From Bacteroidota bacterium (lineage in GTDB: Bacteria; Bacteroidota; Ignavibacteria; SZUA-365), in the NCBI GenBank assembly GCA_003246455.1, contig QKAF01000016.1, forward strand, positions 1-44,657: a DNA stretch of 44,657 nucleotides, written 5' to 3'. Positions 1 through 44,657 of this stretch are shown piece by piece; the stretch's first letter is position 1, and the number at the start of each line of letters is the position of its first letter. The notes under the pieces were generated by a model. The model had not been told where the DNA came from and made no database searches. It saw only the letters and a list, made by a program, of their open reading frames with translations. The position numbers were made by a program, and so were the translations under genes.

Positions 1-71
1 AGCTCGAGGAAGACCCCTCGCACCCGCGATCCATTCTTACGGTGCACGGGATCGGGTACAAACTGGTATGA
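1..71 (+). CDS. C-terminal end of an OmpR/PhoB-family response regulator (partial)
   Basis: Only the last 22 codons and the TGA stop are inside the window; the reading frame begins at base 3. The residues end in TVHGIGYKLV, which closely matches the final beta-hairpin of the winged-helix DNA-binding domain of OmpR/PhoB regulators (usual form TVRGxGYxF/L). Compare the end of the complete regulator at 7119-7808, TVRGVGYRFME. The rest of the gene, its receiver domain and any partner kinase lie to the left of the window. The next gene starts 141 bases downstream on the same strand, so a functional link between the two is possible but not shown. The family call rests on a short stretch. Confidence 0.6.
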   Translation, partial: LEEDPSHPRSILTVHGIGYKLV

Positions 72-212
72 TGCGCGGCAGCAGGACGGATGCCTGTCGG
101 CGCTGAACGCAATGCCCTCCCACCGGTGATGACATTCGCTGACATTTCTTTACCCTACGGCGACACTCCGGCGCGTGCAGTTTTCTAATTTCCGGTCAGA
201 GGTACGACACAG

Positions 213-1274
213 TTGCGGCAATTCACCATACATATTTTGATCGCTCTGCTGTTCTGCGGGACAGCGAACGCCCAGAGCAGCATGGAGCGCATCGTCGATC
301 TGACCGGAGATTGGAAGTTCGAGATCGGAGACAATCCGGACCGTGCCGCCGCGGACTTCGACGACGCCTCATGGGACGAGATCCACGTCCCGGATTTCTG
401 GGAAAATCAGGGGTATCCGGGATACGACGGCTGGGCCTGGTATCGAACGACGTTCGTGCTGTCTGCCGACCGGAGGAACGACGCGCTGTTCCTGTACCTC
501 GGTACGATTGACGATGTCGACGAGGTGTATCTGAACGGACGTTTCATCGGCTTCCAGGGGCTCCCGCCGCCGCATTACATAACGGCCTACGCCGACCGTC
601 GATGGTACTACATGCCCACGGAGTATCTGCACTTCGACGATGAAAATGTGATCGCCGTGCGCGTGTACGACAATGAGATGGGAGGCGGCATCGTCCAGGG
701 CTCCATCGGCGTCTACCGCGATCGCAGCTACCTCATCCCAGACCAGTCGCTGCGCGGCCCGTGGAAACTCCGGACCGGAGACGACATGGAGCGCGCCCGG
801 GTCTCATACGACGACAGCGGCTGGAACTCGGTGCTCGTCCCCCTGCCCTGGGAGACACAGGGACTCAAGGGGTATGACGGGTTCGCGTGGTATCGGAAGG
901 ACTTCGTCATCAATCCTGCGCTCCGCGATCAGCGGCTCGTTCTCCTGCTCGGGAAGATCGACGATGTGGACGAGGTGTGGGTGAACGGGCGGCGTATCGG
1001 GAAAACCGGCGATATGCCGATGGAGGGGGGCACGTTTTTCGACAACGCCAGCTTTCAGCAGCTGCGCGCTTATTACGTGCCGAGAGAGGCCCTCAATCTC
1101 AGCGGCGGCAACGTCATCGCCGTCCGCGTGTACGACGGATTCATGCACGGAGGTATCTACCAGGGGCCGGTGGGACTCGTCCGACAGGACCGTTATCGCG
1201 CGTGGGCCAAGGAGAATGCCGGAGAAAAGGGAAAAGGCATGAAGGGACTGTTCGAATGGTTCTTTGGCGATTGA
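213..1274 (+). CDS. Exported protein with two tandem sugar-binding-like jelly-roll domains
   Basis: The protein has 353 residues. It starts at TTG, which gives a clean signal peptide (hydrophobic residues 6-18, cleavage near NA-QSS); a GAGG lies about 10 bases upstream. The mature part is a tandem duplication. Domain 1 (about 27-172) and domain 2 (about 180-330) share the motifs VPxxWExQGYxGYDGxAWYR, LGxIDDVDEVxxNGRxIG and NVIAVRVYDxxMxGGIxQG. These are the hallmarks of the sugar-binding jelly roll at the N-terminus of glycoside hydrolase family 2 enzymes (galactose-binding-like fold). No catalytic TIM barrel follows, so this is a binding or structural protein rather than a complete hydrolase. 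It is presumably periplasmic or surface-exposed. The tail is Lys/Gly-rich and ends in aromatics (FEWFFGD). The ligand is unknown. Confidence 0.75.
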   Translation: MRQFTIHILIALLFCGTANAQSSMERIVDLTGDWKFEIGDNPDRAAADFDDASWDEIHVPDFWENQGYPGYDGWAWYRTTFVLSADRRNDALFLYLGTIDDVDEVYLNGRFIGFQGLPPPHYITAYADRRWYYMPTEYLHFDDENVIAVRVYDNEMGGGIVQGSIGVYRDRSYLIPDQSLRGPWKLRTGDDMERARVSYDDSGWNSVLVPLPWETQGLKGYDGFAWYRKDFVINPALRDQRLVLLLGKIDDVDEVWVNGRRIGKTGDMPMEGGTFFDNASFQQLRAYYVPREALNLSGGNVIAVRVYDGFMHGGIYQGPVGLVRQDRYRAWAKENAGEKGKGMKGLFEWFFGD

Positions 1275-1357
1275 GCGCAATCGCGCACGCCAGAGGCGAA
1301 TGCTCCCCGGAACCCGCGCTCCCCTTTTCCCTCCATGAAAGGTCAATCGATTTGCCG

Positions 1358-2257
1358 TCAGGCCTTCTCACCCGGGAGCCAGAATTCCCCTGCCCGCTGC
1401 ATCCCGATCCCGCTCACGATGAGCAGCAGACCGGCCACGGTGGACGCGGCTATTGTTTCCCCGACGGTGAAATGGATAATGATCAGCGACAGAAAGGGCG
1501 AAAGGTAAACGAGGTTGCTGACGCGCGCGGTGTTCTCTGAAAGCGTGAGCGCCCTGAGCCAGAAAACGAACGTGAGTCCCATCTCAAAAGTGCCGACGTA
1601 GACGCCGCCGATCAGCCCTGCCACCGTGATCGGCTCGGACGGCATCAGCAGAACGTAGCAGAGTCCGACGTAGATACTGCCGAAAAGGAAGCTGGCGAGG
1701 AGCCGGAGCGTCTGATCGACCGTGCTTCGCATGTTCATTATCCAGTAGGAGGCCCACAGCAGAGAACTCCCCATCGCAAGCGATACTCCCTCGATACTGG
1801 AGAAACGGAGCGAGGCGAAATCGCCGCGGGTGGAAATCACCAGTACGCCCGCGAAGCTCGCGGTCATCGCAAGCATGGTGAACCAGCGAAGACGCTGGCG
1901 AAGAAGCACCGTCGAAAGAAGCACGAGCACGATAGGCCAGGTGTAGTTCAGCGGCTGCGCTTCCTGCGCGGGCAGAATATCGTACGCGCGAAACAGGACG
2001 AGGTAGTACAGGAAGGGATTGAGAATACCCAGGACGGCGCTGCGTCGCCATTCTGCTGCGGGCCAGGACCTGATCGCCGCCAGCTTATTCTGAGCGACGG
2101 CGACCAGGGCCAGGACAAGGAATGACGTCCACGTCGAAACGAGGAGCAATTCACCAACGCCGGTTTCTCCGAGAGTCAGCTTGAACGCCGACGCAACCGT
2201 GGACCAGCAGAGAATCGCGGCGAAGGCATAGAGATACGCGCGCGATTGGGTGTTCAT
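1358..2257 (-). CDS. EamA/DMT-superfamily transporter
   Basis: The protein has 299 residues and about ten hydrophobic segments arranged as two EamA halves of five helices each, typical of drug/metabolite exporters. The N-terminal half contains the conserved CWSTVASAFK stretch after the first helix. The frame is open further upstream, but the ATG at 2257 is chosen because it overlaps the stop of the phosphate carrier by one base (TAATG), the usual mark of translational coupling, and because the extra upstream residues are polar and unlike the family. It is the last gene of the phoB-phoR-phoU-PiT operon. The substrate cannot be read from the sequence; many EamA proteins export amino acids or small metabolites. 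A phosphate-related role is suggested only by position. Confidence 0.85.
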   Translation of the reverse strand: MNTQSRAYLYAFAAILCWSTVASAFKLTLGETGVGELLLVSTWTSFLVLALVAVAQNKLAAIRSWPAAEWRRSAVLGILNPFLYYLVLFRAYDILPAQEAQPLNYTWPIVLVLLSTVLLRQRLRWFTMLAMTASFAGVLVISTRGDFASLRFSSIEGVSLAMGSSLLWASYWIMNMRSTVDQTLRLLASFLFGSIYVGLCYVLLMPSEPITVAGLIGGVYVGTFEMGLTFVFWLRALTLSENTARVSNLVYLSPFLSLIIIHFTVGETIAASTVAGLLLIVSGIGMQRAGEFWLPGEKA

Positions 2258-4494
2258 TACACGCCGTGGTAGCACTTCCGGCATTGCTGATAAATGCTGC
2301 CGGTATGGTGGAGAATCTCCTCGTATTCCGTAAGCAGCTCGAGATACAGCAGGCTGGTGCGCGATGTGTACTTCTCTTTCTTCGATCGTTTGAGCTGATG
2401 TTTGTCCGATTTCCGAATCAGCGTACGGACCTGTTCCAGGTTTTCCGCGACGGCGTCCGCCATGGAGAAGTCCGCTCTCTGGAGGTATTCCGAAATGACG
2501 ATCAGCTGTTTCCGCACTTCGCGGACAATCAACGCAAGCTCTTCGCTCTGAACATCCGACAGCTGCTTGTGATTGTTGTCGACATGTTCGAAGCACTGCG
2601 CCGTCATGTGACGCATGCTCCTCAGAAGGAGCTGCAGGGAGCTGATGACTTCCGCATAGGTCTTGTTGTCCAGCGATTCGTCGCCGTCCTCCAGCTGGGA
2701 GGTACGGAGGATGGTCGCGGACATCGTTTTACCGTTTTTCTCGAGATCTTTCGCCAGCTTTCGCGCCTCCTTGAGCATCATGCGGTTCTCCGTCGAGACT
2801 CCTTCGTGCGTCCGGTCGACGATCTGCACCGTGGTCGTCAGCACCGTGCTCAATTCGTTCTTCAGCGACGCGAGCGCTTCGTGAATCGTCGTCATGGGAC
2901 CGGTGAACTGACGCTCTTTCTCAGCGAAGTCCTTCTCACGCTTCCTGTGCAAGAACATCGAGCGCGTCATGAGGAACGCGGCAAGTACCGCGAGTGCGAT
3001 CAGTCCGAAAAGCTCGGTATAGAATATGACCGTCGCCAGGATCGCGGCCACGGTCGCAGCGACCAGCGCGGTGAAAAACCAGCCGCCGACCACGGTCAGC
3101 ACGCCGGAAATGCGGTACACTGCGGAATCGCGTCCCCACGCCCGGTCAGGCAGAGCGGTCGCCATCGCCACCATGAAGGTTACGTACGTCGTCGAGAGCG
3201 GCAGCTTCAGCGAGGTGCCCAGCGATACGAGCAGGGCCGCAACGATGAGATTCACCGCCGCGCGGAGCAGGTCGAACGCCGGGAGTTCTCCGTTTTCGTC
3301 CGGCTGCGGCCTGTACTTGGAGGTGTCGAAGCGCTGCGCGATTTTGCGGCGCACGCCGGCGGGAGTGATCACGGCGAACACATTGAACAGCATCAGCACG
3401 AAGCGAACGATCGCTCGGGCAGGGGCAATGGATTCGAATCGCTCGAAGCCTTCGCTCTGCCGGCCGAGATTGACCGACGTCGCGGTCACGGTTCTCGCCT
3501 TTTTGTTCACCCACAGGGTAACCGCCATGATCGCGCCGGCGAGGAGGAGCATCCAGGTGTTGGCCCGGACAGGTTCCTTCAGCGCCTCCATCATCAGCGA
3601 CATGGGGTTCGACGAGTCCGCGGCATGGGTATAGGAAGCCAGGCCTGCGAGCGGGGCTCCGATGAAGTTCACGAGATCGTTCGCCGCGAATGCCATCGCG
3701 AGCGCGAACGTTCCGGCAAGAACGACCGGTTTGAAGACGTTGAGTTTTATCGTCCACTGCAGCAGGAGGAGCAGGAGCGTCCATCCAACGAACGATGTCC
3801 CCGCGATGGTCAGGGCATGGCTCTTCAGCCAGAGTGCCTGGTCCGCCGTCAGGAAAGATGCGCCTTTGGCGCCCTTGACCATCAGGAAATAGCTGATCGC
3901 GGCGAGCGCGAAGCCTCCCCATATCGCGCCGTAGCGTTTGATGCGCACGCTGAAATCGAAAGTGAAGAGCATACGCGACAGGTACTGCACGAGCGCACCC
4001 GCCACAAAAGCGATCACCACGGAGGAAACGATGCCGAAGAGAATCTTGAGCACGCTTCCGGTGTTGATGTAGGTCAGCGCCTCACTGATGCCGCCGCCCG
4101 CCTGCGTCACCTTGATAAACGAGACGGCGAAGGCTGCACCCAGCAGTTCGAAGACCAGGGACACCGTCGTCGAAGTCGGCAGACCGAACGTGTTGTAAAA
4201 ATCGAGCAGGAGTACATCGGTCAGCATCGTTGCGGCAAAAATGAACATGACATCCGGGAAGGTGAGCATCTCCGGGTTGAAAATGCCGGATCGCGCGACT
4301 TCCATCATGCCGCTGGAGAAGGTCACGCCGACGATGATTCCCAGGGTCGCGATGATCATGATAACGGTTCGAGACGCGACCTTGGCGCCGATCGCGGAGT
4401 TGAGGAAGTTCACCGCGTCGTTCGCGACTCCAACCATCAGATCCAGGATCGCCGTTGCGAGCAGAATGATGAGAATGATGGTAAAAATTTCCAT
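2257..4494 (-). CDS. PiT-family inorganic phosphate transporter with a PhoU-like C-terminal domain
   Basis: The protein has 745 residues, much longer than E. coli PitA (about 500). The two inverted PiT signature repeats are present: GVANDAVNFLNSAIG near residue 22 and AANDLVNFIGAPLAG near residue 270. They lie in a polytopic membrane region that runs to about residue 520. The last 220 residues are soluble, helical and charged, and resemble a PhoU-type helical bundle; such long forms occur in Bacteroidota. PiT proteins import metal-phosphate complexes by cation symport at the inner membrane. The gene follows phoU by 60 bases and is coupled to the EamA gene behind it. The fused tail could sense phosphate or interact with PhoU/PhoR; that is inference. 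The Shine-Dalgarno is weak (GAG). Confidence 0.93.
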   Translation of the reverse strand: MEIFTIILIILLATAILDLMVGVANDAVNFLNSAIGAKVASRTVIMIIATLGIIVGVTFSSGMMEVARSGIFNPEMLTFPDVMFIFAATMLTDVLLLDFYNTFGLPTSTTVSLVFELLGAAFAVSFIKVTQAGGGISEALTYINTGSVLKILFGIVSSVVIAFVAGALVQYLSRMLFTFDFSVRIKRYGAIWGGFALAAISYFLMVKGAKGASFLTADQALWLKSHALTIAGTSFVGWTLLLLLLQWTIKLNVFKPVVLAGTFALAMAFAANDLVNFIGAPLAGLASYTHAADSSNPMSLMMEALKEPVRANTWMLLLAGAIMAVTLWVNKKARTVTATSVNLGRQSEGFERFESIAPARAIVRFVLMLFNVFAVITPAGVRRKIAQRFDTSKYRPQPDENGELPAFDLLRAAVNLIVAALLVSLGTSLKLPLSTTYVTFMVAMATALPDRAWGRDSAVYRISGVLTVVGGWFFTALVAATVAAILATVIFYTELFGLIALAVLAAFLMTRSMFLHRKREKDFAEKERQFTGPMTTIHEALASLKNELSTVLTTTVQIVDRTHEGVSTENRMMLKEARKLAKDLEKNGKTMSATILRTSQLEDGDESLDNKTYAEVISSLQLLLRSMRHMTAQCFEHVDNNHKQLSDVQSEELALIVREVRKQLIVISEYLQRADFSMADAVAENLEQVRTLIRKSDKHQLKRSKKEKYTSRTSLLYLELLTEYEEILHHTGSIYQQCRKCYHGV

Positions 4495-4554
4495 GAGGGC
4501 TCTGCGGAATTTTATTGATGAATTGAATATGTCCTTCTGAGAGGCGCAGAAATA

Positions 4555-5223
4555 TTATTCGGTACCGCCGTAATCCTGGTGCCGGATAATTCGACCTTCA
4601 CCGATGAAAACGACGTCTTCTGCTATGTTGGTGGCGTAATCGGCTATGCGCTCAAGATATCGCGAAATACTCAGGAAATTCAAGAGCTTTTCTGATTGTG
4701 CCGGTTCGGCGAGCAGGCGATCCTGAACGACCTTGTACATCTGCCGGTTGAGCCGATCGACCTCGTTGTCCCGCTGGCAGACGCTGCGTGCGAGGTCCAT
4801 GTCGAGATCGACGAAAGCGTCGATGCTTGTTGTGACCATTTCGAGGGTGTATTCCGCGAGCGTCAGGAGTTCCTGCGGGAACCGCGCCTGCTCGTTCTGC
4901 CCGAAATGCAGCACCCGTCGCGCGACATTGCCCGCCAGATCACCGATGCGCTCCAGATCGTTGTTGATCTTCAGCACGGCAATGATGAACCGCGTGTCTT
5001 CGACGGAACGATGCGTGCTGCCGAGCAGGCTCACACAATCTTCCTCGATGGAGATTTCGATGTCGTTGATCTCGCGGTCGACCTTGATGATCTCGGCCGC
5101 CGCTGCGCGGTCACGCGCGCGGAAGGCGAGCACCGACCGGCGGGTGTTCTCTTCGACAAGCGCGCAGAGCTGAAGAAGCCTGCGCTTGAGTTGTTCTATA
5201 TTTTCTGCACGTTTTTCCAGCAT
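4555..5223 (-). CDS. phoU: Phosphate signalling regulator PhoU
   Basis: The protein has 222 residues, the normal PhoU length. It carries the two PhoU three-helix repeats with their metal-binding signatures: LKINNDLERIGDLAGNVAR (around residues 84-102) and ISRYLERIADYATNIAEDV (around 187-205). PhoU normally links phosphate uptake to the PhoR kinase and restrains Pho activation when phosphate is plentiful. Here it sits between phoR (85 bases upstream) and a PiT carrier instead of a pstSCAB transporter, so it probably reports on PiT activity. The ATG at 5223 has AAGGA a few bases upstream. The protein is expected to be cytoplasmic and membrane-associated. Confidence 0.95.
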   Translation of the reverse strand: MLEKRAENIEQLKRRLLQLCALVEENTRRSVLAFRARDRAAAAEIIKVDREINDIEISIEEDCVSLLGSTHRSVEDTRFIIAVLKINNDLERIGDLAGNVARRVLHFGQNEQARFPQELLTLAEYTLEMVTTSIDAFVDLDMDLARSVCQRDNEVDRLNRQMYKVVQDRLLAEPAQSEKLLNFLSISRYLERIADYATNIAEDVVFIGEGRIIRHQDYGGTE

Positions 5224-5308
5224 GGTCCTTCAGCAATCATCAGTGTTCGTATCCGCATGATTTCGACGGTGTCCGGTAAGTCCGGAGTTTCCAGGGTATC
5301 CCTGACGT

Positions 5309-7114
5309 TCATGTTGCCTGCTCGTCCGCCGTCTTTTCCGATTCACCCGGCAGTATCACGGTAAATTCGCTGCCCTCCCCGGGTGCGCTCTGCACTTCCA
5401 CGGTGCCGTGATGCGCCTGCGCGATGTGCTTGACGATGGCCAGTCCGAGTCCTGTCCCGCCCAGCTTGCGGCTGCGCGCCTTGTCGATGCGGTAGAACCG
5501 CTCGAACAGCCGCGGCAGGTGTTCGGACTCGATGCCGTATCCCTCGTCCTTCACCGTGATCCGGATTTCACCCGCAGGAGCGACGGATGCCCGAACCTGG
5601 ATGGTCTGGCCTTCATCGCTGTATTTAATGCCGTTGTTGATCAGGTTGATCAGCGCCTGTTCGAGGAGCTGCGGGTTCATCACCGCCTGAAGATCGGGTG
5701 CGCAGTCCATATCGATGCGCATGCGCTTCGCGTCGGCTTCCACCTGGCAGCTCTGTACCGCGGAAACGAGAACGTCGCGCATGGAGGCGGGAAACATGTC
5801 AATCTGCTCCTGGTCGCTCCCCTGCTCGATCCGCGACAGGCTGAGAAGATCCTCGATGATCGCATTCAGCCTGTCAGCCTGCCGGGAGATGATGCCGAGG
5901 AAACGCATGGCATCCTCCCGGTCGTTCACGGCGCCGTCGATCAGGGTCTCGACGAAGCCCTTGATGCTCGTGATCGGCGTCTTGAGTTCGTGTGATACGT
6001 TCGCCACGAATTCCCGCCGGACGTTCTCGAGTTTGCGCAGCTCGGTATAATCGTTCATGACGACCACCACCCCGATGGGCTGACGCTGCGCATCCCGGAG
6101 AATGCTTCCATGCACCTGCACGAAGCGCTCGGTATCGTCCACGATCGTGATGTATCCCTCGGTGGCGAGTTCGCTCGCAAGACTCTGTTCGACAAATCTC
6201 TGCAGACCGACGTTCCGGACGATCTCCTGGATGCTTTTCCCTTTCGCCCGCTCGAGACTGATGCGCAGCATGCGCGAGGCCGAACGGTTGACATTGATGA
6301 GACGCTCCTCCATATCGAAGGCTATCACTCCCTCGACCATGCTCGAAAGCACGGCATCCTGTTCGCTGTGCTGCTGCGTGATCTGCGAGATGCGTTCCTG
6401 CAGCTGCTTGGCCATGTCGTTCATGACCTCCGCCAGGTTGCTGAGTTCTTCCGAGCGCGGATCGGGAAGGCGGAATTCAAGGTCGCCCTTGGCGAAGCGC
6501 TGTGCGCCGCGGGTAAGCGCTTCGATCGGCCGCGTGATCCGGCGCGATATCAGCAGGCTCATGAGCCCGGCGACGAGCGCGATGACGAGTCCCCCCATCA
6601 GAACCTGGAGCTGCAGTCCCTCGATACTGGCTTCGACGGTCTGCAGGGGCACGGCGGTGCGGAGGACACCGAGCAGCCTGTCTCCCTCCCTGACCGTCAC
6701 CGCGGCATACATGGTGTTCCGCTGCAGCGTCCGGCTGAAACGGGTCGACGTCCCGTTCTTCTTTCGCAGCGCTTCGCGTATCTCCGGACGGTGGGAATGG
6801 TTATCCATCGTCAGCGGGTCATGCCATGAATCCGCCAGCACCAGTCCGTCTTTCGCGATGACGGTGACCCGTGTGTCGGTGCGCGCACTGATGTCGGCAC
6901 AGGTCTCCTGGAGCTTCCGCATATCCCCCGCGATCCACAGCTGCAGCACTTCGTTGCGCATGATGGCCGCACGGGCAAGGAGATCCTCCGAAACCTGATC
7001 CAGCAGAATGCTTTTGAACGAGTACGATGTCAGGAAAATAAAAGCGGTGAGTGCCAGAACGATGACAAGGAGGCTGGAGATGTAAAGCTGCCAGAACAGC
7101 TTTTTCTTTCTCAT
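5309..7114 (-). CDS. phoR: PhoR-type sensor histidine kinase
   Basis: The protein has 601 residues. Domains in order: TM1 at about 9-31, an extracytoplasmic sensor segment at 32-168, TM2 at about 169-190, HAMP at 190-242, PAS at about 250-360, HisKA with the phospho-acceptor H375 in NVSHELKTP, and HATPase_c with N box NLINNGIKYS (near 491), G1 DEGYGIE (near 523) and G2 GGTGLGLAI (552-560). This is the canonical PhoR/ResE layout with a longer periplasmic domain than E. coli PhoR. The kinase should phosphorylate the regulator encoded four bases upstream (stop of phoB at 7119, ATG at 7114). Together with phoU and PiT it forms a phosphate-sensing operon. All catalytic residues appear intact. Confidence 0.93.
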   Translation of the reverse strand: MRKKKLFWQLYISSLLVIVLALTAFIFLTSYSFKSILLDQVSEDLLARAAIMRNEVLQLWIAGDMRKLQETCADISARTDTRVTVIAKDGLVLADSWHDPLTMDNHSHRPEIREALRKKNGTSTRFSRTLQRNTMYAAVTVREGDRLLGVLRTAVPLQTVEASIEGLQLQVLMGGLVIALVAGLMSLLISRRITRPIEALTRGAQRFAKGDLEFRLPDPRSEELSNLAEVMNDMAKQLQERISQITQQHSEQDAVLSSMVEGVIAFDMEERLINVNRSASRMLRISLERAKGKSIQEIVRNVGLQRFVEQSLASELATEGYITIVDDTERFVQVHGSILRDAQRQPIGVVVVMNDYTELRKLENVRREFVANVSHELKTPITSIKGFVETLIDGAVNDREDAMRFLGIISRQADRLNAIIEDLLSLSRIEQGSDQEQIDMFPASMRDVLVSAVQSCQVEADAKRMRIDMDCAPDLQAVMNPQLLEQALINLINNGIKYSDEGQTIQVRASVAPAGEIRITVKDEGYGIESEHLPRLFERFYRIDKARSRKLGGTGLGLAIVKHIAQAHHGTVEVQSAPGEGSEFTVILPGESEKTADEQAT

Positions 7115-7118
7115 TCCA

Positions 7119-7808
7119 TTACTCCATGAATCGATAGCCGACGCCGCGCACGGTTTCGATATATCGTCCGGCGTCTCCGAGTTTCTTGCGCAGTCCGACG
7201 ATCTGGACGTCGACGGAACGATCGGTCACGGGGTAATCGTCGCCGCGCACCGCTTCGACGATCTGCGAACGGGTGAACACCCAGCCGGGCCGGTTCGCCA
7301 GGAAATGCAGCACGCGAAACTCCGTGAGCGTGAGAACAACGGCCTCCCCGTTGACCAGCACTTCGTGGCGGCCGGGGTTGATGACGAATTCATGAATGCG
7401 TACCTGCCCGTTTTCATCTGTCGTGGCGGGCTCCGTGCTGCGCCGCAGCACCGCCTTCACCCGTGCGAGCAGCACCCGCCGGCTGAATGGTTTCGTGATG
7501 TAGTCATCGGCGCCGAGTTCAAGGCCGGTCACGATGTCCGCTTCCTCGCTCTTGGCCGTCAGCATGATGATCGGCACGCTTCGTGTCTCCTCATCGGCTT
7601 TGAGGGATTTGCAGACCTCGAGACCGTCGATGCCGGGAAGCATGATGTCGAGCAAAACGAGGTCTGTCGGCTGCTGTTTGACCGCGCGCAGTGCCTGCTC
7701 GCCCGATGTCACCGTCTGCACGGTGTACCCTTCCTTGCCGAGATTATAGGAAATCAGTTCGAGGATTTCCTCTTCATCTTCCACGGCCAGAATGTTTGCT
7801 TTTGCCAT
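7119..7808 (-). CDS. phoB: PhoB-type phosphate response regulator
   Basis: The protein has 229 residues. The receiver domain (1-120) has an acidic pocket (VEDEEE near residue 10), phospho-acceptor D54 in LLDIMLPG, Thr/Ser in MLTAKSEE and the conserved Lys in YITKPFS. The C-terminal winged helix (about 135-229) contains LTLTEFRVLHFLA, the recognition region DVQIVGLRKKLG and the end TVRGVGYRF. It is the first gene of the operon and very likely binds the tandem 11-bp repeats upstream of its own start, giving autoregulation. It is expected to control phosphate-starvation genes elsewhere in the genome too. Confidence 0.93.
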   Translation of the reverse strand: MAKANILAVEDEEEILELISYNLGKEGYTVQTVTSGEQALRAVKQQPTDLVLLDIMLPGIDGLEVCKSLKADEETRSVPIIMLTAKSEEADIVTGLELGADDYITKPFSRRVLLARVKAVLRRSTEPATTDENGQVRIHEFVINPGRHEVLVNGEAVVLTLTEFRVLHFLANRPGWVFTRSQIVEAVRGDDYPVTDRSVDVQIVGLRKKLGDAGRYIETVRGVGYRFME

Positions 7809-7843
7809 TGTTCTCGTCGTCCACGTTCTTCTTACGTTTCCCT

Positions 7844-7904
7844 AATATCGCAATTCAATTGTTAGATTCCGGTTAGGATCCGGCGAGGATTCGGTGAATC
7901 GGGG
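7844..7904 (-). promoter_or_regulatory. Candidate Pho box (tandem 11-bp repeats) and -10 element upstream of phoB
   Basis: On the plus strand the units GTTAGATTCCG (7861-7871), GTTAGGATCCG (7872-7882), GCGAGGATTCG (7883-7893) and a weaker GTGAATCGGGG (7894-7904) follow each other without gaps. Read on the coding strand they give CTAAC cores spaced exactly 11 bases. PhoB/PhoP sites in other bacteria are also direct repeats with an 11-bp period. The last repeat is followed by GATATT (7849-7844 on the minus strand), about 11 bases downstream, which is where a -10 element would sit if the repeats replace the -35. The phoB start is at 7808. The repeats are seen directly; PhoB binding is inference. 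Confidence 0.6.
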
Positions 7905-7925
7905 TGTTTTCTGCGCGATCGGGGA

Positions 7926-9017
7926 TTAGAACAGTGTGAGCTGATCATTTCCCGGCTTCAAGAACGCGCTTGCGGAGAGCGACGGACCCTCTTCACGCAA
8001 TCCGGTTTTTGCGCAGGCCACACGATACATCGTCAGGATCTGGCGCGCGTACTCCCCCTCACCGCGCATCCGCCCGCCGTAGCGCGCGTCATTGAGCTCT
8101 CCTCCCCGCATGGCGCGGATGCGATGGAGGATTTTCTCCTTGCGATCCGGGAAATGGCGCTCCAGCCAGTCGACAAACAGGCCGGCGACCGCCCGCGGCA
8201 GTCGCAGCGGTGTGCAGGTCGCATACTCCGCTCCGCGAGCCGCAGCTTCTGTCATCAGCCCCGGCATCTCGTGATCCGTGAGTGCCGGGATTACGGGAGA
8301 CAGACTGATGCCCACGGGAATCCCCGCCGCCGCCAGTTTTTCCATCGCGCGGAATCGCCGTTCCGGAACGGAGGTCCGCGGTTCGAGAATGCGCGCGAGG
8401 TCGGCATCCATCGTCGGGATGGAGATCATGACCGTCGCTGCATGCACCGCGGCGAGTTCTCCGAGCAGATCCAGGTCCCGCGTGACCAGCTCATTCTTGG
8501 TGATCACATGCACGGGATTGCGGAACGCCGTGAGCACCTCCAGGCAGCCTCGCGTGATCCGAAGTCTTCGCTCGGCAGGCTGATAGGGATCGGTGACGCC
8601 GCTGAGTGCGATCGTCCGCGGCACCCACCGCGGGGAAGCGAGTTCCGCGCGGAGAAGCTCAGGTGCATCCTCCTTCACCAGGATCCGTGTCTCGAAATCG
8701 AGTCCGGCGGAGAATCCAAGGTACTCGTGAAAAGGACGCGCATAGCAGTAGACGCACCCATGCTCGCATCCGCGGTACGGATTGATACTGGCGTCGAACG
8801 GGATATCCGGACTCTGGTTTCGGGCGATGACCGTCTTTGTCGCGTCGCGGTAGAAACGCGTCGGTACGGGCCGATCGTCCTCCCCGAACTCCTCATCGCG
8901 CTCGTACGAAAGCCGCTCGAAGCGGTTTTCGGGATTCCGCTGGGTGCCCCGTGAAGGCGCCCGCCGTTTCCCCCTTTCACCGCCGCGATGCGGCCGGTTT
9001 TCGTCCTGCGTACTCAC
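7926..9017 (-). CDS. PA0069-family radical SAM protein (SPL-like)
   Basis: The protein has 363 residues. The radical SAM cluster motif is CEHGCVYC (C84, C88, C91), preceded by INPYRG, and is followed by ALSGVTDPYQPAE, typical of the PA0069/Rv2578c group related to spore photoproduct lyase. It starts at GTG (9017) with GAGGA just upstream. The basic, Arg/Glu-rich first 45 residues are poorly conserved in this family. The enzyme should bind a 4Fe-4S cluster and cleave S-adenosylmethionine to a radical; its substrate is not established. It lies upstream of phoB on the same strand but is separated by the Pho box region. It is divergent from iorA. Confidence 0.88.
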   Translation of the reverse strand: MSTQDENRPHRGGERGKRRAPSRGTQRNPENRFERLSYERDEEFGEDDRPVPTRFYRDATKTVIARNQSPDIPFDASINPYRGCEHGCVYCYARPFHEYLGFSAGLDFETRILVKEDAPELLRAELASPRWVPRTIALSGVTDPYQPAERRLRITRGCLEVLTAFRNPVHVITKNELVTRDLDLLGELAAVHAATVMISIPTMDADLARILEPRTSVPERRFRAMEKLAAAGIPVGISLSPVIPALTDHEMPGLMTEAAARGAEYATCTPLRLPRAVAGLFVDWLERHFPDRKEKILHRIRAMRGGELNDARYGGRMRGEGEYARQILTMYRVACAKTGLREEGPSLSASAFLKPGNDQLTLF

Positions 9018-9179
9018 ATATTCCTCGTGCGAAATAACCGTCGTTTCCGGGCCGTTTTGGCCGTTTTCACCCGCCGAGGTAGGAAAAAAGACAACACAGT
9101 ATTATCTTAGGAACTGACCTCTTGGTAGGTTTACTACCTGTTGTAACGACCTTACGATATAACACAAAAAGGAATGCAC

Positions 9180-10784
9180 ATGAAACGGATGCTGCTGCTC
9201 GGTGACGAGGCGATCGCCCAGGGCGCTCTCGACGCCGGACTCTCCGGGGTTTATGCGTACCCCGGCACCCCGTCGACTGAAATTACGGAATACATTCAGC
9301 GCTCGAAAGAGGCCCGCGAACGGGGGGTTCACTCCGACTGGAGCGCAAACGAAAAAACGGCGATGGAAGCCGCGCTGGGAATGTCCTATGCCGGCAAGCG
9401 TGCAATGACCTGCATGAAGCACGTCGGGCTGAATGTCGCCGCCGACGGTTTCGTCAATGCCGGCATCACCGGTGCCAACGGCGGCCTGCTCGTGGTCGTG
9501 GCCGACGATCCTTCGATGCATTCGTCGCAGAACGAACAGGATTCCCGTTTTTACGGGAAGTTCGCCCTCGTCCCGGTACTCGAACCCGCCAATCAGCAGG
9601 AATGCTACCTTGCGGCAGGATACGGACTGGAGCTTTCCGAGAAATACGGTACGCCGGTGATGATTCGCATCACCACGCGCCTCGCGCACTCCCGCGCCGG
9701 TGTCGAACTCACCGAGCAGCGCGCGGAAAATGAACTCCGCCTGCCCACGGACAAGCAGCAGTTCATCCTCCTGCCGGCGATCGCCCGCAAGAGCTATCAG
9801 ACGCTGCTCGGAAAGCAGGCTGCGTTCGAGGAAGAATCGGAATCTTCGCCGCTCAACCGCTATGAAGACGGGGACGACAAATCGCTCGGCATCATCGCCT
9901 GCGGTATCGGTTACAACTACCTGATGGAGAACTTCCCCGAAGGCTGCCCGCATCCCGTGCTCAAAATCGGACAGTATCCGGTGCCGCGCAAGCAGATCAA
10001 GCAGATCCTCGACGCGTGCGACCGCGTTCTCATCCTCGAGGAAGGCGCCCCCATTCTGGAAGAACAGATTCGCGGTCTGCTCGACACCTCGTTCAACATC
10101 GCCGGACGTCTCGATGGCACCGTGCCCCGCGCCGGGGAACTGAATCCGAACATCGTCGCGAAAGCGCTTGGCGGTGAGATCGCCGCAGGCGAGAAGCAGC
10201 CCGAAATCGTCCAGCCGCGTCCCCCCGAACTCTGCAAGGGATGCCCGCACATCGACAGCTACAACGCGCTGAATGAAGCGCTCAGCGAACTCGACCCCGG
10301 TCGTGTGTTCAGCGATATCGGCTGCTACACGCTCGGCGCGCTCGCACCCTTCCATTCGATCAATACCTGCGTCGACATGGGCGCGTCGATCACCATGGCG
10401 AAGGGCGCAGCCGATGCCGGTCTCTTCCCCGCTGTCGCGGTGATCGGCGATTCGACGTTCACACATTCCGGCATGACCGGACTGCTGGACGCGATTATCG
10501 AAAATTCCCCGATCACCGTGATGATCGTCGACAATGAAACCACCGGCATGACCGGCGGCCAGACGTCTTCCGCCCGCGGGAAGCTCGAAGACATCTGCAA
10601 GGGTCTCGGTGTACCCGAAGAACATATCATCGTGGTGGAACCTCTGAAAAAGCACCACGAGGAGAACGTGACGGCGATCAAGAACGAGCTGTTCCACCGC
10701 GGCATCTCCGTGGTGATCGAACGCCGCGAGTGCATTCAGACGGCCAAAGTCACGGTGAAGATCAAGAAGGAGGCGAACGCATGA
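9180..10784 (+). CDS. iorA: Indolepyruvate:ferredoxin oxidoreductase, alpha subunit
   Basis: The protein has 534 residues. The N-terminal pyrimidine-binding type domain includes GVYAYPGTPSTEI (about 20-32) and EKTAMEAALGMSYAG. The C-terminal TPP-binding domain has ELCKGCPHIDSYNAL, the GDSTFTHSG stretch and DNETTGMTGGQ. This subunit decarboxylates aryl pyruvates (from Trp, Phe and Tyr) to acyl-CoA and passes electrons to ferredoxin, or runs in reverse. The ATG at 9180 is preferred over 9174 because AAGGA is six bases upstream of it and abuts the earlier ATG. Archaeal IorA usually has an additional C-terminal 4Fe-4S domain; here the protein ends after the TPP domain. The stop overlaps the iorB start (ATGA). 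Confidence 0.93.
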   Translation: MKRMLLLGDEAIAQGALDAGLSGVYAYPGTPSTEITEYIQRSKEARERGVHSDWSANEKTAMEAALGMSYAGKRAMTCMKHVGLNVAADGFVNAGITGANGGLLVVVADDPSMHSSQNEQDSRFYGKFALVPVLEPANQQECYLAAGYGLELSEKYGTPVMIRITTRLAHSRAGVELTEQRAENELRLPTDKQQFILLPAIARKSYQTLLGKQAAFEEESESSPLNRYEDGDDKSLGIIACGIGYNYLMENFPEGCPHPVLKIGQYPVPRKQIKQILDACDRVLILEEGAPILEEQIRGLLDTSFNIAGRLDGTVPRAGELNPNIVAKALGGEIAAGEKQPEIVQPRPPELCKGCPHIDSYNALNEALSELDPGRVFSDIGCYTLGALAPFHSINTCVDMGASITMAKGAADAGLFPAVAVIGDSTFTHSGMTGLLDAIIENSPITVMIVDNETTGMTGGQTSSARGKLEDICKGLGVPEEHIIVVEPLKKHHEENVTAIKNELFHRGISVVIERRECIQTAKVTVKIKKEANA

Positions 10785-11374
10785 AACGTGATATCATCAT
10801 TGCCGGTGTCGGCGGACAGGGCATTCTGACCATCGCCACGATTATCGGCTATGCATCGGTGGAGCGCGGCCTCTATCTCAAACAGGCGGAAGTGCACGGC
10901 ATGTCGCAGCGCGGAGGCGACGTGCAGTCGCACCTGCGCATCAGCGACAATCCCGTGCATTCGGACCTGATCCCCGAAGGACGCGCGGATCTGATCATTT
11001 CGGTCGAGCCCATGGAAGCGCTGCGCTATACCTCCTTTCTCGCGCCCGACGGCTGGATCATCGCAAACAAGAAGCCGTTCGTGAATATTCCGACGTACCC
11101 GGACTTCGACGAACTCTGGGGCAAGTTCGAGGACATGAAGCGCAGCATCCTGCTCGACGGTGAAAAGCTCGCGCGCGAAGTCGCGACCGCCCGTTCGATG
11201 AACATCGTCATCCTCGGTGCTTCCTCCCCCTTCCTTCCCTTTGAAATGTCGGAGTTCGAAAAGGCGATCGAAGCCATCTTCAGCCGCAAGGGTGAAGCGA
11301 TCGTCGCGCAGAACCTCGCCGCCTTCCGCGCTGGACGCGCACTGGCGGAAGAACGCAACCTCGCGCTCCAGTAA
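10781..11374 (+). CDS. iorB: Indolepyruvate:ferredoxin oxidoreductase, beta subunit
   Basis: The protein has 197 residues. It begins with IIIAGVGGQGILTIA, the glycine-rich signature of the gamma-type domain of 2-oxoacid:acceptor oxidoreductases, followed by VHGMSQRGGDVQSHLRI, the conserved core of IorB. It pairs with IorA to form the heteromer that oxidises aromatic 2-oxoacids in the cytoplasm. The start at 10781 overlaps the iorA stop by four bases and has AAGGAGG seven bases upstream. The frame remains open for 17 codons upstream of this but those codons lie inside iorA. A strong terminator follows. Confidence 0.93.
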   Translation: MKRDIIIAGVGGQGILTIATIIGYASVERGLYLKQAEVHGMSQRGGDVQSHLRISDNPVHSDLIPEGRADLIISVEPMEALRYTSFLAPDGWIIANKKPFVNIPTYPDFDELWGKFEDMKRSILLDGEKLAREVATARSMNIVILGASSPFLPFEMSEFEKAIEAIFSRKGEAIVAQNLAAFRAGRALAEERNLALQ

Positions 11375-11394
11375 CTCGGATCTCAATCGAGACA

Positions 11395-11426
11395 AAGAAA
11401 AACCCCGCCGCGGCGGGGTTTTTCTT
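11395..11426. terminator. Perfect bidirectional rho-independent terminator
   Basis: A perfect 32-base palindrome: an eight-base GC stem core (CCCCGCCG/CGGCGGGG) flanked by A-rich and T-rich arms (AAGAAAAA before, TTTTTCTT after). It can terminate iorAB on the plus strand and the S46 peptidase gene (stop at 11446) on the minus strand. Confidence 0.93.
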
Positions 11427-11445
11427 TTCGTATGTTCGCGGATTC

Positions 11446-13614
11446 TTATTCGACGATCTTTCCGGCGCGCAGTTCACGCGCGAGACGGTCGAGGCGATAG
11501 ATGTTGTTGATCGCTTCGATCATTGCCGCGGAGTGCAGGGAGACCGTACGGTTGCCCATCTCCGGTGCGAAGATGAATTCACCCGGCAGGCTCTCGATGT
11601 TGCCGTCGAAGGCCAGACCGACGATTTCCTTGTTGCGGTTGATCAGCGGACTGCCCGAATTGCCCCCGATGATGTCGTTCGTGGAGCAGAAATTCAGCGG
11701 TGTGCTCATGTTGAAATCCGCGGGCGGATTGAGCCAGCGCTCGGGGAGGGCCCACTGCTCGTCGGTCGGGAAGGAATAATGCCGGTCGTACATGCCATAG
11801 AAGGTCGTGTGCGACGGGGCTTTCGTACCGTTGTACGGATAGCCGTCGACAACACCGTCGCTGATGCGAAGAGTGAAGGTGGCGTCCGGCGGGATTTCCG
11901 TTCCGTATACATCGAACAGAGCCCGGCCAAGCAGCGCGTTGTTTACCTGGTCGCGTGCACGAATGGCACCGGAGACTTCGCCGGCCGCGTCGCGACGCGG
12001 AAGCGCCATGCGCGCGATGACCACGAAAGGATCATTCGACGAAGCGATCGATTCCGGGAAGCCGGCTGCAAACTGCTCGAACTTCACCGAGTCGACCAGG
12101 ATGCTCTCGCTGAGCAGACGCTTGGCTGCATCCATGCAATTCTCTCCCTTGAGCGCGAATTTCACGACGGGATCTTCGCTTCCGAGAAGGCGCTTCATCA
12201 TGAGGAGTTTCTTCGAGAGCACCAGCCGTTCCATATCCATGTCGGCGGATTTGTACTTCCGGAGCGCGCGCATCGTCAGATCGAGGGCGTTGCCCTTGAA
12301 GGCGTTCGCACGATCATCCTCAGACTTGCCGAGTTCCTCGGTAAGGCGCACGAGGCTCATCGCCTGGTTGAGATACGTCGGGGGACCGAGCACCTCGAAG
12401 CGGAATGCGAGGAGGTCGGAGGCGACATCGCGGACTTTCTGCCGCGATTCCGCGATTTCGTCCCACACCTGGCCATACTTGGCGGCGAGTTCCGGTTTGG
12501 CCATGACTTTCGCGCGGAATTTCGCGTCGAAGTCCTTGCGGCGCTGCATCAGAACATCGTTCTCGAGACCGTTCAGCTGTCCGCGATACGCCTTCTGGGA
12601 GTTCGCGATGCTGAAGAGCTGATTGGTCATCTCTTCCTTCTGTTCGGGATGGATCTTCATGTACTGCTTCAGCACGTCGACATAGTCGTCAAGCAGGTTG
12701 GCGACCCAGGGGAACTGCACGTCACGGTTGAACTCGAGCTGCGAGGCGGTGCTCAGGCGGCTCGTGCTGCCCGGATTACCGATGGTAAAGACGAGTTCAC
12801 CTTCTGCCGCACCGTTCGCACTCCATTTGAAGAAATGGTCGGTCTTGAGCGGTTTGCCGTTCTCGTCGTACACGCGGAAGAAATTGCAGTCAAGCGTGTA
12901 ACGGGGGTACGTGAAGTTGTCATCGTCGCCGCCGAAGAATCCGAGTGAAAGCTCGGGAGAGAAAACCAGGCGCACGTCGTCGTAGCGCTTGTAGATGTAC
13001 GCGGAGTACTTGCCGCCGTTGAAGAAGGTCACGAGCTGGCAGCGGTTCCCGGTCTCTTCACCGAGCGTTTCTTCGATTTCGTTGATCTTCTTGTCGCGCG
13101 CCGCGAGACGTTCCGCGTCCGTCGACGCCGCATCCATCGCCGCGATGACCTGGCTGGTAACGTCGCGGATTTCCACGAGCTGCTCGACGAACAGGCCGTC
13201 GACCTTGCGCTCGTCCTCGAGCGTCGCAGCCTGGAACCCGTGGATCGTGAGATTTTCTCCTTCCTTCGAGACCTGCTCGACGGGATCACGGCCGCAGTGA
13301 TGGTTCGTCATGACCAGGCCGTCCGCACTCACGAATGACGCGGAGCACCACGTGGCGAAACGCAGCGCCGACATGCGCACGTCATCCATCCACTGCTGGC
13401 CCGGGTTGAAATCATACTGTTCCTTGAAATACTCGGTCGGCGGATAGTCGAATGTCCACATCCGTCCGTTGTCGAAGCGCTGTGCTTCGATGCTTTCCAG
13501 TTCTGCCTGCTTGGCCTTCTGGTAGGGGGTCAGTTCCTGGGTACTGCTGCAGCCCACAAACAATGATGCCGCGAGGAGGAGGAACATCCCCTTCTGTACC
13601 ATGTTTCGCATCAT
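11446..13614 (-). CDS. S46-family dipeptidyl-peptidase (DPP7-like), lipoprotein
   Basis: The protein has 722 residues, the usual S46 size. The start at 13614 gives a lipoprotein signal (lipobox LFVGC, Cys22) and has AGGA seven bases upstream; longer starts in the frame add a non-signal extension. The chymotrypsin-fold triad is visible: His in TNHHC (103-107), Asp in the GGDDDNFTYPRY region and Ser in GGNSGSP (Ser653). S46 enzymes remove dipeptides from peptide N-termini in the periplasm. The residue that distinguishes DPP11 (Arg, acidic P1) from DPP7 (Gly) appears to be Gly here (FDGN), which favours hydrophobic P1 residues; that is inference from family knowledge. A paralogue lies directly upstream. 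Confidence 0.93.
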   Translation of the reverse strand: MMRNMVQKGMFLLLAASLFVGCSSTQELTPYQKAKQAELESIEAQRFDNGRMWTFDYPPTEYFKEQYDFNPGQQWMDDVRMSALRFATWCSASFVSADGLVMTNHHCGRDPVEQVSKEGENLTIHGFQAATLEDERKVDGLFVEQLVEIRDVTSQVIAAMDAASTDAERLAARDKKINEIEETLGEETGNRCQLVTFFNGGKYSAYIYKRYDDVRLVFSPELSLGFFGGDDDNFTYPRYTLDCNFFRVYDENGKPLKTDHFFKWSANGAAEGELVFTIGNPGSTSRLSTASQLEFNRDVQFPWVANLLDDYVDVLKQYMKIHPEQKEEMTNQLFSIANSQKAYRGQLNGLENDVLMQRRKDFDAKFRAKVMAKPELAAKYGQVWDEIAESRQKVRDVASDLLAFRFEVLGPPTYLNQAMSLVRLTEELGKSEDDRANAFKGNALDLTMRALRKYKSADMDMERLVLSKKLLMMKRLLGSEDPVVKFALKGENCMDAAKRLLSESILVDSVKFEQFAAGFPESIASSNDPFVVIARMALPRRDAAGEVSGAIRARDQVNNALLGRALFDVYGTEIPPDATFTLRISDGVVDGYPYNGTKAPSHTTFYGMYDRHYSFPTDEQWALPERWLNPPADFNMSTPLNFCSTNDIIGGNSGSPLINRNKEIVGLAFDGNIESLPGEFIFAPEMGNRTVSLHSAAMIEAINNIYRLDRLARELRAGKIVE

Positions 13615-13782
13615 GAAAATGTCCTGATAAATATGAATTGAGTGGAAGGTCACAAATTCCCTGAGAAGGGCTAATAGATAAGGTACGAAATTTCTGCAAG
13701 ATCTTGAACGGACGATCACGTCCGTCGAATCCTGCTATTACGGAAAAAATGGTGCAAAGTTGCGCCGCCCCGCCAGAGGGGA

Positions 13783-13811
13783 AAACAAAAAGGGCTGCCC
13801 GAAGGCAGCCC
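13783..13811 (-). terminator. Rho-independent terminator with UUCG loop after the second S46 gene
   Basis: On the minus strand GGGCTGCC, loop TTCG, GGCAGCCC (13811-13792) is followed by CTTTTTGTTTTC. It sits 40 bases past the stop of the gene at 13852, so the two S46 paralogues are likely separate transcripts. Confidence 0.92.
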
Positions 13812-13851
13812 CAGTCGCGTGCGGGAACGGAGCCATCGCTCCGCCGCAGCA

Positions 13852-16032
13852 TCAGTCCATTGCGGGGAGACTCCCGCGCTCGAGCTCGCGTGCGACTCGG
13901 TCCGCCTTGAACACGTGGCGCACCGCTTCGAGGATACCGGAGGAGTGGACGGAGACCGTGCGGTTCCCGGCATCTTCGGCGAAGATGAAATCTCCGGGAA
14001 GGCTTTCGATGTTGCCGTCAAAGATCAGTCCCACGATTTCACGATCCCTGTTGATCATCGGGCTGCCCGAGTTGCCGCCGATGATGTCGTTCGTCGATAC
14101 GAAATCCATCGGCGTGGAGAGATCGAGACCTGCGGGCGGTGTCTGCCAGCGCGTCGGCAGTTCCCATTCCTCAACGCCGGGATTGGAGAAGTGCCGATCG
14201 TACAGGCCGTAGAAGGTCGTGTTCACCGGCGCCTGTGTCCCGTTGTACGGGTAACCCTTGACGACGCCATCAGCGATGCGGAGCGTGAATGTCGCGTCCG
14301 GCGGAATATCCGTTCCGTAGACATCGAAGAGCGCGCGGCCCAGGAGGGTCCGGTTCACTTCGTCCTTCGCGCTGGTTTCCCGCGCGACATCGCCTGCCGC
14401 GTCAAGGCGGGGCTGTGCGAGCTTTGCCGCGACGACAAACGGATCCCTGCATTCAGTAAGCGAACCCGGGATTTCCGCGACCAGCGCTTCGAGCTTGCTC
14501 GAATCCGCCAGGATGCTGCCGGCGATCAGGGCCTTGGCCGCATCGCCGCAGGTACGTCCCTGCAGAAGTGTCACGACCACGGGATCATCCTTGCCGAGCT
14601 GCCGGACCATGGATTTGAGCTGACGTTCGAGAGTGAGCAGTTCCATGTCCGCATCGAACGACACGGGCTTGCGGAGCGAACGAAGGGCGAGTTCAATCTT
14701 GTCGCTCTTGAACGCGGGGTTCCGCTCTTCTTCGGGCTTGCCGAGCTGGTCGGCATAGGCGGCGAGTGAAGCCGCTTTCGCGTACAGCAGAGAAACGCCG
14801 AGACCGCCCGAGCGCAGGCCGAAAAGGTCCGGTGCGACGGTGCGCATTTTTTCTCTCGTTTCCGCGATCTCATCCCAGACGTGGCCGTATTTTTCCTTCA
14901 GTTCAGGACGCTTCATGACTTCTGCCTTGAACTGACGATCGAAGTCGCGGCGGCGCTGCATGAGCATATCGTCGCGAAGGCCGTCGAGACGTCCCATGAA
15001 GGACTTCTGTCCGTTGGAGATCCCGAGGATCTGGGTCTTCATTTCGTGCTTCTTCTCGGGGTGCTTTTCCACGTAGAGAAGCATCGCTTCCATGCGGTCA
15101 TTGAGCAGATTGAAGATATACGGGTACTGGACATCACGGTAGTATGCCAGCTGGTCGACGGTGCTCAGGCGGTTCGTACTGCCGGGGTTTCCGATGACGA
15201 ACACCGTTTCGCCCTCCTTCGCGCCCTTCTTGCTCCAGTTGAAGAAATGATCGGGTTTGTACGGCTTTCCATCTTCGTCGTACAGACGGACGAAAGTGAA
15301 ATCGAGACAGTAGCGCGGATAGGTGAAGTTGTCATAGTCGCCGCCGAAATGCGCGATCTGCAGTTCCGGAGCGAGCACGAGCCGCACATCGCTGAAGCGT
15401 TTGTAGATGTAAAGCGAGTAGCGTCCGCCGTGATACAGGGTGACGACCTGTGCGCGATTGCCGGTCTCCGCTTCCGCGGCTTTCTGGATTTCCTCGATCT
15501 TCGCATCGCGGACCTCGAGACGCGCCTCGTCGGTTTCAGCCGCATCCATCGCGGCATGAATGTCCTTGCTTACATCGCGGATCTCCACCAGCTGCTCGAA
15601 ATAGACGTTCGGAATTTTCCTTTCGTCTTCGAGAGTCTCGGCGAAAAACCCGGTGGTGAGGAGGTCTTCCCCTTCCTTCTGGATGCTCGCGAGAGTTCCC
15701 CGCGCGCAGTGATGGTTTGTCATGACGAGCCCGTCGCCGCTGACGAACGATGCCGAACAGCCGGTCGACATGCGCAGAGCGGACATACGGACATCATCGA
15801 ACCAGTCCTGACCCGGATGAAAATCGTAGGTCTTCTGGAAATAATCCACGGGGGCGGCTTCGAAGGTCCACATTCGGCCGCTGTCGAATTTTCCAGCCCG
15901 AACCTGGTCGAGCTGCGCTTTCTTTGCCATGTCATAAGACGACATGTCACCGCTCGATCCGCAGCCGGAGAGCAGTGCAATGGTCATGACGATGGCGACG
16001 GAACGGAGTGCGTTTCGTAGCATCATATTCAT
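13852..16032 (-). CDS. S46-family dipeptidyl-peptidase (DPP7-like), second paralogue, lipoprotein
   Basis: The protein has 726 residues and aligns along its whole length with the protein at 11446-13614. It has a lipoprotein signal with lipobox LLSGC (Cys24), the catalytic His in TNHHC (105-109), Asp in FGGDYDNFTYPRY and Ser655 in GGNSGSP. The specificity position again reads FDGN, which points to DPP7 rather than DPP11. The ATG at 16032 has AGGA six bases upstream. Together the two enzymes would trim oligopeptides in the periplasm for amino-acid fermentation, which fits the nearby iorAB aromatic 2-oxoacid oxidoreductase. The two copies are clearly diverged, so the duplication is old. Confidence 0.93.
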   Translation of the reverse strand: MNMMLRNALRSVAIVMTIALLSGCGSSGDMSSYDMAKKAQLDQVRAGKFDSGRMWTFEAAPVDYFQKTYDFHPGQDWFDDVRMSALRMSTGCSASFVSGDGLVMTNHHCARGTLASIQKEGEDLLTTGFFAETLEDERKIPNVYFEQLVEIRDVSKDIHAAMDAAETDEARLEVRDAKIEEIQKAAEAETGNRAQVVTLYHGGRYSLYIYKRFSDVRLVLAPELQIAHFGGDYDNFTYPRYCLDFTFVRLYDEDGKPYKPDHFFNWSKKGAKEGETVFVIGNPGSTNRLSTVDQLAYYRDVQYPYIFNLLNDRMEAMLLYVEKHPEKKHEMKTQILGISNGQKSFMGRLDGLRDDMLMQRRRDFDRQFKAEVMKRPELKEKYGHVWDEIAETREKMRTVAPDLFGLRSGGLGVSLLYAKAASLAAYADQLGKPEEERNPAFKSDKIELALRSLRKPVSFDADMELLTLERQLKSMVRQLGKDDPVVVTLLQGRTCGDAAKALIAGSILADSSKLEALVAEIPGSLTECRDPFVVAAKLAQPRLDAAGDVARETSAKDEVNRTLLGRALFDVYGTDIPPDATFTLRIADGVVKGYPYNGTQAPVNTTFYGLYDRHFSNPGVEEWELPTRWQTPPAGLDLSTPMDFVSTNDIIGGNSGSPMINRDREIVGLIFDGNIESLPGDFIFAEDAGNRTVSVHSSGILEAVRHVFKADRVARELERGSLPAMD

Positions 16033-16215
16033 GCTGTTCCTGGTGAATGGTACATGTATGACAGGAGAAATTTCATTCCTGTTGGAGTCAGTACGGAAAA
16101 GTACGAAAAACCGCGGATAATCGCGTCCTCAGATGCGAAATGCCCCGCCACCTGCTCGCGCCTGCGTCCGCTGCGTCCACGCGGAGCGGACCGTCCGTCG
16201 CCTCCTCCGTGAACG

Positions 16216-16761
16216 TTACCCGGCAGGCAGATATTCCGGGGGAATTGCGACGCCGGGGCGCTCATCATCCCACAGAATGGATGTGATCCACCAGCGCGCC
16301 CCGTCGTGAAACAGCTGAATGCTGTTGATTCCCCGCTTCTGCGGCACGGGGGCGTCGGCCCCGCTGTAGGTTTCGTAGGTGCTGAATACCTGGGCAATGC
16401 TCCCGAAGCGATCCACCTTCCGGGCGATTTCCTTTTCATGAAATCCGTTGCTGCTGAAGAACGCGCCCGCCCGCTTGACGTATTCTTCGACGCTCAGCAC
16501 CCGCAGGGAAATATTCCCTTCACCGCGCCAGATCACCGCCTCCAGCCGGGCTTCCGGGATGAACAGGGCGTGAAACCGTTTCCAGTCGCGCGGACCGGCG
16601 GGACCAGACACGCACTCATACAATGCGGCCACGATGGCATCGATCGAAGCACCGTCGGATGCCCGGAAGGACTTCCGCTCGCCGGATTGCGTCAGTATCC
16701 CGGCCTGGGATGATGCGAAAAATGTGAAGACAAGGAGAAAGGAGAGAAGCAGTCGGCTCAT
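16216..16761 (-). CDS. Exported NTF2-like (SnoaL/DUF4440-type) protein
   Basis: The protein has 181 residues with a signal peptide (hydrophobic 4-17, cleavage near SQA-G). The mature part has the NTF2-like cone pattern: an N-terminal helix IDAIVAALYECVSG, DWKRFHALFIPEARLEAVI, the helix SVEEYVKRAGAFF, and a final strand pair around INSIQLFHDGARWWITSILWDDE. This fold serves as an enzyme or a small-ligand binding pocket; no catalytic set can be assigned. It lies 69 bases downstream of the polysaccharide operon on the same strand, so it may be co-transcribed, but no overlap links them. Confidence 0.75.
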   Translation of the reverse strand: MSRLLLSFLLVFTFFASSQAGILTQSGERKSFRASDGASIDAIVAALYECVSGPAGPRDWKRFHALFIPEARLEAVIWRGEGNISLRVLSVEEYVKRAGAFFSSNGFHEKEIARKVDRFGSIAQVFSTYETYSGADAPVPQKRGINSIQLFHDGARWWITSILWDDERPGVAIPPEYLPAG

Positions 16762-16830
16762 GACATTACCTCAGCCGTGACGGGACGGGATCATTCTCCT
16801 GTATTCGAAGGAATCGTGAAAAAGTTGCCT

Positions 16831-18102
16831 TTACCAGTCCCCGGACAGCAAAAGGGCGACTTGATGCACGTTGAAGTCATGATAGGCGTTGTTGGACTGG
16901 TTGCGCACGAACCCGTACGCCAGTCCGACCGAGAGTCCGGTCCCGTCCGCCGAACGAAACAGCGGGTAGAATGCCTGCAGCTGCAGCTGCAGACGGAAGT
17001 CGCGCCGCTGCGGATCACCGGGAAGCGCAACGCCGTCGAGATCCGTCGCAGTGCGCGGGTAGCGTTTATCGAGGAGCTGCAGCGTATTCGTCGTGCGAAT
17101 CGCACCGGGGAGCGTGCCTTCGAAGTGGAGCCGCAGTTCGTGCGACTGATACCCGTAATGATCATCGAAGACTTCATCCTCGGAGGTTCCGAAAATCGCA
17201 CCCTCGTTAATGAAACGGGCATCGTTTTGCGGATTGCTTCGCCGGAGATATGAAAGCGCCAGTTCGGCATTCGGGAGCAGATCCCAGGCGACGCCCGCGG
17301 ACAGGACGAACTGCGTCGTCGACGGCGTGGAGAATTCCGAGATGACGGCTCGCGGCGGCTTCACCCCGCCCTTTCCTTTCCCGCTTTTCTTGTCTTCGAC
17401 CCAGAGCGTATCGCTGGTACTCTCGGTGTAGGACTTGTAACCGGCATCGAGACCGGCGAATACGTCGAAGCCGCTTCCGAGCGGCCGGTTGAACAGCAGT
17501 CCCGCGTAGTGTTCGACATGCGTGAACTGCTCAAGATTCGGGTACCGCTTGTATTGCACGGTGTAATGCGGCCGGAGCATGATGTCCTGCCAGAGATACA
17601 GGCGCAGCTTCAGCAGCAGTGATGCGCGCTGGAAATCGTAGAAGTCCCATACCTGCTGATCGAAGCGGCCTCCGACCTGCGGGATAACGAAGAGGTAGGA
17701 AACGAGACTGTCGCTGAACACCTCGGGCTCGCGCGCCTCCGCGGCCTCCCCCTCCCCGCCTTCCCCGTCACCGTTTTCATCGGAATCCTCCGTTGGATCT
17801 TCCCCGCCCCGGTAGTTCAGCTGAATCTGGGTGTAGGCACCCGCGGTATGGATGTGATACGTCCGCTCGCTGTAGGTACGGAACAGCACGACGGCGCCGT
17901 AATAGAATCCCTGCACATACATGAAATCGCTCTGCGTATCGATCGTGGCGGCGCCGAACAGGGAGTGATAGACATCCGCGCGCTTTTCGTAGAACGAAAA
18001 ACTGTTGTCGTCGTACATGCTCGATGTGAACAGCGAGAAATGCTGCGCATGCGCTGCGGCCGTCAGACAGAGAAACAGCGGGACGATCATGACGGATTTC
18101 AT
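16831..18102 (-). CDS. Outer-membrane beta-barrel protein of the polysaccharide operon
   Basis: The protein has 423 residues. The start at 18102 overlaps the stop of the glycosyltransferase gene (ATGA) and gives a signal peptide cleaved near AHA-Q (residue 19). Alternating polar/hydrophobic strands recur to the C-terminus, for example LLLKLRLYLWQDIMLRPHYTV, and the chain ends in an aromatic (SGDW), as expected of an outer-membrane barrel. A long Asp/Glu/Gly-rich segment (about residues 100-128) would form an acidic loop, and a Lys/Gly-rich loop (KKSGKGKGG) lies further on. By position it is a candidate export channel for the polymer, in the role of PgaA/BcsC/PelB, but it lacks their TPR region. 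An alternative is a structural or adhesin barrel. I do not recognise a named family. Confidence 0.75.
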   Translation of the reverse strand: MKSVMIVPLFLCLTAAAHAQHFSLFTSSMYDDNSFSFYEKRADVYHSLFGAATIDTQSDFMYVQGFYYGAVVLFRTYSERTYHIHTAGAYTQIQLNYRGGEDPTEDSDENGDGEGGEGEAAEAREPEVFSDSLVSYLFVIPQVGGRFDQQVWDFYDFQRASLLLKLRLYLWQDIMLRPHYTVQYKRYPNLEQFTHVEHYAGLLFNRPLGSGFDVFAGLDAGYKSYTESTSDTLWVEDKKSGKGKGGVKPPRAVISEFSTPSTTQFVLSAGVAWDLLPNAELALSYLRRSNPQNDARFINEGAIFGTSEDEVFDDHYGYQSHELRLHFEGTLPGAIRTTNTLQLLDKRYPRTATDLDGVALPGDPQRRDFRLQLQLQAFYPLFRSADGTGLSVGLAYGFVRNQSNNAYHDFNVHQVALLLSGDW

Positions 18103-19373
18103 TGTGGCGCGTCCTCGATTTTGAAGCGTGTCGTCTTTGCCCACGACATGGATTCCTTTCTGATGACGTCCTTGTAAAACGCGAGGCCCACCACGACGAG
18201 CCAGAGCTGACAGTAGGTAAGATACATCACGCCGATCAGAAGAAGCGCCAGCGGGGTATCTTCCCGATCGTAGGAGAGCGCCAGCATGATTTCCGCGAAA
18301 AACAGCACTACCGCCATGATCCAGACCAGCGTGTAGGGACCGGGCAGCGGGATGGCAATGACCCCGGTGCCGGCAAGAAGGAAGAGGATATCCGAGATGA
18401 GGATCGCGACGAAAAAGACGTAATACAGTGCGATGGAATAGAGCAGTTCGAAACGCAGCCGGAAGCTGGGAATCTTTTTCCGTTCCTTGAGAAATTTTGT
18501 CGATACGTAGTTGTTTCCGCGTACCCATCGCGTTCTCTGACGCAGCCAGACGCTCCAGGTTTCCGGCTCCTGCTCCCAGGTCACGGAATACGGGATGAAC
18601 TTGATCTTCCATCCGGCAATATACATGCGGATGCTGAGTTCCGAATCTTCGGTGATCGCATCCTCGTCCCAGCCGTTCATTTCCTCGATCACCTCCCGCC
18701 GCATCAGGAAGTTCGTGCCGGGGAGCGTTGCCACACGCAGCAGCTTCCAGCGTCCGGCCTGCAGAATGGACTGGAAGCTGAGCGTCTCGATATTGATGAA
18801 GCGCGTCAGAAGCGTACGGGTCTTGTTGACGGTGCGGAATTTCCCCAGCACGGCGCCCAGTTCGGGATGCAGCAGCAGCTGCGCGGCGAGATAGCGCAGC
18901 GCCGACGGCTCGGGAGTATTGTCCGCGTCATAGATCGCGATATACGGATGCGAGGCCTGTGCGAGGCCGAGATTCAGGGCACGGGACTTTCCCTTCCCTC
19001 CCTGTCCCGCAGGTACGTCATAACAGATCACCCGTGAGTCCCGCGCGGCATACTCCTTGATGATTTCTCCCGTCCTGTCGCTGCTCCCGTCATTGATGAC
19101 GATGATTTCCAGCCGGTCTTCCGGGTAGTCGAGGGCGCACATTGCATCGAGCGTCCGCCCGATGACAATCTCTTCGTTGTGTGCCGGGATGAGAATGGAT
19201 ACCGGCGGGTAGTCGAAGTCCATCCCGTCGATCTTCCGCCGCTCGCGCAGGGAGGCGCTTTCATGAAAATACCCCGCGAGCGTGAGCAGCAGCTGCCACC
19301 CGATCATGAACCAGATCAGAATGACCGCGACCACGAACAGTCCGGCTGCGATTTGCTGTACGGTTTCAATCAT
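18099..19373 (-). CDS. Processive family 2 glycosyltransferase (PgaC/BcsA-like polysaccharide synthase)
   Basis: The protein has 424 residues. It has an N-terminal membrane helix (about 8-34), a GT-A catalytic domain (about 55-300), and three or four C-terminal membrane helices (about 308-400). Catalytic motifs of processive GT2 enzymes are all present: NDGSSDR (D95), DADN (149-152), TEDSE (241-245) and QRTRW (279-283, the QxxRW motif). Such enzymes polymerise a beta-linked sugar from a UDP-sugar and push it across the inner membrane. The size and layout are closest to PgaC/IcaA or hyaluronan-type synthases rather than the larger BcsA with its PilZ domain; no PilZ is present. It overlaps both neighbours by four bases. 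The sugar cannot be read from the sequence, but the deacetylase next door suggests an N- or O-acetylated polymer. Confidence 0.9.
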   Translation of the reverse strand: MIETVQQIAAGLFVVAVILIWFMIGWQLLLTLAGYFHESASLRERRKIDGMDFDYPPVSILIPAHNEEIVIGRTLDAMCALDYPEDRLEIIVINDGSSDRTGEIIKEYAARDSRVICYDVPAGQGGKGKSRALNLGLAQASHPYIAIYDADNTPEPSALRYLAAQLLLHPELGAVLGKFRTVNKTRTLLTRFINIETLSFQSILQAGRWKLLRVATLPGTNFLMRREVIEEMNGWDEDAITEDSELSIRMYIAGWKIKFIPYSVTWEQEPETWSVWLRQRTRWVRGNNYVSTKFLKERKKIPSFRLRFELLYSIALYYVFFVAILISDILFLLAGTGVIAIPLPGPYTLVWIMAVVLFFAEIMLALSYDREDTPLALLLIGVMYLTYCQLWLVVVGLAFYKDVIRKESMSWAKTTRFKIEDAPQ

Positions 19374-22300
19374 CGTCCCCCCTCCCGGACTGCAACGGCG
19401 GCAAGGCGTGTGAACCTGCGCCTGCGCACGCGGACCATCACGTACAGTATCATGAGAAGGATCAGTGAAACGATGCCGAAGAGCACGATGAAGGTCGACG
19501 ACCAGAGACTCGTCAGATTGATGCTGTACGAGACGGTTCCTTCGGTAATGATCCGTACCCGATGGGTTCCCGGGGGCAGCTGCACGGAGTAGCGCTCGAT
19601 GCCTTCACGGATGGGAACATCGACGGATTCGCCATCGATGATCACTTCAATCGGTTCCTTGTTTGTCGTTGCAAAACAACGCTCACCGCTTTCGTAGCTG
19701 AAGGAAATGCTCCGTTCTCCTTCCTCGATCGACAGGACGTTTCCCGTGCATGAGAGCAGCGTCGCATGGAGGGTATTCGGGTCGAAATACCCTTCGCCCT
19801 TCTCCTCCAGGGAAATGACATGCCGTCCGGCGGGGATGAGGAATCGTCCGTCGCCTGCCGCCGTGCGCACCACCCCCCCAACGCGTACGAAGCGCTGGCT
19901 GGGTCCGAGGTGCAGTGTCAGGGAATGCGGCGACGTGACGACATAGCCGTCTTCAGCGCGACGGATTTCCGCTCTGCCGGTCGATGCGAAGGCGAACAGC
20001 GGAAAATCCTGGGGATTGACGCTCGACTCGGCGTACACGAGTGTGCGGTTTACCTCGCTGCTGCTGGAGCGGAACAGATGAAACGCTTCGATACCGGACT
20101 GCACCAGCGAGGGAAATGCCGTGGGACTCGATTCACTGCGGAAGGCGAGAATGTTCACGTCCAGCGCGAAGTCGTCGCCCAGGAGCGCGCGATACACCTC
20201 CGCGATGTCATGATAGCGGCGGGGATCCTCCGACCAGCGGGACATCGGGTCCTCGACGACGAGCGTGAAGTCGAATTCCTTCTTCAACGCAATGATTCTC
20301 CGCATGTCCACTCCCTGTGAACGGCGGAGCTCCGGGGTGCCGATCTGGTCGAGCATGGTCACCATGACGCCGAACCCGGGTTTTCCGCGGCGGATCTCCT
20401 CCGCCAGTGTCAGAATCCTGCGATGCATGCGCGTGACCACGTCGACGCGGTAGTCCTCGAACTGTCGCCATGCGGCGGGATTCCGCTTCCAGTAGCGAGG
20501 CGATGCCTCATCGAAAAGCTCCCGGGGATCGAAGCCGCTGCGTGCGCGGAATTCCTTTCTCGCGCTGGGATGCATGGGCGCAAAGCTGCCGGGTTCCTGG
20601 GGGCCGCGCACGTCGGATTCGAAGTACAGTTCCCCGATGTTCACGCCGTCGAAATCATGCATGTTGAGGAAGCGCCGATAGTCGCGAAGCATGGCGGAGA
20701 CGCAGGCGGAATCCGTCATCGCCAGCGGGTACCGCCACGACGCGCGGTTGTCGACCCCGTGGACATTTTTCTCGCGCCATTCGGGATGCGCCTCCCAGAA
20801 CTTATGACTGACCTGCGGAGGCTCGAGCCATGCGTAGACGAGGATGCCGTTTTGATGGCACAGCCGAATCAGCCGCTCGTAGTCATAGGTGTAGGCATGG
20901 TAATCATGCCAGCTTCCGACGTAGATCGTGCGCACGCCGTTATTCACCCATCGGCGCACGAGTGTTTCTATCGGAATGTTGTTTCGGAAGCCGGGATCGA
21001 AGTACATCTCCAGCGCGTCGCGCCGGAACGCCGGGTGAAGATCCGCCAGCTTCGCCACATACTGCATCAGGTACGGATAGCGGCTGAATCCGCCGTCTCC
21101 GAGCGGATCGAAGCGCGTACCGAGATACAGCAGCTGTCCCTTGCCGAAGCGCCGCCCGATCACGACCGGCGCCTCCGTTTCCGGATCGGCGGCAAAGGTG
21201 ACATCGCCCGGCTCGATTTCGAACTTGTGCGACGGCGTGCGGTACTGCCAGATAATCCGTTCCTCCGGATAGAGACGTTCGCGCAGTCCGGTCAGCGATA
21301 TCGTCGAGCCGGTAAACTGCAGCCCCAGTTCGAGTGCGAAATCCGTTTTTCCGTCGAGGATCACGTTTCCTCCCTTTCGTACCCATTCCACGAGTTGGCT
21401 GAAGAGCGGATTCTCGAGGCGTTCGACCGCGGCATACGGAACGACGAGCAGGTTGCAGCCGCGCAGTGCGAACGGCGATTCAATATGGAGGGTATCGGGT
21501 TCGACCCCGAGCGTTCGAAACGCGGAGACGAAACTCTGCTGATCTCGCATCCCCCCTCCGGTCGCAAGCGAGTCCCAGAGTACCGTCACCCGCATTTCCG
21601 CACGGGTGTCCTTCTCCTCGAACAGGTCGTCATACCACGACCGGAGTTTCCGCGCGATGCGGTCGACGAAGCTGTCATGAACCTGCCGGATCTCCGTCGG
21701 CGTCGCGAGATAGAGTTCTCCATCGCGCAGCGTAACGGACTTCCGGACAATGCCCGACCGCCGGGCGGATGACACGGAGGTCCGGGCAACATTGCCTTCA
21801 CGGTCGAACCAGTATTCACGCAGGTATTGATCCTGCAGCTCGATCGTGATGTCCCCTCCGCCGGTTACGATCGCCTTGTCGCGCAGGCGCACAACGTTTC
21901 GCTGCCGCTGCAGGTCCATGAACGTGTATCCTTCCGAGCGGAAGCCGCGGACGAGGCGGCGCAGATTTTCCAACGGGACGAAAGAGTGAAAGAAACAGGA
22001 AGCGAACCCGTCGCGGACGGCCAGGTTCGTCCGGGCGAATTCGAGCATCCGTGTGACCTGTGTCGCCGAGGCAGACGGATCCTGCGGATCCACCGGCACG
22101 TACCCGAGATTTTCGGCATACAGTTTCTGGCCGTGCTGGTCATGGTAAATGGTGTACGGAAAAAACTGCGTGTAATCCGCATTGTCGATCGCACAGCGCT
22201 GTTCCATCGCGGAAGAGAACATCGTGGCGACCGCGTCGTACGTGATCATCGATCCCGTGTAATGCGGCGTTTCCCACACGATCGGGTAGATGCCGTTGCG

Positions 22301-23323
22301 GATGCACTCTTCGAGGCCGTCCGTCACTTTCGCCCGCACGTACTCCATCGTCTCGTGTTCGATCGGCGCATTGGTGGCCACGTTCCAGAATTCGTAGTCG
22401 ACCGCGGTCACGCCCCGGTATTGATGCGTCGCGCCGTGCATGACGATCGCAGCACCCTTGCGGACCATGTAATGGATGGCGTCGACGAGATCGGGCTTGT
22501 CCGTCAGGCTGACCCGAAGTCCCGCTTCGGTATCGATGTAGAACGGGATGAGCCCGACGGCGAACGGGACGCCTTCGTCATGCAGCACGTCGGCGACCTT
22601 GCGCAGCCGTTCCGGATCCTCGAGCGGATTGATGTCCTCGATGCGGATCAGGGCGCGGTGTGAGACCGGATGGTTCTCGCCGAGGATGTCATGGAGAAGA
22701 TCCGCGAACAGCAGGTAGCGGTCGTTCTCGTAGGCCAGCGCAAACGGAGAATCCGCCACATACCAGAAGCTGCCGCTGCGAAGGATGTAGGGCGTGCGTC
22801 CTTTGCGGCGCGATACCGCCGTCGCCACCTCACGGCACTTCTTCGAATCGGTGATGCGGCACAGGGTGATGTTCGGTTCCGTCTTCGTAAAAACGTCGGT
22901 CCCGCGGCGAACTTCCGTCCACCCGCGTGCGGTGTCGACGGAGACCGCGGTGAAACCGAACCGTGCGGCGATATCATGCGCACGGCCGAAGGCGGTCATC
23001 CCGGTATGCATCCAGATTGCCGTCCGTGTGCGCTTGCCCATGTCATCCATGAATGCCGGCGGCGGACTGCATCGCAGTGTGTATCCGATAAACGCCACGA
23101 CATCATACTTTTCCATTTCACCGCGACGATACTCCTCCACGGAACGGACGTCGCAGCGGGTCTTGAAATGCCCGAGCAGCTGGGCGAGCTGGAAAGCATC
23201 ACCCCGACCGAGATTCGTTGGCACGTCTCGTCCTTCGAAGAGGACCAGGACACTCTGCTGCGCCGACACATTTCCGGCGAGCAGAACGACCAGCAGCAGC
23301 ATGCCGAGCGTGCGGCCGTTCAT
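19370..23323 (-). CDS. Multidomain DUF2334 deacetylase / GATase-like / TIM-barrel hydrolase-like membrane protein
   Basis: The protein has 1317 residues. A signal peptide (1-21) is followed by an alpha/beta region (25-215) of unknown role and a polysaccharide-deacetylase-type DUF2334 domain (about 222-480) with IRIEDINP (226-233) and HGATH (H296, H300), the expected metal-site segments. A class I glutamine-amidotransferase-like alpha/beta domain (about 577-762) comes next. Then comes a TIM-barrel hydrolase-like domain (about 770-1090) starting at MYFDPGF and including VYAWLEPP and DGVNIGELYFE (892-902; E898 a possible acid). A beta-sandwich tail and one C-terminal membrane helix (about 1272-1297) with a basic cytoplasmic end anchor it. 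It should deacetylate and perhaps cut a polysaccharide in the periplasm, like PgaB or PelA, but the domain order differs. Both ends overlap neighbours by four bases. Confidence 0.8.
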   Translation of the reverse strand: MNGRTLGMLLLVVLLAGNVSAQQSVLVLFEGRDVPTNLGRGDAFQLAQLLGHFKTRCDVRSVEEYRRGEMEKYDVVAFIGYTLRCSPPPAFMDDMGKRTRTAIWMHTGMTAFGRAHDIAARFGFTAVSVDTARGWTEVRRGTDVFTKTEPNITLCRITDSKKCREVATAVSRRKGRTPYILRSGSFWYVADSPFALAYENDRYLLFADLLHDILGENHPVSHRALIRIEDINPLEDPERLRKVADVLHDEGVPFAVGLIPFYIDTEAGLRVSLTDKPDLVDAIHYMVRKGAAIVMHGATHQYRGVTAVDYEFWNVATNAPIEHETMEYVRAKVTDGLEECIRNGIYPIVWETPHYTGSMITYDAVATMFSSAMEQRCAIDNADYTQFFPYTIYHDQHGQKLYAENLGYVPVDPQDPSASATQVTRMLEFARTNLAVRDGFASCFFHSFVPLENLRRLVRGFRSEGYTFMDLQRQRNVVRLRDKAIVTGGGDITIELQDQYLREYWFDREGNVARTSVSSARRSGIVRKSVTLRDGELYLATPTEIRQVHDSFVDRIARKLRSWYDDLFEEKDTRAEMRVTVLWDSLATGGGMRDQQSFVSAFRTLGVEPDTLHIESPFALRGCNLLVVPYAAVERLENPLFSQLVEWVRKGGNVILDGKTDFALELGLQFTGSTISLTGLRERLYPEERIIWQYRTPSHKFEIEPGDVTFAADPETEAPVVIGRRFGKGQLLYLGTRFDPLGDGGFSRYPYLMQYVAKLADLHPAFRRDALEMYFDPGFRNNIPIETLVRRWVNNGVRTIYVGSWHDYHAYTYDYERLIRLCHQNGILVYAWLEPPQVSHKFWEAHPEWREKNVHGVDNRASWRYPLAMTDSACVSAMLRDYRRFLNMHDFDGVNIGELYFESDVRGPQEPGSFAPMHPSARKEFRARSGFDPRELFDEASPRYWKRNPAAWRQFEDYRVDVVTRMHRRILTLAEEIRRGKPGFGVMVTMLDQIGTPELRRSQGVDMRRIIALKKEFDFTLVVEDPMSRWSEDPRRYHDIAEVYRALLGDDFALDVNILAFRSESSPTAFPSLVQSGIEAFHLFRSSSSEVNRTLVYAESSVNPQDFPLFAFASTGRAEIRRAEDGYVVTSPHSLTLHLGPSQRFVRVGGVVRTAAGDGRFLIPAGRHVISLEEKGEGYFDPNTLHATLLSCTGNVLSIEEGERSISFSYESGERCFATTNKEPIEVIIDGESVDVPIREGIERYSVQLPPGTHRVRIITEGTVSYSINLTSLWSSTFIVLFGIVSLILLMILYVMVRVRRRRFTRLAAVAVREGGR

Positions 23324-25650
23324 TTCGTCACCAGGATTTCTTTCACCGCGAACGCATCTTTCGATTGAAGCGCGACGATGTATGCGCCTGACGCCCCGAA
23401 TGCTGCCGCCGGCACTTCCAGCGATACGCCGTCATCTCTTGCATCGACGCTGCGCGCGTAAACGATTCGGCCCGCTGCGTCGGCAATGGTCAGTGCAGCA
23501 TCCATTCCCCCCGTGCGCAGCGCGAGATGCAGGTCCGCTTGCACAGGCTGCGGCCACGCGTCAATGGAAAATGGAATCCGCACTCCTTCTCCGGAGACAC
23601 TGATTTCGGGCCCATATTCCACCTCTCCCGCCATACCGATTATTTTCAGACGATATCGAAAGGTCTCATCCGACATCTGGCAGTCGTACCAGTGATACGC
23701 CCCGCCCTCGGTTCCTGCGGAAGGAAAGAACGCGATGTCTGTCCAGTCCTCGCCGTGCGATCGCTGCAGCGCGATGCCCAGGTGCGCGATTTCGCGAACG
23801 GTTTGCCAGTCCAGGCGGACACAGCCGTTTTCGCGCCGCGCGGTGAATCCCGTCAGCTCGACGGGATACGGGTAGCTCGTATTGCGGAGACCGAGTCCGA
23901 AATCGCCGACGGCATACACCGTCCCGCCGTGCGCATCGGCTCCGTAAAAGGTGTACATGGCATGGGATATCTCACGCACCCAGCTCTGTCCGCTGTTGCT
24001 GGTGCGCATGATGACGCCGTCGGCGCCCACCGCGGCATACTCTCCCGGGGCGGGATGCGTCAGGCGAAACAGCGGAACCGTCGTGGGGACGGGGACAGTG
24101 GTCCACGAAACGCCGCCGTCATCGGTATATATCACGGTTCCCGCGTCACCACAGATCATTCCGTGGTCCCCTTCACGGATCACGCTGAACAGTGCGTCGA
24201 GCGTCCACCCCTGCTGCGCGCTCCAGGTATATCCCCCGTTCGTCGTACTGATCACCGTTCCCGCGGCGCCGACGACAGTACCGTGATCGGAATCCGTAAA
24301 ATGCACGCCGAAGAGAGGCTGAAGCGTCCCGCTCGCGACATTGTACCAGCCGGCTCCCCCGTTCGTCGTTTTCAGGATGCGACCGCTGCTTCCGACGATG
24401 TATCCGATTCCGTTGTCGAGCAGATCGATACCGTTGAGGGATACACCGACGCCGCTGGATACCGAAGACCAGCTCTGTCCGCCGTTCGTGCTGCGGACGA
24501 TGACTCCCCCGTTGCCGCAAGCGACGACCGTGCTCCCGTTGATGTTGTCGACCGCGAAGAGGGCCTGAGTCGTCCCGCTGGAGAGCGGCTGCCAGTACTG
24601 TCCGGCGCTCTGCGTCATGACGATCTCCCCGTCACTGCCCACCGCCCATGCCGAACCGGGAATGGCCGCGCTCACGGCGTTGAGCGTTCGCCGTGAGCCG
24701 CTGGTGATCATCGAGCAGCCTGCCCCGTTCGCGGAGCGCAGGATGTCGCCGAATACTCCCACGGCGACCACCGATGTCCCGGAAGCCGCGAGTCCCTCGA
24801 GTCCGTTCAGTGTCCCCGTGGTCACCGCAGACCAGGTTGTCCCGCCGTTGGTGCTGCGAAGCATCGTGCCCCCTTCTCCCGCCGCCCAGCCGTTCTGCAT
24901 GCCGTCGAAGACGATGCGATTCAGATCGGCCGTCGTCCCGGAGTTCACGGTGATCCAATTGAGTCCTCCGTCCGTGCTGCGCAGGATGTGTCCGCCCGTG
25001 CCGGCCGCCCAGCCGTGGAGCGCGTCGGTGAAGCGGACATCGATCAGATCGAAGGTCATCCCTGCGAACCAGACGGGGGTCCAGGTCAATCCGGCGTCGG
25101 TGGTGCGAATCATCGTTTTCGAACTCCCGACGGCGAAACCGACGGAAGGAGACGTAAAGAACACCGCATTCAGGTTGAACTGCGTGCCGGTGCTTCGCGG
25201 GATCCAGGACTGACCGCCGTTGGTTGTCGTATGCAGCATGCCTGCATCGCCGACGAAGGCTGCCGACGAAGCGGAGACGGCACGGATCACGTTGATCCCC
25301 GCCGTGGTGCCGCTGGCCTGCTGATGCCAGCTCGAGCCGCCGTCACTTGTCTTGAGGACGACGCCGTTATCGCCGACGACCCACGCCGTCTGGGAATCGA
25401 CGGCTTCGACGCCCCGGAAAAAATCTTCATGTCCGCATTCTTGCGTCTGCCATGTCATTCCGCCGTCCATCGTTTTGACGATCATGCCGGCACCGCCTGC
25501 CGCCCATCCCGTGCTGCTGCCCGGGGCGAAGGCGACATTCCACAGATCATTCCCCTGCGGTGCGGGATTGCTCCATTGCCACTGCGCATGGAGGGGAGAC
25601 GCGAGAAGGAAAACGGCTTGAACGATCAGGAGTTTGCTTGACAGGCGCAT
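23320..25650 (-). CDS. Secreted Ycf48/BNR-repeat beta-propeller protein with type IX sorting tail (first of pair)
   Basis: The protein has 776 residues. I chose ATG 25650 because it gives a signal peptide cleaved near LHA-Q and has AAGGA six bases upstream; a TTG eight codons earlier is also open. About 13 repeats of roughly 40 residues follow, each with the Ycf48-type core GWAxGxxGxIlrTtdGGxsW (examples near the start: GWAAGGAGMIVKTMDGGMTW, AWVVGDNGVVLKTSDGGSSW). This suggests one or two beta-propellers. The C-terminus (about 690-776) looks like a Por/T9SS type A tail: WPQPVQADLHL, then LTIADAAGRIVYA and GAYIVAL. The protein is therefore probably surface-attached or released. Its stop overlaps the start of the deacetylase fusion (ATGA), tying it to polysaccharide production. 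Confidence 0.85.
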   Translation of the reverse strand: MRLSSKLLIVQAVFLLASPLHAQWQWSNPAPQGNDLWNVAFAPGSSTGWAAGGAGMIVKTMDGGMTWQTQECGHEDFFRGVEAVDSQTAWVVGDNGVVLKTSDGGSSWHQQASGTTAGINVIRAVSASSAAFVGDAGMLHTTTNGGQSWIPRSTGTQFNLNAVFFTSPSVGFAVGSSKTMIRTTDAGLTWTPVWFAGMTFDLIDVRFTDALHGWAAGTGGHILRSTDGGLNWITVNSGTTADLNRIVFDGMQNGWAAGEGGTMLRSTNGGTTWSAVTTGTLNGLEGLAASGTSVVAVGVFGDILRSANGAGCSMITSGSRRTLNAVSAAIPGSAWAVGSDGEIVMTQSAGQYWQPLSSGTTQALFAVDNINGSTVVACGNGGVIVRSTNGGQSWSSVSSGVGVSLNGIDLLDNGIGYIVGSSGRILKTTNGGAGWYNVASGTLQPLFGVHFTDSDHGTVVGAAGTVISTTNGGYTWSAQQGWTLDALFSVIREGDHGMICGDAGTVIYTDDGGVSWTTVPVPTTVPLFRLTHPAPGEYAAVGADGVIMRTSNSGQSWVREISHAMYTFYGADAHGGTVYAVGDFGLGLRNTSYPYPVELTGFTARRENGCVRLDWQTVREIAHLGIALQRSHGEDWTDIAFFPSAGTEGGAYHWYDCQMSDETFRYRLKIIGMAGEVEYGPEISVSGEGVRIPFSIDAWPQPVQADLHLALRTGGMDAALTIADAAGRIVYARSVDARDDGVSLEVPAAAFGASGAYIVALQSKDAFAVKEILVTK

Positions 25651-25660
25651 CGGGTTCCTT

Positions 25661-27760
25661 TCAGAAACAGACAAGGAGACGGGATTCAGAATGATCAGGC
25701 CAGGCCAGGACGATGAGATAGGTCCCGGGCGTCGGAAAATACTCCCGGGGGATATGTATCGTCATTCCTGCGCCGATGGCGCTCAGGCTGCGGGTCAGAT
25801 CGCGCACTTTCCGACCCAGGGCGTCATAGAGCGCGAGCGTCGCTGGCGGATTCCCGGGAAGAGGCGCGATGGCGATTTCAACCGCATCCCGGAAGGGGTT
25901 GGGGTATGGGGCGGCGAGATACGATTCCGCGACCGGCGCGGGCGGAAGAATACCCGTCGTTGAATTCTTCCATGTGAGCACTGTGGCATAATCCCCGGAT
26001 ATCCATCCGTGCGTGGGGGAAACGAAATCGAGACCGAAAAGATCGTAGCGGGTGCGGGCGTAGCGTCTCTGCCAGCTGCTGCCCGCGTCGCTGCTGAAAA
26101 GGACTGTTCCGCTGTCCCCGACCGCCCACAGCGTCTCGCGCGAAGGAGCATCCACGACATACAAGGGACGCTGCGTGCCGGTCGCCTGCAGCGCCCAGCT
26201 TGCACCTGCATCCGTCGTATGGAGAATGCTGCCGAGTTCTCCGGCAATCCAGCCTTCCGCATCGCTGACGAAGCAGGGCCAGTACAGTGTCGTGCCGGTC
26301 CCGCTCGGCTGCGAATGCCAGCTGGCCCCGCCGTCGAAACTGCTGAGCACGAGGCCGCCATCGCCGACGACAACGAGATGCGTGGCGGATACCGCGTCGA
26401 TGCCGAAAAGATAATTTTCCGTCCCGCTCTCCTGCCGCAGCCAGGAGGCGCCGCCATCCGTGGTTCTCAGGATAATCCCCAGTTCTCCAACAGCCCATCC
26501 CCGGTTTTCGTCGATGAAGTCGACGGCCAGGAGAATGTTGCTGTAATCGTTCTGCTGCTGCTGCCAGCTGCTTCCCCCGTCGGTCGTCGCCAGGATGATC
26601 CCGAATTCACCGACAGCCCAGGCTTTCCGGTCGCTGACGGACTTCCCGCCGTAAAGACTGTTCCCGAGGATCGCGGTTTCTTCCCGCCAGCTTCCGCCGC
26701 CGTCGGTGCTGTGGAGTATGAGTCCGTCCTCGCCGAAGCACCACCCGTTCGACTCGTCGGCGAAGCTGATCCAGTTCGCGGATTTTCGCGACTCCGGATT
26801 CGCAATCACCCAGGTGAGACCCGTGTCGGTGGACCGCAGCATATGCCCGAATTCACCGACGGCGAGCAGCAGGTTCGCGGTACCCGTAATGCTTTCCAGC
26901 ACGGAATTCGGCAGCAGCACCGGAAGCGCGATCCAGTCGGCGCCGCTGTTGCTGCTGTGGAGCATGGTTCCTCCGTCGCCGACGATCCAGATTTCCGAAC
27001 TGGAACGCAGCAGCATGCCGTTCAGATGCCGAGTCGAACCGCTGTTCTGCCGGTCCCAGCGAAATCCGCCGTTCACCGTGTGGAAGATGCTTCCCCGGGT
27101 GCCGCAGATCCATCCGTTTCCCGCATCCGCGAAGGCCACGGAGAAAAGGTCTTCGGGCGGGGACAGCTTCGTCACGTCCCATGCGGCTCCGGCGTCACCG
27201 CTGCGAAGGACGGTCCCGTTCTCCCCGACAATGACGCAGCCCACCGCACCTACGGGAGCGACGCCGTTGAGGGAAACGCTCACGCCGCTCGGAACCGTTG
27301 CCCAGGTCGCCCCGGCATCAGTGGTACGGATGATCGTGCCTGCGTCACCGCACGCGACACCGATATCCGCGGTAATGAATGAGATCGCATTGAGTCCCTG
27401 CGTGGTGACCGACTGACGGTCGATCCAGTCGAGCCCCCCGTTCGTGCTCTCGAGCAGGATTCCGTTGTCTGCCACGGCCCACAGCCGTCCCGGGCCAGCT
27501 TCGACGGATTGCAGGACGTTGTCGGTCAAGCCGAACATCGTATGCTTCCATGAAGCGCCCGCATCGCTGCTGCGGAGGATGGTACCGTAGTGGCCGGTTG
27601 CGATCAACGTGCCGTCGCTCGTGGCGGTGACGGACATCAACATGTTCCCCTGTGGATCGGGGTGCTGCCATTCGAGGGTGGTCTGTCCCTGCAGCATCGC
27701 GGCGTTCAAAATGACACCGAACAGCAGAATGAGAGAGAGAGTAATTTTCAACGGGTTCAT
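25661..27760 (-). CDS. Secreted Ycf48/BNR-repeat beta-propeller protein with type IX sorting tail (second of pair)
   Basis: The protein has 699 residues from ATG 27760, or 707 from ATG 27784. Either start gives a signal peptide (hydrophobic LKITLSLILLFGVILNAAM). The 27784 start has GGAG eight bases upstream, inside a hairpin; the 27760 start has a purine run very close to it. There are 13-14 Ycf48-type repeats (for example GVACGDAGTIIRTTDAGATW and GWAVGELGIILRTTDGGASW). The C-terminus is a clear T9SS type A tail: APYPNPFRDAVEIAI, then LALYDALGRKVRDL and PGTYLIVL. It is a paralogue of the next gene, which starts ten bases after its stop. It appears to be the first gene of the polysaccharide operon. 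Its function may be polymer or surface binding; that is inference. Confidence 0.87.
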   Translation of the reverse strand: MNPLKITLSLILLFGVILNAAMLQGQTTLEWQHPDPQGNMLMSVTATSDGTLIATGHYGTILRSSDAGASWKHTMFGLTDNVLQSVEAGPGRLWAVADNGILLESTNGGLDWIDRQSVTTQGLNAISFITADIGVACGDAGTIIRTTDAGATWATVPSGVSVSLNGVAPVGAVGCVIVGENGTVLRSGDAGAAWDVTKLSPPEDLFSVAFADAGNGWICGTRGSIFHTVNGGFRWDRQNSGSTRHLNGMLLRSSSEIWIVGDGGTMLHSSNSGADWIALPVLLPNSVLESITGTANLLLAVGEFGHMLRSTDTGLTWVIANPESRKSANWISFADESNGWCFGEDGLILHSTDGGGSWREETAILGNSLYGGKSVSDRKAWAVGEFGIILATTDGGSSWQQQQNDYSNILLAVDFIDENRGWAVGELGIILRTTDGGASWLRQESGTENYLFGIDAVSATHLVVVGDGGLVLSSFDGGASWHSQPSGTGTTLYWPCFVSDAEGWIAGELGSILHTTDAGASWALQATGTQRPLYVVDAPSRETLWAVGDSGTVLFSSDAGSSWQRRYARTRYDLFGLDFVSPTHGWISGDYATVLTWKNSTTGILPPAPVAESYLAAPYPNPFRDAVEIAIAPLPGNPPATLALYDALGRKVRDLTRSLSAIGAGMTIHIPREYFPTPGTYLIVLAWPDHSESRLLVCF

Positions 27761-27787
27761 GCCCTTTCCAGCAGCAAATTCCATGCC

Positions 27788-27819
27788 TGCTTCTCCATTC
27801 TGACGGGCATGGAGAAGCA
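27788..27819 (-). promoter_or_regulatory. 5'-leader hairpin covering a ribosome-binding site
   Basis: A perfect 11-base inverted repeat, TGCTTCTCCAT (27788-27798) and ATGGAGAAGCA (27809-27819), with a 10-base loop. In the minus-strand transcript the 3' arm contains GGAG, which is the Shine-Dalgarno candidate for ATG 27784, eight bases downstream. The hairpin could hide this site and control translation of the operon's first gene. The pairing is seen in the sequence; a regulatory role is inference. Confidence 0.5.
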
Positions 27820-27979
27820 ACCGTCGATATCTAGGGACGGATTCAATGATGGACGGTTTCAGGAAGACGTATTTCGGGTCCGGATCTCGACAAATTGGTC
27901 GACTCAGGCGACAGAAACGGCCAGTTTTGTCGATGGCATCTACCAATGTATGCCTCCCCCTTCCGAAGTTCAATGCAAA

Positions 27980-28001
27980 AACATTAATAAAATGTAATGT
28001 T
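27980..28001. promoter_or_regulatory. Inverted repeat, possible operator
   Basis: AACATTA and TAATGTT flank an eight-base AT-rich spacer. The symmetric layout is typical of dimeric regulator sites, and it lies about 80 bases before the archease start in the divergent promoter region. No regulator can be named. Confidence 0.3.
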
Positions 28002-28080
28002 GGGAAATCATGCCTTCCCCTCTCGCGGATGTGTATATTTCACGATGAAGCGCGGATGCGACCGCAGGTTATCGGGCAGA

Positions 28081-28521
28081 ATGATGCATGTAAACAACAC
28101 CGTACCGGATTTCGAGGAACTCGAGCACACCGCGGATATCGCCATCCGGGTGCGCGGCCATTCGCTGGCCTCCCTGTTCGAGAACGCGTCCCGGGGAATG
28201 GTTGCACTGATTTCCGGCGGAACGTTCGAAGATGCTCCTGCCGAACGCCGGAGTATCCGTGTCGAAGCGGACCGGACGGATGCACTCCTCCGGGAGTGGC
28301 TTTCGGAAATAATCTTCCTGATTTCCGTGGAGCGTGCCCTCCCGGTTCGCTACGCGTTCGAGGGCATTGACGAACGGTCCGCTGCCGCGATCCTCGACAT
28401 CGTACCGATGACGGAGGAGGTCGCGCGGAATGCGACGGAAATCAAGGCAGTGACCTGGCATGGACTCCGCGTGGAAAGGACTCCGGGTGGATTCATGGCT
28501 GAAGTGGTATTCGATACGTGA
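28081..28521 (+). CDS. Archease-family protein
   Basis: The protein has 146 residues, the normal archease length. The start of the mature fold, FEELEHTADIAIRVRG (about 9-24), is the family signature; the acidic residues EHTAD and the later Asp/Glu residues (VEADRTDALLREWLSEI) contribute to metal binding. The C-terminus ends in the conserved strand GFMAEVVFDT. Archease activates the RtcB RNA ligase by promoting its guanylylation and turnover. The gene overlaps rtcB by four bases (GTGA). I chose the double ATG at 28081 because homology begins there; the frame is open to 27997 but that extension is Arg/Cys-rich and unlike the family. Confidence 0.9.
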   Translation: MMHVNNTVPDFEELEHTADIAIRVRGHSLASLFENASRGMVALISGGTFEDAPAERRSIRVEADRTDALLREWLSEIIFLISVERALPVRYAFEGIDERSAAAILDIVPMTEEVARNATEIKAVTWHGLRVERTPGGFMAEVVFDT

Positions 28522-29993
28522 ACGTTGGTGGGATGGCAATGCAGCAGAATCTTCCTGTCCTCCTCAAGCAGCTCGATGCGAACCTGTGGGAAATTCCCGC
28601 AACGGGAAAGATGCGGGTGCCTGGACGCGTGTACGCCAGCAGTGCAATGATGCGGGCCATTGAAAAGGACCAGAGTCTGCAGCAGGTCGTGAACGTCGCG
28701 CATCTTCCGGGCATCGTCAAATACTCCCTTGCCATGCCCGACATACACTGGGGATACGGATTTCCCATCGGCGGCGTGTGCGCGACGCACAGGGACGACG
28801 GCGTGGTCTCACCCGGAGGCGTGGGCTATGACATCAACTGCGGGGTGCGGCTCATCGCAACCGCGTTGGACGCTGACGAGCTGCGGCCGCGGATCAAGCC
28901 CCTGCTGTCCGGACTGTTCCGCCATATTCCGACTGGAGTCGGCGCCTCGAAGGCCATTCCGAAGCTCAACCGCTCAGAATTGCATGCGGTCGCGGTGGAA
29001 GGCGCCCGGTGGGCGGTGCGCAGGGGTTTCGGGACGAGCGCGCAGCTCGAACGCATCGAGGAACACGGCTGCCTTGCCGAAGCAGAACCCGAAGCGGTCG
29101 ACGATCGTCCCTGGCAGCGTGGTGCGGATCAGCTCGGCACCCTCGGTTCGGGGAATCATTTTCTCGAAATCGGGATGGTGGAGGAAATCTACCATCCGGA
29201 GGCCGCGCGCGTCTTCGGACTGCAGACCGGAAAAATCGTGGTGATGATCCACTGCGGTTCGCGGGGATACGGGTATCAGATCTGTGACGATTACCTGAAA
29301 GTTGCGCTGCGGGCGACAGAGAAATATGGCATCAGCGTCCCCGACCGGCAGTTGGCCTGTGCTCCCATTCGGAGCGAAGAAGGACGCGCCTACCTCGGGG
29401 CCATGCGCTGCGCGGCGAACTACGCTTTTGCGAACCGGCAGATCATCATGCACCTGGCAGAACAGTCGTTCATGGAAACCCTGGGACTGTCGCAGCGCGA
29501 GCTTGGGTTTCAGCTCATCTACGACATCTGCCACAACATCGCGAAGTTCGAGTCGCATGAGGTTGACGGAGAAACGGTTGACGTCTGCATGCACCGGAAA
29601 GGGGCGACGCGGGCGTTCGGGCCGGGAAATCCCGGGATTCCTGTCGAATTTCGCGGCGTCGGTCAGCCCGTGCTCATCCCCGGAGATATGGGCCGGTATT
29701 CCTTCCTCTCCGTGGGGACGGAGCGGGCGATGAAAGAAACCTTCGGAAGCAGCTGCCACGGCGCGGGAAGGCACATGAGCAGGAAAAAAGCCATGGCGGA
29801 GAGCCGGGGCCACGATATGATCGGCGAACTGCGCGATCGCGGTGTCGAAATCCAGGCGACGGGATTGCGCACGATCGCGGAGGAAATGCCGCACGCATAC
29901 AAGGATGTCGCCGACGTGGTCAACGTGATGCATGACGCCGGCATCACGCTGAAAGTTGCGAAGTTCAAGCCTGTAGGCGTAATTAAAGGTTGA
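28518..29993 (+). CDS. rtcB: RtcB-type 3'-phosphate RNA ligase
   Basis: The protein has 491 residues from GTG 28518, which overlaps the archease stop (GTGA). ATGs at 28533 and 28539 are also possible; GGTGGG lies seven bases before 28539. The RtcB core is complete: MPDIHWGYGFPIGG, GVGYDINCGVR (metal-binding Cys about residue 108), GSGNHFLEIG, HCGSRG, HNIAKFE and CHGAGRHMSRKKA, the last holding the guanylylated histidine region. RtcB joins RNA ends carrying 2',3'-cyclic phosphate or 3'-phosphate to 5'-OH ends using GTP and Mn2+. In bacteria it serves RNA repair. The coupled archease supports this role. Confidence 0.96.
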   Translation: MNVGGMAMQQNLPVLLKQLDANLWEIPATGKMRVPGRVYASSAMMRAIEKDQSLQQVVNVAHLPGIVKYSLAMPDIHWGYGFPIGGVCATHRDDGVVSPGGVGYDINCGVRLIATALDADELRPRIKPLLSGLFRHIPTGVGASKAIPKLNRSELHAVAVEGARWAVRRGFGTSAQLERIEEHGCLAEAEPEAVDDRPWQRGADQLGTLGSGNHFLEIGMVEEIYHPEAARVFGLQTGKIVVMIHCGSRGYGYQICDDYLKVALRATEKYGISVPDRQLACAPIRSEEGRAYLGAMRCAANYAFANRQIIMHLAEQSFMETLGLSQRELGFQLIYDICHNIAKFESHEVDGETVDVCMHRKGATRAFGPGNPGIPVEFRGVGQPVLIPGDMGRYSFLSVGTERAMKETFGSSCHGAGRHMSRKKAMAESRGHDMIGELRDRGVEIQATGLRTIAEEMPHAYKDVADVVNVMHDAGITLKVAKFKPVGVIKG

Positions 29994-30251
29994 AACGCGC
30001 AGATCCGGCTGTTTGAGACACTTCTCGCGAGAAGAGTCCAGACTCCACGGAACCGTTTCCGGTTTTCAGGCATATAACAGGAATGGACTCGAGCGGGAAT
30101 TGTCCCGAGATCCCCGGCCTGAACTTCATCCAATCATCGTAAGCCATTTTCATGAAATGGTTTACGCAATTTCGCTCAACTGCAGGACAGCAAGCTCTGT
30201 CGGGCAGTATTCAAAGAACTCACGTACATTTCATATCCCATGAGGTTACTG

Positions 30252-31034
30252 ATGAAACGAACCAGCATTCTTCTCCTCACTCTTTTTCTCATCGCAGTCG
30301 GCTTCTCCGCCTGCAGCGATGACGACACCTCCACACCCGCGACGACCGCCACGCTCTCTGTCAGTCTGACAGATGCTCCCGCCGAATATGATGAAGTGAA
30401 CATCACTTTTTCCGAGGTCGCCGTGAGCATGAACGGCGGCTGGGTGGTTCTGAGCGGAGAGGCGGTCACGGTGAATCTCCTGGAGTGGAATAACGGGAAG
30501 TCCATCGAAATCGGCCGACAGGAAGTCGACCCGGGCAAGGTGACGCAGATCCGGCTGATGGTGACCAAAGCCGAGGTCGTTGTTGATGGACAGACCCACC
30601 CTGTCACCATTCCGAGCGCCGAGCAGACCGGTCTGAAAATCGTGACGAACTTCGATCTGGTCGCCGGTTCGACCTATAATCTCGTGCTCGACTTCGACGC
30701 AAACCAGTCCATCGTCACCACGGGCAATCCTTCGAATCCGAATGGATACAAACTCAAACCGACCATTCGTGCAGTGGACATGGCGGTGACCGGTTCCATT
30801 TCCGGTACTGTCACCAATGCCGAGAATGCGCCGCTTGCCATCGCTCTCCAGGGCGGTGTCGAAATCACGTCCACCCCGGTGGACATGACCGACGGCACAT
30901 TCCGGCTTTCCTACCTCGCACCCGGCGTGTATGACATCCGCATCGAGGATACGATGGGAAAGGTGTACACGCAGCCTGAACTGACGGTCGTCGCCGGGCA
31001 GGACAATCCGGTGGGATCGGTGACCCTGCAATAA
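30252..31034 (+). CDS. DUF4382-domain lipoprotein
   Basis: The protein has 260 residues. ATG 30252 is preferred over 30240: it has GAGG about six bases upstream and starts a compact lipoprotein signal with Cys21 (GFSAC) followed by an Asp/Ser/Thr linker. Residues about 36-180 match the DUF4382 pattern: LSVSLTDAPAEYDEVNITFSEV, LLEWNNGK, QIRLMV and the final GYKLKPTIRAV. A C-terminal carboxypeptidase-regulatory-like beta-sandwich (about 186-260) begins TGSISGTV and contains YLAPGVYDIRI. It is a surface or periplasmic lipoprotein; the Asp just after the lipid Cys could affect sorting. Function unknown. A terminator follows. Confidence 0.85.
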   Translation: MKRTSILLLTLFLIAVGFSACSDDDTSTPATTATLSVSLTDAPAEYDEVNITFSEVAVSMNGGWVVLSGEAVTVNLLEWNNGKSIEIGRQEVDPGKVTQIRLMVTKAEVVVDGQTHPVTIPSAEQTGLKIVTNFDLVAGSTYNLVLDFDANQSIVTTGNPSNPNGYKLKPTIRAVDMAVTGSISGTVTNAENAPLAIALQGGVEITSTPVDMTDGTFRLSYLAPGVYDIRIEDTMGKVYTQPELTVVAGQDNPVGSVTLQ

Positions 31035-31062
31035 CCCGAAGCGCATAACCGTAAAACACACG

Positions 31063-31095
31063 CAGGGCGGATCCGTGGATCCGCCCTGTTTCGTT
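31063..31095 (+). terminator. Rho-independent terminator after the DUF4382 gene
   Basis: CAGGGCGGAT (31063-31072) pairs with ATCCGCCCTG (31079-31088) around a six-base loop CCGTGG, followed by TTTCGTTTTG. It lies 28 bases after the stop, between convergent genes. Confidence 0.88.
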
Positions 31096-31114
31096 TTGTC
31101 GCCCTGCGGAACGA

Positions 31115-31378
31115 TCAGAGATCGTGACCTTCATGCGATTCCATCTCGTGTTCGGCATCGGCGTCCTCTTTCACGAGATCCATGCCGCAGACCGGGCAGC
31201 TCCCTGGCTCCGAATAGGTCTTGTCCCCTTCGCATTTCATGGGGCAGTAATAGACCGCGGCCTGCGCCTCCTGCTGCATTTCCTGCTGCGCGGGTTCCTG
31301 CTGCGCTTCCTGCTTGTCGCTGCCGCACGCGGTGAAAAGAACGGCGGCGGCGAATATCGCTGCGAGTGTGGTTTTCAT
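31115..31378 (-). CDS. Small heavy-metal-binding-domain lipoprotein
   Basis: The protein has 87 residues. ATG 31378 has AGGAG seven bases upstream and starts a lipoprotein signal with lipobox LFTAC (Cys20 region). A Gln/Glu/Ala-rich linker leads to a heavy-metal-binding domain YYCPMKCEGDKTYSEPGSCP followed by VCGMDL (CPM...CPxCGM), and the tail is rich in His, Glu and Asp (HEMESHEGHD). Such domains bind Cu, Ag, Zn or Pb. It is the last gene of the efflux operon, 50 bases after the adaptor gene, and probably buffers metal in the periplasm or hands it to the CusB-like adaptor, which carries the same domain type. Confidence 0.87.
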   Translation of the reverse strand: MKTTLAAIFAAAVLFTACGSDKQEAQQEPAQQEMQQEAQAAVYYCPMKCEGDKTYSEPGSCPVCGMDLVKEDADAEHEMESHEGHDL

Positions 31379-31428
31379 GGTAATTCTCCTGTTGACTGGT
31401 GAGAGATGATATGGAATGAGGGTTCGCT

Positions 31429-33213
31429 TCAGATTTCTTCTTTCACTACACCGCACTTGAGCATTTTCTCGCCGAAATACGGGTTTCTGATTTCCTTCCG
31501 GGGGCTGAGCCAGTTCGCCCCCCTGTCGTCGAACGCCATCGGGCAGTGCTGCCAGTAGATCGCGCCTTCACCGGCACCGAAGGTTTTTACCGCGCGGTAG
31601 AGTGCATTGCTGAGGCCGGAATACTGCGCCCGCTGCGCTTCGACATCCCGCGTTGCCAGGATGGCGTCGAGCTTCTGCCTGAGTTCCGTGGAGAGTTCTG
31701 CCCACGCGACGCGGGAAGCCTGCGGCAGCGAGGCGACATCGACACTGGCCAGGGCGTCCCGCATCTTTTTCACGGAGGCGACTGCGGCGACGGGGTCCGT
31801 TTCCACCAGATCGGCAGTCAGGCCGCTGTACCGCTCGAACACCGTCCGAAGCTGCCGCTGGAAGGCGGCCGGCGCTTCTGTTCCCCCGGCGGCCGGCTGC
31901 GTCCCCGATACGGCAGCACCGTGGGTACCGTGTTCGTGTCCCATGACGGTCTTCCCGCCGGCAGGATTCATCATGCTGGTTTTACCCTGCAGCTGTGCGG
32001 CGGCGTCGATGGCGAAAACGCCGTTCGAAACGATCTCCTCCCCTTCAGACAGCCCGTCCAGTATCACGTAGCTGTCGCCTGCTTCCTCGCCGAGCGTCAC
32101 TTCCCGGAATGAGAACGCGGGCAGATCGCTCTGCGGATCCTTCACCCAGACGACGGCGCGTTCCCCGGTCCAGAGTACCGCGGAGCGCGGAACGAGGAGC
32201 GCATCGTGCTTTCCGGGCAGCATGCTCTTGACAACGCCGGTCGCGAACATATCCGGTTTCAGCACGCCGGCGGGGTTCGGCATCTCCACACGCACACGCG
32301 CGACGCGCGTCATGGGATTGATCACCGGATCGATGAATGCAATGCTGCCCCTGTGCGTGACACCCGCCTGCCCGGCGACCGTGAATGTCACGGGCATGCC
32401 GGTACGCAGCCAGGCGAGGTCGCTTTCATAGGCGTCGAACTGCGCCCAAACCCTCGAGAGATCAGCGATGGCGAACATCCCCTGTCCCTGGCGGACGTAG
32501 TCGCCCGTGAGCACATGGCGCGCGAGGACGGTACCGCTCTGCGGAGCGAGAATGTCGACGATTCCCCGCACGTTCGCTTCCTGTTCCATTTCCGCAATCT
32601 GTTCCGGCGTAAAATCCCAGTAGCGCAGCTTGTTCTTCGCGGCTTCGTAGTACGCCGGGTTGCGCGACTTCAATTTCGCCGCTTCGCTCAGTTCCTTCTG
32701 TGCGGCGAGCAGTTCCGGTGAGTAGATCGATGCGAGCTTCATGCCCTTGCGCACGACCTGGCCGGTACTGTTCACATACAGCTGCTCGATGCGTCCGGAG
32801 ACGCGGGCTGTGATCTCCGCGCGGCGCGTTTCATCGGCTTCGATGCGGCCCGGCATGCGAATTTCCCGGTACGGCATGCCGTGCGCCACGGTTGTTGTCT
32901 GCACATTCGCCGCTGCGACCGCCTCCGGGGTCATTTGCAGCAGACCCGGATCAGCGGCAGCATCGTCAGCCTCCAGCGGAATCAAATCCATACCGCAGAT
33001 AGGGCACTGCCCCGGTTCCGGCTGCCGAATATTCGGATGCATCGAGCAGGTCCAGATGGTCCCGGCATTCTCTCCGGAATGCACGTGACCGTCCGCTTCG
33101 GCGCTTCCGCCTCCGGCGAAAAACATCCAGCCGAGGAAGATTCCGATTGCGACCAGCAGGACGCCGGGAATAACGTTCTTCAGCGGGAGAAGGGATTTCC
33201 ATTCTGTATTCAT
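31429..33213 (-). CDS. cusB: CusB-family RND efflux adaptor with N-terminal metal-binding domain and DUF3347 tail
   Basis: The protein has 594 residues, longer than E. coli CusB (407). A membrane anchor (about 14-32) is followed by a heavy-metal-binding domain with WTCSMHP and CPICGMDL (about 54-80). The membrane-fusion core comes next (about 110-430), with GRIEQLYVNSTGQVVRKGM and the beta-barrel ending near EIVSNGVFAIDAAAQL, followed by a linker containing MGHEHGTHG. The C-terminal DUF3347 region (about 465-594) contains YWQHCPMAF and ends CGVVKEEI. This extended form is common in Bacteroidota. It bridges the RND pump and the outer-membrane channel and probably collects Cu(I)/Ag(I). It starts four bases after the stop of the TolC-like gene. 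Confidence 0.93.
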   Translation of the reverse strand: MNTEWKSLLPLKNVIPGVLLVAIGIFLGWMFFAGGGSAEADGHVHSGENAGTIWTCSMHPNIRQPEPGQCPICGMDLIPLEADDAAADPGLLQMTPEAVAAANVQTTTVAHGMPYREIRMPGRIEADETRRAEITARVSGRIEQLYVNSTGQVVRKGMKLASIYSPELLAAQKELSEAAKLKSRNPAYYEAAKNKLRYWDFTPEQIAEMEQEANVRGIVDILAPQSGTVLARHVLTGDYVRQGQGMFAIADLSRVWAQFDAYESDLAWLRTGMPVTFTVAGQAGVTHRGSIAFIDPVINPMTRVARVRVEMPNPAGVLKPDMFATGVVKSMLPGKHDALLVPRSAVLWTGERAVVWVKDPQSDLPAFSFREVTLGEEAGDSYVILDGLSEGEEIVSNGVFAIDAAAQLQGKTSMMNPAGGKTVMGHEHGTHGAAVSGTQPAAGGTEAPAAFQRQLRTVFERYSGLTADLVETDPVAAVASVKKMRDALASVDVASLPQASRVAWAELSTELRQKLDAILATRDVEAQRAQYSGLSNALYRAVKTFGAGEGAIYWQHCPMAFDDRGANWLSPRKEIRNPYFGEKMLKCGVVKEEI

Positions 33214-33217
33214 CTTC

Positions 33218-34522
33218 TTAGTCCTCAGCTGTCAGATACATGATCGAATCATACGCGGTACGGAGATCGGCTTCCGCCTGTTCTCTCGCCAGTGCGTATC
33301 GCAGCAGACTGCGTTCTATGATGAGCAGGTCTTCGAGATTCTTCAGACCCGCGGAATATTCCTGCACTCCCAGATCACGGGTCTGTTCCGCGATGCCGGT
33401 GAGCCGCTTGTTGAGATCTCTGCGCCGCTGCGCGTCGCGATAATCGCGGAGCCGCTCTTCCAGCTGCAGCAGCAGTCGATTTCGCAGATCCGCACGCGCT
33501 TCACCGGCGGCGATCTCCTGCTGTTTCGCCTGTTCCTGCATCGCGGACGATCGCGATCCGAACAGCGGGACGGATATGCCCAGCTGCGGAAGGATCGCAT
33601 CACGCCCGTTCTCCTCCACCGCCATGTCGGTGCGCGGATCGATGGCGGTATAGGTGACCCCGATCGTGAACATCGGGTACCCCGTCAGCCGCGCCGCGTC
33701 ACCGCGATGCTTCCAGTACGCGCCTTCCTCGTCGAAACCCTGGAGGCGCGGATTGCGCATCAGCAGCGACTCCCGCAGAGCATCGTCGGAAGGAAGCAGC
33801 GGCAGCGGGGCAAGAGAATCGGGGAATGCGACAGCGGACGGGATGTCGGTATTTGTCCACAGCGCCATCTGCTGCCGCAGCGTCACGCGGCCGTCTTCCA
33901 GCGACCGGATGCGCGTATCGAGTTCCTCCCCTTCCATCTGGAGACGCAGCACATCCGTGTAGCCGGTTTTCCCGGCTTCATAGCGCACCTGCGCCAATTC
34001 CTGGATGACAGAAAGAAACGCGCGCTGTTCACGGCTGCGCTGAATGGAGCGTTCGAGCACGAACATGCGGTACCACGTCTCGTGCACTTCCGCCACAAGG
34101 CGGTTTCGCTGGTCGCGGTACTCCGCGAGGGCCTGACGGGCACGCGCGCCGGCCGCATCCTCTTCCGCTCCCAGCGTACCGAACCAGGGGAAGGACTGCG
34201 AGACGGACAGTGTGGCGCGCTGCGGTCCGAGACGGGTCTCGACGGGCACCGCGAAGTACCCGGCGCCGATCTTCAGATCCGGCAGCGCCGCGGCCTGGGG
34301 CGCCTGAAGGAGCGCCGCTTCGTACCGCGCGTGGGCGGCCCGCAGCGCGGCATTGTTTTCCATGGCCGTCGTCACATAGCCCTCCAGTCCTTCCTGTGCG
34401 GCGGAAGGTACGGCGGTCATCATGAGCATGGACAGGAAAAAGATGAATGCCGCGCCTGCATGGACGCTTCGTGCGGACATACGACCCGCTTCTGCAGTGC
34501 CGGGAATGGCTGTCTGTTTCAT
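33218..34522 (-). CDS. TolC/CusC-family outer-membrane efflux protein
   Basis: The protein has 434 residues from ATG 34522, which overlaps the RND pump stop (ATGA) and has GGAGAG about six bases upstream. A signal peptide precedes AAQEGLEGYV. Two OEP repeats follow: the first around NNAALRAAHARYEAALLQAP and VSQSFPWFGTLG, the second around LGISVPLFG with long coiled-coil segments (LLLQLEERLRDYRDAQRRRD). It should form the trimeric channel that completes the CusA/CusB-type efflux pump across the outer membrane. There is no lipobox, unlike CusC of E. coli. Confidence 0.92.
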   Translation of the reverse strand: MKQTAIPGTAEAGRMSARSVHAGAAFIFFLSMLMMTAVPSAAQEGLEGYVTTAMENNAALRAAHARYEAALLQAPQAAALPDLKIGAGYFAVPVETRLGPQRATLSVSQSFPWFGTLGAEEDAAGARARQALAEYRDQRNRLVAEVHETWYRMFVLERSIQRSREQRAFLSVIQELAQVRYEAGKTGYTDVLRLQMEGEELDTRIRSLEDGRVTLRQQMALWTNTDIPSAVAFPDSLAPLPLLPSDDALRESLLMRNPRLQGFDEEGAYWKHRGDAARLTGYPMFTIGVTYTAIDPRTDMAVEENGRDAILPQLGISVPLFGSRSSAMQEQAKQQEIAAGEARADLRNRLLLQLEERLRDYRDAQRRRDLNKRLTGIAEQTRDLGVQEYSAGLKNLEDLLIIERSLLRYALAREQAEADLRTAYDSIMYLTAED

Positions 34523-37500
34523 GCTGCACTCTCCTCTCCGGGGTTTCCATGACGCATCTTCCGCTCCTCCCACCATGAATACAGGACTGGAACGACGAAC
34601 AGGGTCAGGAGTTCGATCGTCATTCCGCCGAACGCCGGAATCGCCATCGGTACCATGATATCCGATCCGCGTCCCGTGGAGGTGAGCACGGGCAGCAGCG
34701 CAAGCAGCGTGGTGGCCGTGGTCATCAGGCAGGGACGTATGCGTCGCTGACCGCCTTCGAGAACGGATTTTCGGATTTCCTCCCTGCTGCGCGGACGGTT
34801 CCGCCGGAAGCTCTGGTCGAGGTACGTGGCCATCACGACACCGTCATCGGTAGCGATTCCGAACAGCGCGATGAAGCCCACCCAGACCGCGACACTCAGA
34901 TTCACCGTGTGCATCTGGAACAGCGCGCGAAGCGATTCCCCGAACAGGGGGAAATTCATGAACCATTCCTGCCCATAGAACCAGAGAAGGATGAAGCCGC
35001 CCGAGAAGGACACCGCGATCGCGGAGAAAATAAACAGCGTGGTGGGGACCGACCGGAACTGCAGGTACAGGATCAGGAAAATCACCATGAGGGAAATCGG
35101 GATCACGATGCTCAGGCGCTTTTCCGCGCGGAGCTGATTCTCGTAGTTGCCGGCGAAACGGTACGATACGCCTGCGGGCACCACCAGTTCACCGGACGCG
35201 ATTTTCCGGTCGAGATACTGCTGTGCGGAGCGCACGACGTTGACCTCCGCCTGTCCCTCGTCCCGGTCAAAAATCACATAGCCGACGAGGAAGGTGTTTT
35301 CACTCTTGATGCTCTGGGGACCGCGTTCATACTTGATGGAGGCAACTTCCCCCAGCGGAACCTGCACTCCCATCGCACCCGGCAGGAGGACATTTTTGAT
35401 CTGCTCGGGATCCCCGCGAAGTTCGCGCGGATACCGGATGCGCATGGCGTAACGTTCGCGGCCTTCGACGGTCGTGCTCATCGTCATTCCGCCGACGGCC
35501 ACCTCGAGATACTGCTGTGCTTCGGCGATGGTGATGCCGTAACGACCGAGAAGCGCGCGGTTCCATTCCACTTCGAGATAGGGTTTTCCGACGATTCGGT
35601 CCGCAAACACCGCCGAGGATTTCACTCCCGGAACTTCCGTCAGCAGCTTTTCCAGCTTGAGTCCGAATTGCTCGATGGTCGGGAGATCCGGGCCGAAAAC
35701 CTTGATGCCCATGGGCGCCCGCATCCCGGTCTGCAGCATGACCAGCCGCGTCTGTATCGGCTGCAGCTTCGGTGCGGACGTCATGCCCGGGATATTCGAT
35801 TTCTTCACGATTTCTTCCCAGATATCGTCCGCGGAGCGGATATGGTCACGCCAGTTTCGATAGAAACGGCCATCCGGATCCCGTATGAGTTCGCCCTTGC
35901 TGTCACGAAGGTAGCGGCCTTCGGCATCGACTTTGAACCGCAGGCGGGTGCCGTCCTCGTCGACGACATACTCGGGTTTGTAGAGGATGACATTCTCGTA
36001 CATGGAGATGGGCGCGGGATCGAGCGCCGACTCCACGCGCCCGAGCTTCCCGACGACCTGCTCCACCTCCGGAATGCCCGCAACGGACATGTCGAGTCTG
36101 CGAACCACATCGAGATTCTGTTCCATCCCCGCATGCGGCATCGAGGTCGGCATGAGCAGAAAGGCGCCTTCGTCGAGCGCCGGCATGAATTCCTTCCCTG
36201 TTCCGGGGAACAGGGCTTCGAGGTTCTGCCACGGACGTGTCGCACGTACGTCGACACCGACCGCGGCGAGACCGTCCGCGGCACCGCCGAGAAGACCGCC
36301 CACGCCGATCCACGCCAGCACTCCCCAGAGAATAAGCGCGCCGACAATGCCGAGGAACGTGCGACGGTGTTCGAGGCACCAGCGCAGCATTGGTGTATAG
36401 TAGCGGATGATGAGCATGAAGCTGCCGAGAACGAGTGCGGCGATGATCAGGATGAACAGCAGGTTGACGACGATGCCGTGCGACGGACCGAGCGGCATCC
36501 AGTGCCCGGCGAGCAGCCACGACACCGAAAGCACCGCGACAGCAGGAATGACGTATTCCCGCCACGCTGCGTCGCTCCCGCGGGAGTAGTCACGCACGGC
36601 GTTCGCCACTCCGAGCATGAACAGCGTTATCCCGGCCCATGCGAATCCGGAGAAGAAAAGGATCAGACCGCCGACCGCCAGCAGTCCGTCGCGGTACCAG
36701 GCCATCCCTGCAGGCATGGACCAGCGTACGGCGCGGCCTCTCATCTTCGCGCGAATGGAGTACAGAACGTGCGCGACGGCAGGCAGAAACACGAGCGCGA
36801 CGATCACGGAAGCAATCAGTGCGTACGTCTTCGTGAACGCGAGCGGGGTGAACAGCTTCCCTTCGGCCGCCTGCAGCGAAAACACGGGCAGGAAGCTCAC
36901 GACAGTCGTCGCGACCGCCGTCACGATCGCGGATCCGACCTCCGATGCTGCGCGGCCGATGATCTCGATCAGCGCCTCCCCGGGAGCGGCTTCGTCCATG
37001 TGCTTGAGGACATTCTCGGTGAGAATGATTCCCATGTCGACCATTGTCCCGATCGCAATGGCGATGCCGGAAAGCGCGACAATGTTCGCGTCCACGCTTG
37101 TGTACTTCATGGCGACGAACACCATGAGCACCGCGACCGGCAGAAGGCTTGAAATCAGCAGCGAGGCGCGCAGATTGATGACCATGACGATGACGACGAG
37201 GATGGTGATCAGGATTTCCAGGGAGAGCGCGTCTTCCAGCGTGCCGAGGGTTTCCTTGATCAGCTGCGTCCGGTCGTAGAAAGGAACGATCTGCAGCTTG
37301 GAGATGCGGCCGTCATGCAGAACCTTCTCCGGAAGTCCCGATTCGATTTCCCGGATTTTCTCCTTCACATTGTCGATGACCGCGAGGGGGTTGCTCCCGT
37401 AGCGCGCCACGACCACTCCCCCGACCACATCGGCACCGGTCTTGTCGAGTGCGCCGCGACGGGTTGCGGGACCGATCACCACGCGCGCGATATCACGAAT

Positions 37501-38325
37501 GCGCAGCGCCGTGTTGTCGCGGGTTTTCACCACCGACTCCTCGATGTCGGCGACGTTCCTGACATAACCGAGTCCGCGCACGAAGTACTCGACCTTGTTG
37601 ACCTCGAGCGTTTTCGCGCCGATGTCGATATTCGATTTCCGAACCGCCTCGACAACATCCTTCAACGATATCCCGTAGGTTTTCATCGCATCGGGATTGA
37701 CGTCGATCTGGTATTCCTTCACGTATCCGCCAACGGAGGCGACTTCCGAAACACCTTCGACGCTGTTGAGCGCGTACTTGACGTAGTAGTCCTGCACGCT
37801 GCGCAGTTCGTCGAGATCCCAGCCGCCTGCCGGCTTTCCCTCCGCGTCCCGTCCTTCGAGGGTATACCAGAACACCTGTCCCAGCGCCGTCGCATCCGGG
37901 CCGAGCTGCGGCTGGGTACCATCGGGCAGCGTATTGGGAGGCAGCGAATTCAGCTTCTCGAGAATACGGGAGCGTGACCAGTAGAATTCGATGTCGTCAT
38001 CGAAGATGACGTAGATGCTCGAAAAGCCGAACATGGAATTCGAGCGGATGGTTTTTACGCCGGGAATCCCCAGCAGGGACGTCGTCAGAGGATACGTGAT
38101 CTGGTCTTCCACGTCCTGCGGCGAGCGGCCCATCCACCGGGTGAAGACGATCTGCTGGTTTTCCCCGATATCCGGGATGGCGTCCACCGGGACCGGATCA
38201 CGCGGCAGCAGGTCCGTTTTCCACGGGAAGGGAGCGGTCGCGATCCCCCAGCCGATGACCAGCGTCAGCAGCGTGAACGTCACGACTTTATTTTCCAGAA
38301 AGAATCGAATGATTTTTTCGAGCAT
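34519..38325 (-). CDS. cusA: CusA/CzcA-family heavy-metal RND efflux pump
   Basis: The protein has 1268 residues from ATG 38325 (start of the canonical MLEKIIRFFLENK); a start at 38370 is open but not family-like. HME-RND features include the first helix, DAIPDIGENQQIV, the N-terminal porter domain, and helix 4 with GIAIAIGTMVDMGIILTENV, whose acidic residue sits in the proton relay. The second half has the helix with FGIATDDGVVMATYLDQSF. It is about 220 residues longer than E. coli CusA; the surplus lies around residues 540-720, where additional hydrophobic segments (YRDGLLAVGGLILFFSGF, VVNLLFILIIAALVLGSF) are inserted. Met-rich stretches (MTSAPK, VMLQTGMRAPMG) hint at Cu(I)/Ag(I). It is the second gene of the operon. 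Confidence 0.95.
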   Translation of the reverse strand: MLEKIIRFFLENKVVTFTLLTLVIGWGIATAPFPWKTDLLPRDPVPVDAIPDIGENQQIVFTRWMGRSPQDVEDQITYPLTTSLLGIPGVKTIRSNSMFGFSSIYVIFDDDIEFYWSRSRILEKLNSLPPNTLPDGTQPQLGPDATALGQVFWYTLEGRDAEGKPAGGWDLDELRSVQDYYVKYALNSVEGVSEVASVGGYVKEYQIDVNPDAMKTYGISLKDVVEAVRKSNIDIGAKTLEVNKVEYFVRGLGYVRNVADIEESVVKTRDNTALRIRDIARVVIGPATRRGALDKTGADVVGGVVVARYGSNPLAVIDNVKEKIREIESGLPEKVLHDGRISKLQIVPFYDRTQLIKETLGTLEDALSLEILITILVVIVMVINLRASLLISSLLPVAVLMVFVAMKYTSVDANIVALSGIAIAIGTMVDMGIILTENVLKHMDEAAPGEALIEIIGRAASEVGSAIVTAVATTVVSFLPVFSLQAAEGKLFTPLAFTKTYALIASVIVALVFLPAVAHVLYSIRAKMRGRAVRWSMPAGMAWYRDGLLAVGGLILFFSGFAWAGITLFMLGVANAVRDYSRGSDAAWREYVIPAVAVLSVSWLLAGHWMPLGPSHGIVVNLLFILIIAALVLGSFMLIIRYYTPMLRWCLEHRRTFLGIVGALILWGVLAWIGVGGLLGGAADGLAAVGVDVRATRPWQNLEALFPGTGKEFMPALDEGAFLLMPTSMPHAGMEQNLDVVRRLDMSVAGIPEVEQVVGKLGRVESALDPAPISMYENVILYKPEYVVDEDGTRLRFKVDAEGRYLRDSKGELIRDPDGRFYRNWRDHIRSADDIWEEIVKKSNIPGMTSAPKLQPIQTRLVMLQTGMRAPMGIKVFGPDLPTIEQFGLKLEKLLTEVPGVKSSAVFADRIVGKPYLEVEWNRALLGRYGITIAEAQQYLEVAVGGMTMSTTVEGRERYAMRIRYPRELRGDPEQIKNVLLPGAMGVQVPLGEVASIKYERGPQSIKSENTFLVGYVIFDRDEGQAEVNVVRSAQQYLDRKIASGELVVPAGVSYRFAGNYENQLRAEKRLSIVIPISLMVIFLILYLQFRSVPTTLFIFSAIAVSFSGGFILLWFYGQEWFMNFPLFGESLRALFQMHTVNLSVAVWVGFIALFGIATDDGVVMATYLDQSFRRNRPRSREEIRKSVLEGGQRRIRPCLMTTATTLLALLPVLTSTGRGSDIMVPMAIPAFGGMTIELLTLFVVPVLYSWWEERKMRHGNPGEESAA

Positions 38326-38438
38326 GATGACAAATCCGTTTTGATGATGAAACGTCACGGTGTCCCGCATGGGGATACACGAATGCCATCCGGAACGGAC
38401 ATGGCGATGCCGTTCCAGTCAAAGGGACTTGCCGGAAA

Positions 38439-38825
38439 TCAGATCAGGAAGGAGGAGAAAAGGATGGGAATGGACACACCGCGATCGACGCCGGGTGGTC
38501 CGAGGGAAGCTGCCCGGGGCTGTGAAAGCTCCGCATCAGTGGAAATCGAAGGGCAAAGTGCCGCGACGGTCGCCTGGGCCGTAAAATTGCCGCTGCCGTC
38601 TGACGGAAGCATGACCGTCGTCGGAGTGGTCAGCACATTGCTGTGGATCTCGTCCTTGCAGGACGGGCATGCGGGCATGTCATCGCCGCAGCAGGACGAT
38701 GGTTCGTTATCCACCGCGACGGTGGAGTACCGCGCCGTCCCATTGCAGTAATGCGTCTGTATCGAAACGCCGGTCACTGCGATAAGCAGAAACAGGCTCA
38801 TGGCGATATGTGCGGCAGAACGCAT
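38439..38825 (-). CDS. Small exported Cys-rich protein (HYC/CC type) of the metal-efflux operon
   Basis: The protein has 128 residues from ATG 38825. A hydrophobic segment (about 7-22) acts as a signal or anchor. It is followed by THYCNG (H25-C27), SSCCGDD (C45, C46) and CPSC (C53-C56), matching the small FCB proteins that NCBI groups as HYC_CC_PP, often found beside metal efflux genes. The second half is Thr/Ser/Pro-rich and its hydrophobic last residues (VSIPILFSSFLI) could touch the membrane. The paired Cys/His suggest metal binding in the periplasm. No Shine-Dalgarno is visible before 38825. It is the first gene of the efflux operon, 113 bases before cusA. Confidence 0.7.
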   Translation of the reverse strand: MRSAAHIAMSLFLLIAVTGVSIQTHYCNGTARYSTVAVDNEPSSCCGDDMPACPSCKDEIHSNVLTTPTTVMLPSDGSGNFTAQATVAALCPSISTDAELSQPRAASLGPPGVDRGVSIPILFSSFLI

Positions 38826-38831
38826 AAAATA

Positions 38832-38860
38832 TAAATACGCCGAATTATGCTTACATGCAA
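38832..38860 (-). promoter_or_regulatory. Candidate promoter of the metal-efflux operon
   Basis: On the minus strand TTGCAT (38860-38855), a 17-base spacer and TATTTA (38837-38832) form a sigma70-like pair. Transcription would begin almost at the ATG at 38825, so the mRNA would be leaderless or the true start lies further in (next ATG at 38801). A Bacteroidota-type reading (TTG ... TATATTTT) fits the same bases. Confidence 0.45.
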
Positions 38861-38873
38861 GGGGGAAATCCGT

Positions 38874-38963
38874 GGAGCAGCGGAAGCAGCGGAAGCAGCG
38901 GAAGCAGCGGAAGCAGCGGAAGCAGCGGGAGGAGCGGGAGCAGCGGGAGCAGCGGGAGGAGGG
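38874..38963. repeat. 9-bp minisatellite, about ten units
   Basis: Five identical GGAAGCAGC units (38882-38926) follow one shortened unit, then come four variants: GGGAGGAGC, GGGAGCAGC twice, and GGGAGGAGG. The array lies between the rubrerythrin terminator and the efflux promoter; its edge is about 14 bases from the putative -35. The identical units suggest recent copy-number change. It would translate as Ala/Glu repeats on the plus strand or Cys/Arg/Phe repeats on the minus strand, but no gene there is credible. Confidence 0.93.
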
Positions 38964-39003
38964 GAAAAAGTCCGGAGGACGAGCCTGGACGCTCATCCTC
39001 CGG
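38964..39003 (-). terminator. Rho-independent terminator after the rubrerythrin gene
   Basis: On the minus strand CCGGAGGATGAGC (39003-38991), loop GTCCAG, GCTCGTCCTCCGG (38984-38972) forms a 13-base stem with one non-Watson-Crick pair, followed by ACTTTTTCCCC. It starts 26 bases after the stop at 39030. Confidence 0.87.
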
Positions 39004-39029
39004 ATGTGTTATCACGGGATCGCGTGGGG

Positions 39030-39530
39030 TCAGTCGACCAGCACGAATTTTTCGCCCTTGAGTCCGCAGACCGGGCATTCCGCCGGAGGCGTGCCGAGTT
39101 CGATATTGCCGCATACCGGACAGAGGTAGAATTTCACTTCCGTGAGGTCCTTCCCCGATGCCGCAGCTTCCAGAGCGAGCGCATACAGCTTCGCGTGTAC
39201 CGCTTCGGCACTGAGCGCATAATCGAACATGCGGGCTGCCGCCTTGTGACCTTCGGCCTTCGCCTGTTCGAGCATGGGCGGGTACATTTCCGTGAATTCA
39301 TACGTTTCACCGCCGATGGCGGCCTTCAGGTTCTCGGCGGTCGAACCGATCCCGTCCATCGAGCCCAGGTGACCGGCTGCGTGAATGCGTTCGGCTTCCG
39401 CCGTCGTGCGGAACAGTTTCGCAATGTTGGGAAATCCTTCCCTTTCGGCCTTGTCCGCAAATGCGCGGTATTTCTGATTGGCCTGACTTTCTCCGGCGAA
39501 CGCGGTTTTCAGATCTTCGGCTGTACTCAT
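39030..39530 (-). CDS. Rubrerythrin
   Basis: The protein has 166 residues from ATG 39530, with AGGA six bases upstream. The ferritin-like di-iron domain (1-130) has the expected Glu/His helices: FAGESQANQKYRAFADKA, FRTTAEAERIHAAGHL, GETYEFTEMYP and ALSAEAVHAKLY. The C-terminal rubredoxin-like domain has CPVCG and CPVCGLKGEKF (about 136-160), which hold a mononuclear iron. Rubrerythrin reduces hydrogen peroxide in the cytoplasm of anaerobes and microaerophiles, which fits an oxygen-sensitive lifestyle with ferredoxin-linked IorAB. A longer open frame upstream lacks homology. Confidence 0.96.
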   Translation of the reverse strand: MSTAEDLKTAFAGESQANQKYRAFADKAEREGFPNIAKLFRTTAEAERIHAAGHLGSMDGIGSTAENLKAAIGGETYEFTEMYPPMLEQAKAEGHKAAARMFDYALSAEAVHAKLYALALEAAASGKDLTEVKFYLCPVCGNIELGTPPAECPVCGLKGEKFVLVD

Positions 39531-39740
39531 TTCAATTCCTCTGAATGTATGGGAGGTCGGATGTGCTTGCCCAGCGGAGCGTGCCCCGCTGCAATTCGGA
39601 TTTCCCGTAATGTAATTCCCGACCGGATACTCCGCAAATAAAATGGCTGATGGCTGATGACAAATGGCGGATACGTGCCCGCTGAAGGAGGATCTTCTCC
39701 CGAGCCCGTTTCGCATCCGCCGTCCCCGCCGATTTCGCGT

Positions 39741-40313
39741 CTATGCGAAGAGGGATTCCTGCGCAACCCCTTCCTGATCGAGAATGAGGCGAACGTGCCG
39801 CAGGGGTATTGACGTCCGCTCCGCGATCGCCGCCTCTTCCATCCCCTGCCTCGCGAGGCGCGCCACGACGAGCGGCATGGGCTCGCCGATTTCCACGATC
39901 GTCCCGTCGGGATCGAACACGCGGATTACCCGCTGTGCCCAGGACTGCTCCCGCAGCGGATGCACGTACGGCACCCCTGCTTCACGGAGGCGCGCATCGA
40001 CCGCATCGATATCCTCGCTTTCGAAATACAGCTCCATGTCATAGCGGTGTTTCCCGTCATGCTGCTCCCCCGCGTCCTGAGGAGCCGCGCCGCTGCCGTT
40101 TCCCGGAAACGCCCGGTCATGATGCACGGCGGAAGATGCCAGCAGTCGGTGGAAGTGACCGCGTTCATGCAGCGCGAAGCCGCCGGCAAACGATACGTTT
40201 TCCCCGAAATCATACTCCACCTCCTGCCCGAGGAGGCGTTCGTAGAAATCCCGCGATGCATTCATGTTCAGGACTGTTATCAGGGTGCTTGTGAAACGGA
40301 TGGGGGTGCTCAT
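39741..40313 (-). CDS. VOC-fold (glyoxalase/bleomycin-resistance/dioxygenase) protein
   Basis: The protein has 190 residues from ATG 40313, with GGAG seven bases upstream. Two beta-alpha-beta-beta-beta halves are visible: STLITVLNMNASRDFYERLLG with FAGGFALHERGHFHRLL, and DMELYFESEDIDAVDARLREAG with QRVIRVFDPDGTIVEIGEPM. The segment between the halves (about 68-88, Gly/Asp/Gln/His-rich) is a long loop. A helical extension of about 35 residues (VARLARQGMEEAAIAERTSI onward) follows the VOC fold and is unusual; it looks like a short helix-turn-helix-like pair. Substrate unknown; VOC proteins range from metal-dependent lyases to antibiotic-binding proteins. Confidence 0.83.
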   Translation of the reverse strand: MSTPIRFTSTLITVLNMNASRDFYERLLGQEVEYDFGENVSFAGGFALHERGHFHRLLASSAVHHDRAFPGNGSGAAPQDAGEQHDGKHRYDMELYFESEDIDAVDARLREAGVPYVHPLREQSWAQRVIRVFDPDGTIVEIGEPMPLVVARLARQGMEEAAIAERTSIPLRHVRLILDQEGVAQESLFA

Positions 40314-40384
40314 ATGTGATCTCCTGTGTTATTTCAACGTCCGAACAGCTGTGTAAGCAGGGCGACGCGTACGGCCCATGTCCC

Positions 40385-41605
40385 CTACACCACGACGCCC
40401 CCCGCATCCTGCGTCCTGCGTCCTGCCTCCTGCCGCTGTTCGAGCACGCTGCCATAGGTGATGGCGTGTTTGCCGAAGCGGCGGCGGATGTCGTCGAGGC
40501 CGGCGTAGAGCGAATCGGACTTCTCTTCCTCCTCGCTGAAGAGAAAGAGCTGGCCATAGTCGTCGATCAGGTCGCTGGTGCCGATGCCCAGCAGGCGCAC
40601 GCGCACGCGCCGGGTGTAGAGGGCGCGGAACAGCCGTTCGGCGATGCCGTAGAGCGTGTGATCGGCATTGGTGTAGTCGCAGTGCAGCGTCTTCGTCGCG
40701 GTAATGAAGTCGGCATAGCGCAGCTTCAGGGTGACGGTGCGCGTCAGGAACCCCCGCTCGCGCAGGTCGCGTCCCACCCGCGCCGCCAGCTGCTTGAGCG
40801 CGGCTTCCATCGCGCGCGGGTCGAGTACGTCTTCATTGAAGGTGTGCTCGGCGCTGAGGGTTTTCTGACGGCGGTACGGCAGGATGGGCGCGTGGTCGAT
40901 GCCGCGGGAATGCTCGTGCAGGGTGCGGCCGACGCGGCCGTACATGTTCGTGAACAGCCGCAGCGACAGCGCCGCGATGCTGCCGATGAAGGGAATCCCC
41001 ATGTTCAGCAGGTCGCGCTCCATCACCTCCCCGATGCCGGGCATGATGCGGATGGGATGCGGCGCGAGGAAATCGGCTTCCCTGCCTTCGGGCACCCGCA
41101 TGTCCCCCGCCCGCTTGCCGACGTTCGTGGCCACTTTCGCCACCAGCTTGTTGCGCGCGATGCCGTAGGTGAGCGGCAGGCGCAGTTCGCCGAGAATGGT
41201 ATGCTTGACGCGCACGCCCCACGATTCCTCGTTGCCGAGAATGCGCCCGCAGCCGCTGAGGTCGAGATAGAATTCGTCGATCGAGGCTTTCTCCATCACC
41301 GGCACGAAATCCTCGAGCAGTTCGGAGACGCGGTCGCTGTATTCGGCGTAATGCGTGAAGCTCGGATGCAGGAACACCGCCTGGGGACACAGCTCATAGG
41401 CCTGTCGCAGCGGCATGGCCGAATGCACGCCGTAGCGCCGCGCCTCGCGCGAACAGCCGGCCACCACGCCGCGCTGATACGGCGTCCCCCCGACGATCAC
41501 CGGCCGTCCGTTGAGCGCCGGATCCAGCAGACGCTCGACCGACACGAAAAACGTGTCCATATCCAGATGCATGCAGCGCGTGGGCGCCGCACCGGGCTCG
41601 AACAT
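40385..41605 (-). CDS. dinB: DNA polymerase IV (Y-family translesion polymerase)
   Basis: The protein has 406 residues from ATG 41605. Catalytic acidic motifs are present: MHLDMDTFFVSVE at the N-terminus and KASIDEFYLDLSG (about 107-119). These are followed by YGIARNKLVAKVAT, the helix-hairpin-helix PIRIMPGIGEVMERDL and the little-finger domain to about 370. The tail is rich in Glu/Arg and short repeats (EQRQEAGRRTQDAGG) instead of a recognisable clamp-binding motif. The frame is open to 41686 but the added residues are unlike the family. Y-family polymerases copy damaged DNA. A promoter and palindrome lie 100-150 bases upstream, so expression may be SOS-controlled. Confidence 0.94.
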   Translation of the reverse strand: MFEPGAAPTRCMHLDMDTFFVSVERLLDPALNGRPVIVGGTPYQRGVVAGCSREARRYGVHSAMPLRQAYELCPQAVFLHPSFTHYAEYSDRVSELLEDFVPVMEKASIDEFYLDLSGCGRILGNEESWGVRVKHTILGELRLPLTYGIARNKLVAKVATNVGKRAGDMRVPEGREADFLAPHPIRIMPGIGEVMERDLLNMGIPFIGSIAALSLRLFTNMYGRVGRTLHEHSRGIDHAPILPYRRQKTLSAEHTFNEDVLDPRAMEAALKQLAARVGRDLRERGFLTRTVTLKLRYADFITATKTLHCDYTNADHTLYGIAERLFRALYTRRVRVRLLGIGTSDLIDDYGQLFLFSEEEEKSDSLYAGLDDIRRRFGKHAITYGSVLEQRQEAGRRTQDAGGVVV

Positions 41606-41706
41606 TGGGATTCTCCACGACAGAGAGGTTTTTCCGTCCCCGCGAGGGTGCAGCAGGCTGCGCCCCCGCAGCGGGCGATGACACACTCCCGCGTACGCGC
41701 ACGGGA

Positions 41707-41724
41707 GTTAGACTTTTGTCTAAC
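41707..41724. promoter_or_regulatory. Palindromic operator at the dinB promoter (possible LexA box)
   Basis: The perfect palindrome GTTAGAC-TTTT-GTCTAAC lies immediately downstream of the -10 element of the candidate dinB promoter, where a bound repressor would block transcription. dinB genes are commonly LexA-regulated, and LexA boxes differ between phyla, so a LexA box is the first hypothesis. The symmetry is seen; the regulator is inferred. Confidence 0.6.
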
Positions 41725-41726
41725 CC

Positions 41727-41755
41727 ATACTACGAAAGCCCGGACTGAATGTCAA
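41727..41755 (-). promoter_or_regulatory. Sigma70-like promoter of dinB
   Basis: On the minus strand TTGACA (41755-41750), a 17-base spacer and TAGTAT (41732-41727). The -35 is a perfect match to the consensus. Transcription would start within or just after the palindrome at 41707-41724, leaving a leader of about 100 bases before ATG 41605. Confidence 0.65.
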
Positions 41756-41789
41756 GCCATCTGTTTCTGCATGTTCGAAAATGGCCGGG

Positions 41790-42518
41790 TCAGAATCGGA
41801 ACATCACTCCCAGCCGTAGCCGCAGGGCGTCGGGGATGTTCCATGTGACGAAATCTTCTTCGACGTAGGGAGTAAATTGATGGGAGTAGCGGAGATCCGT
41901 CTGGATGGCGACGTGCCGGTTGACGGCCGTTTCCAGCTGCAGTCCGGTCTCCAGGCCGACGCTGAAAGGGGCGACGTCGCCGCGGGCGATTTCATCGATG
42001 GGAATGTCGCGCGGCTGACCGTCGTGCATAACATAGAGGTGGGCTTTGCCTGCTCCCCACGGGGCGAATGTGAACATGGGCCCCGCAAGCAGCCGCAGCG
42101 GGAACCCGCCGAGCGGGAGGCGCCAGGCGACCAGAACGGGGATCTCGACAAGGTGACGCGAATCTATCGTGAGATACGCAACATGGATCTGGTCTTCCGG
42201 GATGCTGGTCGGCGGAAGGTCTTCGTATCGCAATTCGGGGAAATCGTGTTCCGAGAGATTGACGTGAACCTCCGCCTGCAGACGGATGTCGTCGGCGAAC
42301 GCATACGTTCCGGCAAAACCGAGCGATATCTGCGCGAAATCCGGATGCGTGATGCTGCGGGATTTGTCTGTCCAGGAAATCACCGACTCCCCCGCACGTG
42401 TCGCGAGATTGACGCCGAAGGTCCATGGTGCCGGGGTATCGCCGGCGGACTGGGCCGGAAGAGGCCCCGTCATGAATGCGAGAATGAACATCGCGAGAAT
42501 GCCGCGGGAAACGCTCAT
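41790..42518 (-). CDS. Outer-membrane beta-barrel protein (PorT-like size)
   Basis: The protein has 242 residues. Signal peptide to about residue 22 (LPA-QS). The mature part has about eight amphipathic strands: FGVNLATRAG, AQISLGFAGTYAF, DIRLQAEVHVNLS, HLVEIPVLVAWRL, RLLAGPMFTF, FSVGLETGLQLE and VAIQTDLRYSHQF. It ends LGVMFRF, with the C-terminal Phe used by the barrel assembly machinery. It resembles small 8-strand outer-membrane barrels of the FCB group. Its start overlaps the stop of the upstream gene (ATGA), which also looks like a barrel, so the two probably work together. Function unknown. Confidence 0.78.
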   Translation of the reverse strand: MSVSRGILAMFILAFMTGPLPAQSAGDTPAPWTFGVNLATRAGESVISWTDKSRSITHPDFAQISLGFAGTYAFADDIRLQAEVHVNLSEHDFPELRYEDLPPTSIPEDQIHVAYLTIDSRHLVEIPVLVAWRLPLGGFPLRLLAGPMFTFAPWGAGKAHLYVMHDGQPRDIPIDEIARGDVAPFSVGLETGLQLETAVNRHVAIQTDLRYSHQFTPYVEEDFVTWNIPDALRLRLGVMFRF

Positions 42519-43210
42519 TGCCAGTCCTCCGCCGAAAGGGAGAACAGAACGCCGAAGGTCACCTGCACATGCGGCGTATTGCGCACGCGCACGGCGGGAG
42601 TATCCACCGATGCTTTGAGAAGCTGCGTGACGGTGAGTCCCGCCGTCAGCATGAAGGACGGTCTCGGCGCGATCTCCAGTCCCGCTCCCGCCGTGGCACC
42701 GAGATGGAAAAGGGCAAAACTCTGGTCCTCGTATACAGGCGTACTGTTGCTGACATATTCATCGATCCAGATATGTTCGACGGGCATGGCGACGCCGAGC
42801 ACCGCACCTGCTGTCACATACGGACGCAGCACCCCCGGGAGGATCAGGTACTTCGCCGTGATCGGCATCTCCAGCATCATGCGTTCGTTGAAGAATCCCG
42901 AGATGTAACGCGTCCCCGAGGGGGATTCAAGGTGCACGGACATGATTTCTCCCCCGCTGTACCTGGTCAGGTGTCCCCCGATATGCAGCAGCAGCCCATC
43001 GGTGATCGGCTGTTCGACGGCGATACCGAGCAGCAGGCTGCCGAACCCGTCCTCCCGCTGCATCTCTCCCAAGAACTCGTACTGCAGTGTCGAGGAATGA
43101 TTGCCGATGTACACACCCGCGCGGGGCTGCTGGGCATGTGCTGCCGGGAAACCGGGCAGGAGAAGTGCGGTGATCAGCAGAAGCAGATGTACAGGAAACG
43201 CGTGACGCAT
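42515..43210 (-). CDS. Outer-membrane beta-barrel-like protein
   Basis: The protein has 231 residues from ATG 43210, which has GGAGGGG just upstream; an upstream extension in the frame is not signal-like. Signal peptide (hydrophobic LLLLITALLLPGF, cleavage near AHA-Q). The mature part has alternating strands such as GSLLLGIAVEQPI, LLLHIGGHLTRY, LRPYVTAGAVLGVAM, LFHLGATAGAGLEIAP and FMLTAGLTVTQLL, typical of an outer-membrane barrel. It ends VTFGVLFSLSAEDWQ. Coupled to the barrel gene at 41790-42518 by a four-base overlap. Function unknown. Confidence 0.75.
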   Translation of the reverse strand: MRHAFPVHLLLLITALLLPGFPAAHAQQPRAGVYIGNHSSTLQYEFLGEMQREDGFGSLLLGIAVEQPITDGLLLHIGGHLTRYSGGEIMSVHLESPSGTRYISGFFNERMMLEMPITAKYLILPGVLRPYVTAGAVLGVAMPVEHIWIDEYVSNSTPVYEDQSFALFHLGATAGAGLEIAPRPSFMLTAGLTVTQLLKASVDTPAVRVRNTPHVQVTFGVLFSLSAEDWQ

Positions 43211-43378
43211 GGCCCCTCCGTGGCTGTGAGCAGTTTCAGGGTGATCCGGTTTTCGTTCGCGGCGGACGACGAAGAGCCGATTCCTGAAAACATAGCCATC
43301 CATGGCCTGATTTTCAAATTGATTCACCAAAGGAGACCGGATTCTCCGTGATTTCCCGGCATCCGGTCAGCGCGCGTA

Positions 43379-43879
43379 TTACCGCGAGCGGAACGAACCG
43401 ATGAGACTGAGCAGTCCGAGGATGAACGTAAAGATGCTGTAGGCGGTGAAGATGCCGAAGCGGAGCGAGGAGATTTCGATGGACGCGAAAGAGAACGACC
43501 AGTTTCCCGCCAGCACGTAGGAGACAAACGGCCAGAGAAATGCCAGTACCAGTCCGAGGATGTCGATACCGTTGGCGAGACGCCACAGGGGATGGGGGGC
43601 GTCGACGGACGATCCGGTCTCGTCAGCCACATTCCCTGCCTGCTTCGCATGCTTCGCGTGTTTTTCCTTCTCTTCCAGGTACGGCTGATCGGCGCCGTGC
43701 AGCAGCATGCGTCCGAGCAGCGGCAGCGCGAGAAGCATCAGCCAGGTGGTCACCGTGCCGACCGGGATGAAGGGATACGATATCAGCGGACGCGACAGCA
43801 GGCTCGAGGAAGTCAGCAGAAGACCTCCGCCGAACAGGATCACCAGCAGCAGCAATGTCATCACGAGGCGACGTGTCAT
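43379..43879 (-). CDS. Hypothetical inner-membrane protein, four membrane segments
   Basis: The protein has 166 residues. Hydrophobic segments lie at about 6-27, 40-60, 104-124 and 135-161. The segment between the second and third is polar, with a Lys/Glu/His-rich stretch EEKEKHAKHAKQ, and is probably cytoplasmic or a flexible linker. I do not recognise a family. The gene stands alone, 168 bases from the barrel pair downstream and 92 bases from the methyltransferase upstream. Confidence 0.6.
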   Translation of the reverse strand: MTRRLVMTLLLLVILFGGGLLLTSSSLLSRPLISYPFIPVGTVTTWLMLLALPLLGRMLLHGADQPYLEEKEKHAKHAKQAGNVADETGSSVDAPHPLWRLANGIDILGLVLAFLWPFVSYVLAGNWSFSFASIEISSLRFGIFTAYSIFTFILGLLSLIGSFRSR

Positions 43880-43971
43880 GGGACATCAATGGTTGTGAGG
43901 TTTGTGCGTCCTAAATAACAGGATTTTCAGGGAAAGGCAAGTGGCGTCGCGGCCCGGTATGCCGAACGGAC

Positions 43972-44595
43972 CTACAGGCCCTCCCCTGTCCTCCCTGTCA
44001 GGAGGAAAAGCGGGTAGCTCTTCACGCCGCTTTCCGTGCCGCGTGTCATGACATGTACGGTCTCCACCGTGAGCGGATGAAATCCGGCGCGCCGTGCGGC
44101 CTCGGACAGCACCTCACGGTCGAAACCATTGTGGCCGGTGAACCCGGAACCATGAAACGTTCCGTCCTCCCGATCGAGATCGCAGATGCAGAGCACCGCC
44201 CCCGGGGCGCACAGCGTGCGGAAACGGCGGAGGATCATGTCGACATCTTCCACATGATGAAGCGTCATGAGCGTCACGATCAGGTCGTAGCGCTGGTCGG
44301 GCGGGGGATCCGTGGTCAGGTCGAGAAGCATCACGTCCGAGTTCTCCGCCAGCGCCGCGTCCCGTTTCTCGCGCACGATTTCCAGCATACCCTCGGAGGT
44401 ATCCGCGAAGGTGACATGCCCGGCGTGCGGCAGCAGCGCGAAACCGAGCAGCCCTGTACCGCATCCATAATCCATGACGCGCATGGCGCCGTCGACCGGT
44501 ACGCGGTCACGAATCGCATCGGCGACGATATTCGCGCGCTCGATGCGCGTCGGATCCGCATCCCAGCCCCGGGCTTTTTCATCGAATTCAGACAT
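43972..44595 (-). CDS. Class I SAM-dependent methyltransferase
   Basis: The protein has 207 residues. The Rossmann-like fold is clear: motif I MRVMDYGCGTGLLGFALL (about 38-55), VTFADTSEGMLEIVREKR (motif II), VMLLDLTTDPP (motif III) and YDLIVTLMTLHHVEDVDMIL (motif IV region). The N-terminal FDEKARGWDADPTRIERANI is typical of UbiE/Methyltransf_11/25 proteins. ATG 44595 has AGGAG seven bases upstream, which lies inside the end of the previous gene. Substrate unknown. Confidence 0.88.
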   Translation of the reverse strand: MSEFDEKARGWDADPTRIERANIVADAIRDRVPVDGAMRVMDYGCGTGLLGFALLPHAGHVTFADTSEGMLEIVREKRDAALAENSDVMLLDLTTDPPPDQRYDLIVTLMTLHHVEDVDMILRRFRTLCAPGAVLCICDLDREDGTFHGSGFTGHNGFDREVLSEAARRAGFHPLTVETVHVMTRGTESGVKSYPLFLLTGRTGEGL

Positions 44596-44597
44596 GG

Positions 44598-44657
44598 TTA
44601 CTCCTGTTCGTTTTCATTTCCGCGGCCGTAAAGAATGCGCAGACCGAGATTGTCCAC
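44598..44657 (-). CDS. C-terminal end of a gene continuing beyond the window (partial)
   Basis: An open frame enters from the right edge and ends at TAA (44600-44598), two bases before the methyltransferase ATG. The 19 visible residues end ILYGRGNENEQE. Its stop region contains the Shine-Dalgarno of the methyltransferase, as expected for a coupled operon partner. Too short to identify. Confidence 0.4.
   Translation of the reverse strand: MDNLGLRILYGRGNENEQE

Follow-up and report, generated by a model that had tools for sequence, protein, structure and literature searches.

A probable diderm version of the listerial Pss exopolysaccharide system in Ignavibacteria, with a DUF2334 fusion protein and a PssC-type glycosyltransferase

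Synthase-dependent matrix polymers are known mostly from cultured Proteobacteria and Firmicutes. Among the described systems, the nearest to the locus presented here is the pssA-E operon of Listeria monocytogenes (PMC4125290), together with ydaJKLMN of Bacillus subtilis. Listerial Pss is reported to be a β-1,4-linked N-acetylmannosamine (ManNAc) chain with α-1,6-linked galactose (PMC5422440, PMC6307706), and the pss genes in the Listeria record run in the order membrane protein, DUF2334 protein, family-2 glycosyltransferase (GT2), BcsB and diguanylate-cyclase-like protein. Here, we analyse a five-gene operon from a bacterium of the class Ignavibacteria (Bacteroidota), found within a stretch of 44,657 nt (the window; contig QKAF01000016.1). 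We consider it probable that this operon represents the diderm counterpart of the listerial Pss/Bacillus Yda type of synthase-dependent exopolysaccharide system, based on ManNAc, in which a multi-domain fusion protein would trim the polymer and an outer-membrane barrel would export it.

The operon and the nearest described systems

Five genes lie on the minus strand at positions 16831-27760 of the window:

ycfA, 25661..27760, minus strand: Ycf48/Asp-box beta-propeller (PF14870, 183 bits), probably secreted, ending in a putative T9SS-type sorting tail
ycfB, 23320..25650, minus strand: second Ycf48/Asp-box beta-propeller (PF14870, 165 bits)
fusion, 19370..23323, minus strand: multi-domain protein of 1317 aa, DUF2334 deacetylase plus hydrolase-like part
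GT2, 18099..19373, minus strand: processive family-2 glycosyltransferase of the PssC type
barrel, 16831..18102, minus strand: modelled 16-strand outer-membrane beta barrel with a signal peptide and without TPR, a candidate exporter

A gap of 10 nt separates ycfA from ycfB, while the ycfB/fusion, fusion/GT2 and GT2/barrel junctions are ATGA overlaps. The coordinates thus confirm the layout given in a preliminary description of this DNA: five coupled genes on one strand with three ATGA overlaps and one ten-base gap. The gene inventory proposed there (two Ycf48 proteins, a deacetylase/GATase-like/hydrolase fusion, a GT2 and a barrel) is backed by Pfam, which finds Ycf48 repeats (PF14870), DUF2334 and GT2 families (124 bits) in the products, and by structure models. 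Its claims of absence held as well. No PilZ match occurs in the whole genome, and there is no c-di-GMP module within the operon; two GGDEF proteins are encoded elsewhere in the genome. The barrel begins directly after its signal peptide, leaving no TPR export part, and the operon has no PelF or PelG homologue, its synthase being a GT2 and no further transporter gene being present.

The GT2 carries the strongest link to the listerial system. It is 44% identical to Listeria PssC over 97% of its length and 46% identical to an Enterococcus homologue over ~97%, whereas identity to IcaA/PgaC is about 29% (28-29%); these values come from a tblastn search of annotated plasmid records, a set that includes some apparent chromosome pieces. 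The topology of 1 + 3 hydrophobic helices is a pattern common to PssC, and 45 positions are shared with PssC but have no match in IcaA/PgaC. The motifs DGSSD (95), DAD (149), TED (241) and QRTRW (279) are present, and the catalytic motif residues are invariant in 26 fusion-linked GT2s. In a tree, PgaC/IcaA stand apart on a long branch and PssC lies beside, not within, the fusion-linked group, the deep forks being weakly supported. The best NCBIfam model is nonetheless PgaC/IcaA, at 177.7 bits against an equivalog cut-off of 422.3. We judge this match misleading because direct identity to PssC far exceeds that to IcaA/PgaC, and PNAG was therefore rejected as the closest family. The proposal that the operon is built around an exopolysaccharide synthase is supported by this grouping with PssC and by the gene order conserved in relatives.

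As in Pss and Yda, a DUF2334 protein adjoins a GT2 of one and the same type (sequences were compared with the Listeria proteins). Listeria PssB is a divergent yet recognisable DUF2334 relative (23 bits; hhalign probability 95%), and like the fusion it begins with a signal sequence and carries a membrane helix at its C terminus. However, PssB lacks the deacetylase residues kept in the fusion and has no hydrolase part, raising the question of whether listerial PssB is an active deacetylase. In the fusion, DUF2334 is joined to a PgaB-like TIM barrel and a domain of the trimerisation type, and the operon adds an outer-membrane barrel and putative T9SS-type propellers. The BcsB-like PssD/YdaN is missing: BcsB (PF03170) has no match in the whole genome, while a control search was positive in B. 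subtilis. A degenerate GGDEF gene of the PssE/YdaK type is likewise missing from the operon. Because both of these are absent, the locus is better described as a variant of Pss/Yda than as a member. PgaB- or PelA-like modification and an outer-membrane barrel fit a Pss/Yda-type core to a two-membrane envelope.

Other systems share the general plan but differ in the parts. PNAG synthesis (PgaABCD) also combines a membrane GT2, a periplasmic protein with a deacetylase and a TIM-barrel hydrolase, and an outer-membrane barrel; here, however, the GT2 falls well under the PgaC cut-off, the deacetylase belongs to the DUF2334 family, the hydrolase is alike by fold only, the barrel is without TPR, and there is no PgaD in the operon, which has no room for it since its junctions overlap or span 10 nt. 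The Pel system (PelA-G) likewise has a multi-domain modification enzyme with a deacetylase and a TIM barrel, and PelB is among the best matches to the barrel, but the domain order differs, a GT2 replaces PelF, and PelG, PelD and PelE are absent from the operon. Cellulose (Bcs) systems share a processive GT2 with DxD, TED and QxxRW motifs and a barrel fold like that of BcsC, yet identity to BcsA is 23%, the BcsA model scores 81 bits against a cut-off of 699, and PilZ and BcsB are missing from the genome. Scores and missing partners thus support the earlier view that the operon is not a copy of the Pga, Pel or cellulose systems. Its description as a new system stands in part: no published account of this gene set was found in the literature searched, which also held no text on DUF2334 with exopolysaccharide or on Ignavibacteria in that context, but the nearest system, pssA-E/ydaJKLMN, had been overlooked.

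The fusion protein, the barrel and the propellers

The fusion, the only DUF2334 match in the genome, runs in the order signal peptide, N-terminal alpha/beta domain, DUF2334, GH42-type trimerisation (GATase-like) domain, PgaB-like TIM barrel, beta domain and C-terminal membrane anchor. The parts with defined boundaries are as follows:

DUF2334 deacetylase domain, 21941..22657, minus strand: residues 223-461 (PF10096, 165 bits)
GH42-type trimerisation/GATase-like domain, 21356..21538, minus strand: best-scoring stretch, residues 596-656 (PF08532, 24.8 bits, just below the cut-off of 25.8)
TIM-barrel hydrolase-like domain, 19913..21022, minus strand: residues 768-1137, fold match to PgaB
C-terminal transmembrane anchor, 19433..19489, minus strand: residues 1279-1297, preceding a basic tail; recognised by hydropathy and conserved in the alignment

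The fusion unites a predicted deacetylase and a hydrolase-like domain on one chain, in the manner of PgaB and PelA. In an alignment of 37 sequences from several phyla, the deacetylase residues R227, E229, D230, H296, H300 and H446 are invariant, as are D892, E898, D1025 and E1099 of the TIM barrel. The metal-binding residues H600 and H604 of PelA show H-x3-H spacing (PMC12022489), and H296/H300 of the fusion have the same spacing. Judged by its residues, the deacetylase domain looks intact. The signal peptide and the C-terminal helix suggest that the protein is located in the periplasm, bound to the inner membrane.

The resemblance of the hydrolase to PgaB is one of structure. In an AlphaFold model of residues 22-1215 (mean pLDDT 87.8), the top structural match to residues 768-1137 is the C-terminal domain of E. 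coli PgaB (4p7l; Z 26.6, rmsd 3.7, 315 residues), followed by BpsB and then by GH42 enzymes. By sequence, hhalign finds no relation between the hydrolase and PgaB (probability 0.6%); sequence-level kinship was therefore dropped, and the likeness is a matter of fold. A search of PDB sequences with the fusion profile returned only weak alpha-galactosidase matches (E 0.008), which were set aside. A Foldseek lead towards a mannose-type substrate (GH164/GH5 beta-mannosidases and GH42) was also discarded: the alignments have rmsd values above 25, so the ranking is uninformative on specificity.

The barrel has no Pfam family match above cut-off. Its model (pLDDT 79.7) shows 16 strands without a TPR part in the periplasm, and in VIA-align comparisons PelB (Z 18.9) and BcsC (Z 18.5) come out on top, with CdiB, FhaC and BamA tied. 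Because these non-exporter barrels tie with PelB and BcsC, the fold would suit an exporter without establishing that it is one, and the protein is best regarded as a candidate. As for the propellers, the tail of ycfA scores 17.6 bits for TIGR04183, under the cut-off of 23, while the tails of its orthologues reach 24.8-25.2 within the family and 39-49 in several more distant cases; two of three ycfB orthologues have tails at 21.7-21.8, just under the cut-off. The genome encodes the T9SS core protein SprA. The propellers are probably secreted by the type IX system; that they act on the polymer is a guess.

Spread of the locus and the likely donor sugar

How far is the locus conserved? Across 61 genomes (the window's own and 60 relatives), the fusion has matches in 18: its own genome, 16 with long orthologues (40-82% identity) and one with a weak partial match. 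It is absent from two drafts of the same genus (88% and 96% complete). Full-length fusions occur in about 4% of the phylum's sampled genomes, all within the window's class. In the window's family the operon order is mostly kept, and most members adjoin S46 peptidases and RtcB/archease. Other families of the class retain the fusion and the GT2, with the remaining genes varying.

A scan of public genomes yielded 140 fusion relatives. The best 80 of these come from Ignavibacteria, Kapaibacteria, Kryptoniota, Bacteroidales, Acidobacteria, Spirochaetes, KSB1, Elusimicrobia and Desulfobacteraceae, with lineages taken from record titles and nearly all genomes being metagenome-assembled. The GT2 lies directly downstream of the fusion in 73 of the 75 loci with room to test, and 3-4 kb away in the other two. 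Such adjacency across several phyla is far beyond chance, and the fusion and GT2 pair is the conserved unit and core of the system. The remaining genes are less constant. A barrel homologue directly follows the GT2 in 21 of 61 testable loci (about a third), the full five-gene set is found only in the window's own family, and so is the propeller pair, single propellers occurring elsewhere. The expectation of a conserved neighbourhood was borne out, with the fusion and GT2 as the part that is kept most widely. Since about two thirds of loci have no barrel after the GT2, such diderm lineages must export by another route. A shared alternative exporter was sought in the barrel-less loci, where the next genes proved unrelated (amidase, phosphoesterase, transglycosylase, shikimate dehydrogenase or no family). 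The locus supplies a specific candidate matrix system, open to experiment, in Ignavibacteria, Kapaibacteria, Kryptoniota, deep Bacteroidota and some Acidobacteria; for most of these bacteria, metagenome-assembled genomes are the only source of knowledge.

Gene linkage also bears on the donor sugar. UDP-GlcNAc 2-epimerase produces UDP-ManNAc. A gene for such an epimerase (PF02350, 407 bits) immediately precedes the fusion in 27 loci, with most gaps below 60 nt, and similar genes also lie near more distant GT2s in Acinetobacter, L. sakei (Latilactobacillus) and Streptomyces. Members of the window's own family lack an epimerase gene in the operon. Three such enzymes are encoded in the genome of the window, and one of them matches the fusion-linked epimerases at 44% identity in the median and 49% at most. 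Because of this linkage, UDP-ManNAc is the likeliest donor for the GT2, and the 27 related loci point to a ManNAc polymer.

Proposed mechanism and competing readings

In the mechanism that we propose, a WecB-type epimerase, encoded in trans in this genome, would convert UDP-GlcNAc to UDP-N-acetylmannosamine, which the inner-membrane GT2 would polymerise while threading the chain through the inner membrane. The fusion, with its C-terminal helix in the inner membrane and the remainder in the periplasm, would meet the chain there; its DUF2334 domain would strip off some acetyl groups and its PgaB-like TIM barrel would cleave the chain. The now partly cationic polymer would leave through the 16-strand barrel, and the two propellers, probably secreted by the type IX system, may bind it at the surface. 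The predicted product is a partly deacetylated poly-ManNAc-like exopolysaccharide. Gene order and its conservation, the protein families, the predicted folds and the intact active-site residues are direct observations, from which the donor sugar, the enzymatic activities, the export route and the role of the propellers are inferred. Several points weigh against this mechanism: the epimerase gene lies outside the operon in the window's own family, many loci have no barrel after the GT2, PssB lacks the deacetylase residues and a hydrolase part, the BcsB-like and degenerate GGDEF partners are missing, PssC falls beside the fusion-linked GT2s in a tree with weak deep forks, the best barrel matches tie with non-exporters, and two drafts of the genus have no fusion. 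Such a system would tie a listerial-type ManNAc polymer to outer-membrane bacteria. More tentatively, and a little short of an even call, the locus may represent a distinct and widespread class of deacetylated poly-N-acetylmannosamine secretion spanning the outer membrane, marked by a single anchored deacetylase/trimerisation-type/hydrolase enzyme, a TPR-less 16-strand exporter and T9SS propellers as surface partners.

An unlikely alternative is a PNAG-like system, in which the GT2 would take UDP-GlcNAc to make a β-1,6 or β-1,4 GlcNAc polymer and the fusion would be an analogue of PgaB. The union of deacetylase and hydrolase as in PgaB, the closeness of the TIM barrel to the PgaB hydrolase domain and the PgaC/IcaA model as best NCBIfam match (178 bits) all speak for it. 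However, that score is well below the cut-off of 422 bits, the synthase is closer to PssC than to PgaC/IcaA (44% against about 29%), hhalign gives 0.6% for PgaB, PgaD and TPR are missing from the operon, and the epimerase linked in 27 loci argues for a different donor. That same linkage weighs on another reading, for which we see only a slim chance: that the GT2 makes an exopolysaccharide or capsule of another or mixed sugar, with the neighbouring epimerase serving general envelope glycans. In its favour, envelope glycan synthesis commonly involves WecB-type epimerases, none is encoded in the operon of the window's own family, and the wider GT2 family is used broadly, weaker relatives being present in Streptomyces and in halophilic archaea. 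Against this stand the 27 tight epimerase-fusion pairs, the epimerases near distant GT2s in other phyla, and a full enzyme set that suits a polymer of an N-acetylated sugar.

The ManNAc-based reading also assumes a secreted matrix. The polymer could instead be a fixed cell-wall or surface glycan on which the propellers are anchored, with the barrel an unrelated porin. Some loci lack the barrel and propellers, and the top barrel matches tie with general transporters, both of which speak for this reading, but we consider it very improbable: Ycf48 propellers and the barrel co-occur above expectation (15/23 vs 6/38, p = 0.0002, Fisher, uncorrected for lineage), and the barrel gene is tightly ATGA-coupled to that of the GT2.

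The DUF2334 domain of the fusion and listerial PssB

The DUF2334 part of the fusion differs from its listerial counterpart in residues that are constant among the fusions. In sequence, the HxxxH motif and the E-D residues are invariant in the fusion, whereas both are missing from Listeria PssB, a protein that a review names as the EPS deacetylase.

L119:3488-4984, PssB of the Listeria pss locus

Variation in gene content among related loci

Loci from other genomes carry additional genes around the operon. Three Bacteroidales loci encode a second, shorter fusion-like protein of ~730 aa, just past the GT2 gene and on the opposite strand, with 31-32% identity to part of the fusion; Pfam gave no match for that of L081, the one of the three scanned.

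L077:5920-8118, minus strand, second shorter fusion-like protein
L081:8186-10372, minus strand, second shorter fusion-like protein
L100:15261-17456, minus strand, second shorter fusion-like protein

Further barrel homologues lie near the operon in three other loci, and their presence, albeit with weaker scores (174-176 bits), suggests from sequence that the barrel has been duplicated there.

L054:475-1626, additional barrel homologue
L060:7881-9026, additional barrel homologue
L048:2481-3617, additional barrel homologue

The fusion reaches ~1680 aa in L099, L107 and L110. In these loci and in L113, the GT2 gene is followed by one for a 277-302-aa protein with an N-terminal signal-like stretch, perhaps another outer-membrane protein; a scan covering L099, L107 and L113 assigned it to no family. 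GT2 proteins related to that of the window are also encoded near wecB in Acinetobacter baumannii (L128), A. variabilis (L123) and L. sakei (L129), with a BcsB-like protein in the A. baumannii operon and a GH8 hydrolase in that of L. sakei.

Distribution within the genus and flanking genes

The locus may be patchy even within the genus, since the fusion is absent from two of its three remaining genomes, drafts G001 and G002 (88% and 96% complete). In most of the window's family, the archease and RtcB genes still adjoin the operon, and the tandem S46 peptidase pair is retained.

11446-13719, S46 peptidase gene, tandem copy, after the operon
13852-16032, S46 peptidase gene, tandem copy, after the operon
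27997-29993, archease and RtcB RNA ligase genes, divergent, upstream of the operon
31429-38370, consecutive genes for an HlyD-type adaptor with a heavy-metal-binding domain, an outer-membrane efflux protein and an AcrB-type pump

The last three genes probably form a metal efflux set.
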